Shown here one piece after another: positions 1-64,000 of a stretch of DNA of 64,000 bases. The notes beneath the pieces are model-generated. The model saw only the letters and a list, made by a program, of their open reading frames with translations. It was not told where the DNA came from and did no database searches. Numbering within the stretch: position 1 is the stretch's first letter; each line of letters opens with the position of its first letter. Made by a program: the position numbers and the translations under genes. Origin of the DNA: Pyrenophora tritici-repentis (lineage: Eukaryota; Ascomycota; Dothideomycetes; Pleosporales; Pleosporaceae); contig NC_089390.1 in the NCBI RefSeq assembly GCF_003171515.1, positions 7,254,001-7,318,000 on the forward strand, read 5' to 3'.

Positions 1-157
1 TTGGTTTTCAGGGCCTTTTTTGCAAAACGAACACGCGCACAGATGCAGCATCGTGGGTGCCGAACTCTACTGCACACACACGAGGCATTCATCTTTCCCA
101 GATCGGCCATCTGGTCATCTATACAGTGGCCAGCCTCCACTAATAATTCAAAAAACT

Positions 158-1444
158 CTACATCAATGCGCGCTCGAAGCCATCCGTACCTTTCGCAACC
201 CCTTGTCGACCGTCACTATTCCAAAGGCCGTGTGCCTGCCGCAAAACCCTACAAGTATCCCTGATGTATTCATGTCCTTTACTCAACCCCCTCTCCGGAT
301 GTATATAGTGTCCAAAAGCGTGCGGCATCCCCGAGTAGCATTTCTGAGTTACACGATTTCCACTCTTCGACAGTAAATCGCCATATCGATGCGCTTCATC
401 TCGACATATATCGAATTCGGCTGTGATGATATGGGTTGGCGGCAGTCTATCAAACGACCTCGCCAGTATTGGCGAAGCTACCCAATCTTCGCATGCCTCT
501 TTTCTAATGTCTATTGCATATTAGTACGCTGAGTTTTATCAGAAAGACGATGAGCATTTACCAGCCGGGATCCAATAGTCCAAGAACCATTGCTCCCTTT
601 TCAGGCCGCCCCACGGTGCATCTTTGTATAGCGCTGTGCTGGGGTACAGCCTGGCAACGTTGGATCGCACAGGCTCCTCAGCGATGAGCCACCTGAAATC
701 AGTTGAAGGCACAACTAACAGCGCCAGCCTGAGGTCTATTCCGGCATCACGCGCCATATGCGAGAGAACAGCTGACATGTGACCGCCCGCAGACAAACCA
801 CCAATGGACACGCTACTTGCATCGACATTCAACTCCGCTGCATGAGTGATGACCCATTGGAGCGCATCCCACGAGTCGTAGATGGCTGCGGGGAACACAA
901 ATTCAGGAGCGAGGCGGTAATCCACGTCAACGATTACGATGTCAGTGTTGTTGCAAACGCTTCGGCACCATGCAGCTTCACTATGGAGTCCACCCAGAAC
1001 CCATCCACCTGTTTTAATGTCAGTATGGTCGAGTGTAAGCGTTGAAGTCACTTGCCCCCATGATAATTCAGATGCACTGGAAAAGGCCCCCGGCCCTCCG
1101 GCGTATACACACGTATTCTGATTTGGCCTGCAGGCCGAGTAACAGGGATCTCAATCTCATCTTCCTTGAACACAGACGGGCCTGGTCACTGTCAGTAGCC
1201 AACTCGTAAGGGACATATGGCTATGCTCACCGGACCATGTTGGGTATGTGAAGCTGTATGACAGAGGCTTTCGACGGACTTCCTCAATGGGGACTTCTTC
1301 AGCCTGACGGTGGCGTCCTCCGTGTGTGTTCCAGACTTGGACCCATTCCGGATCAAGCCTTGCCAGCCATTGCTCCGGAGCCTGATGAGGGATGCCTACA
1401 GTTTCGACTGCTGAAGATGGCACTCTCATGGTCATGTCGTCCAA
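158..1444 (-). CDS. Alpha/beta hydrolase, hormone-sensitive-lipase-like esterase
   Basis: Predicted 379-residue carboxylic-ester hydrolase. My exons are 1444-1231, 1181-1056, 1008-562 and 510-158, and together they are in frame to the stop. Visible motifs are the oxyanion-hole HGGGW (residues about 112-116), the nucleophile elbow GLSAGG with Ser186, the acid Asp296 in EFDICRDE and His326 in MPHAFGH, so the catalytic triad is complete. HGGG is rebuilt only if the second intron (1009-1055) starts with GC (GCAAGT) rather than GT. The last intron has a clear GTAAAT donor and a CTAAT branch point. No signal peptide is evident, so a cytosolic enzyme is likely. The substrate cannot be told. It is divergent from the D-amino-acid oxidase gene, 605 bp away. 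The start at 1444 is the first in-frame ATG of the exon and could be one Met too early. Confidence 0.88.
1009..1055 (-). other. GC-AG intron in the hydrolase gene
   Basis: The donor is GCAAGT and the acceptor ACAG. Splicing here joins CAT-GGG-G to GT-GGA-TGG, which restores the HGGGW oxyanion motif exactly. No GT donor nearby keeps the frame. Confidence 0.85.
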
Positions 1445-2049
1445 ATATCGTATACTTTCCAGGTAATGGAATTGATGATGGCGATCCGAAGAAGATTACT
1501 TCTTGTGTAGCAGGCACTCCAAGCGGTAGACGCCCGAGTGAATTCCTACCGGTTTGTACCTTGCCATTTTGACGTGTCGAACATGCCTGTCACCGCAGAC
1601 TGACCATTACTCGTGCAGCAGCGGATCTGATAGGAATGCCAAGACAGGCAGCCGTGCGTCCCTATCAGCATGTCGGGCCGTTTGATAGGAGTTCGCAGGC
1701 CAGCTTGAACCTCCTCCGCATGGAACGCTATCATCACAATCTAGAAGCCGGAGCCGTACACCGCAAACTTCGAGATGGAATGTGAGTTGTTAGGCCAAGA
1801 CTCTGTCGGCACGGAAAACTTGAACGGAAAACTAAACGGGAAAGCCGACGGACATTATCCTACACTAGTTAGGCGCTCGACAAAGTGGCGTGACTAATGT
1901 GTACAGCGCAACCGTCGCAAAACACTGTTCTGTGCTTCTGGTGAAGCTTAGTGACCGGTTGGCAGCGTTGATATAACAAGTCCTAGGTACACGAATATTA
2001 CTCCTTTGAAAGTTCAAGATACAATCGAACTGGACACATCTCAACAAAC
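1445..2049. promoter_or_regulatory. Divergent intergenic region, hydrolase/DAO
   Basis: A 605-bp gap between the start codons of two divergently oriented enzyme genes presumably holds both promoters. I see no convincing TATA box or palindromic operator. Overlapping short ORFs here have no recognisable content. Confidence 0.4.
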
Positions 2050-3351
2050 ATGCAAGACTCAATAGTGATCGTCGGGTGCGTTGTTTCATACCAGAGCCAC
2101 TCGATATGCCCACTGCATACTGACCCAGTCTCAGCGCTGGTGTGATAGGATTGGATGTCGCGCTCATTCTCGCGGAGAACGGTTATAGCCGACACACCAC
2201 TATTGTCGCGCAACACCTACCAGGAGACACATCCGTCGATTACACCTCGCCTTGGTATGATAAATATCACGCGATCTGTTTGCCAAGAATATGTAGCTAA
2301 CTCCAACTATAGGGCTGGCGCGAACTTCTCCGCTATATCAGGGAGCGACAAAAATGCCCTCATATGGGATAAAGCTGGTTACAAGCGTCTGATGAAGCTT
2401 GCAGCTACCAATAGCCCCGCGGCTGCCATCAAGAAAACGCAATCATTCGAATACTGGGATAAGAAGCCAGCTGAGGAGAAGCTGGAGTCTCTTGCAGACT
2501 ACCTCGAAGATGTTGGTGTATTTACCAGGATCATCATTGCGGAGCTAACATGGCAGATAGTTTACTGTAATACCCTCGGATAAACTTATACCAGGTGTTG
2601 AATATGGCATTTCTTTCACGTCAGTTTCCATCAATGCTCCTCAGCATATCCGATATCTCAAAAGCCAGCTCGAAGAGCAAGGCGTGAAGTTCCTGCGACG
2701 TAAGCTGGAGCATCTAGATTCTGCGTTCCTTAGCGAGCACACCAAGGTGGTGTTCAACTGTATAGGGAACGGCGCGCGTCACCTACCCGGTGTTCAGGAC
2801 CAGAAGTGCTTCCCTGTCAGGGGACAGATTCTGCTTGCACGAGCACCGCAAATTGGCCAGAACATCATGCGTCATGGCAAAGACTATGAAACATATATCA
2901 TCCCACGGCCCCATTCCAAAGGTAATGTGGTTCTTGGGGGGTACATGCAGAAGAATAACGGGTGGGTAAACGTATCAGCTTTGTGACGATTGGATTGGAA
3001 CTGACTTTACTCAGCACCGGCGATACCTTCGCCCACGAGTCGGAATCAATCTGGAAGCGGACTACAGGACTGGTACCCGCTTTGGACATTCCCGAAACAG
3101 AGATTCTAGCGGCTTTTGCGGGGCTTCGGCCTGGTAGACTGGGAGGCGCACGCATTGAGAAAGAGGCGCGAAGTGATGGCCGTATTGTTGTGCACAATTA
3201 CGGAGCGGGAGGGACAGGGTATCAGGCTGGATTGGGTATGGCGATGGAAGCTGTGGGGCTTGCGCTTCCGTACTTGAAGGACCTCCCGAACAGTTCGGAT
3301 ATCTTTGTTCCAAACACTGCGGAGAATGCTGCGATTAGAGCGAAGTTGTAG
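2050..3351 (+). CDS. D-amino-acid oxidase (peroxisomal)
   Basis: FAD enzyme that oxidatively deaminates D-amino acids to 2-oxo acids, ammonia and hydrogen peroxide. Exons 2050-2075, 2135-2254, 2313-2511, 2561-2961 and 3015-3351 give 360 residues, normal for the family. Splicing the first intron rebuilds the Rossmann motif V-G-A-G-V-I-G at residues 8-14, directly after the start, which fixes the start codon. VIPSDKLIPGVEYGISF and the C-terminal signature HNYGAGGTGYQ are diagnostic. The protein ends in Ala-Lys-Leu, an accepted type 1 peroxisomal targeting signal, so it probably works beside catalase. The third intron uses the unusual donor GTTGGT. The gene is divergent from the hydrolase and may share its promoter region. 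Confidence 0.93.
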
Positions 3352-3456
3352 CGCAACATACCCTACTACCGCAAACCAGCTGTACCTCTTTGCATCGCCA
3401 GCTCAGACCTCGTACTGTCCCGCCCCCCCATTGTCTCTCATCTCCCAGCTGGATAC

Positions 3457-3672
3457 TGTGGTAGAGGGATAGTCTCAATAGTCAGAAGAGAGGCTGCCGA
3501 CCCGCAATCGGTAGAGAGTAGAGAACAAGAAGATATCCGAACAATGAACGGTAGTATTAAGAATGGTGTATGATAAGATGATGTCGAGCTTCTCCTCGCG
3601 GAGTTGCCCTAAAATACTCAACCCTAGCACCGATTACCTAATGCCGAACACGTGACAAGCTACTACACCACA
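3457..3672. repeat. Solo LTR of the Ty3/gypsy family present at 25.9-33.7 kb
   Basis: A 216-bp sequence starting TGTGGTAGAGGG and ending ACACCACA. It is collinear with the two LTRs of the full element but carries scattered substitutions and a 4-bp insertion near 3577 (AAGATG beside the GTCGAGC block). It is flanked by a perfect 4-bp direct repeat ATAC (3453-3456 and 3673-3676), the target-site duplication. No internal element sequence is attached, so this is a recombination remnant, older than the full copy because it has diverged. Confidence 0.93.
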
Positions 3673-4065
3673 ATACAAATATGGTATTGAAGCTCAACCA
3701 GGCCATGCAAACTTCACTGGGGTCTACTCAGCGTGAGCGGGTTGTTATAAAGCTAGCGACCAGCGCAGTGCAAAACAGCCGGGAAACGATAGAATTCAAA
3801 CTTGAAATGCTTTGTATTGGAAGCAACGCAAGGTCGAATGGAATGACTGGACTTTGATTGCTTATCCACATAGCTTCTACCCGTGTGCATGGCTAAAGCT
3901 CGTTCTCTGTACACGTGTTTCTCTTCCACTTCCCATTTCCTAACGCCATCCAGATACCCTCAGTGACCTTGACCAACGATTGACTGAGCTATATACAGCC
4001 CATTCTCGGTTCCTCGATAGCGAGCAAGTCTAAAATTGTTAGAGAAGATTGAGTCGTCTATACGT

Positions 4066-4194
4066 TTAGAGGAGGGCACCCGGGATCACGAGGTTCGTTT
4101 GGATTGCTGCTGCAACGATGGGGAACAAGGGCAGTGGAAGCAGCAGCGGCGATGTGATTACCGCGAGGAAAGTAGCAATAATTGAGGTCCTCAT
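4066..4194 (-). CDS. Small hydrophobic peptide ORF, possibly secreted
   Basis: A 42-codon ORF, too short for routine ORF calls. It starts MRTSIIATFLAVITSPLLLP and continues with a hydrophobic stretch, PLFPIVAAA, so almost the whole N-terminal half reads as a signal peptide or a single membrane segment. On the coding strand a TATATAA box lies about 90 bp before the ATG, followed by a pyrimidine-rich CTCAATTCTCCCCTCAACCC leader typical of fungal transcription starts. No homology is recognised. It could be the first exon of a longer gene or a chance ORF. Confidence 0.35.
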   Translation of the reverse strand: MRTSIIATFLAVITSPLLLPLPLFPIVAAAIQTNLVIPGALL

Positions 4195-7100
4195 CGTGAT
4201 TGTAGGGCTAGAAAATATTCGCTGGATTGAAAGACGGTTTGAGTTGATGATAATGATGGGTTGAGGGGAGAATTGAGGGGTTATATACTGTAGTATTCTA
4301 TCAGCATCCTCAGATCTATCAGCGCCATTGTTGGTATATTACGCCGACATATATCCCCATTATTCTGGTGTCTCGCGCGATAGCCTACAATAGTTCGGCC
4401 TTTGCAATGACAACGCGGGTACATGAAGTTTCGATATTGAATTCCGTCTCATACCACCTTTTTTATTATGTGATCTTGTACAGTTGTTGGACTAAGACAC
4501 TTCGTAACAGAACCTCTGACTACTGCGCACATCCGCATACTGCTATGTGGACATGTAGATTAAGTTTCGTCTGTATTATCAAGGAGTTTTCATGTTGAAT
4601 ATAATTCTTTGGGTTTGCGCGTGGATCATGCAATACGAGGCCGGCGTTATGGTTCTTGTTCTAAGTGGATTCAATGATTGCATGAGCTGATGTCCCGCCT
4701 TGTGGAAATTTTCCAACATGCACGTTACTGATGACATACCATCCGGGTAAAGTTGGGGCTGTTCTGGGCCCAAAAAGAATGATCAATGTAAGCCTGACGT
4801 CAGAAGGAGTCTACAAGACGCTGCTGAAATGTTCTGTGTGCTTATGCCCGGTCTTGTCCAGTGCGGAACGCATTGATAGTTGGTGGTGTTGTTGCAAAAA
4901 TAACTATGAGCAGAACGTGCGGTATGCTTCAAGAATACTTCCTGCTGTAATGTTGGACTGTATCACTTCTTCAATGGTTATATATATTACAGTCAGTCTC
5001 GACCTTTCTGCCATCGGGTACGGTGACGCGGACTATCTGGCCTTGGGCATCGCAGACACAGCATATGGACTCGATATGATCCGCCGCTGCAGACCTCAAT
5101 TACCGTGGTTCCGGAGAATATGACATATCTAGTATCGAGATGTTCAGTCGTGTGCACCCAACAGCTCACCACCAACTCACTATCGCTCCTGTCTACGGTG
5201 TATACCCTCAGACGCTACAAATACTGCACCACACTAGTTTACCAATGTTTTTTTTGTCGAGTTTTGTCAAGTATCTTCAATTTAGCCAGTGGAATCAGTC
5301 AATTCTCACTGTAACAGGACCTTTCTGAGAGGGGGTATATTCAGTCCTTCTTTACTTTGGTCCGGAAGAACACGAATTCCAATCTGACTCAATTCACATG
5401 CGCCCACAGCAAGAGTAATACGGCGTATCATAGTAGAGTCTTAAATGCAGTCAGACGATTAGAAAGGTTCTTGTTAGCTTTCCCTCGTACGATCAATTCA
5501 TTGCACTTGTGGCTGTACATACGTGACAAGATGATGTTTGAAGGAATGAAAGGGGACATATTGATACAAGAAATCCAAGCAAAGATGAGAATTCACAAGC
5601 ATAGTCAGGAAGAATAGAGTCAACCTCTCGTGATGCTTTTTGGGAGACATGTTCCGTTGGCGCGATCAAGATGCGGGGGATGTACTGAACAGTGGCATGG
5701 CACAGACCATCATCGTGAAGATTGGCCGGTCGGATGTCGCAGTCAGGCACCGATAGGTCAAGAAATTACACGTGAAGAAAGTGGTTCTACTGATATTTGT
5801 CTGGTCTTGGGTAGATAAATACTGGAGAAACCTAGCGACTAGATACGCGTGAAACTCATGTCATTCTTAATCCTTATTCTGAGTTACTCTCTAAAGTCTC
5901 CACAGGTCCAAGGATATCAAATTCAACATCACGGTCATCCAGAGGGGTCTCTCATAAAACTTGATGTCGAACCATGTTGCGTTGCAGCAGAATGCCACGT
6001 CGAATCGATGCAGACTCGTGTGTGGCCTATGCCATCACCGCATGATGCTCTCGGTGATTGAGCTGCTGCGGGCACTTCTATATGGACTCCTCTAGGTCCA
6101 TATAGATTCCGCCTATGAAAAGTGGTGATGGACACAAAGACTAAGGCTGGTGCACTGGGTAGGTCTAAGATGTGGGTATTCTTGGTTGAGGGTAAAGCTG
6201 ATTGCGGCTCTGTACCAGTAGTCGACTCCAACACTTCCCGAGAGACGTGATCGAATATCCACGCCAGCTGAGCCCGACTCCTACAGGAAACCATTTGCTA
6301 AATCCGTGATAAGTTGTACATCTTGCATACAGCATGCATGAGCATGCGATTTCGCTTGACTTGAGCGACGACTTGGGCGCGTGCTCACCTGCATGGCTGT
6401 TGTTTGACCTCAGCTACACTGTAAAGCACTTCAGTGATGACTCTCGAAGTCGGTATGATTCTTGGATCCTGCCAATGAATCGGCGGATGGCTATCATGAT
6501 GACTCCTTGATGCTGCGGACACCTAGATGGCACTACTCTCAGGCACTACTCATTGGGTACATGCGCTAGATTCGCTACCGATCATATAGCAACATGCACC
6601 CAGTAGATCTGTGGTGCGACGGCTGATAGAGATGGATGTATGGTTTGTTCCACCACTAAGTGGATATTGAAATAGACGACACCTGATCAAAACTGCATAT
6701 GTGTAGTGCGCCACTCTGATCGGTCAAAGGGAAGATACATGGAGGTGACTATCGGACTCAATTGCCTAAACACAGTTGTAACTTGAAATCAGGCTTTCTG
6801 CACAACTTGCCTACCAATAAACCATCTAGGCGGTATACCACCTACGCATACATTGGGCTCATGACGTTGTACATTGTGTGCGTGATGCAGCCGAACGGCG
6901 CCTAGTGGTGGTTCAGGAGTCTGGGACGGGTGGTGGTGGGGGGCTGCACGGCATCCCGACATGCGGCACCAAGGTGTCTTCCCGGCGCGAGACCGTTGGA
7001 CACTCGGATGACCAGGGTGTTCGGAAAGGACCGAGCCGGTACAGACAAGCCCGATAACTACAACTGTTGTTGCTCGCTATATCAAAGCTGCCACAAACAG

Positions 7101-9277
7101 TACAGTTGATCAAGGAATCAACGATACCTAGTTAGTTATGGAGTATGGTTTGGTCGTTTCAGCTCGCCAAATCGGCGCGATTATGCCGAAACTAGCAATC
7201 ATCAGCTTCAGCTACATATGCGACGCAGTGCTTTGATGTATACTGATTGGCCGATCGTGACTTACTAGAGTTGTTGCCAATCAAAAACGCCACGCGGAGT
7301 ATACTCCCTACGCAAATCAAACACTTCCCGCTCAAGAGTTAAACCCAAGGTCGCCGCTTTTACGATAGTGATGGTATCAGCCATCTCACGATCCCTCGTC
7401 ATAGCCACTGCAGGAGACGTCACTAGGAGCCTTCGTACCGGAACCGAGTATTATGGCAGTGGTATCATGAGAAGGACTAAAGTACGCGATTGCCGCGTCT
7501 TTGGGTATTCAGCCTGTGTACAGCGCATATTTGGGCACGCCTGCATAGGATGTATTGCTGCCTCGGCAATTCTATGCTGGCATCCACCCATTCGCTTCCT
7601 TCTTACCCTGGCTTACCAGCTTTTGATCCTTTCCCCGAGGTCATATATGCGACCAGTGATACGTGGCTAAGTATGACATAGATACCGCTCTGATATAGTG
7701 GCGCAGTGTACGTAGTATGCATCTGAAACGGATTTCTCGCATTCTTGTTGATTTCCGCCCGAGTCGGCCAGTCGCTTTTTAAGCACTTTGGCCCCATACA
7801 ACGCGACTGCTCCAATATGTAGTAGCCCAATGGTATCAAGGCGGTGGTCAGCCATAGTTTCATATTCGATTGGTAGATAAGGCAGGCTTCTCCTGAACGG
7901 CGGGATGTGGCTTAATCCGAGCGGTGCGCGCCTTCAAGCGCGGGGCGCCTCACTGCCCAGCTACTTCACAGTCTCACCGGTGCCCTAGGTATGATGGATT
8001 CCGTATGTGACAAAAGATGCATCAGACTAACGCGAAATCATTTTTTCGCCACTGAAACAAACCTTAACTGAACTTCATACCTTCAGAGATTTTGAGAATA
8101 TAACGGAAGTTTAGGAAGAGAGAGTGCGTGGACTGACCGGAGAGTGGATATGGATGTGACGCGGGGTCGTGCAGAAAAAGGAAGCCCCATGTCGTTTCTG
8201 CCATGGGGCGCAAGTCGTGCAGGTGAGTGTGCTGCCTTGGTATCTTCATGTGAGCTCTCTGACTGTGCTGCCTTCTTTTTCTATCATCTGTCCCAGTCCA
8301 AATCCCCGGGTAATACAGCCATCATGATCACCGAGTCGAGAATTTTTATTATTGTAACCTGGATCAAAGTATATCTTTGGCTACAAATTTTGGAGGCATG
8401 AGTCGCTGCACGGATTCAGGTGAAGCGGTGAAGCGGGGCAGCCGACAGCTACCCGCGTTTTTGTGGGACTAACTACTGTAGTAACTCGCTGGAGGTCTGC
8501 ATCTACTAATGGAGGTATACCGAAGAGCCTGGTTGGTGTTACTATTGCGCCTCCGATACATCAGAGATCGCGATCGACGCGAGACGGTATTGACGCCTGT
8601 ATGCAAGATGAAACGCGAATCAAGATGCTAAAAGGCTATGGTGTCTCTATTCACATATGATGACCATGGCTTGTGTGGAAGTTCGCAGAAATTACCGATG
8701 GTGGCACAGATGCAGTAGTATCTCCCCTATCTTGCATGCTTAATTTGACATCAGCTCGGGCTGAAATAGATGCGCAGTAGTAGCAGTCGATAGTGGCTGG
8801 CTTAGGTTTTAGTCATGAAGGACCAACCAGCAGCATAGTGTGACACGATGTCATTGCAACGAACAAGAGTGCAGATCGTAAAAGTATTGCTTTCATTCAA
8901 AGACTCCGCGTTGTCCAGTCGCATGCTGTAATTACTGTAGATCGTATCTGTGCGAGGCTGGAATTGTGAGCAACCACTGATCCAAACACACTACACGTGT
9001 TTCCTCCTCTTCTTCCCTAGGTCTCGCAATGACCATCGTTAACCAGTCTTTATCCGAATATGTGACTGTAACCATGTTAAGCAAATCCCAGATCGTAGAG
9101 AATGTGAAGGGATTCGCGGAAATAACCAATAACAGTTCGAAAATTAAGACAAAGGTGAGTATCCAGAACTCCGTTAGGAAAATTTCCAGGGTCAACACCA
9201 AAACAACATTTTCCACTGTAGTGTGGAGAGCTTCTCGTTGGAAAGAAGTTAATCAGTTCTGAGAGGCAAGTAGGTTT
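4195..9277. other. 5-kb region without a supportable gene
   Basis: Only short, mutually overlapping ORFs on both strands, none with a recognisable motif, codon pattern or splice-linked continuation. I see no LTR, terminal inverted repeat or tandem array. It may hold decayed sequence or non-coding transcripts, but nothing can be assigned. Confidence 0.5.
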
Positions 9278-10606
9278 TCATTGATTCTTTCGTAGTAGCT
9301 GTTTGATCCATAGAAAAGGGGGTCTTCCTTTGGTCCATTTGCTCAATTGACTCATGTCCCCGATAGTGTGTCGAGGGAAATACGGGCTCCGTTTCAGAAG
9401 ATTGGCCCTGTTCTCTTCTGCTTCTACATCAACAGGAGACGAGGACTGTTGATCAGAGTCCGCATCCGTGAAAATCCGATCTGGTCTGCCTTTGTGTTGC
9501 GAGATTACTTGGTTGTCTGAGCGCTTCATATTTATCGGAGCGTTTGAAGTTTCTCCAGAATCGGTTGAAATGTGTAGCGACTCGGCTGGTGGCCCGTGGT
9601 CGGCATCTCCGAGTTCCAATAAGTGAGGTATGCCGATTTTCTCGTCCTGTAATTCTACACCTTGTTGAAACTGTGTCCCTACACTGTTCACAATCTGCCC
9701 ACTCTCTGATAAATCTTTTCCCCAGGGATATTCGGCCCAGCTGCTAGGTAGATATAAGGTGTGCGGATAAGCCTTTCGCAAACAGGAATGTTTTAGCAAG
9801 TCCGAGTGCCACCAATCTAGATCTTTATTGGCTTTTGAATCGCTTGAATGATCTTTCTGAGAGACTTCATGTTCAGTGGCTCGGCTGATTGAAGGCTGGC
9901 GCGCTATTTCACCGCTGACAGGAGCATCCGACTCAATGGGGTTGTCGTCAAGGTCGTCCAGCAAGTTATCAATGAGCTTTGCTTCTCTTGATTCGTATTT
10001 GATCTCTTGGACATCAAAACCGTTTTCGGCTGCCTCGTAATCCGCCTCACGTGAGCCGAGAAGATCTCTTATGTCGTCGACTTCCTGGATAGCTTTCTCA
10101 ATATAGTCAGGTAAAGCAGATCCTTCTTCCTGAAGAAACCGACGCAATTGTAATAGAGCGGAACCTTCTTTCTCGCCAAGCTCCTGCCGTATGTTCCGAA
10201 GTCTTCTTCTTTCCAACTGTAGGCGGAACCGGGAGCCTTTCAGATCTAGCCTTCCGTCTCTCACTCCTTCGTATTGATCTTCAAGTTGAGCTAAGTTTTG
10301 GTGTTTATTTTTCGGATATTTCGAGTAGGGCTGTGTTGTTGACACAACAGTCGTAGGCGAAATGGTGAAAGGTGGCGGAGGAGGAGGAGGGGGCGGTGGA
10401 GGTGGTGGAGGAGGGAGTCCAACGAGTCGCAAGGGGCGGACATCAGGGTCCAAATCGAACTCTGGATACTCCATCTTGCTGTCTCTGTATCTGCCTTCAC
10501 CCTGATGGCCAAGGGTAGATGGTGGTGTCACTGGTCGTTGGTAATCGAAGTCCGACACTCTCGGTCCCCACGGAGGTACAATCCGGGCCTCTGTTTGTTG
10601 TGACAT
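9278..10606 (-). CDS. A1: polyproline and coiled-coil protein of unknown function
   Basis: Single-exon 442-residue protein, first member of a three-copy local family. Order of parts: a disordered N-terminus with a YPEFDLDPD motif; a run of 15 prolines (residues 65-79) coded by imperfect CCN repeats; a long charged heptad-rich region (about 95-215: LKGSRFRLQLERRRLRNIRQ and following) ending in E-I-K-Y-E-S-R-E; and a Ser/Asp-rich C-terminal half containing DLDWWHSDLLKHS, which loosely resembles a Trp-rich motif clearer in A2 and A3. In this copy the polyproline lies before the coiled coil, whereas in A2 and A3 it lies after. No signal peptide or membrane segment is seen. It is divergent from the DUF6590 gene B1 (707 bp between starts). 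Function unknown; protein-protein scaffolding is a guess from the composition. Confidence 0.7.
   Translation of the reverse strand: MSQQTEARIVPPWGPRVSDFDYQRPVTPPSTLGHQGEGRYRDSKMEYPEFDLDPDVRPLRLVGLPPPPPPPPPPPPPPPFTISPTTVVSTTQPYSKYPKNKHQNLAQLEDQYEGVRDGRLDLKGSRFRLQLERRRLRNIRQELGEKEGSALLQLRRFLQEEGSALPDYIEKAIQEVDDIRDLLGSREADYEAAENGFDVQEIKYESREAKLIDNLLDDLDDNPIESDAPVSGEIARQPSISRATEHEVSQKDHSSDSKANKDLDWWHSDLLKHSCLRKAYPHTLYLPSSWAEYPWGKDLSESGQIVNSVGTQFQQGVELQDEKIGIPHLLELGDADHGPPAESLHISTDSGETSNAPINMKRSDNQVISQHKGRPDRIFTDADSDQQSSSPVDVEAEENRANLLKRSPYFPRHTIGDMSQLSKWTKGRPPFLWIKQLLRKNQ
10377..10414 (-). repeat. Polyproline-coding trinucleotide repeat in A1
   Basis: GGN-type imperfect triplet repeat on the plus strand, read as 15 consecutive Pro codons in A1. 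Such tracts are prone to length change. Confidence 0.7.
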
Positions 10607-11312
10607 CTTGAAATGCTGGTGTCACCACCGACGTGTCAGTTTCGTCAAGACAGCATTTATCGTTTCTTCTGCACGCCAACGCATGTACCCTTTTCAACTG
10701 TGTTTTGCTTATTTTAGCACTTAACCCATCTTTACTTCTAGTCGTTCTCTTTTGGTCCGCAAAACTGAGGAGAGATTACTGGTGTCATAAGAACGATGTG
10801 GTAATCCGGGCAGGAGGTCGTGTTTTGCAGAAGGCTTCGGGTGATAAAGCGACGGGGGTGGACGAATGCGGCAGCAAGGGCGGCTAACTCGACACACCTC
10901 AGAGCCCAACCACAAAAGCATAAGCCCATCTAGTCGCCTTGATCGCTGCGCCGTCATGCTGCGATATGGGGGAATTGAAGCGATATGCAGCGACCGGAGC
11001 AGAACACGAAAACGACCTAGTGACACACCCTGGTTTCCACCGCTGCTGTAAGTTAGGCCCCGCTCTCTCCCACCTCCCACATGAGCGTACAGTAACGCAT
11101 CACGCTCCCCCACCACTTCAACAGAGGTGTGGCATCGGCAGTATGGCTATAATGGTAGATGAGATCCGCTGTTCATTTATCCTGGCACCATGCGGCTCTG
11201 CTGCATGTCTGAGTACTGTTATTTGTGCATAAATGCATGTATGGTCGTGTAGTTAGCCCGAGCTTGCCAGTAGTCGCAAACAGCGTGTTGTATGCACGTA
11301 CCTTCAACAGGC
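10607..11312. promoter_or_regulatory. A1/B1 divergent promoter region
   Basis: A 706-bp interval between the divergent start codons of A1 and B1. It corresponds in position and size to the A2/B2 (866 bp) and A3/B3 (786 bp) gaps. By eye I find no long sequence shared by the three. Confidence 0.45.
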
Positions 11313-12313
11313 ATGGCAACACAACCACAGCAGTTTTGGAGTGAAGCAGATAGGCGCTGGCTCAGAACTCAGATTGACGCGCAGTATCGGCGTTTTCACG
11401 AATATTATGACACAGGTAAGGACTGTTCCGATTAGTATCCCATCACTACTAAGATGTGTTCAGAGCAACGGCAATGGGTATTTTTCAGATGGGTAGAGCG
11501 CGCGGACTCTCCTTCAGCGCAGCAAGCCGGACCAGCGGGCTACCCTAGGGGTGAAGGCCCAAGGGTGGAGGGGACTTACAATCTTCTGAATCCGGTACCA
11601 AACAGTAATTACGAGAGATTGGACACATGTAAGGATCCAGAAGCCATGCGCATTCAGAAAGTCGGCTAAATTGCAAAAGCGTACTATGTCAGACACAGGG
11701 ACTTTTTCCAGCCAGGCAAGGTACTGTGGCTAGAGCTCATGATTTCTACGCGCGAAGCTAATCAAATGGAGGTAGGTATTTTCGGTGCTATTCACCGAGG
11801 GAGCCGGGTCTAACACGTCCGTACACAATTACAAGAGAGACGCCATCACAGTCGTAATGTTTGGAGAGATGGCGCATACACAGATCCGTCGGTTCATCGT
11901 CGTCCATCAGAAGCGCGAATTTTGCTACGCCCTGTAAGTCCCCTAAACTCCTGCCATCTCTGAAGCCGTCCTAATGTTCCCCCAGACCCATTTTCACGTA
12001 TGGAAAACAAGGCACAAGGAAACCTGGTGTTGTGCCCAGTGAGCATGCGATTGCGCACTCGTACGGCTATCAAGCTACTCTACTCCCAGGCGAAGCAGAA
12101 CTTGAAAAAGATCCTATTTGTATTGTATCACCTGATGGTGCCCCTTTATCGACCGCTTCCCGGATCTACTTTGGAATTCACCATCCGATCCAGTACAATG
12201 TCAAAGTGAAAGACCTAGGGTACGTTGTACCTGCTGACGTCTCCAAATTCACCCAGTACTGGGCCATGGAAAATGGAACCCTCACCAATCAGGGACCGGA
12301 AGCTGGACAGTAA
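11313..12313 (+). CDS. B1: DUF6590-domain protein
   Basis: Five exons, 11313-11415, 11464-11628, 11680-11771, 11836-11933 and 11986-12313, give 261 residues. The fold region runs from about residue 90 to the end: YYVRHRDFFQPGKVLWLEL, then FGEMAHTQIRRFIVV, then EFCYALPIFTYG, then a HAIAH segment and SRIYFGIHHPIQYNVKVKD. These are the conserved blocks of the fungal DUF6590 family (a domain with no known role, as I recall it). The N-terminal 90 residues are specific to this gene and rich in Arg, Trp and Gln. No signal peptide is seen. Introns 2 and 4 match intron positions in B2 exactly (phase 1 before the YY/YQ block, phase 2 after the CYA/YAW block). It pairs head to head with A1. Confidence 0.83.
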
Positions 12314-14761
12314 GAGGAAGAGTCTCTGCAACTTATCTAGCAGACAATCTGGATGCCAGGGTTGCTCGTTGATTTCATACTTGTGTTTGCCAATTTGAAT
12401 GCCGGTTTTGTTATACGCTGCTTACTGAGCTATGCCACGAGCATGGTCGTCGTCTTGCTTTACGTCTTTTACTAATTTAACATACGTTGCGTTTTGGATT
12501 TTTGGTATCTAGGGTTACTTTGGCTGCAATTTTTTATATGATGATGTCGAATTTGCTCCGTTCACCTTATCCGTTAGCTCTATACTCTCTGTTATTATAC
12601 AGTCACTATTCTATCCTATGACAATACCGAATATCTGACTGTTGTCACAATTCTGATTAATTCGTCGCCTGCGTTAGTAGATATTTCTCTACAAACGCCC
12701 GTGCTGTCGTGTACTGACGAGTCGTTTCAGAGATATTGTTGATGTTGTTCAATGTAGATACCATTGAGCACCGTAAGGCAGACTTCAAGGCATACTCAGC
12801 TTCGCACCAGCCATACGGCGCCACCCCAAGCCACTGAAATGCGCCACACGATGATTCTCCGCGTATCGCTGCAGGAAAGTGGGTCATCGGAAAACAGAGC
12901 CGCGTATTTGGGACGACGTTACGCAGCATTTGAGTGACAGGATGAAGTTCATGACTTACAATTGTCACAACCTGTTGAAGAACTATTCGGTTCATATATC
13001 TTGGATATGTACATAGATGTATTGGCAAATCATTGTAGTTCAAATCAGATATCTCGCTCTACCGGTATGCCACCAGCCCAGACTAGGCTGAGTTGGGAAG
13101 CCGCGAAACGCAACGCGATCAGCCCATTTCCGCCATAGAGTCATGCACTGTTAGCAAAGGTAAAAAGCCACCAATCTACAGATCCCGGACAGTATACGTC
13201 AAGGATTAGGTTGATGATACAACTATCACGCTGACAGGCATCCATATATACCCCTGACACGCTGATAAGTCCGTACCCGATACCCAACGACATGCCTCGG
13301 GAGCGAAACTCGATATCTTTCAGCTTTCGCGAGCTGGTTGCCATATCTGCCTATACATTTTATTCTTGTTCCAGCGGTATCAGCCTCATATCTCGGCGCG
13401 GGCCACTTGAAAAGCAATATCGCTTCACTCGCCTCGACCAACGGTACCATTGGACAATCCAATATTGCCAGCCGCTTTCTCATCTCGCAGTTGAAATTCA
13501 TACAAGACATAACTGGCTCATTGATCGGTCAGCGGATCTACCCTCTATCACTCTGCGACTGCTTGTAAAGGGGGTGCATGGTTTACCTCACTTCCAACTT
13601 GGCCTGCACTATGACCCTGTTTGTTGGAAGCTCCGCGCATCCTAAACACAGTGCATGGAGGCATACCTACCAAGTGCAAGAAGTCGAAAATACGGCAGCG
13701 CGCAGTCAGCCGACGTCGAAATCAACCAGTCCGAGATAGCAAAGTGTCCCTGGGCGGTTGGATATGACCTTGGAAAGGGAGTGGGCGTGTAGGTAGGCGC
13801 GGGAGTTATCTGCAGATAAGTGGGGCGAGTGGGGTTAGACTACGTAGTTAGCATATTAGAACCAGAACTTCAACGAGGCTGAACCAACAGCACACAATGT
13901 TGCCCGGTCACAAGAGCAGTCAATCAGACTGTATCCAGCATTTCGACGCAACGATAAGGCCAAATTGTGCATTGCCCTCTTTGTTCCTACCACCACTCAC
14001 CACGTCACATTCACACAAGCCGAGCAAACAGGCTTCCAATACATGTTCAGGCGCATCTAGGCACTTTAGGTCCATATAAAGCAAACCCACGGTCTCCGAC
14101 CATACATGACCACTCATGCATGCATCGGGGACCCGGTTGTGCGGCTTGCCATTCCCCGGCCCGAGACATGATCGCCTGAAACCAACAGCCGAGTGGCTTT
14201 CGGAATCGTGCTGATGACATCTGACCAAAGGGCTGTCACGGCATGAGGAGTCAGCAGCTCACTCGTTGACCGCTTTCTGCATATGCGCTCATCGCAGGAG
14301 TGGACATGTGGACCATGCAGACCGAGGGACCGGATTAGTCAGAAATCCGACAGGCATGTGATGATACCCGAGGAAGGCTTGCGGGGGAAGACGGCCTGGG
14401 AATCTTTTCGCGTCGATTTGGGGCGTTGATAGGTCTGAAAATATGGGCTGTGTAGCGATTTCGAGACGACGTTAGATTGCGTGGTAGCTGATGGCGAGGT
14501 AAAGAAAGGGATCGGATTTTTGCGCGAGCGAGACGAGAACCGCCTCTGCGGCCTGGGTGAGCTACTATTCGGTAATAGGGACGTCTTTCTTCAAAGCGAT
14601 ACCTGATATGAATTTGTAGTCATTGCGACATAAGATATTTGAACAATAGTAATACATATGTTAGACAATAGAGAGCCCCGATAGACTGAGGGTAATGGAA
14701 AAGAAAAATTCAAAAGTACAACGCCAGTACCACGCATGTTATGCCCTTAGAATGATCAAAC
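12314..14761. other. Convergent gap between pair 1 and pair 2
   Basis: About 2.45 kb between the stop of B1 and the stop of A2. ORFs at 12657-13043, 13141-13344 and 13226-13510 on the minus strand contain some protein-like text but are broken by stops and frame changes, and I cannot name a family. The gap length nearly equals that between pairs 2 and 3. Confidence 0.4.
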
Positions 14762-16809
14762 TTAATCATATCCAGGAGTGGTCCTACTTCGCTTGAGTTT
14801 GTTCCTCGGAAACAGCCCCCATATTCGTCTTGTCCGGCTCATCGTCTCTATCCAGCGGTCAGACACTGACTTGGAGAGGATCTGCATTCGTCTATTGGCC
14901 TTCTGAGGTTCATAACCCGTTGTATTGATGGCCGATAGCGGGGCACTGAATGTAGCCTCTTCATGGACATTTGAGATGGGCTTGTATAGGGAGGGCTCCG
15001 AGAACGCCCTATCGGTTGGCAACTCTTTCTTTTTTTTACAACTTGATATTGATGTAGGCTTCAACTTCCCAAAATGGAGCGTATGATTGTGGATCTTGGA
15101 GCCCGATTGTGTTTCTTGGATGTTCTGAACGCGTGCTAAGTCAGCCTTTTGGCCAGCTTGTTTCTGGTGCTCACTTATGACACTATCCTTCCTTTCTGAT
15201 TCATTGAAAAGACGAACAAGGAAGGGAGCCGATGGTTTCTTGGTGGCTCCGTGATTTGTATTGAATTCATTGGAATTCGGTGATTTGGGTTTGCCGTTCC
15301 TGTTGAGCGACACTCCATCTTCTGGGACAACAGGTTCTAGAGTCCTCTCCGATACGCTATTCACAAGCGGCGAAGGCGGTAATGAAATTAGCCAGGGATA
15401 ATCCGAATCCGAGAAACTGATCGCGATCGACATGGATTTGCGACCACGTTTTTCGGGATGGCGGTTTTCACAATCTGATGTATCCTGTGGCGACGATAAA
15501 GCAGTGTAGCACTGCTTATTGTTTGATACGTCATTCTGAGGATGAACGGTATGGCTCGTGCCATGGATTGAAGGCTCGTAATTTTCAACGAAGTCTCCGG
15601 TCTCGCTCAGACTATCGCGGTCCCAGTACTCCTCTGCAATTCCTTGCCAGTCGCTAGCGACTAGGTCAGAAACTCCAAACTCCTCAAGGACGTTTCTATA
15701 AGAACACTTCTCGACAGCACTGTCCTTCAGATACTGGAGTGACCACTCTCGGATCTTGGTTTTGGTAGCGGGATCATTTTCTGTGAATGAAGCATCACTT
15801 TCAGCATCCGTCCGTGGCATCGCTGTTACGCGTACTGAAGTATCTTCGGGCAATATCCCCGCATCCGACTCTTTTCTGGCCAACGCCGCCGGCTCGTAAT
15901 GATGATGCGGTCCCATGACTCTGAGTGGCAAAGCTTTCGTCTCGCCAGTGAAAACATGATGTAAAATTCCAAGATGTCTTTTCGTGAACGATGAAGACTT
16001 AGCCTCTGATACGTCGTCCATGTCCTCCTCAAACAGTGCCTCGTCTTCTTCGTCCCAGTGGATATTATCTGCTCGCTGTTCTCTCTGTTGATCAAAGTCC
16101 ACCGTCAAGTCATCGATTTCGGTCATTATCGTGGGGTATACCCGTTGCGATAGGATTGGAGATTGTTTAGTCGCTAGTTTAAGGAACACAGGTGGTGGAG
16201 GCGGAGGCGGAGGTGGCGGAGGTGGCGGAGGTAGGTTATGAGTCGCATATGGTCTGTATGATTGAGCCGGATATGTAGGGGGGGAAAGGGCGGCGGCGGT
16301 GGTGGTGGTGGTGGTGGTGGTGGTGGAAACAAGAACAAGGGAGTTCTCTGTCGTTGATCTTGCGGGTGAATGTCGTCGTTCTCGAAGCTTTCAGGGATAA
16401 TGCTATGAATGTCGAACTGGTAGAATGTATCCTCTTGATCCAGATATTTCCACTCTTCGCCCGTGAGATCACGTTCAGCTTGCAGATAGTCTTCCTCGAT
16501 TTCTCCAAGATCATCGCGTATCTGTGCGACCGTCTCATAAGCCTCAAATAGAGATAGTGAGAGCACGTCGTCATACTTGTTGACGAACTCTCGCAGACTG
16601 CTCATAAACCTCGCTTCTGCATCGCCCGCTTCCACTCGTTTCAGATGGACTTTGCGACCCGCAGTGCGAAGTCTTTCGCGTTTGACTAAGAGCTCTTTTC
16701 TTGCTGTCCCTATCTGGACCTGATATTCTGACAGATCATCTAAACTTCGTCGTAGTTGCGTGAGCAGTTGTCTCGCCTGGGTTGTTTGTGCATCGATATA
16801 CATTCCCAC
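14762..16809 (-). CDS. A2: coiled-coil/polyproline protein, apparently frameshifted
   Basis: Two overlapping frames form one gene. The first (16809-16174) encodes an N-terminal coiled coil (about residues 10-125, ending LTGEEWKYLDQED) and 13 prolines (162-174). The second (16189-14762, open further upstream through another 14-Pro run) encodes an acidic region and the motif W-x2-x-YL-x-D-S-x-x-E...W-x5-EEYWDRD, resembling a Trp-containing helical motif common in fungal coiled-coil proteins, then a basic C-terminus with RRIWGLFPRNKLKRS. One base is missing or extra where the frames meet; the C7 run at 16278-16284 is the best site, as one additional C would make the frames continuous. The alternative is a roughly 97-bp intron with a poor donor (GTTTCC) and acceptor CATACAG that removes the first polyproline. 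Divergent from B2. Function unknown. Confidence 0.6.
16190..16330 (-). repeat. Double polyproline-coding triplet tract in A2
   Basis: Two GGN triplet runs on the plus strand (about 16190-16232 and 16290-16327), separated by 57 bp that contain a G7 homopolymer (16278-16284). The left run reads Pro in the second A2 frame and the right run reads Pro in the first, which shows the frame change lies between them. Confidence 0.75.
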
Positions 16810-17675
16810 TTGGTTATTCTTCGACTGCTATTCGGACATGAAAATGGTGTTGCGATCGCGCTGGGTTAGAATCGTATGATGCTCTTGGCTCAGTGAAGCT
16901 AGTAACATCTTATGATTATCAAGAATGCTCTGTGCAACCCACTAACCTAACAAGCAGTGTCGGGAATTATTCAGATCAGTCAGGTTGCTGATGCGAAATA
17001 GCGGCATGCGTGGTGTATCTTAAGGCGCTGCATGTCAGGTAGAACGCGACACAAGGCTTGTTCCAGGCATGGATCGCGGCTTTGTCGTTTGCGCAGTAGT
17101 TCGCGGGAAGGAGCCAAAGCCGGCAAGCCGACCATTCATCTGTGTGGGATTGACATGAGAGAAAGCAGCAAATCAAACAGTAGATGCATGTAACCCAACA
17201 GCATAGCCATGGCATTGGATTATGATCAGGCTATGTGGCGCGAAACAAGATCCACTCCATTGGGAAGGCGCCCAGGTGCCGCGCCATGCCTGTTTCATTA
17301 CTGTAGAACCGGTCTAAGACAACATTCGGCTAGAGTCACCAGAACAACCCTCGCACATCCCGACTGCACAACGATAGCAAACAGTGCACATATGCGAGTG
17401 AGAGCGGGGTGATTTACAGCAACCTCCCTCCGACATCATGCATCTCACTCTCTCTGTGGTTGGTAATGACAAAGCAGCAGAGCCGCATCGCATCACTTGA
17501 CTGGAACTTCTAGTTGGTACTTGGAGATATAAGATCGCGGTGATTTACCAATTATGAGACCAAACCGTACCTCCCTACACTTTTTCATCGGCCGTGCTTG
17601 TATTGCGTTGTGCACGCCACCATTATACTAGACTCCTTCGATCGCTAGCCCCATCGCCCAGTAGCAACGTGCGAC
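16810..17675. promoter_or_regulatory. A2/B2 divergent promoter region
   Basis: An 866-bp interval between divergent start codons. Several short ORFs, none recognisable. No clear TATA box was found. Confidence 0.4.
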
Positions 17676-18639
17676 ATGTCGAATACCAATTCGCCATGGA
17701 TTTGGGACGCTACCTATCAAGACTACTACTATGTCACGCGCGACCAGTATGGTAGGTGCCGATGCCTCTTTAGATAGCGTTATCGAGAGCATGCGCTGAT
17801 TATGGCAGGGAGCCCTGTATACAACTGGTCCAAGTCGCTCGGCAGGACTGACCCGGCCGTTGGTCGAGAGAATGAGATGATAGAGGACGGTATGACAAGC
17901 ATGTGAGATGAATGCGTTGATTGCGCCTAATGCATCCCTGTTAGTGCCTCTTGAGATTCGCGCGAACCCACGGTTTATTCCAGGTACGCCCCAGACTGGA
18001 TGGTATGACCTTCTAGATTCATGTAAGTAGAAAGATAGAAGAGAGTGTGACTTAGCTCATCTCTTCCTTACAGCTTACCAAATGAGGAGTGGATCCGACG
18101 CTCGGCGGTTCTTCGTAGAGGGCAGAGTTTTTGCTATGCTCTACAGTGAGGCTGCAGGCCAGACAGCGAGACCAGACCCAGGTGATGGGGCTTTTACTGT
18201 TGTCCGTTTTGGCGAGTCAGTTCATACCAACATCCGTCGTTTCGTTGTTGTCGAGATTAAACGAGGCTTCGTATATGCCTGGTAAGTATTTGGGAATCAG
18301 CCAGCGTTGATAACCAGCTAATGCCCTACTAGTGGTATCGCCACGTACTCTCACCGTGGAACCCTGAAGCCGGGCTGCAACCCAGTCGAACACGCCATCA
18401 TTTACTTCCGAGGAACAGATCCAAGCTACTCCTATCTGCCGGGCGAAGTTGAAGGCGGCATGACCAAAGCCCCAATTGAGGTTGAACCTGCCGATCCCGC
18501 CATGACCCTCAAGACTGATTCTCGCATTCGATTTGGCAAGATCTATCCAATCGAGATGAACGTCAAGGTCAAAGATATCGGCCGTGTGAGCTCGGGCCAC
18601 CTGAGCCTGTTACGCCAGTATAGGGACGACGAACAGTAA
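17676..18639 (+). CDS. B2: DUF6590-domain protein
   Basis: Five exons, 17676-17751, 17809-17889, 17945-18022, 18074-18281 and 18333-18639, give 249 residues. The start MSNTNSPWIWDATYQDYYYV lies after a short leader. The domain spans about residue 78 to the end: RRFFVEGRVFAMLYSEAAGQ, then VRFGESVHTNIRRFVVVE, a YAC-GIATYS block, then VEHAIIYFRGTDPS, and SRIRFGKIYPIEMNVKVKDIG. This is the copy closest to the family consensus I remember (GRVF-x-ML, RRFVVV, EHAIIY, NVKVKD). All splice sites are canonical. No targeting signal. It sits 867 bp from A2 on the opposite strand. Confidence 0.87.
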
Positions 18640-21086
18640 GCAAATGAGTCCCATCTGCACCCATACTTCTATTCCCTGGGAGATTTCTGGTTTATTTTCA
18701 CACATACGTCGTCAACTCTCCTGCCAAACCTCACGAGATTATCAATCTAACGGCCGCCTGATATCAAATTATACGCTGCGCTTCGGCGCCTTTTACCATT
18801 CAGCCAGTTATACAATCATCATCTCCTAAAATTTATTCCAATCAGAAAGCTTCATTGGGATGTGATAGTTTTGAATAGCCCATGGGACCATGACCGGATA
18901 ACGTCGCTACGTGTATTCATGCTCCCACGACAGTATCGCTTATACGATGGATCATGTAGCCCGTGGAGTATTTCTCGGTCAAGTCCCATGTGGAATGATG
19001 CCTAAGCCGTGCACGCATCTATCACTCTCCGAATCGAGGTCGCATGTAATCACGTGGCTGATATTCCGTGGTATTATCCGCATCCCTGTTGGAAATCAGA
19101 CGAGAACCGGGATTGTTCAGCTTACACTATAATGGAAACGATCGGTGAATGGAAGTTTTTAGAGCCCGAGCCTTCGGGCCGGTCAATTGGCATGTATGAT
19201 TGCTTTGCCGTGGTGGCATATCACTTCAGCCCGTGCATTGCTTGCCGCATGTGACTACAGCATCGGACTTGTGGTGGCAATGAGTCTTCATGGCTGTATT
19301 CGGGTGCTTATACCGACAGAGATATCCAGCCCTTTACTATGTTGCTTTTTGGCCGTTTTGCGGGACCAGTAGCTGTGGTCTCAGCTCCTACTTTGGTCGC
19401 TGTCGCTTAAAGACCACTTTTTGTTTTTGTTAAAGGTGCAATTCCACGACATGCAATCATTGCCTGCAGTGTTCAGAAGGCTTGCCATATCGCAGCTCCG
19501 TTTCCGAAGGCAGCATGCCATATTGTGATACAGTTTGAAAGTCGCACTCGTAACTGACCTTCTTATCGCGACGACAGTTATGGCTCGTTGGATTGGCCCA
19601 TTGATTCGATTTACCCACGCCGTGGAAGAGCCCAACCAATGAAGTCTCTCGTGAGACCTACTTCCTTGCACAGTGTTACTGACGGCGGGAACGATCGAGT
19701 ATATGTCCCGAGCCGCGTCCCACAGGAAGCCGGAACGAAGGACATGCTATGTCGCCGCACACCGGTCAATGTGCGCTTGGTGCTTTATCGAGATCAGAGC
19801 AGGCAAACAGTGCCTTTACGTGAGAATAGTCAGAGCGAAGACGTGAATAGCCACACTGAGCAACTGCTGTAGTACGTGGGACTCGTATCGGGGCATAATG
19901 ACGGTCGCATAGTCGGTCGTTTCGTCCCGAGGCGATGACCTAAATGTGGGTCCATCAGCGCTAACCATTCCCGTACCGTTCGCGTGGACATAACGCAAAT
20001 TCCGGTTTTGACGCCTTACGCCTTTTCCGCCCCGGAGGACCATTTCAAGGCACTGCACAGTAAGCTGCACTAAGAGCGGTTTCACGGTAAGGATGAAGAC
20101 GCGTTAGCTTCGGCATGACTAGGTAACGTGGTGAACACATGTTCGCAGTAGCCGCAGGCTGGACGGAGCGGGTTGCAGACGAACATGTGATGTCATGGGT
20201 CCCGGCTTCTACTTTCCCAACAACCCTGGAAAGCTCAAGGCAATGGATTTTCAGAGCAGCAAGAACTTCAAAGGCAAGATGTCACTGTGGTCCTTCAATA
20301 TTCCTGTGCTAGGCTTATCCTTGATTTGCTTTTTAGCGACCCAATGGCGTGTCATGACTTTGCAGGAGTGAGAGAATGTGGCTATCACGTCCGATCCGGA
20401 TATAGCAGATCCATAAATATGACTTTCTAAGAGAGTTATTGGACCAAATTTCCCCAAGCTTGCAGATTCTAGCAGAAGTCCTGCATGTGTCGAATGCCAG
20501 CCTTGGCGATATCAAGCAGGCAACGGCATCCGTCAGTGCCCTGTTTAGACATCAAAAGGAGAGTAGGGCTGTTATTCATTGATATGTAATGGAAGGGGGA
20601 CTGGAACAAAGGCAAGCAGTCAAAAGCAATTTGTGAGTGCAATGGTGGCACCGAGTGCACAGCATGCGGCTCAGTCATTGCCTTGAAACAGGATTGCGAT
20701 TTGCCTACCCGCAACGTCCCACCTATCACTGAACCTCCGGATGCGGAAAGCCGAAAATGGAACGACTATGAAGATTTTTCCGTTTCCTAGTTCTCATTGA
20801 TACATCAGGTGATCACGGCTTCACAAGGCTATTGCCAAGCCGTATTCTAAAAGTGGCTTTGTTCTCGCCCTCATGATGACCCTCTGATCGCTGTACATAG
20901 ATACTAGTACGTAAATTTCATGGAACAGAGTATCAATAAACGGATCTGATCTGCAGGAGGATGATTGGAAGAAGGCACAGAGGGGCAGAGAAACCTATGT
21001 CCCAAGGACAAATCAAGGAGAACATCAAAATGACATGTGTTGTAAATTTTTAACTTCAGATCCAATAAGCACAATCGTATAGTAAA
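18640..21086. other. Convergent gap between pair 2 and pair 3
   Basis: About 2.45 kb without a gene I can support, equal in length to the gap between pairs 1 and 2. Only short ORFs on both strands. I could not align it by eye to the earlier gap. Confidence 0.4.
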
Positions 21087-23000
21087 CTAGTCGTATGAAG
21101 GGAACGAAAAAAACGCCGGACTATCCTGGTATGAAACGCTTGAGTAGGGTAGAAATTGCAAAAAGGGATGATCGGGAAGCGTTTCGTCGTCAATCTCGAC
21201 AAACAGCTCAATCGGATTTCGGTATGTGAATTGGGACTTGCGAGGATCCGCTCCATTTTGAGATTGGTCTGGAGAATATTCTGGGTCGCCGGATGTGAGA
21301 CTCGGTGAGGCTATCTGATTGTCGGTGTTCAGTACCAAGCTTGGTTGGCCGCCGATTGGTGAAGGCTCGGGAGCACGCTCAGTATCTGGAATTTCTGGAA
21401 GTATCGGTTGTGTAAAATCGGCACCCTGGGGTGGGGGTTGGTTCCCGAGAGTTGTCGTACTTTCGCTATCAATGCCTGTTGAATCTCGCGCCTCAGGTCC
21501 CTTGATCTCAATCACAGACTGCCCTGCACCACATGATTCCCTCCGACCAAGAGTACTACTCTCTCCAGAAGAAGTGTATGCTGTTTCTGCCTCACCCCCC
21601 CCCGGTACATTCGGTAATCCCAGATGAGGCGCGTGTCATAGCTGTAGCTTTTGTGGAGCCTGAGCGGTCACTCAAGGTCCACCTCATGGAGTTTGCGGGC
21701 TCGGCTTCGGGTTCAAGAAGATCGCTAGCTTCGATCTTAGCTGGGAAGTGGAATGAATCCGGATCATCGAAAAGGTGATCAATGGGAAATAAAGGGTCAG
21801 TTATCGATAGATTGGCTTTCGAATTGGCCGAGACGGGCCTGAAGATCGGAGTGGAAGATGCTGGCTCGCTGGGACTGCCACTTGATGCTACAGTATCACC
21901 AGTGGGGGGCTCGATATCTTCGGATGTATCAGGGGTCCAGTTCTCCTCAACAAGATGCCACCATCTCTTCTCGCCAAAAGCGGCGTGTAGCAAAATCTCC
22001 TTGAGTAAAGTCTTTTCCAGTTTTGACTCTGACAATATCTCGAAAAGCCAATCGTCTATGCGACTATGGGTCACTGACCAACTAACCCGATCCTGCTCCA
22101 AGGTGGTATCTCTTCTACGCCGAGACGCCTGTGCAACTTCTCCAGCCTCAACTACAGTATCTGGGGGTTTGTGGTATCGTTTGTGGAGAGCACCCGGATG
22201 ATGAAAACTCTGAGACCACATCAAGCTGAGGTTCCGACCGCTGGTCGCCACGAATGTCTTGAGTGTATGTATCTAAGTTCATAGGAGATCGACCCAGTGG
22301 AGGTGGGGGTGGAGGCGGTGGCGGGGGGTCGCTTGGGTGGAATCTGCGAGTGCGACTCACGATGAGGGTTTTTGTTCGTGGCGTTGAGAGACATTTGCGA
22401 GCGGTTATATTGTGATGTAGTCGTGGCTAACGTCGGTCCAGTTAGGTCAAGATGGGCTGGCAGATATGTAGGTTCTGGGGGGCCAGAAGAAAACTGCGTT
22501 ATGGTTTCCGTATCTACGTTGCGCATCTCAAGTAGGGGTATGGGAAGACTTGACGCATGTAATGCAGGTCGCTGTCCCGGCAAGTCATCCACAAATTGAG
22601 TTTCTTTCTGCGTATATCTCCATTCTTCAAGGTTGTAGATCTCCTCTTCATGCTCCAATTCGCTCTCCGATTGTATCAGGCCCTCCCTCATGCTGTTAGC
22701 CTTTGATATTGCTTCCTTAATGTCGTCGGGTAGCTCAATGCTGTTCTCAGCAAGAAATCGTGTTGTTCGGTCCAAAGCCGTTGCAATTTGCGTATCTACT
22801 TTCTCCCGAGACTCTCGAAGTTCTCGACGCTTGGTATGCAATCTAGACCGAGAACCGACCAGGTCGTCTCGAGCGTCTCGTAGCTCATCTTGCTGCTCTT
22901 CAATATAGTCCAAGAGGTCCTGATACGGATCTATGGTAGGTTCCATTTCGAGATACTGCTTGTGGGAAGCCGTAGGTAATCTCTCAGCTTGTTCAAACAA
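21087..23000 (-). pseudogene. A3: coiled-coil/polyproline gene with several frameshifts
   Basis: The same family as A1 and A2, split over four frames. 23000-22221 encodes the coiled coil (about residues 30-150, with EEQQDELRDARDDLVGSRSR and EEWRYTQKETQFVDD). A second frame reads ten prolines and LGRSPMN (within 22360-22148). A third (to 21592) carries IDDWLFEILSESKLEK...WWHLVEENW, the counterpart of the A2 Trp motif. The last (21515-21087) is Pro/Ser-rich and ends FFSFPSYD. Each break can be explained by one extra base in a homopolymer: C6 (22323-22328), probably C5 (22163-22167) and G9 (21595-21603), all given in plus-strand coordinates. The G9 break also has a GTGAGG donor beside it but no good acceptor. 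Divergent from B3. Either a decaying gene, a slippage-prone one, or consensus error. Confidence 0.6.
22163..22328 (-). repeat. Polyproline tract and homopolymers in A3
   Basis: GGN triplets on the plus strand around 22298-22325 encode Pro10 in one frame. Runs G6 (22323-22328) and G5 (22163-22167) flank the segment where the A3 reading frame changes twice. Confidence 0.6.
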
Positions 23001-23786
23001 TGTGTGTGGGCTCCCTTTTCGCGGGAGTGTGCACTAATAACGCTCACATGGTCACTCGGCGATAGGGGCTGAAGATGCAGATGTTCAAGAATAGATCTTC
23101 CATTCCTCAAGTACCACGGATCGAATTGTCGTGAGTTATCAGAAGTATGTTTGAAGGTGAGGGGCTGTTGAGTCAAGCCAGATGGGACATGCGTGACACT
23201 ATGCGTGAATCAGTGTCGCACGAAAGTTTCCATTGGCGAAGTAGCAAACCTGGGTGTGATGTCGACATGTGACTTTGTGGATGAGTGAGATGGCTTGCAT
23301 ATATTATTCGATGGCAATGGAGCGTTGTTAGGCTGCAGCAGCGGCCACCAAGACGTAAAGCGAGGAGCGGCCAGAAGGCGTTAATATGCGACCCGACAAT
23401 GGAGACCCAGAACATTACGGTGTGAACATGGATCGCAAGCGCCAATGCGTGGCTTTAGCGCGAGGTATGTATGAATCGATTGCTACAGGGGCTGGCTCGT
23501 TCGATAACAGCGCCATGCGAAAGCCACGCGCACCAAGCACCAGGGTGCGCAACCCTCAGCAGAACATGGGCTGCGGCTCCACCAATTGCACCCCTCTGGT
23601 CTTGGAGTCATCAGCGCATGTGCAATTGTCGTAAACGAAGTTGCATAGTATGCGCTGTTCCCTATTGCGCCTTGGAGAGCCACATACTTATCACTTAAAA
23701 CTCCCCAATGGCGCGAATCGACGTGGCCTTTGTGCCCTCTAAGAAACATTGTCGTGGCATGTCGTACAGTTTGTTTGCGCGTGACC
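23001..23786. promoter_or_regulatory. A3/B3 divergent promoter region
   Basis: A 786-bp interval between divergent start codons. Overlapping short ORFs only. Confidence 0.4.
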
Positions 23787-25498
23787 ATGTCTGCGCCAAA
23801 TGAGCCTTTTGATCCCAGCCGAAATCATAACAATCGTCAGAGACATGATCCCGAATCTCGTTAGTTACCGGTGCGCTCATGCGTAACAGGATAAATCAGA
23901 GCTAACTGTGGTTAGACCCGTCACCGCAGCGTTGGAATAGCGCACAGAATCCGAGAACCCCTCCAGGGTACGTACACTCAAAATCCCCATTGAGTTACAT
24001 TACTGACATTGGTGCAAGAAGAACCACTCGGGCCGAGCCTCATGATTCTGGATACACATCGGTGCCGCGATATGGACCACCTTTCATCCCGGGTACAGTG
24101 CCCTCGTTTTATGGCGGTTCCGAGCAAGGCGGATATCAGATAGTCAGCAACCAACTACAACCTCCCTACACAGCCCTTGGTCCGAATTCAGGGTACCCTG
24201 GGGTTCCCTCTCCCTCACCCAACTATGGACCTCCAAGAAGGGGAAGCCACCCACACTCTCGTCGCTTACCAAGAGGCGAAGGATCCTTGATTGAAAGTTC
24301 ATCTCCAGAGCTGTCTGAGAGCGTTGATCCCAGCTATTATGTAAGGAGTAGAGACTTCTTCATCGAAGGCAGAGTGTTTGCCGTCATCATGAACGAGACT
24401 GCCGGAGACACTTCGAGACCGCTTGACTACAACACGTCGCGGTCCCTGAATAAAGTGAGATTCAACAACAACTGGGTCTACACAAATACTCGTAGATTCA
24501 TTGTGGTCAGGAAGAAGCGCGAATTCTGCTATGCTTGTCCCATCTTCACTTATTCTGGAAGAGCAACGACCAAGAGCGGCGTGGTACCAGGAGAGCACAG
24601 CATTGTCTATTCCCGAGGTACAGATCCTACGCTTCTCAACGGCGAATATGGTATCACGAAACCACCTATTGTCGTCGATATGACTGCGGGTGAAAACTAC
24701 TTACAATTTGCATCACGAATCTATTTTGGGATCCATCATCCTATCCAGTACAATGTCAAGGTCAAGGACGTTGGCCAGGTACCAGAAGAGGCTATTCCGC
24801 TGCTCATCGGAAACTGGCGAGAAGAGAATCGCGCCGATCAGGACTCGAGGCAATCAGCCAGTGTTACGGATCTTGCTGAGGTAGACGAGGAAGATGAAGC
24901 AGGCGAGGAAGAAGAAGAGGAAGAGAAGCCTGTCGATTCTTACATATACCACGCCAGGTATAACGTCAAAGGTTACCATCCTCAAATCAGTCCATATAGC
25001 TATCACCCTACGCACAATCTCTACGGTTGGCACGAGACTTTGGCACCAGAATGCTACCACCCTGAACACAACAAGGAGGGATTTCACTACACCGGCAACC
25101 GCTGCGGTTACCACAGCGTATCTAATCCATTCGGTTACAACTCCCAAATCGCCCCAGACAACTACCATCCGGAGCTGAACCCCGAGGGCTACCACTCGGA
25201 AAAGAACCCCACTGGATATCACCCAATCTCCAATCCGACTGTCTACAGTAGCAAAAGGAATCCGCATGCCTATCATCAGACGAAGAACCCCTATGGGTAT
25301 TCGACAGTATACTACCATGCTTATCACCCGGTCCATAACCCGCATGGCTACCACTACTTGCACAACCCGTACGGGTATGATCCCAACTCAAATCCCACAG
25401 CGTATCATCCACAGTACAACCCGAACGGTATCCGCCCGCCAGTCGTTGCCGACAGCGTGGGCGACATAACACAAGCTCTCCAGGTTACGACTTTATGA
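23787..25498 (+). CDS. B3: DUF6590 protein with acidic linker and YHPxxNPxG repeat tail
   Basis: Exons 23787-23859, 23916-23967 and 24019-25498 give 534 residues, twice the size of B1 and B2. The start MSAPNEPFDPSRNHNNRQRH and two small introns (GTTAGT...GGTTAG, GTACGT...GCAAG) are my model; without them no in-frame ATG precedes the domain. Residues about 42-145 are Gly/Pro/Tyr-rich and probably disordered. The DUF6590 domain follows (SRDFFIEGRVFAVIMNETAG, NTRRFIVVRKKREFCYACPI, EHSIVYSRGTDP, SRIYFGIHHPIQYNVKVKD). A Glu-rich linker (about 320-345) then leads to 18 nonapeptides (about 349-510). It lacks the two introns shared by B1 and B2, so the domain lies in one exon. Paired with A3. Function unknown; the His-rich tail could bind metal or polymer, which is inference only. 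Confidence 0.85.
24947..25429 (+). repeat. 18 tandem 27-bp units coding for YHPxxNPxG
   Basis: 483 bp read as 17 nonapeptides plus one octapeptide, consensus Tyr-His-Pro-x-x-Asn-Pro-x-Gly. Examples are YHPELNPEG, YHSEKNPTG, YHPVHNPHG and YHPQYNPNG. The units differ at the DNA level at many synonymous sites, so the amino-acid pattern is kept while the DNA has diverged, which argues for selection on the protein. Confidence 0.92.
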
Positions 25499-25915
25499 TT
25501 TCTATTCTTGATAATACGACCTCAACGCGCCACAACACAGTACGATTACTATCTTCCATCTATTGAACTTACGCGACCAAAGATATTCATGAACGCCTTG
25601 TTATCGCACTCTGGAGACATACCAATGACATTACTGGTCTCCCATCTATACGTTACTCACTGTTATCTACAACCATACGATCGATACGTTATTTCCAGCG
25701 GCAGATAACTGGAAAGTTCACTAGGAAGGAGAGTTGGATGTTTGTGTTTATATTTTCTTTTCTCCGCAATCAAGCACTTCAAACGCCAGAGTTAGAGGAC
25801 GCCATCCACACAAATCTCCTTGCACCGTCTACACTGTTCCAGCTAGTTTCAGCCCGATCCCCTTGAACTCATGATAAATGTCGAACAAGAGCCACCGTCC
25901 GTCAAATTGATATAT
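25499..25915. other. Short gap between B3 and the Ty3 element
   Basis: Presumed 3' flank of B3 and the insertion target. The last bases (25911-25915, TATAT) form the left flank of the retrotransposon. No gene seen. Confidence 0.5.
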
Positions 25916-26127
25916 TGTGGTAGAGGGATAGCCTCAATAGTCAGAAGAGAGGCTGCCGACCCGCAATCGGTAGAGAGTAGAGAACAAGAAGGTATCCGAA
26001 CAATAAACGGTAGTATTAAGAATGGTGTACGATAACTGTCGAGCTCCTCTACGCGGAGTCGTCCTAAAATACTCAACCCTAGCGCCGATTACCTAACGCC
26101 GAACACGTGACAAGCTACTACACCACA
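25916..26127 (-). repeat. 3' LTR of the Ty3 element
   Basis: 212 bp with ends TGTGG and CCACA. Read base by base it matches the LTR at 33502-33713. Confidence 0.95.
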
Positions 26128-26142
26128 TTTTCCTCCCCAGCC
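26128..26142 (-). promoter_or_regulatory. Polypurine tract of the Ty3 element
   Basis: On the coding strand GGCTGGGGAGGAAAA directly abuts the 3' LTR, the expected place and composition for the plus-strand primer of reverse transcription. Confidence 0.75.
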
Positions 26143-26456
26143 TCCAGCTTGGTCCCCTCAAGCTGCCGAATGCCTCTCAAAACTATCCGACCCGCTTTCG
26201 ACGACTCCTCCGACTGTCTCGCGATGCCTGCCGCAACCTGCAACCATGCTGCCTTCCTGACAAACACTCGCGTTTGCTCCTCCACCTCCGAAGCGCTCTT
26301 AACTAGTCCAGGCCAGAGGTTCTTGTTGAAAGTCCCTCCGCAAGCCCACCGCTGCCTTCAACTGCTCTCTCACCTTACAACCACGGCAGCGATCGCCTCT
26401 CTTCTTCCCCAATAGCTGCTCGGTGATGCTAACCTCCCCAGCCTCTTCTGTCTCCC

Positions 26457-28445
26457 TTACTCTGTGTCGCTGTCCCCGCGCGCTATCCGGAGGCGCCGGC
26501 TTTGCCCTCCCCTTCTTGAACCTTCCACGATATTTCCTCGGTTTATCCCTCCGACTATCGTTCGCCTGTCTTGCTCTCCTTCGCGGTCCTCCCCAGCCTG
26601 AACATCTCTTGTCTGGTCAGCTCTTGGCGTCGCTTGCCTTTGTCTTGGCGCCGTAGGCCTTGCCATTGGCAATCTCTCGGTCTCGGGATACAACCGCAAG
26701 CGCCCTCGCAGCAGGCTATCTTCTAGCTCCTCCGGCAGTTCTTCGAATTTCTTTAGGCGATCAGCCCGAGTTGTATTCGGAAAAGCAACCTCATTTAGAT
26801 CCTCTAGCCGGTAGTACCCTTTATCTGCCTGCGCCTCCCGAACTCTGTATGGACCTCTCCACCTGTCATCGAGCTTCCTATCCGAGCTCTTGTCGATGGA
26901 CTTAATCGCGTCCCAAACTAAAACTAGGTCTCCTACTTGAAAGGGCTTCGGCACGTCCTTCTTAGCGTTGCGGCTCTCCACAGCTTCTCTCCGAAGTCTT
27001 CTCGTACGTTGGACTGCTTCTTCCAGGTTCTCTCTGCGGAATTGCAGCTGCGTAGCTCTCACCGCAAGAAGATCGGCATGGCTCCGAACTTCGCTCCACG
27101 GTAGGCTTTGCCACGTTGGCACTACAAGTTCAATCGGAAGGACCGGATTTTGACCAAGCACCAACTGCGCAGGTGAGAACCCGAGCGGTCTTCGTAGCGA
27201 CACTCTCTCGGCCCACGTTATTGCTGACAAGTTGTCTATCCACAAGCCCGGCATCTTTGCCAGCCCATGGATAAAGCCTTGATGACCTCTTTCGATAAGC
27301 CCTTGCGCGCGCGAGTTATACGCGGAGGCTTGAACCCGGTGAATACCAAAGAGCGTAGCCAGCGACTGGACTACTGACTTGTTCTCGGTTCCGCCGTCTA
27401 CCGAAATCCTTTCGGGCACACCCCAACGACAGCAGATCTCTTCAAAGATAAACTTCGCAACTGAATCGGAACTTGCTGTCGAGAGCGCACGAGTCTCTGG
27501 CCAGCCCGAAAGATACTCTCTTGCAACTAGCAGGTAGGTCCTGCCGCGTACCCTCGGCATGTGCGTAATGTCGACTGTCCACCAAGACCACATTGCCCGA
27601 GAGTATGTCGAGTTAAGCTCTGCTTCTTTCCGAGTGCCTCTCATCGTCTGGCAGACCTTGCAAGGCCCGAGCTGCTTCGCTACCTGTCTGTACATGCCGT
27701 CCCACCAATACCGCTGACATACAGCTCCGAACGTCGTCTGGATCCCTTTATGGCCTAACCGCTCGTGGATTTCCTGGATTAACGCTGCCTGTAGGTCTTC
27801 TCCGTCTACCACTCGGCGGACTGGCATAGCCTTGGTAGCTTTCCTAAACAGGTGTCGGTCTCGCACGAAGAAGCGCGCCGCATTCTTTGTCCACTTTCGC
27901 CGTTCTTGACCCCGAAGCCCATCTGGTCTCTTCAACGTCCGCAGGAACACCGCAATCTCCTCCGACTTCTCATCGTACTCCTCTGTGAGCAGCTTCCCAA
28001 TCGTCTCTTCAGTAGCCATAACTAAATTTATCTCCTCATACCTGTTTAGCACCCGATCGATAAACGGCTCTAGGTCATCCTCGTCTTCCTTTGGCGGCGT
28101 CCACCCCTCAGGCTGCGGATACCTCGATAGAGCATCGGGGATAACATTCTTCTTTCCTGGCACGTGGACAATCTCGAATTCCCACTGAAGGATAGTCGCA
28201 AGCCACCTATTCATCACAGAGCCTGGCAAATCTGGAGACGACCGATTGAGCTGCGCAATTAGCACCTTTGCGTCTGTTTCCACTCGGAAGGGGTGTCCAT
28301 AAAGGTGGACCTGAAAGACCTTCAGCGCCCAAACAAGCGCTTTACACTCGAGCTTTGTGGAGTGGAGCTTCGACTCTGCTTCGGACCACAGCGTGCTTTC
28401 AAACCTTATTGTGTGGCGACGGCCATCCGGACCAACTTGCTCCAA
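26457..28445 (-). CDS. Ty3 pol, second part: RNase H C-terminus and integrase
   Basis: A 662-codon frame. The start belongs to RNase H (WSEAESKLHSTKLECKALVW, then VETDAKVLIAQLN and VPGKKNVIPDALSRYP). The integrase follows: zinc site HERLGHKG...CKVCQ, then a core with Asp in WWTVDITHM, Asp in VDGGTEN and Glu in GLIERGH, the D,D,E triad. The end has a GPYRV-type module and an Arg-rich tail. The frame overlaps the first pol frame by 40 bp and lies -1 to it. There is no start-codon context of its own, so it is the continuation of pol after a frame break. Confidence 0.9.
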   Translation of the reverse strand: MEQVGPDGRRHTIRFESTLWSEAESKLHSTKLECKALVWALKVFQVHLYGHPFRVETDAKVLIAQLNRSSPDLPGSVMNRWLATILQWEFEIVHVPGKKNVIPDALSRYPQPEGWTPPKEDEDDLEPFIDRVLNRYEEINLVMATEETIGKLLTEEYDEKSEEIAVFLRTLKRPDGLRGQERRKWTKNAARFFVRDRHLFRKATKAMPVRRVVDGEDLQAALIQEIHERLGHKGIQTTFGAVCQRYWWDGMYRQVAKQLGPCKVCQTMRGTRKEAELNSTYSRAMWSWWTVDITHMPRVRGRTYLLVAREYLSGWPETRALSTASSDSVAKFIFEEICCRWGVPERISVDGGTENKSVVQSLATLFGIHRVQASAYNSRAQGLIERGHQGFIHGLAKMPGLWIDNLSAITWAERVSLRRPLGFSPAQLVLGQNPVLPIELVVPTWQSLPWSEVRSHADLLAVRATQLQFRRENLEEAVQRTRRLRREAVESRNAKKDVPKPFQVGDLVLVWDAIKSIDKSSDRKLDDRWRGPYRVREAQADKGYYRLEDLNEVAFPNTTRADRLKKFEELPEELEDSLLRGRLRLYPETERLPMARPTAPRQRQATPRADQTRDVQAGEDREGEQDRRTIVGGINRGNIVEGSRRGGQSRRLRIARGDSDTE

Positions 28446-30046
28446 GTGAGCCCCTGCCCGCGAACTGAGGCGTCCACGCCGACAATCAAAAGACCGCCCC
28501 GATAGTTAATCGCCACAAGCGCTGGCGGAGAGGTAATCGCTTCCTTCAGAATCTTCATCGCATGCCTCTGCTCGTCTCCCCAAATCCACCTAGCGTCCTT
28601 TCGAAGGAGCACGAAGAGCGGCTCTGCTTTCAGCGAGAAACAAAAGATCCATTGCCGATAGTAGACAACGATGCCAACAAACTGTCGGACCTCTTTTACG
28701 GTTCGGCACTCCGGCCACTCAAGGATCTTTCGGACCTTATCCTTCGCAGGATGGCGACCGTCCTTGTCAACTTCATACCCTACAATAGCCATTCGGGGAA
28801 CTCCCCACCACGACTTCTTTCCTGAGACTGTGGCCTCGGCCCGAGCGATGTCCGTAAGGACCTTATCCATCTGCAAAGCATGTTCGAGAACAAACCGACG
28901 CACACCATCGAAAGCTTCCTCTCCTCCGTAGTCGTCTCGAGGCCCTGCCACTACAATGTCATCTACAAAAGGCGCTGTCTCCGGAAGGTGATCGTGGAGG
29001 ATCTTCATCACCGCCCGAACAAAGACCGCCACAGAGTTTGTCGCGCCCATCGGGAGCGTGCACTGTCGGTATAGTCCGTTTGGCGTCTGAAAGGCTGTCA
29101 TGTCCCTACTAGACGTGTGCAATGGTATCTGGTCATAACCCGAAAACAGATCAAACAGAGCGTAAGTCCTCCTGTTTGCGAACCTCTCCGAGAACTCATC
29201 AGCAGATGGCGGGATATAGGCGTCCCTTAAAGTCACGGCGTTGTATCGTACAGCATTGTTAATGAACCGAAAGTCCTCTGGTTTAACTGGTCGCTCAATC
29301 TTCGGAACAAGAAAGTACTTATTGCGGTACTGCCCGTCGCCATGCTCGAATGTCCCTCGTTCTGCCCGTACGTCCACCATCGCGTTCACAATCGGCACAA
29401 GCTTCTTTGGTAACGGAAAGTTCTTCTCTTGCCACGCGGTGTGCGGAATAGTCCGAATCTTGTACGGAGGCTGTACATCTTCGTGGATTTGCGACATGTG
29501 CTGAAACTCCCACGCCAGCGCATCCTCTCGCTGGAACATAAGCTGTTGGATTAAGTGAACCTCATTCGGACGGAGATCTTCGCCAATATTCATCTTTCGA
29601 AGACGCTCCGGGTTTAACCGATGCCCTCTCGGAAACGTTGCTGTACGGACATAGAAAAGGTGATCAAATGGGCCAATGTCCGGTCCTCTGAGTGCTATTC
29701 GAGCGGCTTGACGAGCTATTGCGCGCTCCTTCCAGTCCTTACGCCCGAGATCCATCGGTGCGTCTTCTCTCGGTATGTCCACAGGCTTTACTTTATCGGC
29801 GACTCTCTTGTACAGGGTATTTACTTCCCCCGATAACCTGTCACGCGACAGACGAAACTGCTGCCTTACTATCTCCTCGAAGGACCTCTGCTCCTCCGCT
29901 GACAACACCTGCCCCGACTTTCCCCCTTCCCGGCGGTCCAGCTCTTCCCCGAACAACCATCTGTACTCAGGCATGCGCGCAAACCAGCGCGCTACCCGCA
30001 TGTCACTCGGTATAAGTTCTGGGCAATACTCCTCCGCCGAGCACAC
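28406..30046 (-). CDS. Ty3 pol, first part: reverse transcriptase
   Basis: A 546-codon frame carrying the RT domain. Visible blocks are NAVRYNAVTLRDAYIPPSAD, ALFDLFSGYDQIPL, TAFQTPNGLYRQCTLPMGAT and the catalytic FVDDIVVAGP (Phe-Val-Asp-Asp in place of the commoner Tyr-x-Asp-Asp), followed by the connection WPECRTVKEVRQFVGIVVYYRQW and the start of RNase H (GVDASVRGQG). The frame is open upstream to about 30087, into the end of gag, and is reached by a -1 shift. It closes just after the first RNase H Asp because of a one-base change in a G run near 28440. Confidence 0.9.
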   Translation of the reverse strand: MCSAEEYCPELIPSDMRVARWFARMPEYRWLFGEELDRREGGKSGQVLSAEEQRSFEEIVRQQFRLSRDRLSGEVNTLYKRVADKVKPVDIPREDAPMDLGRKDWKERAIARQAARIALRGPDIGPFDHLFYVRTATFPRGHRLNPERLRKMNIGEDLRPNEVHLIQQLMFQREDALAWEFQHMSQIHEDVQPPYKIRTIPHTAWQEKNFPLPKKLVPIVNAMVDVRAERGTFEHGDGQYRNKYFLVPKIERPVKPEDFRFINNAVRYNAVTLRDAYIPPSADEFSERFANRRTYALFDLFSGYDQIPLHTSSRDMTAFQTPNGLYRQCTLPMGATNSVAVFVRAVMKILHDHLPETAPFVDDIVVAGPRDDYGGEEAFDGVRRFVLEHALQMDKVLTDIARAEATVSGKKSWWGVPRMAIVGYEVDKDGRHPAKDKVRKILEWPECRTVKEVRQFVGIVVYYRQWIFCFSLKAEPLFVLLRKDARWIWGDEQRHAMKILKEAITSPPALVAINYRGGLLIVGVDASVRGQGLTWSKLVRMAVATQ

Positions 30047-30079
30047 TTCCCCAGTAAGCGCGCTCGCTATCCTTTTCCC
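30038..30079 (-). promoter_or_regulatory. -1 programmed frameshift signal between gag-PR and pol
   Basis: In the gag frame CAG-GGA-AAA contains the slippery heptamer G-GGA-AAA (30079-30073). After a 6-nt spacer, CGAGCGCGC (30066-30058) can pair with GTGTGCTCG (30046-30038) around an 11-nt loop: nine pairs, two of them G-U. The window between the stop of the -1 frame (TGA, 30088-30086) and the gag stop (TAG, 30069-30067) is only 16 nt wide, and the heptamer lies in it. Confidence 0.85.
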
Positions 30080-33042
30080 TGATGCTCAATCGACGCCGCG
30101 TTGGCTGTAGGCGCTGGGTCACACCCTATAAAAGAAACTTCACGCCGACCGTCCATCGACTTGATGTAGCAAAGTGTCCGACCAACAGTGTCGAACTGTA
30201 TCTGGAGACGCGCCGTTGCGCACCATGGTGTCCCAAGAAGAATTGCTCTCCGTAAACGTCTCACAATCCGAAAGTGCGTTGGCACTATAATCCCTCCAAC
30301 TGCAATTGGAACCGAATAAGCTGTGCCTACAAAGGGGTCCATCCCTCCATCGGCGGTTATCATGCCCTGCTGCAATTCGGGAGGCAGACCCGACTGATCT
30401 AGCTCAGTAATGTAGACATTCAGCGCTCTCGCTGTCGAAAGCCGCATAACGTTCAGCTGCGAGCCCGTGTCAATAAGCGCTCGACCCATACCACCGTGGA
30501 GAGACACCCAGCATGTCGGCAACTGTCCTTTCACCGAATACCGCTGCTGCTGTAACTCGCCCTTTAGTCGCGCTTCGGAGGGCATTCTCGATTGCGCTTC
30601 GACGTAGCCGTCTTCCTCGTCACTAATCTCGTAGTTTTGGAAATCGTGGAGCTCATTGGCTTCCCCGACTCCCACTCGGTCAATTTTTCGGCTGCGATCC
30701 ATCTTCGGACACAGCTGCGTCAGAATACCTTTCGTAATAACCTCCGGTTGAGAGCTCTCAGTCTCCACCACACAAGTATCTCCAGAACCCCAGTCATATA
30801 ATCGCTGGACTGCCTCTTCTATCGAACCATCTTCATCACTATCAGCTTTTTCGTCATCAGATTTATTATTATTAGCTTGTTGGATCTCCATTGTCTCTCC
30901 TGAGCGCGTTTCGTCAACCTGAAAGTGCACACGCGGCCTACGCGCTTCCTCGAGTGCTTTGGTCACTGCCGCAGCTACTTCGGGAGACGCTAATAAATCG
31001 AGCTGCCGGATCCCGCGGACTTCCTGGTTTAACATTGCCTTTGCAAGTACCGTCGGTGCTGTGTTCTGGGCCATCGCCGCAAGGTCTTCGGTCGTCGGTA
31101 TGGTCACAGGTGCGAAGGCTCGAGAGGCTTTCGGAACAGGCGCTGGTGCAGGTATAACATCGTAGTCCACTGTGGCGCTCCGACTGTCTCTCTCGCGCGT
31201 CCCGTTGCTTATCGGAGTGTCAAGACGTTGTTGAACCTGAGTTTCAGGCACCTGGGAGTCGTCGATCTCTACTTGGGCTCTATGCCTTAGCACCTCTGGC
31301 TCCTCTTCGACGTCCATGTCTTCATAGCTGCTCGCGGTCCGACTGCTCTTCATCCGAGGCATGCCTGGCTTCTTACCAAGGCGAGCTTCACGCTCCCGCT
31401 GTTCTTTCGCCAGTCGACCAGCCTTCGTGCGCCCATCTATGGCGTTGACTTCCGAGTCGTCTTCGGGGTGCAGTACTCTACAAGACACGGTTTCAAGGAA
31501 CTGCGCAGCTGACCGAAGGGCCATCGTTTGCCTCGCCATCAGCTCCGCTTCCTCGCTTGACTCTACTGTGTAGCTCTCGCCGCTGTTACCAGTCTTTTCA
31601 ACCTTAATAGGCCTTCCTGCTGCGTCGAACCAATTTGGGAGAACTTCTTGCATGGGCCGCTTTAGTTGGTCATCGGTCACCTTGAAACGCTCCTTTAAAG
31701 ACTGAAGTAGCCACTCGAGAACCTCACTCCCAAAGGGTTTCGGCGCAATGCCTCCGCCAGGGAACATGCCCCAGATGTCTGTCGGGTAGGGTCCGAAGTA
31801 GTACCGGACTTGCTTCCAGCCATTCGGTTGCTCCTCGCTCCGGGTGTGGCACCACCGATTACTCTTCAGAAGGTTCTGGTCCGGACAATTCGCGATAATG
31901 TGCCCTTCTCTGCCACAGCACCTGCAGCGAGCACGCTGCGGCTCTCGGTTGCCTGCGTAATGTACGCCTACCTGCGGGTTGACTATTGGTGGGTAGATTG
32001 ACTTGAAGCTCCCGTCATTGCGTTCTAGTATCTCCGTGCTTACCCGGTGGGGTCTTAGCACAAGCTGCTTGTAGGCCTCTGCGTAATTCTCTGGCTTAGC
32101 GAACAGTCTTCGGATCCCAATATTGCCCTCAGCCATCTCGTTGAACTGTTCTATAGTCATCGACAGTCCTTGGAAACGCTGGATTAGATCCTCCACAGCC
32201 TGATCAACTTTCGGAGCAGCTGCCTTGTCGGGCTGAGCAGCAATCGGAAGAATCCCCGGAACACTCTGCCGAGGGGCTTCTGAAGGTCTCTTGAATGTCG
32301 GGATAGACTCTTCTACTACTCCTGCATCGCGGCGGGCTAGTCTCCGGCTTGTCGAACTGTAGTCAGAGTATAGGGCACTCAACCCCTCCTCTTGCGCTTG
32401 GTGCTCACGGACAAACTGGTAGATCTTCTCAATCTTGAACGAGGTGACGTCGTCTAGACGCGGCCGATCATCCTTCGGCATGTGGTGCATTACTCGCTCC
32501 ATGTCCTCTATAGCCAGGCCCCGGAAGAAGAAGTGTCCTTTCTCAAGCTTTGCGACTTGTCCTCGGCTCTCCGCAGCTGCAAAGTAGGTCACAAAGTTCT
32601 GGTAATATTCGACAATTCGGACCGCAGGTTGTCGTCGCTGCACCTCCTTCACGTAGTTTTCGATGAAAGCTCGGGTACCTCTCTGCCGAAATTCATCCTG
32701 CCCCGCATACAGCTCTCGAAGCTCCTCCTTGTACTCCTGGTAGCTCTCTATCCCATAGTAGCTTGGCAACTTTCGGATAAACGCCTTATACTTTTGTGTG
32801 CAGAAGTATGGTAGCTGCTTCTTCCGAAGCTCCTCTGGCCAGCCCACTCGATCAGCTTCGAAGTCGTACTCGTCTAAGAACTCTGAAATGTTCTCTCCAT
32901 CAAAGCGTGGCGCGTGCACATCGTGAGGCTCTAGCTTGCCTAGGTACTGACGATAAGAGTCACGGGCTGCAGGTTGTCCAGGCTCTGCCATTAGGATTGA
33001 CACAGGCTCCTCGCTCTGTGCTGAAGACGTCTCGGACGGCAT
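30067..33042 (-). CDS. Ty3 gag with C-terminal aspartic protease
   Basis: 991 residues, long for a gag because the protease is in the same frame. The N-terminal 250 residues are helical capsid-like (FDGENISEFLDEYDFEADRV, then a retrotransposon-gag-like AFIRKLPSYYG...ELYAGQ). Near residue 380 there is a CCHC knuckle, CRCCGREGHIIANC. A long acidic, disordered part follows. Near residue 857 the protease shows ALIDTGSQLNVM, with the second hydrophobic-hydrophobic-Gly block at AILLGTPW. The protein ends at a TAG just 3' of a slippery heptamer, so some ribosomes would continue into pol. Confidence 0.92.
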   Translation of the reverse strand: MPSETSSAQSEEPVSILMAEPGQPAARDSYRQYLGKLEPHDVHAPRFDGENISEFLDEYDFEADRVGWPEELRKKQLPYFCTQKYKAFIRKLPSYYGIESYQEYKEELRELYAGQDEFRQRGTRAFIENYVKEVQRRQPAVRIVEYYQNFVTYFAAAESRGQVAKLEKGHFFFRGLAIEDMERVMHHMPKDDRPRLDDVTSFKIEKIYQFVREHQAQEEGLSALYSDYSSTSRRLARRDAGVVEESIPTFKRPSEAPRQSVPGILPIAAQPDKAAAPKVDQAVEDLIQRFQGLSMTIEQFNEMAEGNIGIRRLFAKPENYAEAYKQLVLRPHRVSTEILERNDGSFKSIYPPIVNPQVGVHYAGNREPQRARCRCCGREGHIIANCPDQNLLKSNRWCHTRSEEQPNGWKQVRYYFGPYPTDIWGMFPGGGIAPKPFGSEVLEWLLQSLKERFKVTDDQLKRPMQEVLPNWFDAAGRPIKVEKTGNSGESYTVESSEEAELMARQTMALRSAAQFLETVSCRVLHPEDDSEVNAIDGRTKAGRLAKEQREREARLGKKPGMPRMKSSRTASSYEDMDVEEEPEVLRHRAQVEIDDSQVPETQVQQRLDTPISNGTRERDSRSATVDYDVIPAPAPVPKASRAFAPVTIPTTEDLAAMAQNTAPTVLAKAMLNQEVRGIRQLDLLASPEVAAAVTKALEEARRPRVHFQVDETRSGETMEIQQANNNKSDDEKADSDEDGSIEEAVQRLYDWGSGDTCVVETESSQPEVITKGILTQLCPKMDRSRKIDRVGVGEANELHDFQNYEISDEEDGYVEAQSRMPSEARLKGELQQQRYSVKGQLPTCWVSLHGGMGRALIDTGSQLNVMRLSTARALNVYITELDQSGLPPELQQGMITADGGMDPFVGTAYSVPIAVGGIIVPTHFRIVRRLRRAILLGTPWCATARLQIQFDTVGRTLCYIKSMDGRREVSFIGCDPAPTANAASIEHQGKG

Positions 33043-33478
33043 ATTATTCGATAAAAGAGACCTGCTCTGACTGTGTCTTGGACACTAAACGTTATTCCTC
33101 TTCTCTTGTTCTGAATACAGATCCGCTGCTTCCGGACTCCCGATTGCCTCTCTGAGACAGGTTCCTTCCCTCTCTTCCGATGTCCCTTCACCGCTTTGGT
33201 GAAAGTGCCTCCTTAGCACTGGGCGTTACGCTCTCGCCTACTCCTATTCGGCTGTACGTTGTGCCGGTTCTGCAGTCCTTCTGCAGGTTACCACACCGCT
33301 CCGCTGACACCGTAGAGACTCCCGAGAGTTCCGCCGCCTTGGCAAACTTTATCGAGAAGCGCTCAGAGTTCAATGGGGTCCCCGAAAACTCGTCGTGGGT
33401 CTCTGCCCCTCCGACTTCTCCTCGAAAACAGGTAAAACAAAGAGGTTTCTCTACTACTCCACCGATAGACCGTCGTGT

Positions 33479-33497
33479 CCCCCTGGTTAGGTCACCA
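33479..33497 (-). promoter_or_regulatory. Candidate tRNA primer-binding site of the Ty3 element
   Basis: Four bases inside the 5' LTR the coding strand reads TGGTGACCTAACCAGGGGG. TGG would pair with the CCA end of a tRNA. Which tRNA cannot be told from this sequence. Confidence 0.5.
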
Positions 33498-33501
33498 AAA
33501 A

Positions 33502-33713
33502 TGTGGTAGAGGGATAGCCTCAATAGTCAGAAGAGAGGCTGCCGACCCGCAATCGGTAGAGAGTAGAGAACAAGAAGGTATCCGAACAATAAACGGTAGT
33601 ATTAAGAATGGTGTACGATAACTGTCGAGCTCCTCTACGCGGAGTCGTCCTAAAATACTCAACCCTAGCGCCGATTACCTAACGCCGAACACGTGACAAG
33701 CTACTACACCACA
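33502..33713 (-). repeat. 5' LTR of the Ty3 element
   Basis: 212 bp with TGTGG/CCACA ends, matching the LTR at 25916-26127 base for base by eye. In the direction of the element it holds its promoter. Confidence 0.95.
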
Positions 33714-34674
33714 ATATATATATATATATATATATTGAAAAGCTGGCACTATTAGTAGTAGTATGACTACCTAATAGAGCGCTCTCTAAGGCACAACGGT
33801 AGTGGTGGTACGACTCGTATTGTATTGACTAAGGAGCTATTCACACGTTCGTAGATCCGTGTTGCGTGCAGCTGCGTCCAAGCTCCCCGCTAGGACCCAC
33901 CTGCACGTGTCACCAATCATGTGACTACTCCTCCGCTTGATACCACCAAGTCACTTACGGACTGTATTCTCAACAATATATATATATAATATCTTACAAG
34001 AATACCTAAATCCAATGACCCATGGTGATATGTGGCTACTCTTGAGCTGAATCGTCACCAAGCCAGCCCAAGCTGAACAAAGCCGAAGAAACCCAACCAC
34101 CGCCCGCCCTGAAACAAGTATATTCCTCGTTTCAGCGCCAGAAAACGCCAGCAAACCACGTATGTAAATGTATGTAATCGCAACACGCTGTACCCCCTAC
34201 CATTACCCAACTCCGCGGATCCCGGACCCCCAGAGTTCTGATGCCGAATCGTGGATGCAAGGAAATTGAGGACCAATCTGTGACAGGCAGCTGAAAGAAG
34301 CAGAGTCATACCGACTAACAGAATGATTGGATGGCCTGCAAAGTTCTCTGGGCATATTGCGCAGGAGTGGGGTAGGATGCGCTGCAGTGACAAAAGCTTA
34401 TGACTGCAGTAACAGAACAAAACAGATTGAATACCGTGACCCAGAATACCTGGAAACATTGTCTCTTGATTTCACTTGGAGACGCGCCACACACCAAATC
34501 GTCAGCAGCGAGGAGTAATCAGATACAAGCTGACAATTACATGACAAAAAAAGGCGAATAGGCAAATTCGAGCTTTCATAAAATGAATCTAAAGCTACAA
34601 CGCACAAGTCCGAGCTTGCAGCTTCACCCATATGGAGGCTAGCAAATCTGTCCTAAAATCATACATTTTTATGT
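33714..34674. other. Gap with AT microsatellites between the Ty3 element and the helicase gene
   Basis: Starts with an (AT)n run (33714-33735) into which the retrotransposon inserted; another short AT run lies near 33976-33990. ORFs here are short and unrecognised. The right end is the 3' flank of the helicase gene. Confidence 0.6.
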
Positions 34675-36542
34675 TCATTTCTTGCCCTTGCCTCTTGCAT
34701 TGAACGTCTTCAACGGATCGACCTTTCCATTTCTCCGGACAACCTTCCTGCCCCTGCCCTTGACATAAGTCCTCCTGTTGGGTTTTGGTATATTCAGGCC
34801 GACGAAGCCCACGTCTTCTGGTTTCTTGCCGCCGGGAAGCAGGTAGTCGGGGACATGTTTGAGATGCGGTTGGATTCTGGCTGGGTGGTTGAGGGTTTGA
34901 TCGTGGCGGAGGTGCGCGAGCGCTTCAGGGTTCTCTTCAAACTGCGTGGTGTTAGTACTGTGTGGTAGTAAGATAGCAAGGTGTAACATACGTATCGGGA
35001 GAGCTTTTGCGACTTTGCTAGCTCCATGTGGATCTCTTTGATACGAGCTTCACGGATGGCGATTCGAGTGACCGACCGTAGTGCGTCGCTGAATCGATAC
35101 CTGAAGGGCTCCAGTCGCTTCATATCGAAATTGTAGTTCTCCAACTTCTGGCCCTCTTGTTGGTGCTTTTCAACCTTCTTGAGAACCTCCTCGTCGTGCT
35201 CGCATCCGGCAAATGTGGTTGGTTTATGTTTTCTGTACTGGTCTTTTGGAATGATGAAGGAGATGGCAGTCCCGGACTTTCCAGCTCGTGCTGTCCTTCC
35301 TATCCGATGGAAGTAAGACTTGTATGTACCGGGAAAGTCAAAATTGAGTACGCAGGAAACGTTGAGGAAATCAATTCCACGAGAAACGCCAGAGTCGTTG
35401 CTGTCCTTCTTCGCCTTCTTCTTCTTCGGTCGTGTCTCGCTGTCCTGTACACCTACGACGTCAGTCTCATCGCTCGCGATGAGGATGTTGTACTCGTTCC
35501 TGTTGAAGCACTCAACGATGTGAGTTCGAGACGCTAATGGTAATTCAGAGTTGAGGACACAGCTCTTGATTCCGAATTGTTCAAGAAAGAGCTTGACGCG
35601 ATATGACCGGTCCACATCCCCGACGAATACGATTGTTTTCCCTTTGATCAATTGAAGCTTGAACATGGCGTAGATGAGGAGGAATTTCTCATCCTCTCCC
35701 ACCTTCAAAACGTATTGCTTGACCTTGTTGGAGTCCTTGTCAAGGTCCGCAAGCTTGAGTACGACGGGGTTGGTGCAGAGCAAGGAGCCGAGCGATTCGA
35801 CGTCGGTCGAGAGGGTTGCTGAAAGGACGATCTTTTGTACGCCAGCAGGCATCTCACGAGCAATATTCTCCATGTCTTCAGAGAAGCCATAGCCGTTGAT
35901 AAGGTCACCCTCGTCTACAACCAATGTTCCGAGATCGCTAATGGCTAAATTCGAGCTGTTGATGTTCGCCCATGCCCTCGCAGGCGTAGCCACGACAACC
36001 TCAGGCTTGTCCGCCAACGCGGCCTTTGTGACAACCTCCGATTCCTTGCCTGCGATGTTTCGTACCCTGATTTCCTGTCCACAATGCTGTGAGAGCGATT
36101 TGGCGACTGTCGCAATCTGTAAGCACAGCTCCCTGGTGGGTGCCAGGATAAGAGACGTCTGCTTTCGCTGGAGCGTCTTGTGTAAGATCGGAAGTAGGTA
36201 GGCAGCCGTCTTGCCGGTACCAGTGCCTGATCGAGCGAGAATATCGCGACCCTCTAGAGCCAGTGGTATAGCCTTGGATTGTATATCGGTCGGTGATGCC
36301 CATTTGAGATCGCGAATCGCCCTCAGCAGGCGCGGCTCAAGGTGAAGTTCGGCGAAAGATACGGGAACAGGTTTGTTGTTGGCGGCTTCTCTTGAAGCCT
36401 TCTTACTCGTCAATGTCGTGGGTGTCGCTGTCGCGGTCATGGTCGATTGCGCGGGTCGGGGCGAGCTGCTGACTTCGGATTGCGATTCGTCTCCAGACGT
36501 CTCCTCTGGCACATCGTGCTCGTTCAGTTTGCGTTTGGCCAT
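34675..36542 (-). CDS. DBP9: DEAD-box ATP-dependent RNA helicase, DBP9 (DDX56-like)
   Basis: Nucleolar helicase of large-subunit ribosome assembly, by family knowledge. Exons 36542-34992 and 34941-34675 (50-bp intron) give 605 residues. Visible motifs: Q motif with [15 protein letters not shown], motif I SGTGTGKT (about residue 109), Ia APTREL, motif II DEGD, motif III SAT, then [10 protein letters not shown] (motif VI). The stretch [20 protein letters not shown] followed by [12 protein letters not shown] and a C-terminal [11 protein letters not shown] with a basic tail is the DBP9 signature, as is the charged insert between motifs IV and V. Motif II has Gly for Ala (DEGD). The frame is open further upstream, but [14 protein letters not shown] fits the family start. 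Confidence 0.93.
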
Positions 36543-37146
36543 CGTGTGATAGTCCGGCTCAAAATTACAATAGGTAGTCCTGTTGTTGTTTCGGCGTAGA
36601 GTTTTCTCGTATTCCCTCCGTCGCAACTTCCTCTCGAACTTTTCTTTGGCACTAATGCGCCGCAGCCTTGGCGTGCCCCACAGCGGAGAACAGTCGGTAA
36701 ACGCCGGTCCCCTTTGATTCACCAACACATGCGACGTCTCACTCTCCGCGTAAACCCGTCGGCCCAGTCGCTAACATTCGTGGAACACCAGAAGTTCAAT
36801 CTTCACCTCCAGGTAACGTTAGTCTCTTACGACCTAGCAGAACCGACTCTACACACGTCAACTGGATCATTCCTGAAGACAAAGTATCATATTCTTTACA
36901 AGGGAACATGTCAGAAAGTGAAGAATTGCATTATGTCGTAGATCGTAGTCATGCGGACAATCAAGTACGACGGTGTGCAAACTACTAGTATTACATTTGC
37001 TAGATAGCCTCGAGAGTCCTGTCTACACAGCTCCTCCCCAGGTTCACGATATGAACGAATAATAACCAACACGTTTTCCATGCTTCTAAAAGTCCTCACC
37101 ACCATGCCATTAAGCCTTAACTAGGCTCTCCTTTCGCACAAAGCGT
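36543..37146. other. Gap between helicase start and secreted-protein 3' end
   Basis: About 600 bp. The helicase frame stays open to 36728 without a family-like N-terminus, so this part is taken as 5' leader. Nothing else is recognised. Confidence 0.5.
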
Positions 37147-38070
37147 TTATGCCTTGAACTTCCTGGATCCGATGCTGAGCAGGGGGAAGTTGCGGGTGTA
37201 TTGGTTGGCACGGCAAGCAGCGTCGCAACCCTGTATTATGTTAGTGTCGGTATTTGTTGAGTGAAGATTGGGACTTACGTCAAGGAGGTCGAGGTCGATC
37301 TCGGCGTTGATCTGAATGCCAAGGCTAACAAGGACGTTGACAAGGACCTTGATGTCAAGGACGTTGAGGTCAATGGAAGCCGCGATGATAGCATGGAGGG
37401 TGACATCAGCAACGCCATGAGCACTGGCGCTGTAGATGGAGATGCTGGCGCCAATGTTGAGGCCAACAAAAGCAGAGTTGTGGATAACCAGGAATGCGTT
37501 GCCGTTGGCGTCGGTTCCCCAGCCAAGGATAGTGATGTCGGCGGTAACACTGAGGAGCTGACCAGCGCCGGTGAACTTCCAAGAGTAGGGGTAGTTGGGG
37601 TATGCGACCAGACCACCGAAGATCGTGCCGACCTGAACGTCAAGTCCAATTACTCCAACTTCAAGAGCAAGGAGGAAGTCGACCTCAGACTTGGGGTCGC
37701 TGGGGTTCTGGTACTTGAATTCGCATCCACCGTGGGTCAAGTTGGAAAATGGAGTACCAGATGTGTGAGACAAGTACCACTTCTGTCCGTGGATGAAGTC
37801 AATCTCTGGGCCAACCCAAAGGTCGACCTTGGCCTGCAGTTCAGCCTGAATATCGACATCAGCCTTAACCTCAATAATGTTGAGGAGGTTGAGGTCGACA
37901 TGGATATCAGCATCAACTTCAGCGTCAAGCTCGGCATGAACGTAGAGAGCTGGCAGGCGGATATCGACATCGACTGCAACTCCAGCGTCCCGGGCGTAAT
38001 GGTGGGGGAGATCCTGGGCACTGACGCCGAGCGCAATGGCGCTGGCAGCGAGGAGCATAGAGGACAACAT
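37147..38070 (-). CDS. Secreted Val/Asp-rich protein of unknown function
   Basis: Exons 38070-37279 and 37230-37147 give 291 residues. MLSSMLLAASAIALGVSAQ is a clear signal peptide. The mature N-terminal part shows alternating patterns such as AVDVDIRL, ELDAEVDADIHVDLNLL and VKADVDIQAELQAKVDL, typical of long beta strands with acidic residues on one face. The middle has a single NLTHGG glycosylation site and GGCEFKYQNPSD. The last third is again strand-like (ASIDLNVLDIKVLVNVLVSL) and ends with a Cys pair in GCDAACRANQY. A TATATAA box lies about 130 bp before the start. The 48-bp intron (GTAAGT...CTAAC...ACAG) has no stop and is a multiple of three, so retention would add 16 residues. I do not recognise the family; a cell-surface or matrix protein is possible. 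Confidence 0.8.
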   Translation of the reverse strand: MLSSMLLAASAIALGVSAQDLPHHYARDAGVAVDVDIRLPALYVHAELDAEVDADIHVDLNLLNIIEVKADVDIQAELQAKVDLWVGPEIDFIHGQKWYLSHTSGTPFSNLTHGGCEFKYQNPSDPKSEVDFLLALEVGVIGLDVQVGTIFGGLVAYPNYPYSWKFTGAGQLLSVTADITILGWGTDANGNAFLVIHNSAFVGLNIGASISIYSASAHGVADVTLHAIIAASIDLNVLDIKVLVNVLVSLGIQINAEIDLDLLDVSPNLHSTNTDTNIIQGCDAACRANQYTRNFPLLSIGSRKFKA

Positions 38071-41000
38071 GGTGATGATGGAGGTGTTGGATGGGTGAGG
38101 AAACGATTGACTAGGCTCGGAGAGCTATTAGGTAATTAAAGTGGTGGTATTAAAGAGTGATGAAAGTTGGTAGTGTGCAATCAAGGAGAAATGAGATCCA
38201 TTATATACTTCTGTCAGACGGTTAACCCTTGAAGTGCCGCATGTCTACTCAGGCACCAATTCGGTTAGATCTACATTGCATGGTGGTCGAATTTCGGCTG
38301 TCTAGGGAAGCGTACGCAAACCATGTACCCGGTACCCATCCGCTGTGAAATTACGCCCAGGTTCGGGAGGCTGTGGAGAGAACTGCGGTCAAGAGATAAT
38401 ACGAGAGATGGCTGACACGGCCAGCTTGGTCGTTCCATACGTTGATCGTCACCCCCTGTCGCGCAAAGGGCGTAGTCGCTAGTATGTATGCATTGTCACA
38501 ACGCCAACTTGTTGAGAAGTATCGCGAGTTTTTCGACTTTTGTCTCCACTACCGTTGTGTTCATAGAGAAATCCCCTGTGGTGGGATCGACAGCTTTCCT
38601 CAGTGATCCGCGTGGTTTAATTCCATTCGCTTACGTAGGCCGTGTTGCTAACATGAACTGTGGCACAGAGGCAGAGCTGCACGGATGCCTTGGTAGTACT
38701 GCAAGGCGATCCCCCTGATCCGGATACCCGTGGCCGGATGTTACCGCAAGAAGGAAATTACGTATCTCCAACTTCGTACTCGATAACCAATTTGGGTCGG
38801 ATACCTTCCTCGTAGGTCCTTCTGCGGCGAGACGATTAGCGCTGAATTACTAGGACAAATAAAAATAGTGTTGCTGCCGGAAGACAGTTTGACTAGCAAT
38901 TCGTGAAAATACATTCTGGTAGTTATAGCGTAGGTTGTTTGTATAATGCCTATAGTTGTGACGATATTACACAAAACGATCCTGCCGAATTGCGACATGA
39001 AGATGCCGCATGTTTGCACTGCGAATGCATTGTGAATACATTAAAATAGCATTACAGTGCAATCCCGACGACTCTGGTGCACGTACCTGACTATCCCACA
39101 GAAGCAGTGATGATCATCCGGAGCCTGCGGGGATTTTGAGATTTTCAAACGGCGTCCCGGTGTCATCATTTAGCGTCATCACGTGATGTAACGCTTCGTA
39201 TCTGAGGCGAATCCGGCTAGTCCGATGTCTACTTGGAGCGAGACGGCTGCTCTACATCCATGGATACTACGTACGTACAAGGGGGCCGGGAGCGGAATGC
39301 ACGTGTATCCGCCGGACAAACTTTCCAGGGTCACTATCGTGGGGCCCAGGTAAAGAGTCTTAGGTAAATTCTTGTGTGAGTTTAAAGTGTCCTGGGAACT
39401 ACCTGGGAACGCTCCTATCGGTCAACAAATAGAATCTTGCCAATCCTTGGATACTTGGGCAAGCCTTGGCCGCTTCAGTGCATGTAAACCAGGCTTAGAT
39501 GGGTGGTCTCCGCCCCCATCATCTCAATGGGTTGCCGTTCAGATCCAACATTCTTACCCTTCGGGGTGTTTCTTCCCGATACAACACATCTTTCGCTTCG
39601 AAGGCGTATGTATAATGACGGCACCGTCTGGATTTCTGTCGAGGGGTAGCTGGATAGGGGTAACCTTGCTGTGTGTTCAGAAATGACTTTGAACCTTGTT
39701 CAGCCACCATCTTACCACCGAGTTTCACGGTCAGAAAGCGATTGGCCATTATCACTCATCGCAAGCCATGGCGAAAGCGGCAAGAGTAAGCGTAGGGCGA
39801 TCGTGGCTTCGTTGGGCTCGACACATTACGTGCTAGGAATCTATTGTAAGCTCGCCATCCTTTGACAAGCCGGCTCATCCCCTACCCAACACCACTACCG
39901 ATAGAACCAGTGACTAGCGTCCACTGTAAGATTTGTCCAGCGTTGTGCCGCCAGTACCCTGCAGTAGGGCTGACAAGTCTGGGCAGGCCTGGACAGGTCT
40001 GGGGACGATGACGATGACAAAAAAGGAGAACGAGGGAGAAAAACATGAAAGATCGGTGTGGTGATCATAAAGTGTCTCGGAGTCCTCAAGTCCTTTTCTC
40101 GGGGTGACATTGATCGAATGTCACTGAATCCCAACTGCAGTGTCGTCGTCGGTAGTTTGGAGATGGCCCTGTCGTGCAGGCTATACTGCCTGTCTGTAAA
40201 TCAGCTTTCTACCATCATTAAGGGTTTGTAAGCGTTATGTTTGCAGTCAGTCAAACTCACGGTTTTTCACTCGATTTTAGTCACCCTATCATACTCGGCT
40301 CTGCTTGCCTGGTTAAAAAGCATATCAGCCGTACTACGCAACACTCAGTTATAGCCATTGGTGGATAGTATCCCTCATCTCATATAGTTCGCCCTTCCAA
40401 AGGAAGTTTCCAAACTTACCTTTTTCCTAGCTTTGGATTTATGACTTGGCGTGTGGAACAAGTATTGCGCGTTTTCGCCGCATGTTCCGCCCAACGCATC
40501 CACTGATTAACATGTGCTTTTCGTGTCTAAACAGACTTGATTAGAAGATGTACTCAGATGCTCATGTGCTGCAGGAGCGTAGTCAGTGGAGAATAATGCG
40601 TTTATATGTGCGAGTGTGTTGGAGCAATATGACATCGAAATTGAGCGATAGTCATGAGTCCTCAGCGGTTTAGATTTTTTGTGGGCCAAAACTGATGAAC
40701 AATGTGAGAGCACGCGGTCCTAGTACGAGACCTCTCGAAGTGCAACCTCTCTTGTTCTGGCAATTATAGCGATGAAAGCGGTCTTCGAAACCGAAATATA
40801 AGGCGAACTTGAGAGTTTCGTGTGGCCGCCTGCCAGGCAAATCTAAGAGATTGTCATGTTATGAGTGCTCGCGACAGCTAAGCAATCACCCCACTTTTGA
40901 GGTTCAGCTCACGTAGATGCGTCTTTGTCGCGCGCTTCACGTCGCGGATCCGTGCTGCCGTGCTACAGCCACCCGAGGACGAGGGAAGATGTGCTTTCGC

Positions 41001-41733
41001 CCAGCGTACCCTATTACATGTACGATTTAGGTGAGGCCATCGAGTAACGAAAGTGTGAAGATGCAGATTAATCAAGGCCGGGGAGAAACCTGCAGAAGAG
41101 CATGTGGGTACTCCTGCTGGCCGACCTCGGCGTGCAGCCTGATTGGTTCTCCTCCATCGCTTATCTCCCATCTCTTGTTTACCTCATCAAAATCTCCAAC
41201 CGCAACACCAGATGAAGGATATTGGCATTTCAACGCCCAGCATCCAAGAAATGGACACGTTGTTTAGAATATAGGCATGATTGCTGCGTTACGCCGTTCG
41301 GTTCCAGCATCCGCTGTGAGGCAAGCGCAACGCAACACTGCGAGAAGCATTTGTCTGTTCTTATCAGTAGATGAGGTATGCCGCGATGCCCAGTCGGCTA
41401 AGAAATCCAAGACTCCTGTGACAAGACGAAGTGGCTACACAAGCTTCGAGGTTGCGTGGGACATGGCCAATTTGTGCGCCGAACGCTCTTGACTATCTGA
41501 TTTGGTTCACCAAAGCCTATCTTTAGCCAATGGGGTCGCAAGACGAATGCAGATTTCGTATGATTGCTCTATGTGTCTGAGTGTGCTGGAGATAGTAGTC
41601 TTGGGATCGAAGATGAGCTGGGGATCTTCGAATGTGGGGTTGGACTGAAATATAGTTAGTTTGCCATCCGTCGTGTTGGCCATGTTTTCAACGTCCTGAG
41701 CATTCTCCTGAACGCACAAAAATATATTATTCA
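38071..41733. other. 3.7-kb region without a supportable gene
   Basis: Contains the promoter of the secreted-protein gene at its left (TATA near 38200) and that of DUR3 at its right. Between them only short ORFs without recognised motifs. Confidence 0.5.
41493..41595. promoter_or_regulatory. GATA-type sites upstream of DUR3
   Basis: CTATCT at 41493-41498 and 41517-41522 and AGATAG at 41590-41595 fit the HGATAR site of fungal nitrogen regulators (AreA/NIT2 type). All lie within 245 bp of the DUR3 start. Such hexamers are common by chance, so three close together are suggestive only. Confidence 0.4.
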
Positions 41734-44174
41734 ATGGCTGGCGGCGGTACACCAATCGGGCCATCGGCCTCGCCCTTGGGACAGGCTTGGGGATATGGCA
41801 TTGTCCTTGGCATTGGTTTTCTCTTCGCGTTGGGCATGGTATGTTGTTTACAGATGGTGCTCTCAACCTTTCCGACAGCAAGTTGACATATTTCGCAAGG
41901 TCTTCACCACGTGGGTTCTCAAACGCTACAACAATGAACTGCAGACTTCGGAGATGTTTTCGACCGCTGGCCGTACAGTGAAATCCGGTCTTGTAGCATC
42001 AGCAGTAGTATCGTCCTGGACATGGGCAGCTACACTTTTGCAGAGCTCTTCGGTCGCCTTCCGATATGGTAGGTTACCGTATTCCGTTGCCTCATAATTG
42101 CAAGCATTAATGATATAAAGGTGTTTCGGGACCTCTTTGGTATGCTGCTGGCGCTACTGTGCAGATTCTACTTTTTGCTACCGTTGCGATCGAGCTCAAG
42201 AGGCGGGCACCCAATGCCCATGTATGTCACGCAACCAACTACTTGCAATTCCCTGCGTCTAACTTTTCACTAGACGTTTCTAGAAGCAGTTCGCGCCCGA
42301 TATGGAAAGACCACCCATCTTGTGTACATCACCTTTGGTCTCTTCACGAACATTCTTGTGACCGCCATGTTGCTCACTGGTGGATCGGCCGTCATCAGCT
42401 CCTTGACCGGGGTACCTACCGCAGCGGCCTGTTTCCTGCTTCCTTTGGGTGTCGTCATTTATACTATGTTTGGTGGTATCAAAGCCACGTTCCTCACGGA
42501 TTATGTCCATACCGTCATTCTGCTCATAATTCTGCTAATCTTCGCATTCACAACATATGCGACCGGCGATAGACTTGGATCGCCAAAGGCAGTCTACGAA
42601 CGTCTTCAAGAACTTTCAGAAACTACACCTGTACCTGGAAATGCTGGTGGCAGTTACCTCACGATGAGGAGCAAAGATGGCGCCATATTCTTTGTTATCA
42701 ACATCATCGGTAATTTCGGAACTGTATTTATGGACAACGGATGTATGTGTCGGTCATCAACATTTGAGAATCTAAGATTAATATTTGTTAGATTACAACA
42801 AAGCCATTGCTGCCTCTCCTATACATGCGCTTCCAGGATACATTATCGGCGGACTGTCATGGTTTGCCATTCCTGTATGTCATTTCCGGCAAGAACCATG
42901 GAATATGACTGACCTCTGACAGTGGCTTTGTGCAACTACCATGGGTCTGGCTGCACTCGCACTCCAAAACACCGAGTACTTCCCTACCTACCCTGAAGTG
43001 ATGGATGAGGCATCGATTAGTGCAGGACTCACGCTTCCATACGCCGCTGTGGCTCTCCTTGGATCTGGCGGCGCCGTAGCTACTCTTCTTGTTGTTTTTA
43101 TGGCCGTGACTTCCGCCTTCAGCGCTCAACTTATTTCTGTTTCTAGTATCTTAACGTACGATATCTACGGAACCTATATCAACTCTAGCGCGAGCGGTCG
43201 ACGGTTAGTTTACACTAGTCATGTTTGTGTTTGTGGCTTCGGCTTGGTCATGGCTGCATTTTCGACAGGACTATGGTATGCAGGAATTAGGCAAGTTATC
43301 TACAGTCAAAATCTCAAACTCCACTAATAAACTCCAGCATGGGATGGTTGTATGTCTTCATGGGTGTCATCATCTCTTCCGCAGTACTACCAGCGACTCT
43401 CACGTTGATGTGGAAAGGTCAGAACAAGTGGGCAGCAACCTTGTCTCCAATATTGGGACTGTGCTGTAGCATCACCGCATGGCTCGTCACAACTTCCAAG
43501 CTGAATGATGGAGTCATTACTGTGGCTACTTCTGGCGCAAACAACCCAATGCTAGCAGGCAACGTCGTCGCTTTGCTCTCTCCTATCATCTTCATCCCGG
43601 TACTGACGTTGATTTTTGGCTTTGGTAAGCAGCAAGATTCACTCGCCATACTCGGTTTATGCTAATAGCGAGACAAGACAACTACGATTGGGTATCGATG
43701 AAGAACATCCGGCTCGTCGACGACTCGGACGTCACAGCAGCCGCTCACATGGATCTCGAAGCTGTGCACGGTCGTCACGCTGCCCTCTCTCCAGAAGCCG
43801 AAGCCGCTGAGCAAGCCAAGCTCTTCCGTGCTTCCAAGATCGCGAAGATCACCACCGCCACTATGACTCTCGTGCTCCTCGTGCTTTGGCCAATGCCACT
43901 ATACGGTACTGGTTACATCTTTAGTCAGTCTTTTTTCTCTGGCTGGGTTATCGTCGGCATTATTTGGCTGATGTGTTCGACCATGGCTGTGGGTGTTTAC
44001 CCGCTATGGGAAGGTAGAGAGAGTTTGGCAAGGAACTTTGGTGGCATGTGGCGGGACGTGATGGGCAAGGGCCGTCATCGCGGCGACCACGTTGAGGTGA
44101 CTGAAGGCGAGAAGACGGGAGAGTCTGGTACGAACACGCCTAAGCAGGCTTACGCGAAGGCTTTGGAGCAGTAA
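41734..44174 (+). CDS. DUR3: Urea active transporter (sodium:solute symporter family)
   Basis: Plasma-membrane proton-coupled urea uptake, by family knowledge. Eight exons: 41734-41838, 41900-42068, 42121-42221, 42274-42742, 42792-42874, 42923-43290, 43338-43624 and 43678-44174, giving 692 residues, the usual size. Hydrophobic segments run the whole length. Recognisable DUR3 blocks are [97 protein letters not shown] and [20 protein letters not shown]. The C-terminus is hydrophilic. Intron 6 (43291-43337) has a GC donor, GCAAGT, needed to join I-S-M-G-W. GATA-like sites precede the gene. Confidence 0.95.
43291..43337 (+). other. GC-AG intron in DUR3
   Basis: Donor AG|GCAAGT, branch region CTAATAAA, acceptor TCCAG. 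The flanking exons join in frame (ATT AG|C ATG GGA), giving Ile-Ser-Met-Gly. Confidence 0.85.
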
Positions 44175-45000
44175 ACGTCACGGCTGTATACAGGCAGTTG
44201 GGTGGTCATGTGCTATCGCTCGTTCAGCACGTGTTGGTGGCATACCTCCTAGCTCGTATCACGCGTCAAATGAAGCCTTCAATGTTGGCTCAATTAGATC
44301 TCAATTTTGGATCTTCCTAGCTCGTACTCGGTAGATGTAGTCGTACCTAGGTCTAGTACTGAATTAGCTGCTGTTGAGTCTCGTGTCTCGATGGGTTGCC
44401 ATTGACACGACGTGAGAAAGCGGGCCTTGTCGCGATGCGGTAGTAAACTAGCAGGCACATCTAGATGTGCAATTGCCCAGCCCCCACTTCCATCTCAGCG
44501 TCATCCACCACAAAGTCGCATGAACGGATCGATTTCACCGACCCGGTTGATGGATACAATCAAGACCACAAATGCATCATTTAGCCTCATTCCTGCCTCC
44601 TCGGTGATTCTCTACCCATAGCACGGGGCCCTTTGCGATGATGCGCAACCTTCTGCACACCGCACGCTTCCAACACTTTACCCTCCCTGTCCACGCCTCG
44701 GGACTATTTCTCCAACATGCAGCGCACTATTGGCGACAAACGGCCGCGATTGCAGGAACAATGATGGTGTCGATCACTTTACCCCAGAAAACCCCGCGTG
44801 AACCGGAAATTCCTTCGGACCCTTCTCCACCGAGGGTAAACAAGATGCAGGGATTGTGTTCTCCCACGTGATGATCAACAGGGCTTTGGTGCGCGCGCGC
44901 AGGCGTGTTCTGGAAAGCCTATATAATAACCGATTGTTGGAGTAAGTAACATGGCGGCTTGTGTTGTTGTTCCCATAGTCAAGTCATCGTTTGTCCAAAG
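44175..45000. promoter_or_regulatory. DUR3 3' flank and rhamnogalacturonan-lyase promoter
   Basis: No gene. Toward its right end a CTATATAATA box (about 44919-44928) lies some 75 bp before the lyase ATG, with a CCCACGTGA element about 60 bp further upstream. It also contains a short CG-alternating stretch (GCGCGCGCGC). Confidence 0.5.
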
Positions 45001-46810
45001 ATGAGCGCTTTCAAGTTTCTATGGCTCGCCGTTTTGGCTATTGCGGCGCCTGTGGAGGAGCGATCGAAGAAGCCGAAGAGCTTCCTTAAGGTGCTGGGGA
45101 ATTCGACGTGGGTTATTGGTAATGATGTTTGGAATGTTACGCAGAATCGGCAGTATGCGAATAAGTTGATGTACAAGGGGAAGGATCGTGTTGGTCCGGC
45201 TGTGGGACACTACGTGAGCTACAGTACGTTGAATCCGACCAAATTACCGTACGAGATTAGCTGACAGTTCTCTCCTCTCGTGCAGATGGCGCTGCTTCGG
45301 ATCTTAATTGGACGTCTGCTGCAATTGTCGCACAGGATAGCAACTGGATAAATGTCAGATTTACGGCTAAAGAGGGCGACTTTCACTGGGTCATCCACGA
45401 TGGGCTTCCAGGCGCATACCAATACTTTGTGAACCACGCGCTTCCCACGCTGGGGGAATTCCGCACGCTCTGGCGCCTCGACAACACGTCTTTCACCCAT
45501 GGCCACACCAAGGTCAAGGACGGTGTACTACCCCCGCTATCCGAATACGCAAACGCGACCAATGTGCAGGACGAAACCTGGCAGAAAGCTGATGGCACGT
45601 TCCTGACAAAGTACGACTGGAGTGATTTTATTAGAGAGCAGACGTACTATGGTGTTTACGGAGATGAGGTCGGGAGCTGGTATCTGAGTCCGGGAAAAGA
45701 CCACTTCAATGGTGACCATCTAAAGCAAGAACTGATGGTACGCCTATCTATAGCCCTACCTATAGCACAAGCTGACTTGACTCAAAGATCCACCGCGAAT
45801 CCGAAACTGGCGACACCGTCCAACTAAATATGATTCATGGAACCCACTACATGGCCGTAGCAACCGATTCCTTCGCCGACAACAAAGTCTGGGGTCCCTG
45901 GCTCTGGTACCTGAACTCTGGGTCCAAGGCCGACGCAGCCGCACGTTGGAAACAGGAACTAGACGCCTGGCCATACAAGTGGTTCGACAATAAGGCGTAC
46001 CAGTCTCGTGGTAAGATTCAGGGGCGGCTTCGACTCAGCGATGGCAGACCGGCTGCCGGCGCCGCAGTCTTCCTAGGTGATAACCGCAATACCACTGTCT
46101 CTACACTAGACCAAGGCCAAGGATACTACTACACCACGTACGCCGATGCCGACGGGAAATTCAGCATACACGACATTCGCACGGGAACATACGCGCTATA
46201 CGCGTGGGGGAACGGCGGTGCGCTGGAAAACGTCATTTCCAACTTCACCCACAACGACGTTGTGATTCAGCAGGGCAAAAACACTAATCTCAAAGATCTC
46301 ACGTGGAAGGTTCCCGACTGCTCCAAGCGCATCTTCCAAATCGGAGACTTTGACCGCAAGAGTGATGGGTTTGGCCTCGCGGATCCGAGCAAGCCGTTTG
46401 AACACGCGCGCATCGCAAAGTGTCCGGCTAACCTGACCTACGCGGTTGGCAAGAGTGCCAGAAAAGACTGGTGCTTTGGCCAGTCGGTCGAGGGAACATG
46501 GACAGTTGTTTTCGAATCACGGACTGAGGCCCAGGCTAAGCTTACGCTTTCGCTCGCGGGTTTCTCGCAGGGGACCAGCGCCGATGTGCTGCTGAATGGG
46601 GTGCACGTGGGCAATATTACCAGTACAAGTTTGCTGAACAGTCAGGATACGTACCGTGGGGCTACGAGGGCGGGGGAGTGGAGACTATTAGAATTTGGGG
46701 TTGAGAAGGGAAAGTTGAAGAAGGGGGTGAATAAGTTGGATGTCAAGGTTACGAAGAGTACACGATGGAGGGGGTGGCTGTGGGATAGTGTTGTGTTGGA
46801 TGTGGTGTAA
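45001..46810 (+). CDS. Rhamnogalacturonan endolyase, polysaccharide lyase family 4
   Basis: Secreted enzyme that cleaves the rhamnogalacturonan I backbone of pectin by beta-elimination. Exons 45001-45223, 45286-45737 and 45788-46810 give 565 residues. The signal peptide is MSAFKFLWLAVLAIAAP. The N-terminal catalytic domain contains FHWVIHDGLPGAYQYFVNHA, GEFRTLWRLDN and KYDWSDFIREQTYYGVYGDE, with MIHGTHYMAVATDSFADNKV at its end. Then a fibronectin-like domain (GRPAAGAAVFLGDNRNTT, YYYTTYADADGKFSIHDIRT) and a C-terminal carbohydrate-binding-like jelly roll (IFQIGDFDRKSDGF, RWRGWLWDSVVLDVV). This three-domain order is that of PL4. Several N-glycosylation sites. Its stop lies 42 bp from that of the convergent dCMP deaminase. 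Confidence 0.93.
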
Positions 46811-46852
46811 GTGTACAACCAACAGCTTCGTCTTCTCGTTGCTTTTTTGTTT

Positions 46853-48054
46853 TCAATTGCTCAACGGCCGCACCAAGTTGTCGTCGGAGAGTAGTCCTCC
46901 TAGGGCACCAAGCATGCCCTGAAGCCTTTCCGACTCGATGCCTATGCTCAGATCCACCAACCCGCCAGCGGGAGGAGAGAACTGGCGCAGCGTCACACCA
47001 CACCTGGCGAGTGTAGCAGCAGACTGGTCGTCAACGACGTAGCCTTGATTATACACGACCTCTGTTATTCCAACTTGGGTGATCTTGGTAGCGCACGTCA
47101 GGCATGGGCACGTGTTGCAGTACAAAGTGGCACCCTCGCCGATGCGTTCGCGGCCGGCTTCAAGTAGGGCGTTTTCTTCGGCATGAAGGCAGATGCAGGC
47201 CGAGAGGCTACCCGACGTACCACTATTACAGCGTGCGCCTGGAGAACATGTCAGCATGGCTTCGCTTGTTGGTCCTTTTGTTCACGTACATCCGCCCTGG
47301 TTGCAGTTTGTGTTGCGGCGTGATGTGCCATTGTAGCCAGTGCTGATGATTCGTCTGTCCCTCACGATTACGGCACCTACTCTTCTCTTCATGCAGTTGC
47401 ACCTCATAGCCGCTAGACCGGCTATCATCATGAAGTATTGGTCCCAGTCTGGCCGCAAACGCGTGTCGTCCAGGAGGTTGACGGCGCGTATGGCTTCATG
47501 TAGGGAGGCCAACGAAGCCGAGTTGTTGAGGAGCTTCAGCTGGGCTCGCTGGAATAGGCCACATAGTCCCGTATTGGGCGCGTAGAGATGCTCGTCGTTC
47601 TTGAGGACAAAAGCCTCGAGATCAGGTTCTGGGAGCTGCTTGGCTGCACAGACGCGCTGGAATCTCTTCCAGCGCACCATCAAGGGTGCATCTACGCTGA
47701 CGAGAAGGAAGAAGGGGCGGATGAGGAGCTGGTTCACTACGGCATCGTCCCAGACGCCTGTCATGACCCAGCGCTCTCTCCATCTCAACGTCACGTGTGC
47801 GCTCAGCGAGTCTACATTCTGGAAGTTGTGTTCTGGGCTAACACCCAGTTCTTCGGCCGAGGGGAACGGATTACCCGTCGGAGGGGTGGTAGGAATAGTG
47901 GTAGCTGTCGGAGCTAGGTGTATGCGTGTGAAGCCATGCTGCTCAACGAGGTATGAGGCTATCGACGACTTGCCGGCACATATTCCTACGGCGAGTCAGC
48001 GAAGCAGCAGACACATCCGGGCAGCTTCTTGCCTCCGCACAATCCAATCAACAT
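46853..48054 (-). CDS. DCD1: Deoxycytidylate (dCMP) deaminase with N-terminal P-loop domain
   Basis: Converts dCMP to dUMP for thymidylate synthesis; zinc enzyme. Exons 48054-48033, 47985-47290 and 47238-46853 give 367 residues. The N-terminal half resembles a dephospho-CoA-kinase-like P-loop (MLIGLCGGICAGKSSIASYL), as in other fungal DCD1 proteins, then THVTLRWRERW-like text (residues AHVTLRWRERW) and FFLLVSVDAP. The deaminase half has HAEEN (zinc His258, catalytic Glu260) and CPCLTC (zinc Cys285 and Cys288), plus KRRVGAVIV and STGYNGT. The first exon is only 22 bp and its intron (47986-48032) uses a GC donor, GCAAGA; without it the P-loop is lost. Divergent from ATG7, 441 bp apart. Confidence 0.93.
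47986..48032 (-). other. GC-AG intron in DCD1
   Basis: Donor GGAG|GCAAGA, branch CTGAC, acceptor CGTAG. Joining gives CGGICAGKSS, an intact P-loop. Confidence 0.85.
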
Positions 48055-48495
48055 GGCGAAACGAGGTTGTGTAGGCAAACATGCTGGCGGCGGTGAGTTG
48101 GATGTAAGAGCTTCATGTTTAGCGTGTTGGCGGCTGCAGGAACACGGCACGGCGGGAACCCCCACCTGTCTGGACGCATGACACGAACGGCGCGGGGCCC
48201 AAGTAGCTGGAGCCCGCCATAGGCATCACATTCACTCTCAGGCGCTCGTTCCTGGCCACTTGACCTTGTCTTACCTGGTGCCTGGTGCCTGTGACTGTGG
48301 ACGTCATCGCCTGCTAAATCTCAATATACTTTTGATGGTTGGTTGCCGCGACATATTCCAGTCCATTCCCATACCTAACCTCATCGCCCAATACCCCACT
48401 AGTACCATGGTACAGTCGACTCAACGAGCCTCACAATCCAACTGCTCTCAAATAACTTCAAACAATTAGAACGACCTACTAAACAACTACACAAC
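48055..48495. promoter_or_regulatory. DCD1/ATG7 divergent promoter region
   Basis: 441 bp between divergent starts. The ATG7 side has a C/A-rich leader without a TATA box, as usual for housekeeping genes. No other feature seen. Confidence 0.5.
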
Positions 48496-50786
48496 ATGGC
48501 GACGCTCAAGTTTGCGCCCTGGCTGAGTGACGTCGACGTGCAATTCTACGCCGCCCTCGCGCATATCAAGATTAACCATGATAAGCTCGACGACTCGGCG
48601 CGCAAGGTCCTCGGCTTATACGAGGTGCGCCCTAGCGAGCACTCGTCGCGCTCCATGCGCGTCCAGATACATCCAAACGCCCTCACATCGGACGAGTATG
48701 ATATGCGCACCTGGAGTAGGAGTTATGATTGACAGTAACCAGGACACCCCCTAATTTCTGCCGCGCCGAAGGCATTATTAAAAACTGTAATACCATAGAA
48801 GACTACAAGAACCTCGATCGCGCTGCGATTCTCGATCGATGCGCCCAGACGGTAGACTCAGATGTGTCTGTTAAACTTATAGTCTGCTAATGTAGTCAGA
48901 TATGGGATGCGATTCACGACGGCTCCATATACGAATGCCCCTCGCTCCTCTCGTCGTTTACCGCCATCATCTTTGCCAACCTCAAAAAGTACAAGTTCAC
49001 ATACCACTTTGGCTTTCCTGCCATACAGTCAGACCCACCATGGAAACAAGTGGGAGAGGCGACAAGGCTACAGGCTAGGGAGACTACGTATCTCGTAGAC
49101 GCGGTGCAGACGTGGCGATACAGCTCCGATGTGCGCCAAAGAGGCTTCTTTCTGGCAAAGCGCATACGAGGCGGCGGCGACGCGGAGGAGCGACCAAAGA
49201 CGCCAGTATCGCCGCTGGAAGAGTTTGGCTACACGTGGACTATTGGAAGGCTGGAGGCATATGAGAAGGGCTTCTTCGAAAAGGTCGATAGTCAGGATCG
49301 CTTTATTTGCTTCGCGGACCCCTCCACGTACGAGACGAACCCGGGGTGGCCGCTTCGCAACCTGCTCATACTCATGCGACATCGATGGCATCTGAACGAT
49401 GCTCAGATCATGTGCTATCGCGATACGCATACGCGACGCGACCAGCCGAACTCCTTGATCCTGCAACTCCACTCCGATCCTGCGCCCGAATCCGCGCCCA
49501 TGTCGCCTGTGTCGGAACGGTCAGACCGGTCACAGGCGCCGAAGCTACCAAAGGTGACGGGCTGGGAGAGGACAGAGGCGGGAAAGCTCACGTCTCGCAA
49601 CGTTGACCTGTCAGAGTACATGGACGAGAGAAAACTGGCGGATCAGGCTGTGGACCTGAATCTTAAGCTGATCAAGTGGCGCATTGCTCCTACCATTGAC
49701 CTGGATGTTATCAAAAACTGTAAATGCTTGCTGCTTGGAGCGGGTACCCTGGGCACATATGTCTCGCGAACGCTCATGGGATGGGGCGTGAGGAAAATCA
49801 CCTTCATCGACAACGCGACTGTCAGTTTCTCAAACCCAGTGCGACAACCGCTATTCAACTTCAAAGACTGCATACAGGGTGGAGCGAAGAAGGCGGAACG
49901 CGCAGCCGAAGCACTCGAGGAGATCTACCCAGGTGTAGATGCAACTGGCCATGTCATGGAAGTCCCCATGCTAGGCCACCCAATGACGGACCCAGCAAAG
50001 ACGAAGCTCGAGTTTGAAAAACTCCAGCAGCTCATTAGTGAGCACGACGCCATCTTCCTCCTCATGGACACGCGAGAGAGCAGATGGCTACCAACTGTCA
50101 TGGGCAAAGCTCACGGCAAAATCGTCCTCAACGCCGCCCTGGGCTTTGACACGTACGTTGTCATGCGGCATGGTCTGAAAGCCACACAAGAAGGTGAAGC
50201 AGAGCTAGGATGTTACTTTTGCAACGACGTCGTTGCGCCCGCAGACGTATGTCATCACATTCTTCTCTCTGAAACCCCCATACTAACTCCAAATCAGTCC
50301 CTAAGTAACGCGACTCTCGACCAACAATGCACCGTCACCCGCCCTGGCGTGGCACCCCTCGCCTCCAGCCTCTTAGTCGAACTTCTAATCTCTATACTTC
50401 AACATCCACACAAAGCCCGCGCTGCACCCCCTTCCCAAACCACCAAACCAACCTCATCCCACCCCGCCCTCCCCCCTCCTTTCCAACACCCTCTAGGCAT
50501 CATCCCTCACACTATCCGCGGCTACCTCTCCACCTTCTCCAATCTGCAGGTCGAAGGCAAACCATACGACTGCTGCTCTGCGTGCAGTGAACGTGTGCTA
50601 GAGGCGTATGAAAAGGATCCTTGGGCGTTTGTGCAAAGAGCGCTTGACGAGAGGGGGTGGGTGGAGGAGATGAGTGGATTGAAGGAGGTGCAGAGACGGG
50701 CGGATGAAGCGGAGGGAGATTTGGATTGGGATGAGGAGGGCGAAGGAGAGGGCGGGGGGTTGGAGGAGGAGGGCGAGTTATTGTGA
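48496..50786 (+). CDS. ATG7: Autophagy E1-like activating enzyme Atg7
   Basis: Activates Atg8 and Atg12 for autophagosome formation, in the cytosol. Exons 48496-48695, 48743-48851, 48900-50246 and 50298-50786 give 714 residues. The N-terminal domain begins [20 protein letters not shown] and has [20 protein letters not shown] and [11 protein letters not shown]. The adenylation domain has the ATP loop [12 protein letters not shown] (about residue 383), [18 protein letters not shown] and [13 protein letters not shown]. The catalytic cysteine is Cys563 in [11 protein letters not shown]. Zinc-site cysteines appear in CYFC and CCSAC. The last intron (50247-50297, GTATGT...TACTAAC...ATCAG) is 51 bp without a stop; retention would insert 17 residues just before the active-site loop. 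The C-terminus is strongly acidic. Confidence 0.96.
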
Positions 50787-53700
50787 CAGTTATGGAAGAG
50801 GTTCTGGGCCAAGGGGAGGTGGCGGTGGAGATGGATTAGGTGGTTGACGTGGCCCTCGGCTTGGTTTTGGGGGGCTTGAGTCGTATGTTGACCCATATAT
50901 GTATTCACTTATTATTATCACATGAACGTCATCGTGTTTGATGTTTTTGGGGGTTTTTTGGTGCAAGGAAACAATTAACATCAACGTTTTGCATGAAGAT
51001 TTTTAATCCTTTTCTCCCACTGAAATGCGGTATATGGGAGCTAAACTCCGTCTTCTTCATTGCAACTTCCAGTCAGTATTTCTACATGCAATGATCGAGC
51101 CAGAGAAACACATAGGGTGCTGTCTACAGTGTTTTTATTGCCCAAAGGCTTCCACATCGTCGCTTTTCGTTGTGTATATTTCTGGTTTCTTCAAGCTTCT
51201 CTCATGCGGACGGGATAATCATGTTTTAGCTAAGGTGAAAAAAAAACTGTCCCATAGTTCTCAAGGCTGTTATTTTAGAAATAGTACGTGAGAAGAAGAT
51301 GAGGTAAAGGTAAAGAATGAGGAAAGAAGGAAGGAAGGAAGGAAGGAAGGAAAGAGAACACATCAAATATCTGCTCAACCAGTTTTTATTTAGCTGCAAC
51401 ACAGCAGAAGCGGGGGAAAGACATGAGCATTAGGATTGTAGTTTTAGTACAGCCGCACAGGAAGATAGAAAAGAACAGGAACATGAGGAAAAGCATACCT
51501 CGTTGCTGGGGCAGTTTCAGTGATTGATGTCGTCGTATTCATTTTTTATTATAAATGGAAAGAAGAAAGAGAAGAGAGGGATGGAGGGAAGGTACTGATA
51601 GTCGTGTTGGTGTGGCTTTTATAGATAGTTTCTGGGCGTACGTGAAACGGAGGAGGGGAACGAAGAAACATCTACGTGTTCGCAGTTAATCTTAGTACAA
51701 CTTACAAGAAGAGGAAGATAGCAGAACACTCATAGACAGTGTAGAAATCTGTTTTCAAAAGTTTGTCATGAGGAGGCTGCAGTGGTATTTTTTTTACTAT
51801 CGTGCGTGGGCTTTTATACAACACCAGCGGAAAGAAAGAGTGGTCATTGTCCTTTTGTACACTGTTTTTGAATGCATAGGCATAGAGGGAAGCAGGACAT
51901 CGCGAGCTGCTGGTAGAATTTTGAAATTCCGAAATTTTGGGAGTGGGAAATGAGGGATTGGACATTTGAACGCTGCGAGAAGGATATTTTTGATTCAGTG
52001 GTCTTATAAAGCGCAGAGGGGTGAGAATCATACATTAGAATATCAGACAATCGCTTTTTTTCCAGAAATATGTAGGTAGAAGAGAGCGGGAGCTTTCGTT
52101 TGCTTTGCCCAAGGTTGTTTCTGTCAAGCGTCAAGGTTGGGGAGAATCATCATGTCGTATTAGAGCTATCGGGAAGAGGTCTATATACACAGTGGGAGGA
52201 GAGAAGGAGCTAGGCCGTAAGGATACTAGCGGGTAAATGGGTGGCTGTCTGGTTGCCCAAAGAGGAGCCAAGGGATAAGCCCTATGGCCGACAGTTTCCA
52301 GTCTTTATCAATTCCCGGCGGCGAGATAGCCAGCATCAAACTTATCGTTTGTGAGTTTAGAAAAAGGTTGGAAAAGGACGAAAAGGCCATACGCGACGAG
52401 AGTAGTATTTTTTTTTAAAAAATGAAAGGTAGGGAGGAAAGAAGGAAGCTTTCATGTATTTTGAGCATAGAATCTTTTTAGTGTTCCCACAGTTTTGGGT
52501 GGTAAGAAACACAGTATTGAGGATATGATTGGGGTTTTAGAAAAGGGAAGGAAAGAGAGGGAAAGCTATCGGATCGCTCTGTCCTCTTTTTGGGGTGTAG
52601 AGCGGGAAAGAAGAGGAGGAAGACTTTATCGAAACCGGCGGTTAAACTGTTGGTTTTTTGTATTCGAGAAGTGAGATAGCCGACTTCCTGTTACGCTGCT
52701 GCACTGTTTATACCAGGTTGGCAAAGGGAGGGAAGAACTATGATACCTTCGCTGCCTTCTTTCCTCGTATAAGGCAACAGAGAACAGGGAAAAGCTCTTA
52801 TTTTGGTTTATATATCAACTTTGGCGTTTCTTCATTGTCGTGAGTGCAAACATGCCATGAATTTTTAGGCTTTACAAGTTTTAGGTCCTACAAAGGACCA
52901 GGGGAAGATCATGAAGTGTAACTGCGGTGGTTTTGAGTAAGGGAAGAGACGGAGGAGGAAGTAAATACATCGACAGCAGATGGAGGTTTTTGGAAAGAGG
53001 GCTTTTTGCAGATTGGAGTAAGGAGGAGCAAAGGAGGGAAGGAGACGGGGTGTGGTTTAAATACACATCCCCTAGCGCAGCTCCGAGCCATAATCGCAAC
53101 ACTCCAGCATTTTAAGAAACACATCAGCTTCCTCATAGGCTCATTGATGGAGCAGGGATGCATGCATATTTCCGGAAAACCGAACAATTTTGGAGTATGA
53201 TATTTTGGAAGCTGGGTAAGGTCTAGAAGGTAGAAGAGAAGGAAGGATGGAAAAGAGGGCATTTATGTAAAATCCACGGCAGATCCGAGCTATAGAAAGT
53301 ATGTCGGTGAGTTTTGGGAAACGAAACGCCTTGGCTGTAACCTTGTTGAGCTTTTCGGAAAACAGAGACACATCATCCGGCGACCTGAGCATTTTGAAAG
53401 ATAACATTTTAGAAAGTTTGATGGAGAGAGTCAGGAAGGTGAAGAAAGGAAAGAGGAGGACAGAGGGTTCATATATTGCTAGGCATGTCTGAGGATCTCT
53501 CTATCACACTGGTCTCTGCGTTTTTTTGGGAGAAGAAGAATACATAGATAGCGTAAAACCCGGTAAGCATGAGAGGAGATTATGGGCATTTTCGAACTAC
53601 TCTGCAGCCTTGCTTCATGTAATTGTTCATTTTCTTTCGTTTTGGAATGTATGACGAGAATTACGATATTGAATATCCGCAGGAAGCCACGACATAATGT

Positions 53701-54127
53701 ATGCAGCTCGTCATTTTGGTAATCTTAATTTTCTGCTTTTCCCTGTTCTCATGGAAATTGTGTCTGGAATCTTTTAAGCAATTGAGTTGTTTGGTACCTA
53801 CTATAGTGTAGATTACACAGCATTCAGAGTTTTAGAGTAAGCGTTTTGTGCAAAAGTGGTGTCATGATCGGAAGCGGTTTGACCTTAAGACACGTACCAT
53901 TTGCCCTAGGATTTCGAGAAAAGAATGATAGAAGTAATAGGGGAGAGGAGGAGATGATCAGAGAAGTCAACAAACAAAACAACCAACATTTGAGGCGTAG
54001 ATGTTGATTGACTGGCTCATTTCTTAGGGCTACAGTTTGTTTGTTTGAGTTGATGAGACTGAAGAGCCAATTTTTGGTTGGTTGATTGATTGAATATTGA
54101 TAGACTTAAGGTTCTGAAGGGACGTTT
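50787..54127. other. Gene-free purine-rich tract, left of the hAT gene
   Basis: About 3.3 kb. From roughly 51.2 kb the plus strand is visibly rich in A and G, with many GGAAGGAA, GAGGAAG and AAAGAG words and a (GGAA)n microsatellite near 51329-51352. ORFs on either strand are short. A similar composition resumes at 57.4-58.2 kb, beyond the transposase gene. Near 54.03-54.11 kb the text TTTGTTTGTTTGAGTT...GAGCCAA resembles the reverse complement of sequence near 57.22-57.25 kb. Confidence 0.55.
51329..51352 (+). repeat. (GGAA)n microsatellite
   Basis: About six consecutive GGAA units in the purine-rich tract. Confidence 0.85.
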
Positions 54128-57100
54128 CTATGACAATTCTGCAGGCGGCTCTTCCCACGTTCCTATCGCAAACTCTTCCGTGAGCTCCTCATCAGTATGC
54201 TTTGCTGCTGTTGTCGTGCTTGGTGTTGTAAAACCTGCACGAGTCCACCGTTGCAAGCACACCAAAGCAGCCAGTAACTGCGCGCCAATTTTCCGCCTTT
54301 GTGGCTCAATTATATCGCCAGTTCCCGCAAAAACGCGCTCACAATCAGAGCTGGAGGCGGGTATAGTCAACACGTCGATCGCCAATCGTGAAAGATGTGG
54401 ATACTTCGGCTTCAACGATAACCAGTACTGTACAGCTGTTGGACCCTCCTTGTGTTGATCAGACGTCCACATAGGCTCTTTTAACCAGCTATCGTACTCA
54501 TCCTCCACCTCCAATGTATGCTCGCCGTCCTCATCTAGTATAGCGTCGATAGCGTCGTCAAAGCTGCTCATGGTAGGTTTTGGCGCAGGGGTTGGTGTTG
54601 TGGCAGCAGCGGCAGGCTTGTAGGCAGCCCAAACCCGCAGAAACTTCGCGTGCGCGGTGCTCAATTGTGTAGGTTTGTCGCGCCAGAAGCGCTTAGAGTA
54701 TGTTTTATATCGTGGATGTAGTGCCGTAGCTGCGTAGTAAATGGGACTTTGGAGGATCTTAGTAAAGTAATTGCTCGCTTTTCGCCTCGCGGCTCGCAGG
54801 TTGATCGGGATGTGATCTTCGGGCGCCTCAGATGGCTCGTGGTTGACCGATTCGTATGGCCGAAGGCGTGCATCCAGCTCAGTTATCACACTCTCAAATA
54901 CTGGGATGACCTCGTAGAGTGCGCCAAAACGGCCACACTTGCCGCGGCCTTGGAGGCGATCTGTAGCAAACTTGAGCGGCTGCAGTATCGCCATGTACTC
55001 AGTAATCACCGCCCAGTCAGCCGCCGTAAGGCCGTCTGACCTCATCCACCGCGGCACATCAGGCAGCTTGTTTCCTCTAATAGCTGCCTGTTCGTCAGCC
55101 TGTTCAGTCTCGCGAATGTGGTACGTGGCGTATGCGTTGATAGCTTGTTGGAGCTGAACTCCGCGCTTAAAGCAGTCGTAATAGCTGTTCCAACGTGTAA
55201 CACACGGCTTAATTGGCTCGCGAGTGCCGCCGCTGGCGCCTGTGGGCATGCTGTTAACTGCCTCGCGTTGGCAATCTTCAAAAATACTCCACTGCTTCGG
55301 CGTGTTGATGTAGTTGATAATATCAAGATACACGCCAAGCGGTCCTTCTTTCCGCCACTCCTTCATGTAAAAATCCTCCATCTTTGTGTTCTCCAGGGCG
55401 TTGTTATACGCGTCAGCATCCCTCCCGAACATAATCGTTTGGCCAACAAGGTTAAGTATGTGGCAAGCGCAGCGGAGGCGGCGATCGGAGGCAGAAAAGT
55501 GGTACATCGCGGCGAGTTTGTTAACAGCGGTGTCGTTATTGTAAGCGTTATCGAGCACAAAGTAGCCGAGTTTGCTGCGATTAATGCTGAAGGATTGCAG
55601 GATTTTGGTTACAGCGTCAGCTATCGCCTCACCAGTGTGGGCACCCACCAGCTGCGGCAGCGCGATGGGTAGGTCAACTATCGCGCCCTTACTGTTGGCG
55701 TAGTGAGCAACTACAGAAAAGAAGCCACGTTTGCCGCCTTTTGTCGTCCACCCATCGAAGCTTATATGTACCTTGCTCTCGGCTTCAGCCAACGCGCGCA
55801 CCACCTGAGGCCGTAGCCAACTGTACAACCTCATCACGAACGCTGACACGCTGTTATGAGACCTCCATAACGCCGCCTCTGCCTCAGGATTAGCAAGCCT
55901 GATCATCTTGCGAAAAGCCGGCGTCTCAAACTCGCGGAGTGGTCTGTTGTTGTCGACCAGCCAGAGCGCAGCTGCCTGCCGAAATTCTTGTACGTCGAAG
56001 TTTCCTATAGTCTTGTACGCCTCTAGACTAAATTTGACACCGCTTAGAGCTGCCTGACGAAGTGATTGTTGTCCATGTTTGCGGAGAGGTTTGCTTAGGA
56101 TTGGACCATCTTTGCTGAGCCGATGACCAGGTTTATCAAGCTGGAGGTGCCCGTTGGCGGCAGTGGTTGACTTCGTTACTCGGTGTACACCATTAGGTAG
56201 CTTATGAATATGACAGTACTTGCACACAAAGTACAACTCATCTGGGTGGTGAGTACCCTCCTTCCAGACACGCCAGCCGTGTTGAAAAATCCAGCTTGCC
56301 TTGCCTCGTGGAGTGCTCAGCGGCGCGACAAACCCCTTTAATCGCGACCAATCGACGCCCTCAAAGTCGCGAAAATCGACGCTCACAGCGCTATCCTCCT
56401 CCACCGAAGCCTCAGTGGCAGCGCTAGAGAAAGCTAAAGGCTGTACAATAGAGTCCTCTGGCTTATCAAACATTAACTGCGACTCCCAGGCTGGCTCATC
56501 AGTGAGCCGAGAGGCTTGTGAGGCAGCCAAAATAGGCAGTGGTGATGCCCGCCGAGGGCGCTCCTCGGGTTGTTGTACAGGCTTACATGGCGGTTCAATA
56601 GCCCGTGTGGGCGGCTCGATAACTTGTGTAGGCGGCTCTGTAGGCGGATCCGGCGTACTTTCTGGCAGCTCTATCGGCTGGGTTGGCTGGCTGCCGTCAC
56701 CCAACAGCGCTTTGAGCGTAGGTTTGCGCGTACGTTGTGCTCGCTTGAAGGGAGTATCAGCTTCTTCGGCAGCCTCGGGCTTGCGTTTTGCTGGTATAGA
56801 GGGCATGGATAAGGCTAAAAGTAAGCCGGAGCCGCGAGAAAGTAAGGTGTTGTTAAATGTTATAAGCCTGATGTCAGTAGCACTAGGAATAGAACATGTG
56901 TGAATCGTGTTGTGTATTGTGCTACAGGAATTGAGATCTATGTCTCTGCCAGCTAGCGTTGTGGGCGCTAAGCCTCGTACGTACTAGCCTGGAGTGAGTG
57001 AGAGATGGGATGGAACCTAGGTCATATAACTTACACGCGAGTAGGCTTAGTAAGCAAGATCCAACACTAAGAATTCGTCGTTGAGCAGCTATCCCAGAGG

Positions 57101-57260
57101 CCTCACCTAGGTATCCCCCTCCCTCGCTTACTATCAAACAACACCAATCCTATCAACATTTTGTTCTCAAGATTGGTTGATTGATTGACAGAAATACAGT
57201 GGCTAACTGTTGGTTAGTTGGTTGGCTCCGAATCAAACAAATCAAACAACAATATTGATG
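54030..57260 (-). mobile_element. Probable extent of the hAT element (ends uncertain)
   Basis: Left sequence near 54034-54080 (TTTGTTTGTTTGA, then GAGCCAA and GGTTGGTTGATTGATTG) and the reverse complement of right sequence near 57220-57255 (TTTGATTTGTTTGATTC, then GGAGCCAACCAAC) share words in inverted order. They look like degenerate subterminal repeats of a hAT element around the transposase gene. I could not locate the exact termini or target duplication. Confidence 0.4.
54128..56806 (-). CDS. hAT-family transposase
   Basis: An intact 892-codon frame. Residues 1-120 are Pro/Thr-rich with repeats of the kind EPPTQVIEPPTRAIEPP. A BED-like zinc finger with VCKYCHIHKLPNGVHRV and a downstream His follows near residue 200. 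The central part has VHISFDGWTTKGGKRGFFSV (first catalytic Asp region) and LDNAYNNDTAVNKLA, as in fungal hAT transposases. The C-terminus carries the hAT dimerisation region, PHLSRLAIDVLTIPASSSDC followed by ERVFAGTGDIIEPQRRKIG. The coding frame is undamaged, so the element may be young. Clean terminal inverted repeats and an 8-bp duplication were not found with certainty. Confidence 0.93.
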   Translation of the reverse strand: MPSIPAKRKPEAAEEADTPFKRAQRTRKPTLKALLGDGSQPTQPIELPESTPDPPTEPPTQVIEPPTRAIEPPCKPVQQPEERPRRASPLPILAASQASRLTDEPAWESQLMFDKPEDSIVQPLAFSSAATEASVEEDSAVSVDFRDFEGVDWSRLKGFVAPLSTPRGKASWIFQHGWRVWKEGTHHPDELYFVCKYCHIHKLPNGVHRVTKSTTAANGHLQLDKPGHRLSKDGPILSKPLRKHGQQSLRQAALSGVKFSLEAYKTIGNFDVQEFRQAAALWLVDNNRPLREFETPAFRKMIRLANPEAEAALWRSHNSVSAFVMRLYSWLRPQVVRALAEAESKVHISFDGWTTKGGKRGFFSVVAHYANSKGAIVDLPIALPQLVGAHTGEAIADAVTKILQSFSINRSKLGYFVLDNAYNNDTAVNKLAAMYHFSASDRRLRCACHILNLVGQTIMFGRDADAYNNALENTKMEDFYMKEWRKEGPLGVYLDIINYINTPKQWSIFEDCQREAVNSMPTGASGGTREPIKPCVTRWNSYYDCFKRGVQLQQAINAYATYHIRETEQADEQAAIRGNKLPDVPRWMRSDGLTAADWAVITEYMAILQPLKFATDRLQGRGKCGRFGALYEVIPVFESVITELDARLRPYESVNHEPSEAPEDHIPINLRAARRKASNYFTKILQSPIYYAATALHPRYKTYSKRFWRDKPTQLSTAHAKFLRVWAAYKPAAAATTPTPAPKPTMSSFDDAIDAILDEDGEHTLEVEDEYDSWLKEPMWTSDQHKEGPTAVQYWLSLKPKYPHLSRLAIDVLTIPASSSDCERVFAGTGDIIEPQRRKIGAQLLAALVCLQRWTRAGFTTPSTTTAAKHTDEELTEEFAIGTWEEPPAELS

Positions 57261-58622
57261 AGATATTGATTACTGACAACCTTGGAGATGATAGAGAATT
57301 TATATGGTGGACACCACGCAAACGGAAGCCCAGCCCATGGTTCCTTAGGTTGCTTTATTTGGGAAACCCCATCCAATGGTAGCCAGTGTCCTTTTGGCAA
57401 TAGCAAAAAAATCGGCGAAAGTGTAAATTAAAGAATGTTGAGAGCAAAGAGCAGGAGAAGGTATTCATTGATAGCCGAAAAGACCACTCAGTCCATGGCC
57501 ATGTGTTCAATTAAATGTATACGTCATCATGACGGCACAAGAGCTGGGAAAACATCGACATGGTATTCCAATGTTTTTATCCCAACGATAGCACAGTCTC
57601 GTGGGGCCTCTCTGCGTAGATATAGAGGATCAGAGAGAGCCAAGAGAGGAATGCACACGAGAATTGTATCGGATAGTTTTAAGAGAAACACAAAAATGAT
57701 TGAAATGATCAAGGTAGGGCAAGAGCATCGTAATGACCCGGTAATTTTTTTGGAACGCAGGAGAAAGGTCATACACCTTGCATGGCAATCATTCAATCCA
57801 TTTTACGGGGAAAAGGAAAAAGAGCAGTCGCACATCTATGCGCTGTTGAAAGACTTTTAGAAACCAGAGGTTGGAAAGACAAGGGAACAGGGAGATGACA
57901 TGGGGATTTGGTACGTACAATCTTTTTGTAACGCTAAGAAATGAGCCATGAAACATTCACAATTTCGTTTCTGTAATTTCGTTGAGGAAGAGTATGGAGA
58001 AAGCCACAAATGTATTGTCGTTGACGTTATTTCAATATTTTGGGAAATGCACAACGACAAGGACATACATAGTACCTAGTATGCTGCTTTTGATGAAAAT
58101 ATGGAACTGAGGGTGTGGGTACAGGCTCCAAAAAGGAGAGAAGGAGCGACCCCCTCATGTCATGTTGGAAGCGTAGAATTGACTTAAGTCTAGACAGCGC
58201 AGAAGAGAAGACATGATTTTTTTTCAAGTCGGCTTTTACAGAAGAGCAGAGACCGCAATATAAGAGTATAGTCTGGATCTTTTCTGAACAATTTGTTCAA
58301 ACAGAGTAATAAATGTTTCGTTCTCTATCTGTGTTGGAAGGCCTTGTACGATCGTACGGTGAATAACAGTAGCTAAGGTAATCTTGTGTATTGGTATTCT
58401 GGTGTATGATGATTCTACGAATGTGGGGGCTACGAAGGTATACATAGCGTTGGGTCCGAGTTGGGCCGAAGTAGGATCGAGGCGGTACATTGGGCCTTAT
58501 TAGGCGACACACCGTGTGTATGCCGACACTGGCAATCTTTTCTTATTGTAACGACTGATGTAAGGAAAAACGGGTCTTCTAAAAAGGGCACAATGAGAGG
58601 GATTCCAAATAGGCATATGTGC
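56807..58622. other. Gap between hAT transposase and copia element
   Basis: Holds the upstream end of the hAT element, then a purine-rich stretch (57.4-58.2 kb) like that left of it, and finally sequence where the 3' LTR of the copia element should begin. The ORF at 57435-57860 looks like a by-product of the purine-rich composition. Confidence 0.45.
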
Positions 58623-61600
58623 CTACTCCGTAGGTCGCTGCACAGATCCCTCTACTCGGATTGACAGCTTGTTGCTTTCGATGAAACGTTCTAACGCGCG
58701 ATTTGGTGTTGCTTTCGTGAATGCGTCCGCGGGGTTGTCCTCTCCGTTGATCCAGCGGATCTCAGTGATCTCGCGACGCTCGTATGACTGCCGAAGCGCC
58801 ATGATGTCGATCATCAGTCGCTTCTCAGCAGTTGTTCCGAGTTTGACGAGGCATTCATACAAGGAGTATGAATCCGTACACACAATAAGTGGGATCGGTG
58901 GTAGACCTAGGCGTCCTGTAATTATCTTGAGGGTTGTTAGGATAGCGATAGCGATGTCGACACCGCTAACCATGCCGTACGTTTCTGAGGCAAGAACGCT
59001 CCGGGTAACGCGTTTGCATTTGGTCGAACTCCAATGGATTACGTTACCACGAATATCAAACGTGCTGTCTTGTCGACTCGACTCATTCGCAAGGATAAGT
59101 AGGTACCCTAGCTGTGAGCTAAGGTCTTGGTTGTTCGCGAAGGATCCGTCTGTGAACACTACCAGCTTTGCTGTAGCGAGGTCGAGAGGGACGTATCGCA
59201 GGCCTCGTTGTATGCTCTCAGATTGCCACTGCAGCCGGCGGTTAAGCTTCACGTATTCTGTGTCCTTAGGTTGTTGTATTTGCGCAGCCGCGGAAAGATC
59301 GAACGATGCTTCAGGTTGGCATATCGACGCAATGTACGCGCCACGCGCGCGCTGCTCCATGTACTTCTGTGCTCGGTTTGCTGCCTTCGGATCAATGATT
59401 TCGATCTTGGCACCTTGTCCCTTCTGCGTAAGTAGAATCGTGTCTCCGCGCAACGTTAGAGTACATCCGTTGAACTCGAGTGATACTTCTTTGGACAGTC
59501 TCTCCTTGGGCTTAGCTCGAAAATTGGCTTTCTGGAGCGCAGCGTCTTCTGCACCAGAGAATGCAGGCGTCCCAATCGCGAGAGTATCGTCTGTCTGCAG
59601 GCCCACTATTCCAAACGCTTCCCGTCTCCCGTTCGTGATCAGGAGGCACGGGTCATACGTTGATGTAGCCATGTCGAGCTCCTTGCAGTGGTGTCCTTGG
59701 TACGTAGCAAACCAGTGGACTCCTGCTTCCGCGATTCCATAGAGTGGCTTGATTACGCGAATAATTGTTCCCTTGGGATACTTTGTTATAAGCTCCTTTG
59801 GGAGGTGCGCTAAAACCGTGCGGAATAGCTCTGTTTGTGCCTGTGGGTACGCTTGCGTGATATCTCGTAGTTCCACAACCATGCCCTCATCGAGTAATGC
59901 AGGCGCTAGGGCTAGAATCAGGCGCTGGCTGGCTCGTTGGATGGTTGGCGACTGCGTCAGGATCTCGTGTTTGCCCTCGTCATTGTAACCTTGAACAACG
60001 AGGCGTGATTTCTCGTACGGGACCATGGTCTTGCCTTTGACTTCGCGGACCATGCGCGATTTGAAGATACGATACCCGCCGTGTAGAGTTGGATCAAACA
60101 GCTCAAAACTGAATACTCCACGGCCGACGAGGTCGTCGATCTCCTTCTGATCGGATGCTTCGAATGGAGCGCCCGGGACGTTAATCACGCCGTCATTGCG
60201 TAGCTTGACGGCCAGGGCGTAATCGTCCTCCTCCTTCTTCGACAGGTACTGCACCTTGGGCTTGTTCTTTGATCCAGGTGGGCGGCCCCGCTTGCGCGGC
60301 TGAGCCGCTTGGTTGGCTTCCGCCGGTGGTACCGGTAGTGGCGGTTCATCAGCAATCGCTTCGTCTGTGGTCGGAGATCCACCTGTGCCTTGATCTGCGC
60401 CGTCTATCGCTGTAGTCAGATCGCGATAGTACGGTTTTACGACAGTGGATCGGAACGTCGTTGGGCCGTTGATCATGTCTACAGTAACATCGTGGTCCTT
60501 CATATCGATGACTCTATACGGCCCTTGCCATCCATTCTTCTCGCGCCATACCATCACCTCACTCTGAAGAGGCAGTGACAGTACCCCGTCTGTAGTAGGC
60601 CCATTCCTGGTACCAAGTGCGTTGCTCACCGCATGTTCCGCTGAGGCCTTCCGCAGCGCCCTCATCGCTTTCTGGATTGCCTCCGCGCGATGGGTTATCG
60701 AGGGAGATGGTGGTGAATCCATGGATATCCGGGGGTATGCACCGAAGACGAGCAGCGTGGGTACGAGCCCGTCTGGGCCTGCGGTGTCGTTGACGGCCTT
60801 GACTGCCATCTGCAACACTGCGGCGTCGCTGGTGCCAGTGTCAAGCTCTGTCCTCAGGATCTCGTACGCGCGTCTGAGCGGTGCGTGGTATCTTTCTACC
60901 TTGCCGATAGACCAATGGGCCTCGGTTGGCACTTGTTTACATGTGATTCCCATGATCTTCGCCTCTGATCTGAATTCGACTGACGCGAAGTTGGTGCCGG
61001 CGTCGTGGGTGACGATATCTGGCGGCCCTTGGTATGTATCAATCCAGAGCAGGCGGAGTGCTTCCCAGGTGTCTTTCGCGCTCATAGACGGTAGAAATCG
61101 CGCGCCGTTGAATGTTGTAGCCGAATCGATCACGTGAAGCACTGGTTTCCCACTCAGATACATCACATCTACGAGGATCTCGAAGTTGAATTCCCGATCA
61201 TCTTTCAGCCTAAACTTGAATCGGCGCGGCGCTGGATCATGCGCTTGGCAGTGATGGCAGAACGTTTGGATCTCTCGGAGCAGCCGTTCATCCACGTCCT
61301 CGTGTCCTGCGCGTTTGAGCAATCGTATCAGCCGTTCGACGGCTGGATGCCCGAACCTCCGGTGTAAGCGTCGGAGCTCAGTCTCCGTAAGGAATACGCG
61401 CGCGCGCTCTGCCTTGCTTAGGTGGAACCACGGGTGTCCCCATTTGCGAATCACTGGAAAGGTAGCTTTTCCTTGTACCAGCTGGTCCGTAGTATTGTTG
61501 AAGTACACGTGGAGCCGGTCCATGTCTTTCAGACAGAGGAGAAACGGGGTGGGTGCGTTCAAGACCTCAAATTTGATCTTTCCAATCTGTGTCGATACAT

Positions 61601-64000
61601 GTGCGGTTCCAATCGAAGTAGTGACGCTTCCTTTGCCAAATTGCACAGATGCGTTTCCAGCAGTAGACGTATCTAGAGTTACGGTGGGGTCCTCAGTTTG
61701 GAGCGCCCAGAACTGCTCCTTTCCGGCTGTCGATACATTTGAGGCACCAGTGTCAGGAAGAATGCCTTGGTACGTGATTCGCGAGTATCGATCCTCGATA
61801 AGGAACTGCGTTGCGGGCGTAATAGGCTCCTTGCACCTGTAGACGTCTTCTCCAGTCACGTGGTGCAAAAAGGCCTGATCTGTGAGGTACTTAACTGCCA
61901 ATCTTTGGTCCTCATCATCTTCGTCTTGCTCCTCTAGGAAGAACTGGTCGACTTCTTCCCCCTCGTACGCGACGAGAAATGTGCTAAACTCCATTTGCTC
62001 TCCCGTAATCGCGCAGTGTGTGATGTACTGCGCTTTTGAGCGTTTTCTTTCTTCAAGCGTGTGGTTTGTGGACCAACAGCCTGTCTTGCCGCAGACGTAA
62101 CATTTCTTGTCGATTTGTGTGTTGACTCCAGAGCGGTGCTGAAGCCCACCGCGTCCGCGGGTGAATCCGCTGCGTCCACCGCGAGGGTTGTAATTCCCTC
62201 GCAATCTTCCAGAGCTGTTGTTGTTGTACCGACGATCCAAGTAGTACTGGCTATCCGTATCCGCCTCAGTGAAGTTGACGGAGACGGTCATGGCGAGTGA
62301 GTTTTCGATTGACGATCGCAGATCTCCAAACAGAACCTCGCATTCTAGAGACGGCTTGTAGAGTGCCATCTCGAGCTCCTTCACGCCTCGGCATGCTGTG
62401 ATTACAGTCGTTCGGAGCGCGTATTCTCCCATGTACTGCTGTCCAAGTGCTCTTTGACACAATTGGAGCTTGTCCAGCATGATGTCAAGGACCTCGTGGA
62501 GGTTCTTTTCGGGGTTCTCCCTGCGGACTTTGACAAACGATGTCGTCGTCCAGTCCGCGTAGTAATGGCCGTGGTTGACGTCTGTGTCGAAGTGGTTCTT
62601 GAGCTTTGTGTAGGCAGTCAAGAACGTATCCATCCGCTGATCGACGAAGTGGAGGTAATACTCCTCTGCGCGGCCGTCGAGAATCCGTGGAAAGACTGCA
62701 TGGAACTGCCCTGGCTCGATGTCTGCGTGATAACAGATGCTGTAGAAGATCTTCAATTTATCGTCTAGGAGGTCGTACGGCTTTCCCGTATACTTTTTGT
62801 CTCGGTCCCACATTTTCACGAAGACATTGATCGTCTTAGGATCCAGTTTCTCATTGCCAAACTCGATTGGTGGAACTGCCTTGTACGGGTCTGTTTCACC
62901 AGAGGGCACAATTGGGGGAACGCTCAGTCCCTTCGGACGTTGCGGGTATGCTGGTGTATACTCGCGGAATCGGTCGAAGTTGTTGTAGGTGAGGGGAGGT
63001 TGCTGACTTTGGACGCGCTGATAGGCTGGCTGCGGTGCGGATTCAGTTGTCTCTACAGGCTGGCTTCGGATTGGTTGGTTTTGGGCTTTCTCAATCGTTT
63101 TTGCTAGCTGGTCCTGAATCTGTTGTTCTTCCTCAACGGTCTCCTGTCGTCCTTGCACACGGGCGTGGGTCTGGTCTTGATCGCGGGTTTGCCGACTGTC
63201 TACGTCTCGGCCTCTTGTCCTTACAGGCGTTTGGGTTCGGCTCTGGGCCTGGCTTGATAATCTCCTGTCTGTGGACTGTACTGATCCTTCACTGCGTTGT
63301 TGCCGTAGTGCCCGCTCTTGCAACATGTGCGCAGCTGATCGTGTGTCAAACACAGCCGACTGGAATACGTCCTGAGGCCATTCTAGGTACTCCTCCATGC
63401 GTAATAACCTAGCTAGAGACTCACTAGGTGCCATATTAATACGGCCAGTATACACTCCCTTAAAGCGGAGGATCCGCTTTAGTTCCTTTGTGTATATTGG
63501 CTGGGCACGTAGGAACATTGCCTCTGTCCATCCTTCAAAGTCCTGACGGAACTCCCAAAAGAGTTCTTCATCTGCTGTTGGTCGATCTGTATAGTCCGCA
63601 ATCGCACGCGCAATGTACGTTGTTGCTGTAGTAATCCCTACCTCATCGTCTGGAGCTTCAACGTTGTCCTCCCAAATCTCTGGATCGATGTGATGCCATT
63701 CTCTTGGTTTTATGTTTGTGGTCCCTAGTAGCGCCTCTAGTGTGGGTACCACTCTTCTACTACTGCTCGCCATTCCTACTGCCGGTGTCCTGGCTACCGG
63801 TGCTCTTTCCGATGATGTTCTCTCTCCTGCTATTGTGTTCTTGTTGACGCTTGTTGCGCTAGCTGCGTTCGCTAGAGATGCGTCGGTGGTCGTGGGTTGT
63901 ACACGGGTCAAATCTCAACCGGTCGGTTGGCGCGTGTATAGACGGCGTCTTGGAACGCTTCTGATACGGCTGTAACGGTCGGTCGCTAGCCACGAACGAC
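58400..64000 (-). mobile_element. Ty1/copia retrotransposon, cut by the window edge
   Basis: The polyprotein is undamaged, so the element is probably recent. Its 5' LTR must lie beyond position 64000. The 3' LTR should lie just left of 58623, but without the partner LTR its borders cannot be fixed; the left coordinate given is nominal. Confidence 0.6.
58623..63911 (-). CDS. Ty1/copia retrotransposon gag-pol polyprotein
   Basis: A single open frame of 1762 codons without a stop. Order: gag (a CYVCGKTGCWSTNH knuckle near residue 605), protease (LPDTGAS near residue 720), integrase (zinc site LHRRFGHPAVERL...CHHCQAHDP, then Asp in VDVMYLSG, Asp in VTHDAGTNF and Glu in GKVERYHAPL), reverse transcriptase (VELRDITQAYPQAQTELFRT and LQTDDTLAIG, with Thr-Asp-Asp in place of Val-Asp-Asp) and RNase H (VVFTDGSFANNQ, ASETYGMVSG, WINGEDNPADAFTK). 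Integrase before RT defines copia. The frame begins at a TTG just after a stop; the first ATG in frame is about 46 codons later (MASSSRRVVP), so the start is uncertain. Confidence 0.94.
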   Translation of the reverse strand: MTRVQPTTTDASLANAASATSVNKNTIAGERTSSERAPVARTPAVGMASSSRRVVPTLEALLGTTNIKPREWHHIDPEIWEDNVEAPDDEVGITTATTYIARAIADYTDRPTADEELFWEFRQDFEGWTEAMFLRAQPIYTKELKRILRFKGVYTGRINMAPSESLARLLRMEEYLEWPQDVFQSAVFDTRSAAHMLQERALRQQRSEGSVQSTDRRLSSQAQSRTQTPVRTRGRDVDSRQTRDQDQTHARVQGRQETVEEEQQIQDQLAKTIEKAQNQPIRSQPVETTESAPQPAYQRVQSQQPPLTYNNFDRFREYTPAYPQRPKGLSVPPIVPSGETDPYKAVPPIEFGNEKLDPKTINVFVKMWDRDKKYTGKPYDLLDDKLKIFYSICYHADIEPGQFHAVFPRILDGRAEEYYLHFVDQRMDTFLTAYTKLKNHFDTDVNHGHYYADWTTTSFVKVRRENPEKNLHEVLDIMLDKLQLCQRALGQQYMGEYALRTTVITACRGVKELEMALYKPSLECEVLFGDLRSSIENSLAMTVSVNFTEADTDSQYYLDRRYNNNSSGRLRGNYNPRGGRSGFTRGRGGLQHRSGVNTQIDKKCYVCGKTGCWSTNHTLEERKRSKAQYITHCAITGEQMEFSTFLVAYEGEEVDQFFLEEQDEDDEDQRLAVKYLTDQAFLHHVTGEDVYRCKEPITPATQFLIEDRYSRITYQGILPDTGASNVSTAGKEQFWALQTEDPTVTLDTSTAGNASVQFGKGSVTTSIGTAHVSTQIGKIKFEVLNAPTPFLLCLKDMDRLHVYFNNTTDQLVQGKATFPVIRKWGHPWFHLSKAERARVFLTETELRRLHRRFGHPAVERLIRLLKRAGHEDVDERLLREIQTFCHHCQAHDPAPRRFKFRLKDDREFNFEILVDVMYLSGKPVLHVIDSATTFNGARFLPSMSAKDTWEALRLLWIDTYQGPPDIVTHDAGTNFASVEFRSEAKIMGITCKQVPTEAHWSIGKVERYHAPLRRAYEILRTELDTGTSDAAVLQMAVKAVNDTAGPDGLVPTLLVFGAYPRISMDSPPSPSITHRAEAIQKAMRALRKASAEHAVSNALGTRNGPTTDGVLSLPLQSEVMVWREKNGWQGPYRVIDMKDHDVTVDMINGPTTFRSTVVKPYYRDLTTAIDGADQGTGGSPTTDEAIADEPPLPVPPAEANQAAQPRKRGRPPGSKNKPKVQYLSKKEEDDYALAVKLRNDGVINVPGAPFEASDQKEIDDLVGRGVFSFELFDPTLHGGYRIFKSRMVREVKGKTMVPYEKSRLVVQGYNDEGKHEILTQSPTIQRASQRLILALAPALLDEGMVVELRDITQAYPQAQTELFRTVLAHLPKELITKYPKGTIIRVIKPLYGIAEAGVHWFATYQGHHCKELDMATSTYDPCLLITNGRREAFGIVGLQTDDTLAIGTPAFSGAEDAALQKANFRAKPKERLSKEVSLEFNGCTLTLRGDTILLTQKGQGAKIEIIDPKAANRAQKYMEQRARGAYIASICQPEASFDLSAAAQIQQPKDTEYVKLNRRLQWQSESIQRGLRYVPLDLATAKLVVFTDGSFANNQDLSSQLGYLLILANESSRQDSTFDIRGNVIHWSSTKCKRVTRSVLASETYGMVSGVDIAIAILTTLKIITGRLGLPPIPLIVCTDSYSLYECLVKLGTTAEKRLMIDIMALRQSYERREITEIRWINGEDNPADAFTKATPNRALERFIESNKLSIRVEGSVQRPTE

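Follow-up and report, generated by a model that had tools for sequence, protein, structure and literature searches.

Three divergent gene pairs of Pyrenophora tritici-repentis may join DUF6590 proteins of a predicted MazF-type fold with acidic coiled-coil partners

Three divergent gene pairs

Why do three genes of the DUF6590 family (PF20233), to which Pfam assigns no role, lie in one stretch of a fungal genome, each facing a gene for a coiled-coil protein, and do the two kinds of protein belong together? This question is raised by a 64,000 nt stretch of the genome of the wheat-leaf fungus Pyrenophora tritici-repentis M4, here called the window; the genome assembly searched comprises 40.9 Mb. 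Our tentative answer, which leans on sequence comparison and on structure prediction, is that DUF6590 is a fungal effector with a MazF/PemK fold, probably RNA-binding or RNA-cleaving, and that the coiled-coil protein is its dedicated partner. The coiled-coil genes A1, A2 and A3 are located on the minus strand and the DUF6590 genes B1, B2 and B3 on the plus strand. They alternate, and each pair is arranged head-to-head, as the first-pass annotation of the window had described. The features are:

9278..10606, minus strand: A1, single open reading frame of 442 aa; matched by P0001 (73% over the coiled-coil region) and by Ptr902_00254 (P0002)
9962..10309, minus strand: coiled-coil domain of A1, supported by the genome search with the A1 coiled coil and by the signature
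10370..10414, minus strand: polyproline run of A1, ends approximate, N-terminal of the coiled coil; also in P0001
10607..11312, no strand: divergent intergenic region A1/B1, 706 bp
11313..12314, plus strand: B1, DUF6590 gene with introns; DUF6590 profile match
14762..16803, minus strand: A2, which starts with the coiled coil and changes frame in proline-codon repeats
16414..16803, minus strand: coiled-coil domain of A2
16804..17675, no strand: divergent intergenic region A2/B2, 872 bp
17676..18640, plus strand: B2, DUF6590 gene with introns; DUF6590 profile match
21087..22946, minus strand: A3, with coiled coil, proline codons, Trp-rich stretch and long tail; deposited as PtrM4_028230 (P0117)
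22581..22946, minus strand: coiled-coil domain of A3; a two-helix hairpin is predicted for the P. teres orthologue
22947..23786, no strand: divergent intergenic region A3/B3, 840 bp
23787..25498, plus strand: B3, coding for a DUF6590 protein whose C-terminal part has YHP/NPxGY repeats; orthologous to P3342_000445 (P0006) of P. teres
24326..24838, plus strand: DUF6590 domain of B3, predicted MazF/PemK-CcdB toxin fold (structure model, fold search)

For the start-to-start distances 706, 866 and 786 bp had been given. The first of these was reproduced; remeasured from the ATG codons the three are 706, 872 and 840 bp, with the start of B3 located upstream of the open reading frame start at 23906. 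The equal gaps between the pairs were considered as a sign of duplication of a whole unit and rejected, as the two spacers share neither a DNA repeat of at least 25 bases nor open reading frame similarity; this equality looks like a coincidence. A regulatory motif common to the divergent regions was likewise rejected, since their sharing of k-mers does not exceed chance: 20 7-mers (mean 18.4) and two 8-mers (1.7) are common to all three regions, and no 9-mers or 10-mers are. The flanks of the locus are rich in transposons, and an LTR element with identical LTRs adjoins B3.

The A proteins

A charged coiled coil closed by a common signature had been suggested for the A proteins, and reciprocal genome searches bear this out. 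With the coiled coil of A1 as query, A3 was found at 8e-14 and A2 at 2e-4; with that of A3, A1 at 4e-14 and A2 at 0.026; with that of A2, A1 at 1.5e-4 and A3 at 0.17. The coiled coil is acidic and ends with the signature E-x-x-Y-x3-E, which is kept in all three. A second common stretch, rich in Trp, is located C-terminal of the coiled coil. For the single-frame C-terminal parts, a local score equal to or above the observed one was reached by 0 of 1000 shuffles for A2-A3, 3 of 1000 for A1-A3 and 21 of 1000 for A1-A2; for the Trp-rich stretches as chosen by eye, the corresponding numbers are 0, 10 and 2 of 1000.

In A1 an N-terminal proline run is followed by the acidic coiled coil, a tail with the Trp-rich stretch and a basic C-terminus. 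Ptr902_00254 is nearly identical to A1 except for a portion that is spliced out in its gene model. The polyproline runs that had been ascribed to all A proteins are indeed present, but not at a common position: they precede the coiled coil in A1 and follow it in A2 and A3 and are, therefore, not one homologous feature. In A2 and A3 the reading frame changes at or near the proline codons, without a single-frame read-through in the assembly. In A2 this change lies inside the proline-codon repeats and represents an intron or a frame break. The deposited M4 model of A3, which has introns, splices around the proline codons, and the A3 orthologue of P. teres, P3342_000444 (P0120), is continuous across the same place and has a proline run there. 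A whole-protein model of this orthologue, made from five sequences, reached a mean pLDDT of 43 and was left out of the fold search. A Pfam scan of pieces of A1, A2 and A3, which diverged domains could escape, gave nothing above the cut-off; a Sec8_N match of A3 (E 0.003, under the cut-off) was taken as coiled-coil noise.

The DUF6590 proteins and their predicted fold

The assignment of all B genes to DUF6590 was confirmed when the profile was applied at the curated Pfam cut-off to six frames, exon by exon: B1 (in two stretches), B2 and B3 all score above 27 bits. In a Pfam scan of the B3 protein, DUF6590 alone was above the cut-off. Gene models of B3 measure 478–553 aa and include N-terminal and repeat regions. 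The interpretation of the N-terminal part of B as WW- or OCRE-type was dropped, as the motif expression gave few matches. One protein search, with a length window of about 0.55 to 1.75 times 530 aa outside of which short DUF6590 models fall, yielded 113 relatives; the named ones examined are all fungal.

The model of the B3 domain shows a predicted MazF/PemK-type barrel that covers nearly the whole MazF chain, with a low-confidence insert at approximately residues 21–50, after the first strand, which MazF does not have. A Foldseek search with this model returned nothing at E<=0.001. Arg56/Arg57 and Thr75 are near-invariant and among the most conserved positions of DUF6590. In a loose, low-confidence alignment, which sets the register, they fall at or beside catalytic positions of MazF, Thr75 being one residue off MazF Thr52. 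For Pro30 (49/50), Asn40 (48/50) and Pro19 (48/50) of MazF, which are conserved like the catalytic residues, no DUF6590 counterpart is visible.

Evidence of kinship with MazF at the sequence level was sought in three ways and did not emerge. The PemK_toxin model PF02452 had 0 matches in the genome at E<=10, and when the DUF6590 alignment was run on PDB sequences with hmmsearch, the single match was low-complexity and acidic, and no MazF was found. In hhalign the observed score of DUF6590 against MazF was reached by 33 of 100 column-shuffled MazF profiles (21 of 100 with -glob, where 12 columns were aligned); with the insert removed the numbers were 33 and, with -glob, 19 of 100. An earlier hhalign run, whose MazF profile was narrower (82 sequences), likewise gave no support. 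Thus, B is not assigned to PF02452 and is MazF-like in its predicted fold only. Moreover, CcdB, which has the fold predicted for B3 but no MazF active site, is a gyrase poison, so that a fold match by itself is no proof of function.

The barrel could also be of MazF type and serve as a non-catalytic recognition or scaffold module in fungal signalling, with A as a coiled-coil adaptor that recruits partners and with the proline runs and B repeats as interaction surfaces. This is possible, if somewhat unlikely. It would agree with the fusion of DUF6590 to kinase domains (P0036, P0040, P0072 and P0109 according to the database domain column, the kinase being confirmed for P0040 only), with its position behind a PF26082 region in P0108 (same column) and with the lack of sequence similarity to active MazF. 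GYHP-type units, at least three of which occur in 40 of the 113 relatives, resemble interaction repeats. However, the conserved Arg56/Arg57 and Thr75, which the loose alignment puts near the MazF catalytic residues, would be superfluous for a plain scaffold.

Linkage of A with B

The genome search scores the best candidates only, and the number of A genes is therefore a lower bound. Three were detected, and every one is divergent to a DUF6590 gene. Pair 3 is present in several isolates and also in P. teres, where P3342_000444 (A3) and P3342_000445 (B3) have consecutive locus tags on one contig; between the two species the A3 coiled coil is 95% and the B3 domain 93% identical. Both findings support the view that A and B belong together. 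The same identities give no support to diversifying copies, as had been supposed, in the case of pair 3.

The proposed repeated co-duplication of the two genes was not borne out. In a DUF6590 tree, B1, B2 and B3 appear in separate, well-supported lineages that also hold other genera. This puts them into old lineages and argues against recent tandem copies. Within the genome B1 has its closest relative in one further DUF6590 gene, located on another contig (C3; 81% over the domain), and B2, the most divergent copy, groups with the Plenodomus protein P0108, which has a long N-terminal extension. Identities among the B proteins are 50.0, 48.4 and 47.8%, so nearly equal that B1-B3 as the closest pair carries no meaning; the A proteins nearest to each other in the genome searches are A1 and A3, among only three paralogues and without an outgroup. 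Relatives of A were found in Pyrenophora and in one JGI protein only (A3: 5 of 266 candidates; A1: 2 of 1116), and a protein database search found none in the other genera that have DUF6590. This search requires shared 5-residue words, which A relatives of up to about 40% identity may escape. DUF6590 genes without such a neighbour had been named beforehand as evidence against the pairing, and this objection holds in part: no A was detected beside the gene on contig C3. Together with the result for other genera this means that A is no general partner of DUF6590.

Could the pairing then be accidental, DUF6590 genes having clustered and an unrelated Pyrenophora family, A, having expanded between them without any cooperation of the proteins? 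The different old lineages of B1, B2 and B3, which are not recent copies of one pair, the contig C3 gene, the restriction of A and the divergent regions without a common motif beyond chance all fit this explanation. We nevertheless regard it as unlikely, because all three detected A genes face a DUF6590 gene and P. teres has retained the pair, its domains being 93–95% identical.

Proposed function

We return to DUF6590 as an effector with A as its partner. The arrangement of the genes, the detection of A only beside DUF6590 and pair 3 in P. teres support it, as do the predicted fold of B3 and the near-invariant Arg and Thr that a loose alignment puts by the MazF active-site positions; against it count the lack of sequence support for the MazF link, the contig C3 gene with no detected A, the absence of A from the search results for other genera with DUF6590 and the fact that pair 3 is not hypervariable. 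B, on a MazF/PemK toxin fold, would probably bind or cut RNA, and A, which is acidic and has a coiled coil and a long tail that is for the most part disordered, would bind and inhibit B or else target it. The facing genes would let A and B be produced together. The purpose might be a regulated growth arrest or cell death, in defence, non-self rejection or selfish maintenance. Thus, the pairs may bear some functional resemblance to the toxin-antitoxin modules of bacteria. A self/non-self role, raised by the first-pass annotation, may exist and takes a more concrete form with the MazF-like predicted fold; nothing found favours the surface role raised with it. A further-reaching version, to which we give little credence, sees DUF6590 as a eukaryotic branch of the MazF superfamily across the Pleosporales, in part fused to kinases, from which Pyrenophora would have built a true two-gene module of toxin-antitoxin kind; the inhibitor in it would be an acidic coiled-coil protein specific to the lineage, and three long-separated versions would lie side by side.

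A selfish toxin/antidote set of the meiotic-drive type, comparable to the Spok genes of Podospora and Fusarium and kept in place by the lethal effect of losing the antidote, is quite improbable: the toxin-like predicted fold with an acidic partner, the transposon-rich flanks with the LTR element beside B3 and the fungal toxin/antidote genes with a coiled-coil domain treated in PMC12693581 would suit it, but pair 3 is apparently stable and not patchy in several isolates and P. teres, and Spok is one gene with both functions.

In the open-licence literature searched, DUF6590 is unmentioned, and so is PF20233, which was searched in combination only; among the matches listed there is no study of a fungal MazF, and the words MazF and PemK are absent from two fungal immunity papers. 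To our knowledge the MazF toxin fold is known from prokaryotes only. The MazF-type predicted fold makes the uncharacterised DUF6590 a testable candidate for an RNase or toxin and, if true, a eukaryotic use of a prokaryotic toxin fold.

Comparison with known systems

B1, B2 and B3 match the DUF6590 profile like other members of this family; particular to this locus is that members of separate lineages are clustered, each facing an A gene. With the MazF/PemK (Kid) endoribonuclease toxins (PF02452), B3 has the predicted fold in common, and its conserved Arg and Thr may correspond to positions at or next to the catalytic ones, as a low-confidence alignment suggests, whereas B has no detectable sequence similarity to them, carries an insert and is a longer protein with N-terminal and repeat regions. 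As in a bacterial type II toxin-antitoxin operon the A and B genes are adjacent, yet they are divergent and 706–872 bp apart.

Among fungi, gasdermin with a protease and het-S with nwd2 are neighbouring gene pairs that form a functional unit, in which one product is cytotoxic and the other controls it, as described in PMC10197012. A and B resemble such immune clusters as an adjacent two-gene set, and the effector fold would differ in kind: Pfam found no domain of the gasdermin, HeLo, protease or NLR kind in what the scan covered, namely B3 and pieces of the three A proteins. A HeLo-like guess for an open reading frame downstream of the contig C3 DUF6590 gene had no Pfam support. Spok, according to PMC12693581, offers a fungal toxin/antidote logic with a coiled coil; it is a single gene with both functions, whereas A and B are two genes and are likened to it by logic and coiled coil. 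If A restrains B, fungi would possess a counterpart of bacterial MazEF made of two genes, which would bear on immunity and non-self rejection in fungi and on selfish elements.

Arrangement and pairing of the genes

The window occupies 7,254,001-7,318,000 of contig C1, which comprises 9,912,450 bases, in an assembly of 40.9 Mb and 41 contigs. Three minus-strand coiled-coil genes (A) alternate head-to-head with three plus-strand DUF6590 genes (B), and the arrangement of three facing pairs proposed in the first-pass annotation is borne out by their coordinates and strands:

10606-9278, minus strand, A1
11313-12314, plus strand, B1, DUF6590
16803-14762, minus strand, A2
17676-18640, plus strand, B2, DUF6590
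22946-21087, minus strand, A3, deposited as PtrM4_028230 (P0117)
23787-25498, plus strand, B3, DUF6590

A comparison of the spacers revealed no sequence basis for the equal distances between the pairs. When each A coiled coil was searched against the assembly, only A1, A2 and A3 were retrieved among the best candidates scored; the match between A2 and A3 is the poorest and of marginal significance (E 0.026 and 0.17), and A1 joins both. The DUF6590 search of the assembly yielded seven matches, corresponding to four genes: B1, B2, B3 and one on contig C3 (locus L008, about 6812-8353; deposited as P0106, PtrM4_085480). This C3 gene has two DUF6590 domains, the second one diverged. The coiled-coil searches detected no A near it, and a transposase ORF (DDE_1, HTH_Tnp_Tc5) is located upstream (L008 4244-6316).

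In P. teres f. teres the orthologues of A3 and B3 carry consecutive tags (P3342_000444 and P3342_000445), and for both the contig has one and the same length. The P. teres relative of the C3 gene (P3342_007091, P0088) is on a contig other than that of this pair, and a second P. teres A was not found in the A searches. The deposited model of P0088 stops where the second DUF6590 domain of the C3 gene begins. The gene pairing is real, and pair 3, judged by these tags, is conserved in the sister species. The representatives of four P. tritici-repentis clusters do not differ in the A3 coiled coil, and the P. teres one matches it at 95% identity; the B3 domain shows 99-100% identity for three representatives and 93% for P. 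teres. Such near-uniformity, seen among cluster representatives only, speaks against the suggested self/non-self system with diversifying alleles.

Features of the A proteins and of the B3 surroundings

All three A proteins have a coiled coil in common, as had been noted at first; it measures about 120 residues (alignment identity 34% for A1-A3, 24% for A2-A3). The polyproline run described with it is not at a common place, lying 5' of the coiled coil in A1 and 3' of it in A2 and A3. A second common stretch is Trp-rich. For single-frame C-terminal parts, its similarity score was reached by 0 of 1000 shuffles for A2-A3, 3 for A1-A3 and 21 for A1-A2; for stretches chosen by eye the numbers were 0, 10 and 2 per 1000, respectively.

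In A2 and A3 the frame changes within or near the codons for proline. For A3 this part is treated as an intron in the M4 annotation and variously in models from other isolates; the P. teres A3 model, an acidic protein (618 residues, 108 Asp+Glu against 51 Lys+Arg), runs continuously through it and has a proline run. The structure predicted for the latter is poor overall (pLDDT 43); in it two helices, residues 6-68 and 74-121, form a hairpin (pLDDT mostly 67-82), beyond which nothing is confident; two weak helices (285-306 and 311-334) coincide with the Trp-rich stretch.

The C-terminal part of B3 (about 24900-25450) carries tandem YHP..NPxGY repeats, and by a simple pattern at least three GYHP-type units occur in 40 of the 113 DUF6590 relatives. 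About 420 bp past the end of B3 an LTR retrotransposon begins:

25916-33713, LTR retrotransposon
25916-26127 and 33502-33713, its identical 212-bp terminal repeats
26457-33084, its Gypsy-like ORFs, read by eye
3453-3682, extra copy of the terminal repeat, 92% identical, on the opposite side of the A/B cluster

Because both LTRs are identical, a recent insertion is suggested. Farther along the window are a 951-aa transposase ORF with a hAT dimerisation domain (54128-56983) and a 1763-aa ORF resembling, by eye, a Copia-type polyprotein (58623-63914).

Age and origin of the pairs

The search with the B3 protein gave 210 candidates, 113 of which were counted as relatives. Together with our four own domains these made 117 sequences; 105 passed the domain filter and, after two P. 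tritici-repentis rows (P0003 and P0005) were dropped, 103 were used for the tree. Two genes are present twice, B3 (window and P0004) and the C3 gene (genome piece and P0106); the root serves only for drawing, and the bootstrap behind the values in brackets had not settled. B1 groups with the C3 gene and P0088 (100/99); the wider group around them has 16 rows (97/98) and takes in Alternaria, Clathrospora and others. B3 joins P. teres P0006 (100/100), and both belong to a larger group of 81 rows (97/80) that includes Phaeosphaeriaceae and Curvularia. For B2 the partner is a protein from Plenodomus (100/100), with a long stem (1.46). Falling into different groups, B1, B2 and B3 are therefore, judged by this tree, old and separate lineages.

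Relatives of A were found in the A1 and A3 searches (2 of 1116 candidates at E<=0.01 and 5 of 266 at E<=10, respectively) only in Pyrenophora and as one JGI protein, P0001, encoded on a contig of 4,264 bases. Either A is as old as B and was elsewhere lost or has diverged past the reach of the search, or A spread later inside a pre-existing DUF6590 cluster. The data fit both alike, and therefore the repeated co-duplication of A and B that had been proposed is not established.

Comparison with MazF and a possible mechanism

The predicted model of the B3 domain resembles the fold of the bacterial MazF/PemK toxins (PF02452). For MazF from B. cereus and B. subtilis, Arg25 and Thr48 are reported to be the two catalytic residues (PMC7354611); as their equivalents we took the E. 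coli positions Arg29 and Thr52. In a set of 50 MazF/PemK sequences, 29 taken from an initial collection of 82 and 21 from 30 PemK loci, Arg29 is conserved in 48, Pro50 in 49 and Thr52 in 47. Among the 103 DUF6590 rows, Arg56 is found in 102, Arg57 in 99, Pro72 in 100 and Thr75 in 101 (Ser in the other 2); B1, B2 and B3 all have the Arg-Arg and the Thr, and B2 carries Gly in place of the Pro. At a loose accuracy threshold hhalign aligned 104 columns, placing Arg56 on Arg29, Pro72 on Pro50 and Thr75 one residue past Thr52, with a score within the shuffle range.

This profile-profile score was reached by 33 of 100 column-shuffled MazF profiles (21 of 100 with -glob), and by 33 and 19 of 100, respectively, when the insert was removed. 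The equally conserved MazF positions Pro19, Pro30 and Asn40 have no visible DUF6590 counterpart. A PF02452 search of the genome gave no match (of 14 controls, those from E. coli, B. subtilis and C. glutamicum did give one), and the DUF6590 profile matched nothing relevant among PDB sequences. Thus, with no sequence support from any of these searches, the link between DUF6590 and MazF is a structural one, resting on the predicted model of one domain. Literature searches found no published report of a toxin-type fold for DUF6590.

As the likeliest mechanism we propose that B may be a MazF-like effector, to which A, the product of the facing gene, would bind, perhaps via its tail, in order to restrain or place it; RNase activity of B, its binding by A and this purpose of the pair are what we infer. 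The wider use of the DUF6590 domain, as in kinase fusions, would fit a regulated output. According to the database domain column, a kinase domain is fused to DUF6590 in four of the 113 relatives (P0036, P0040, P0072 and P0109); P0040, the one of these that we scanned, was confirmed. These fusions include proteins of other fungi. The same column lists a PF26082 region in one relative, P0108, which is absent from our own scan of that protein. The function of the A/B pairing has now become testable. From fungi, units of two genes, one for a cytotoxic protein and one for the protein that controls it (PMC10197012), as well as toxin/antidote genes (PMC12693581) have been described.
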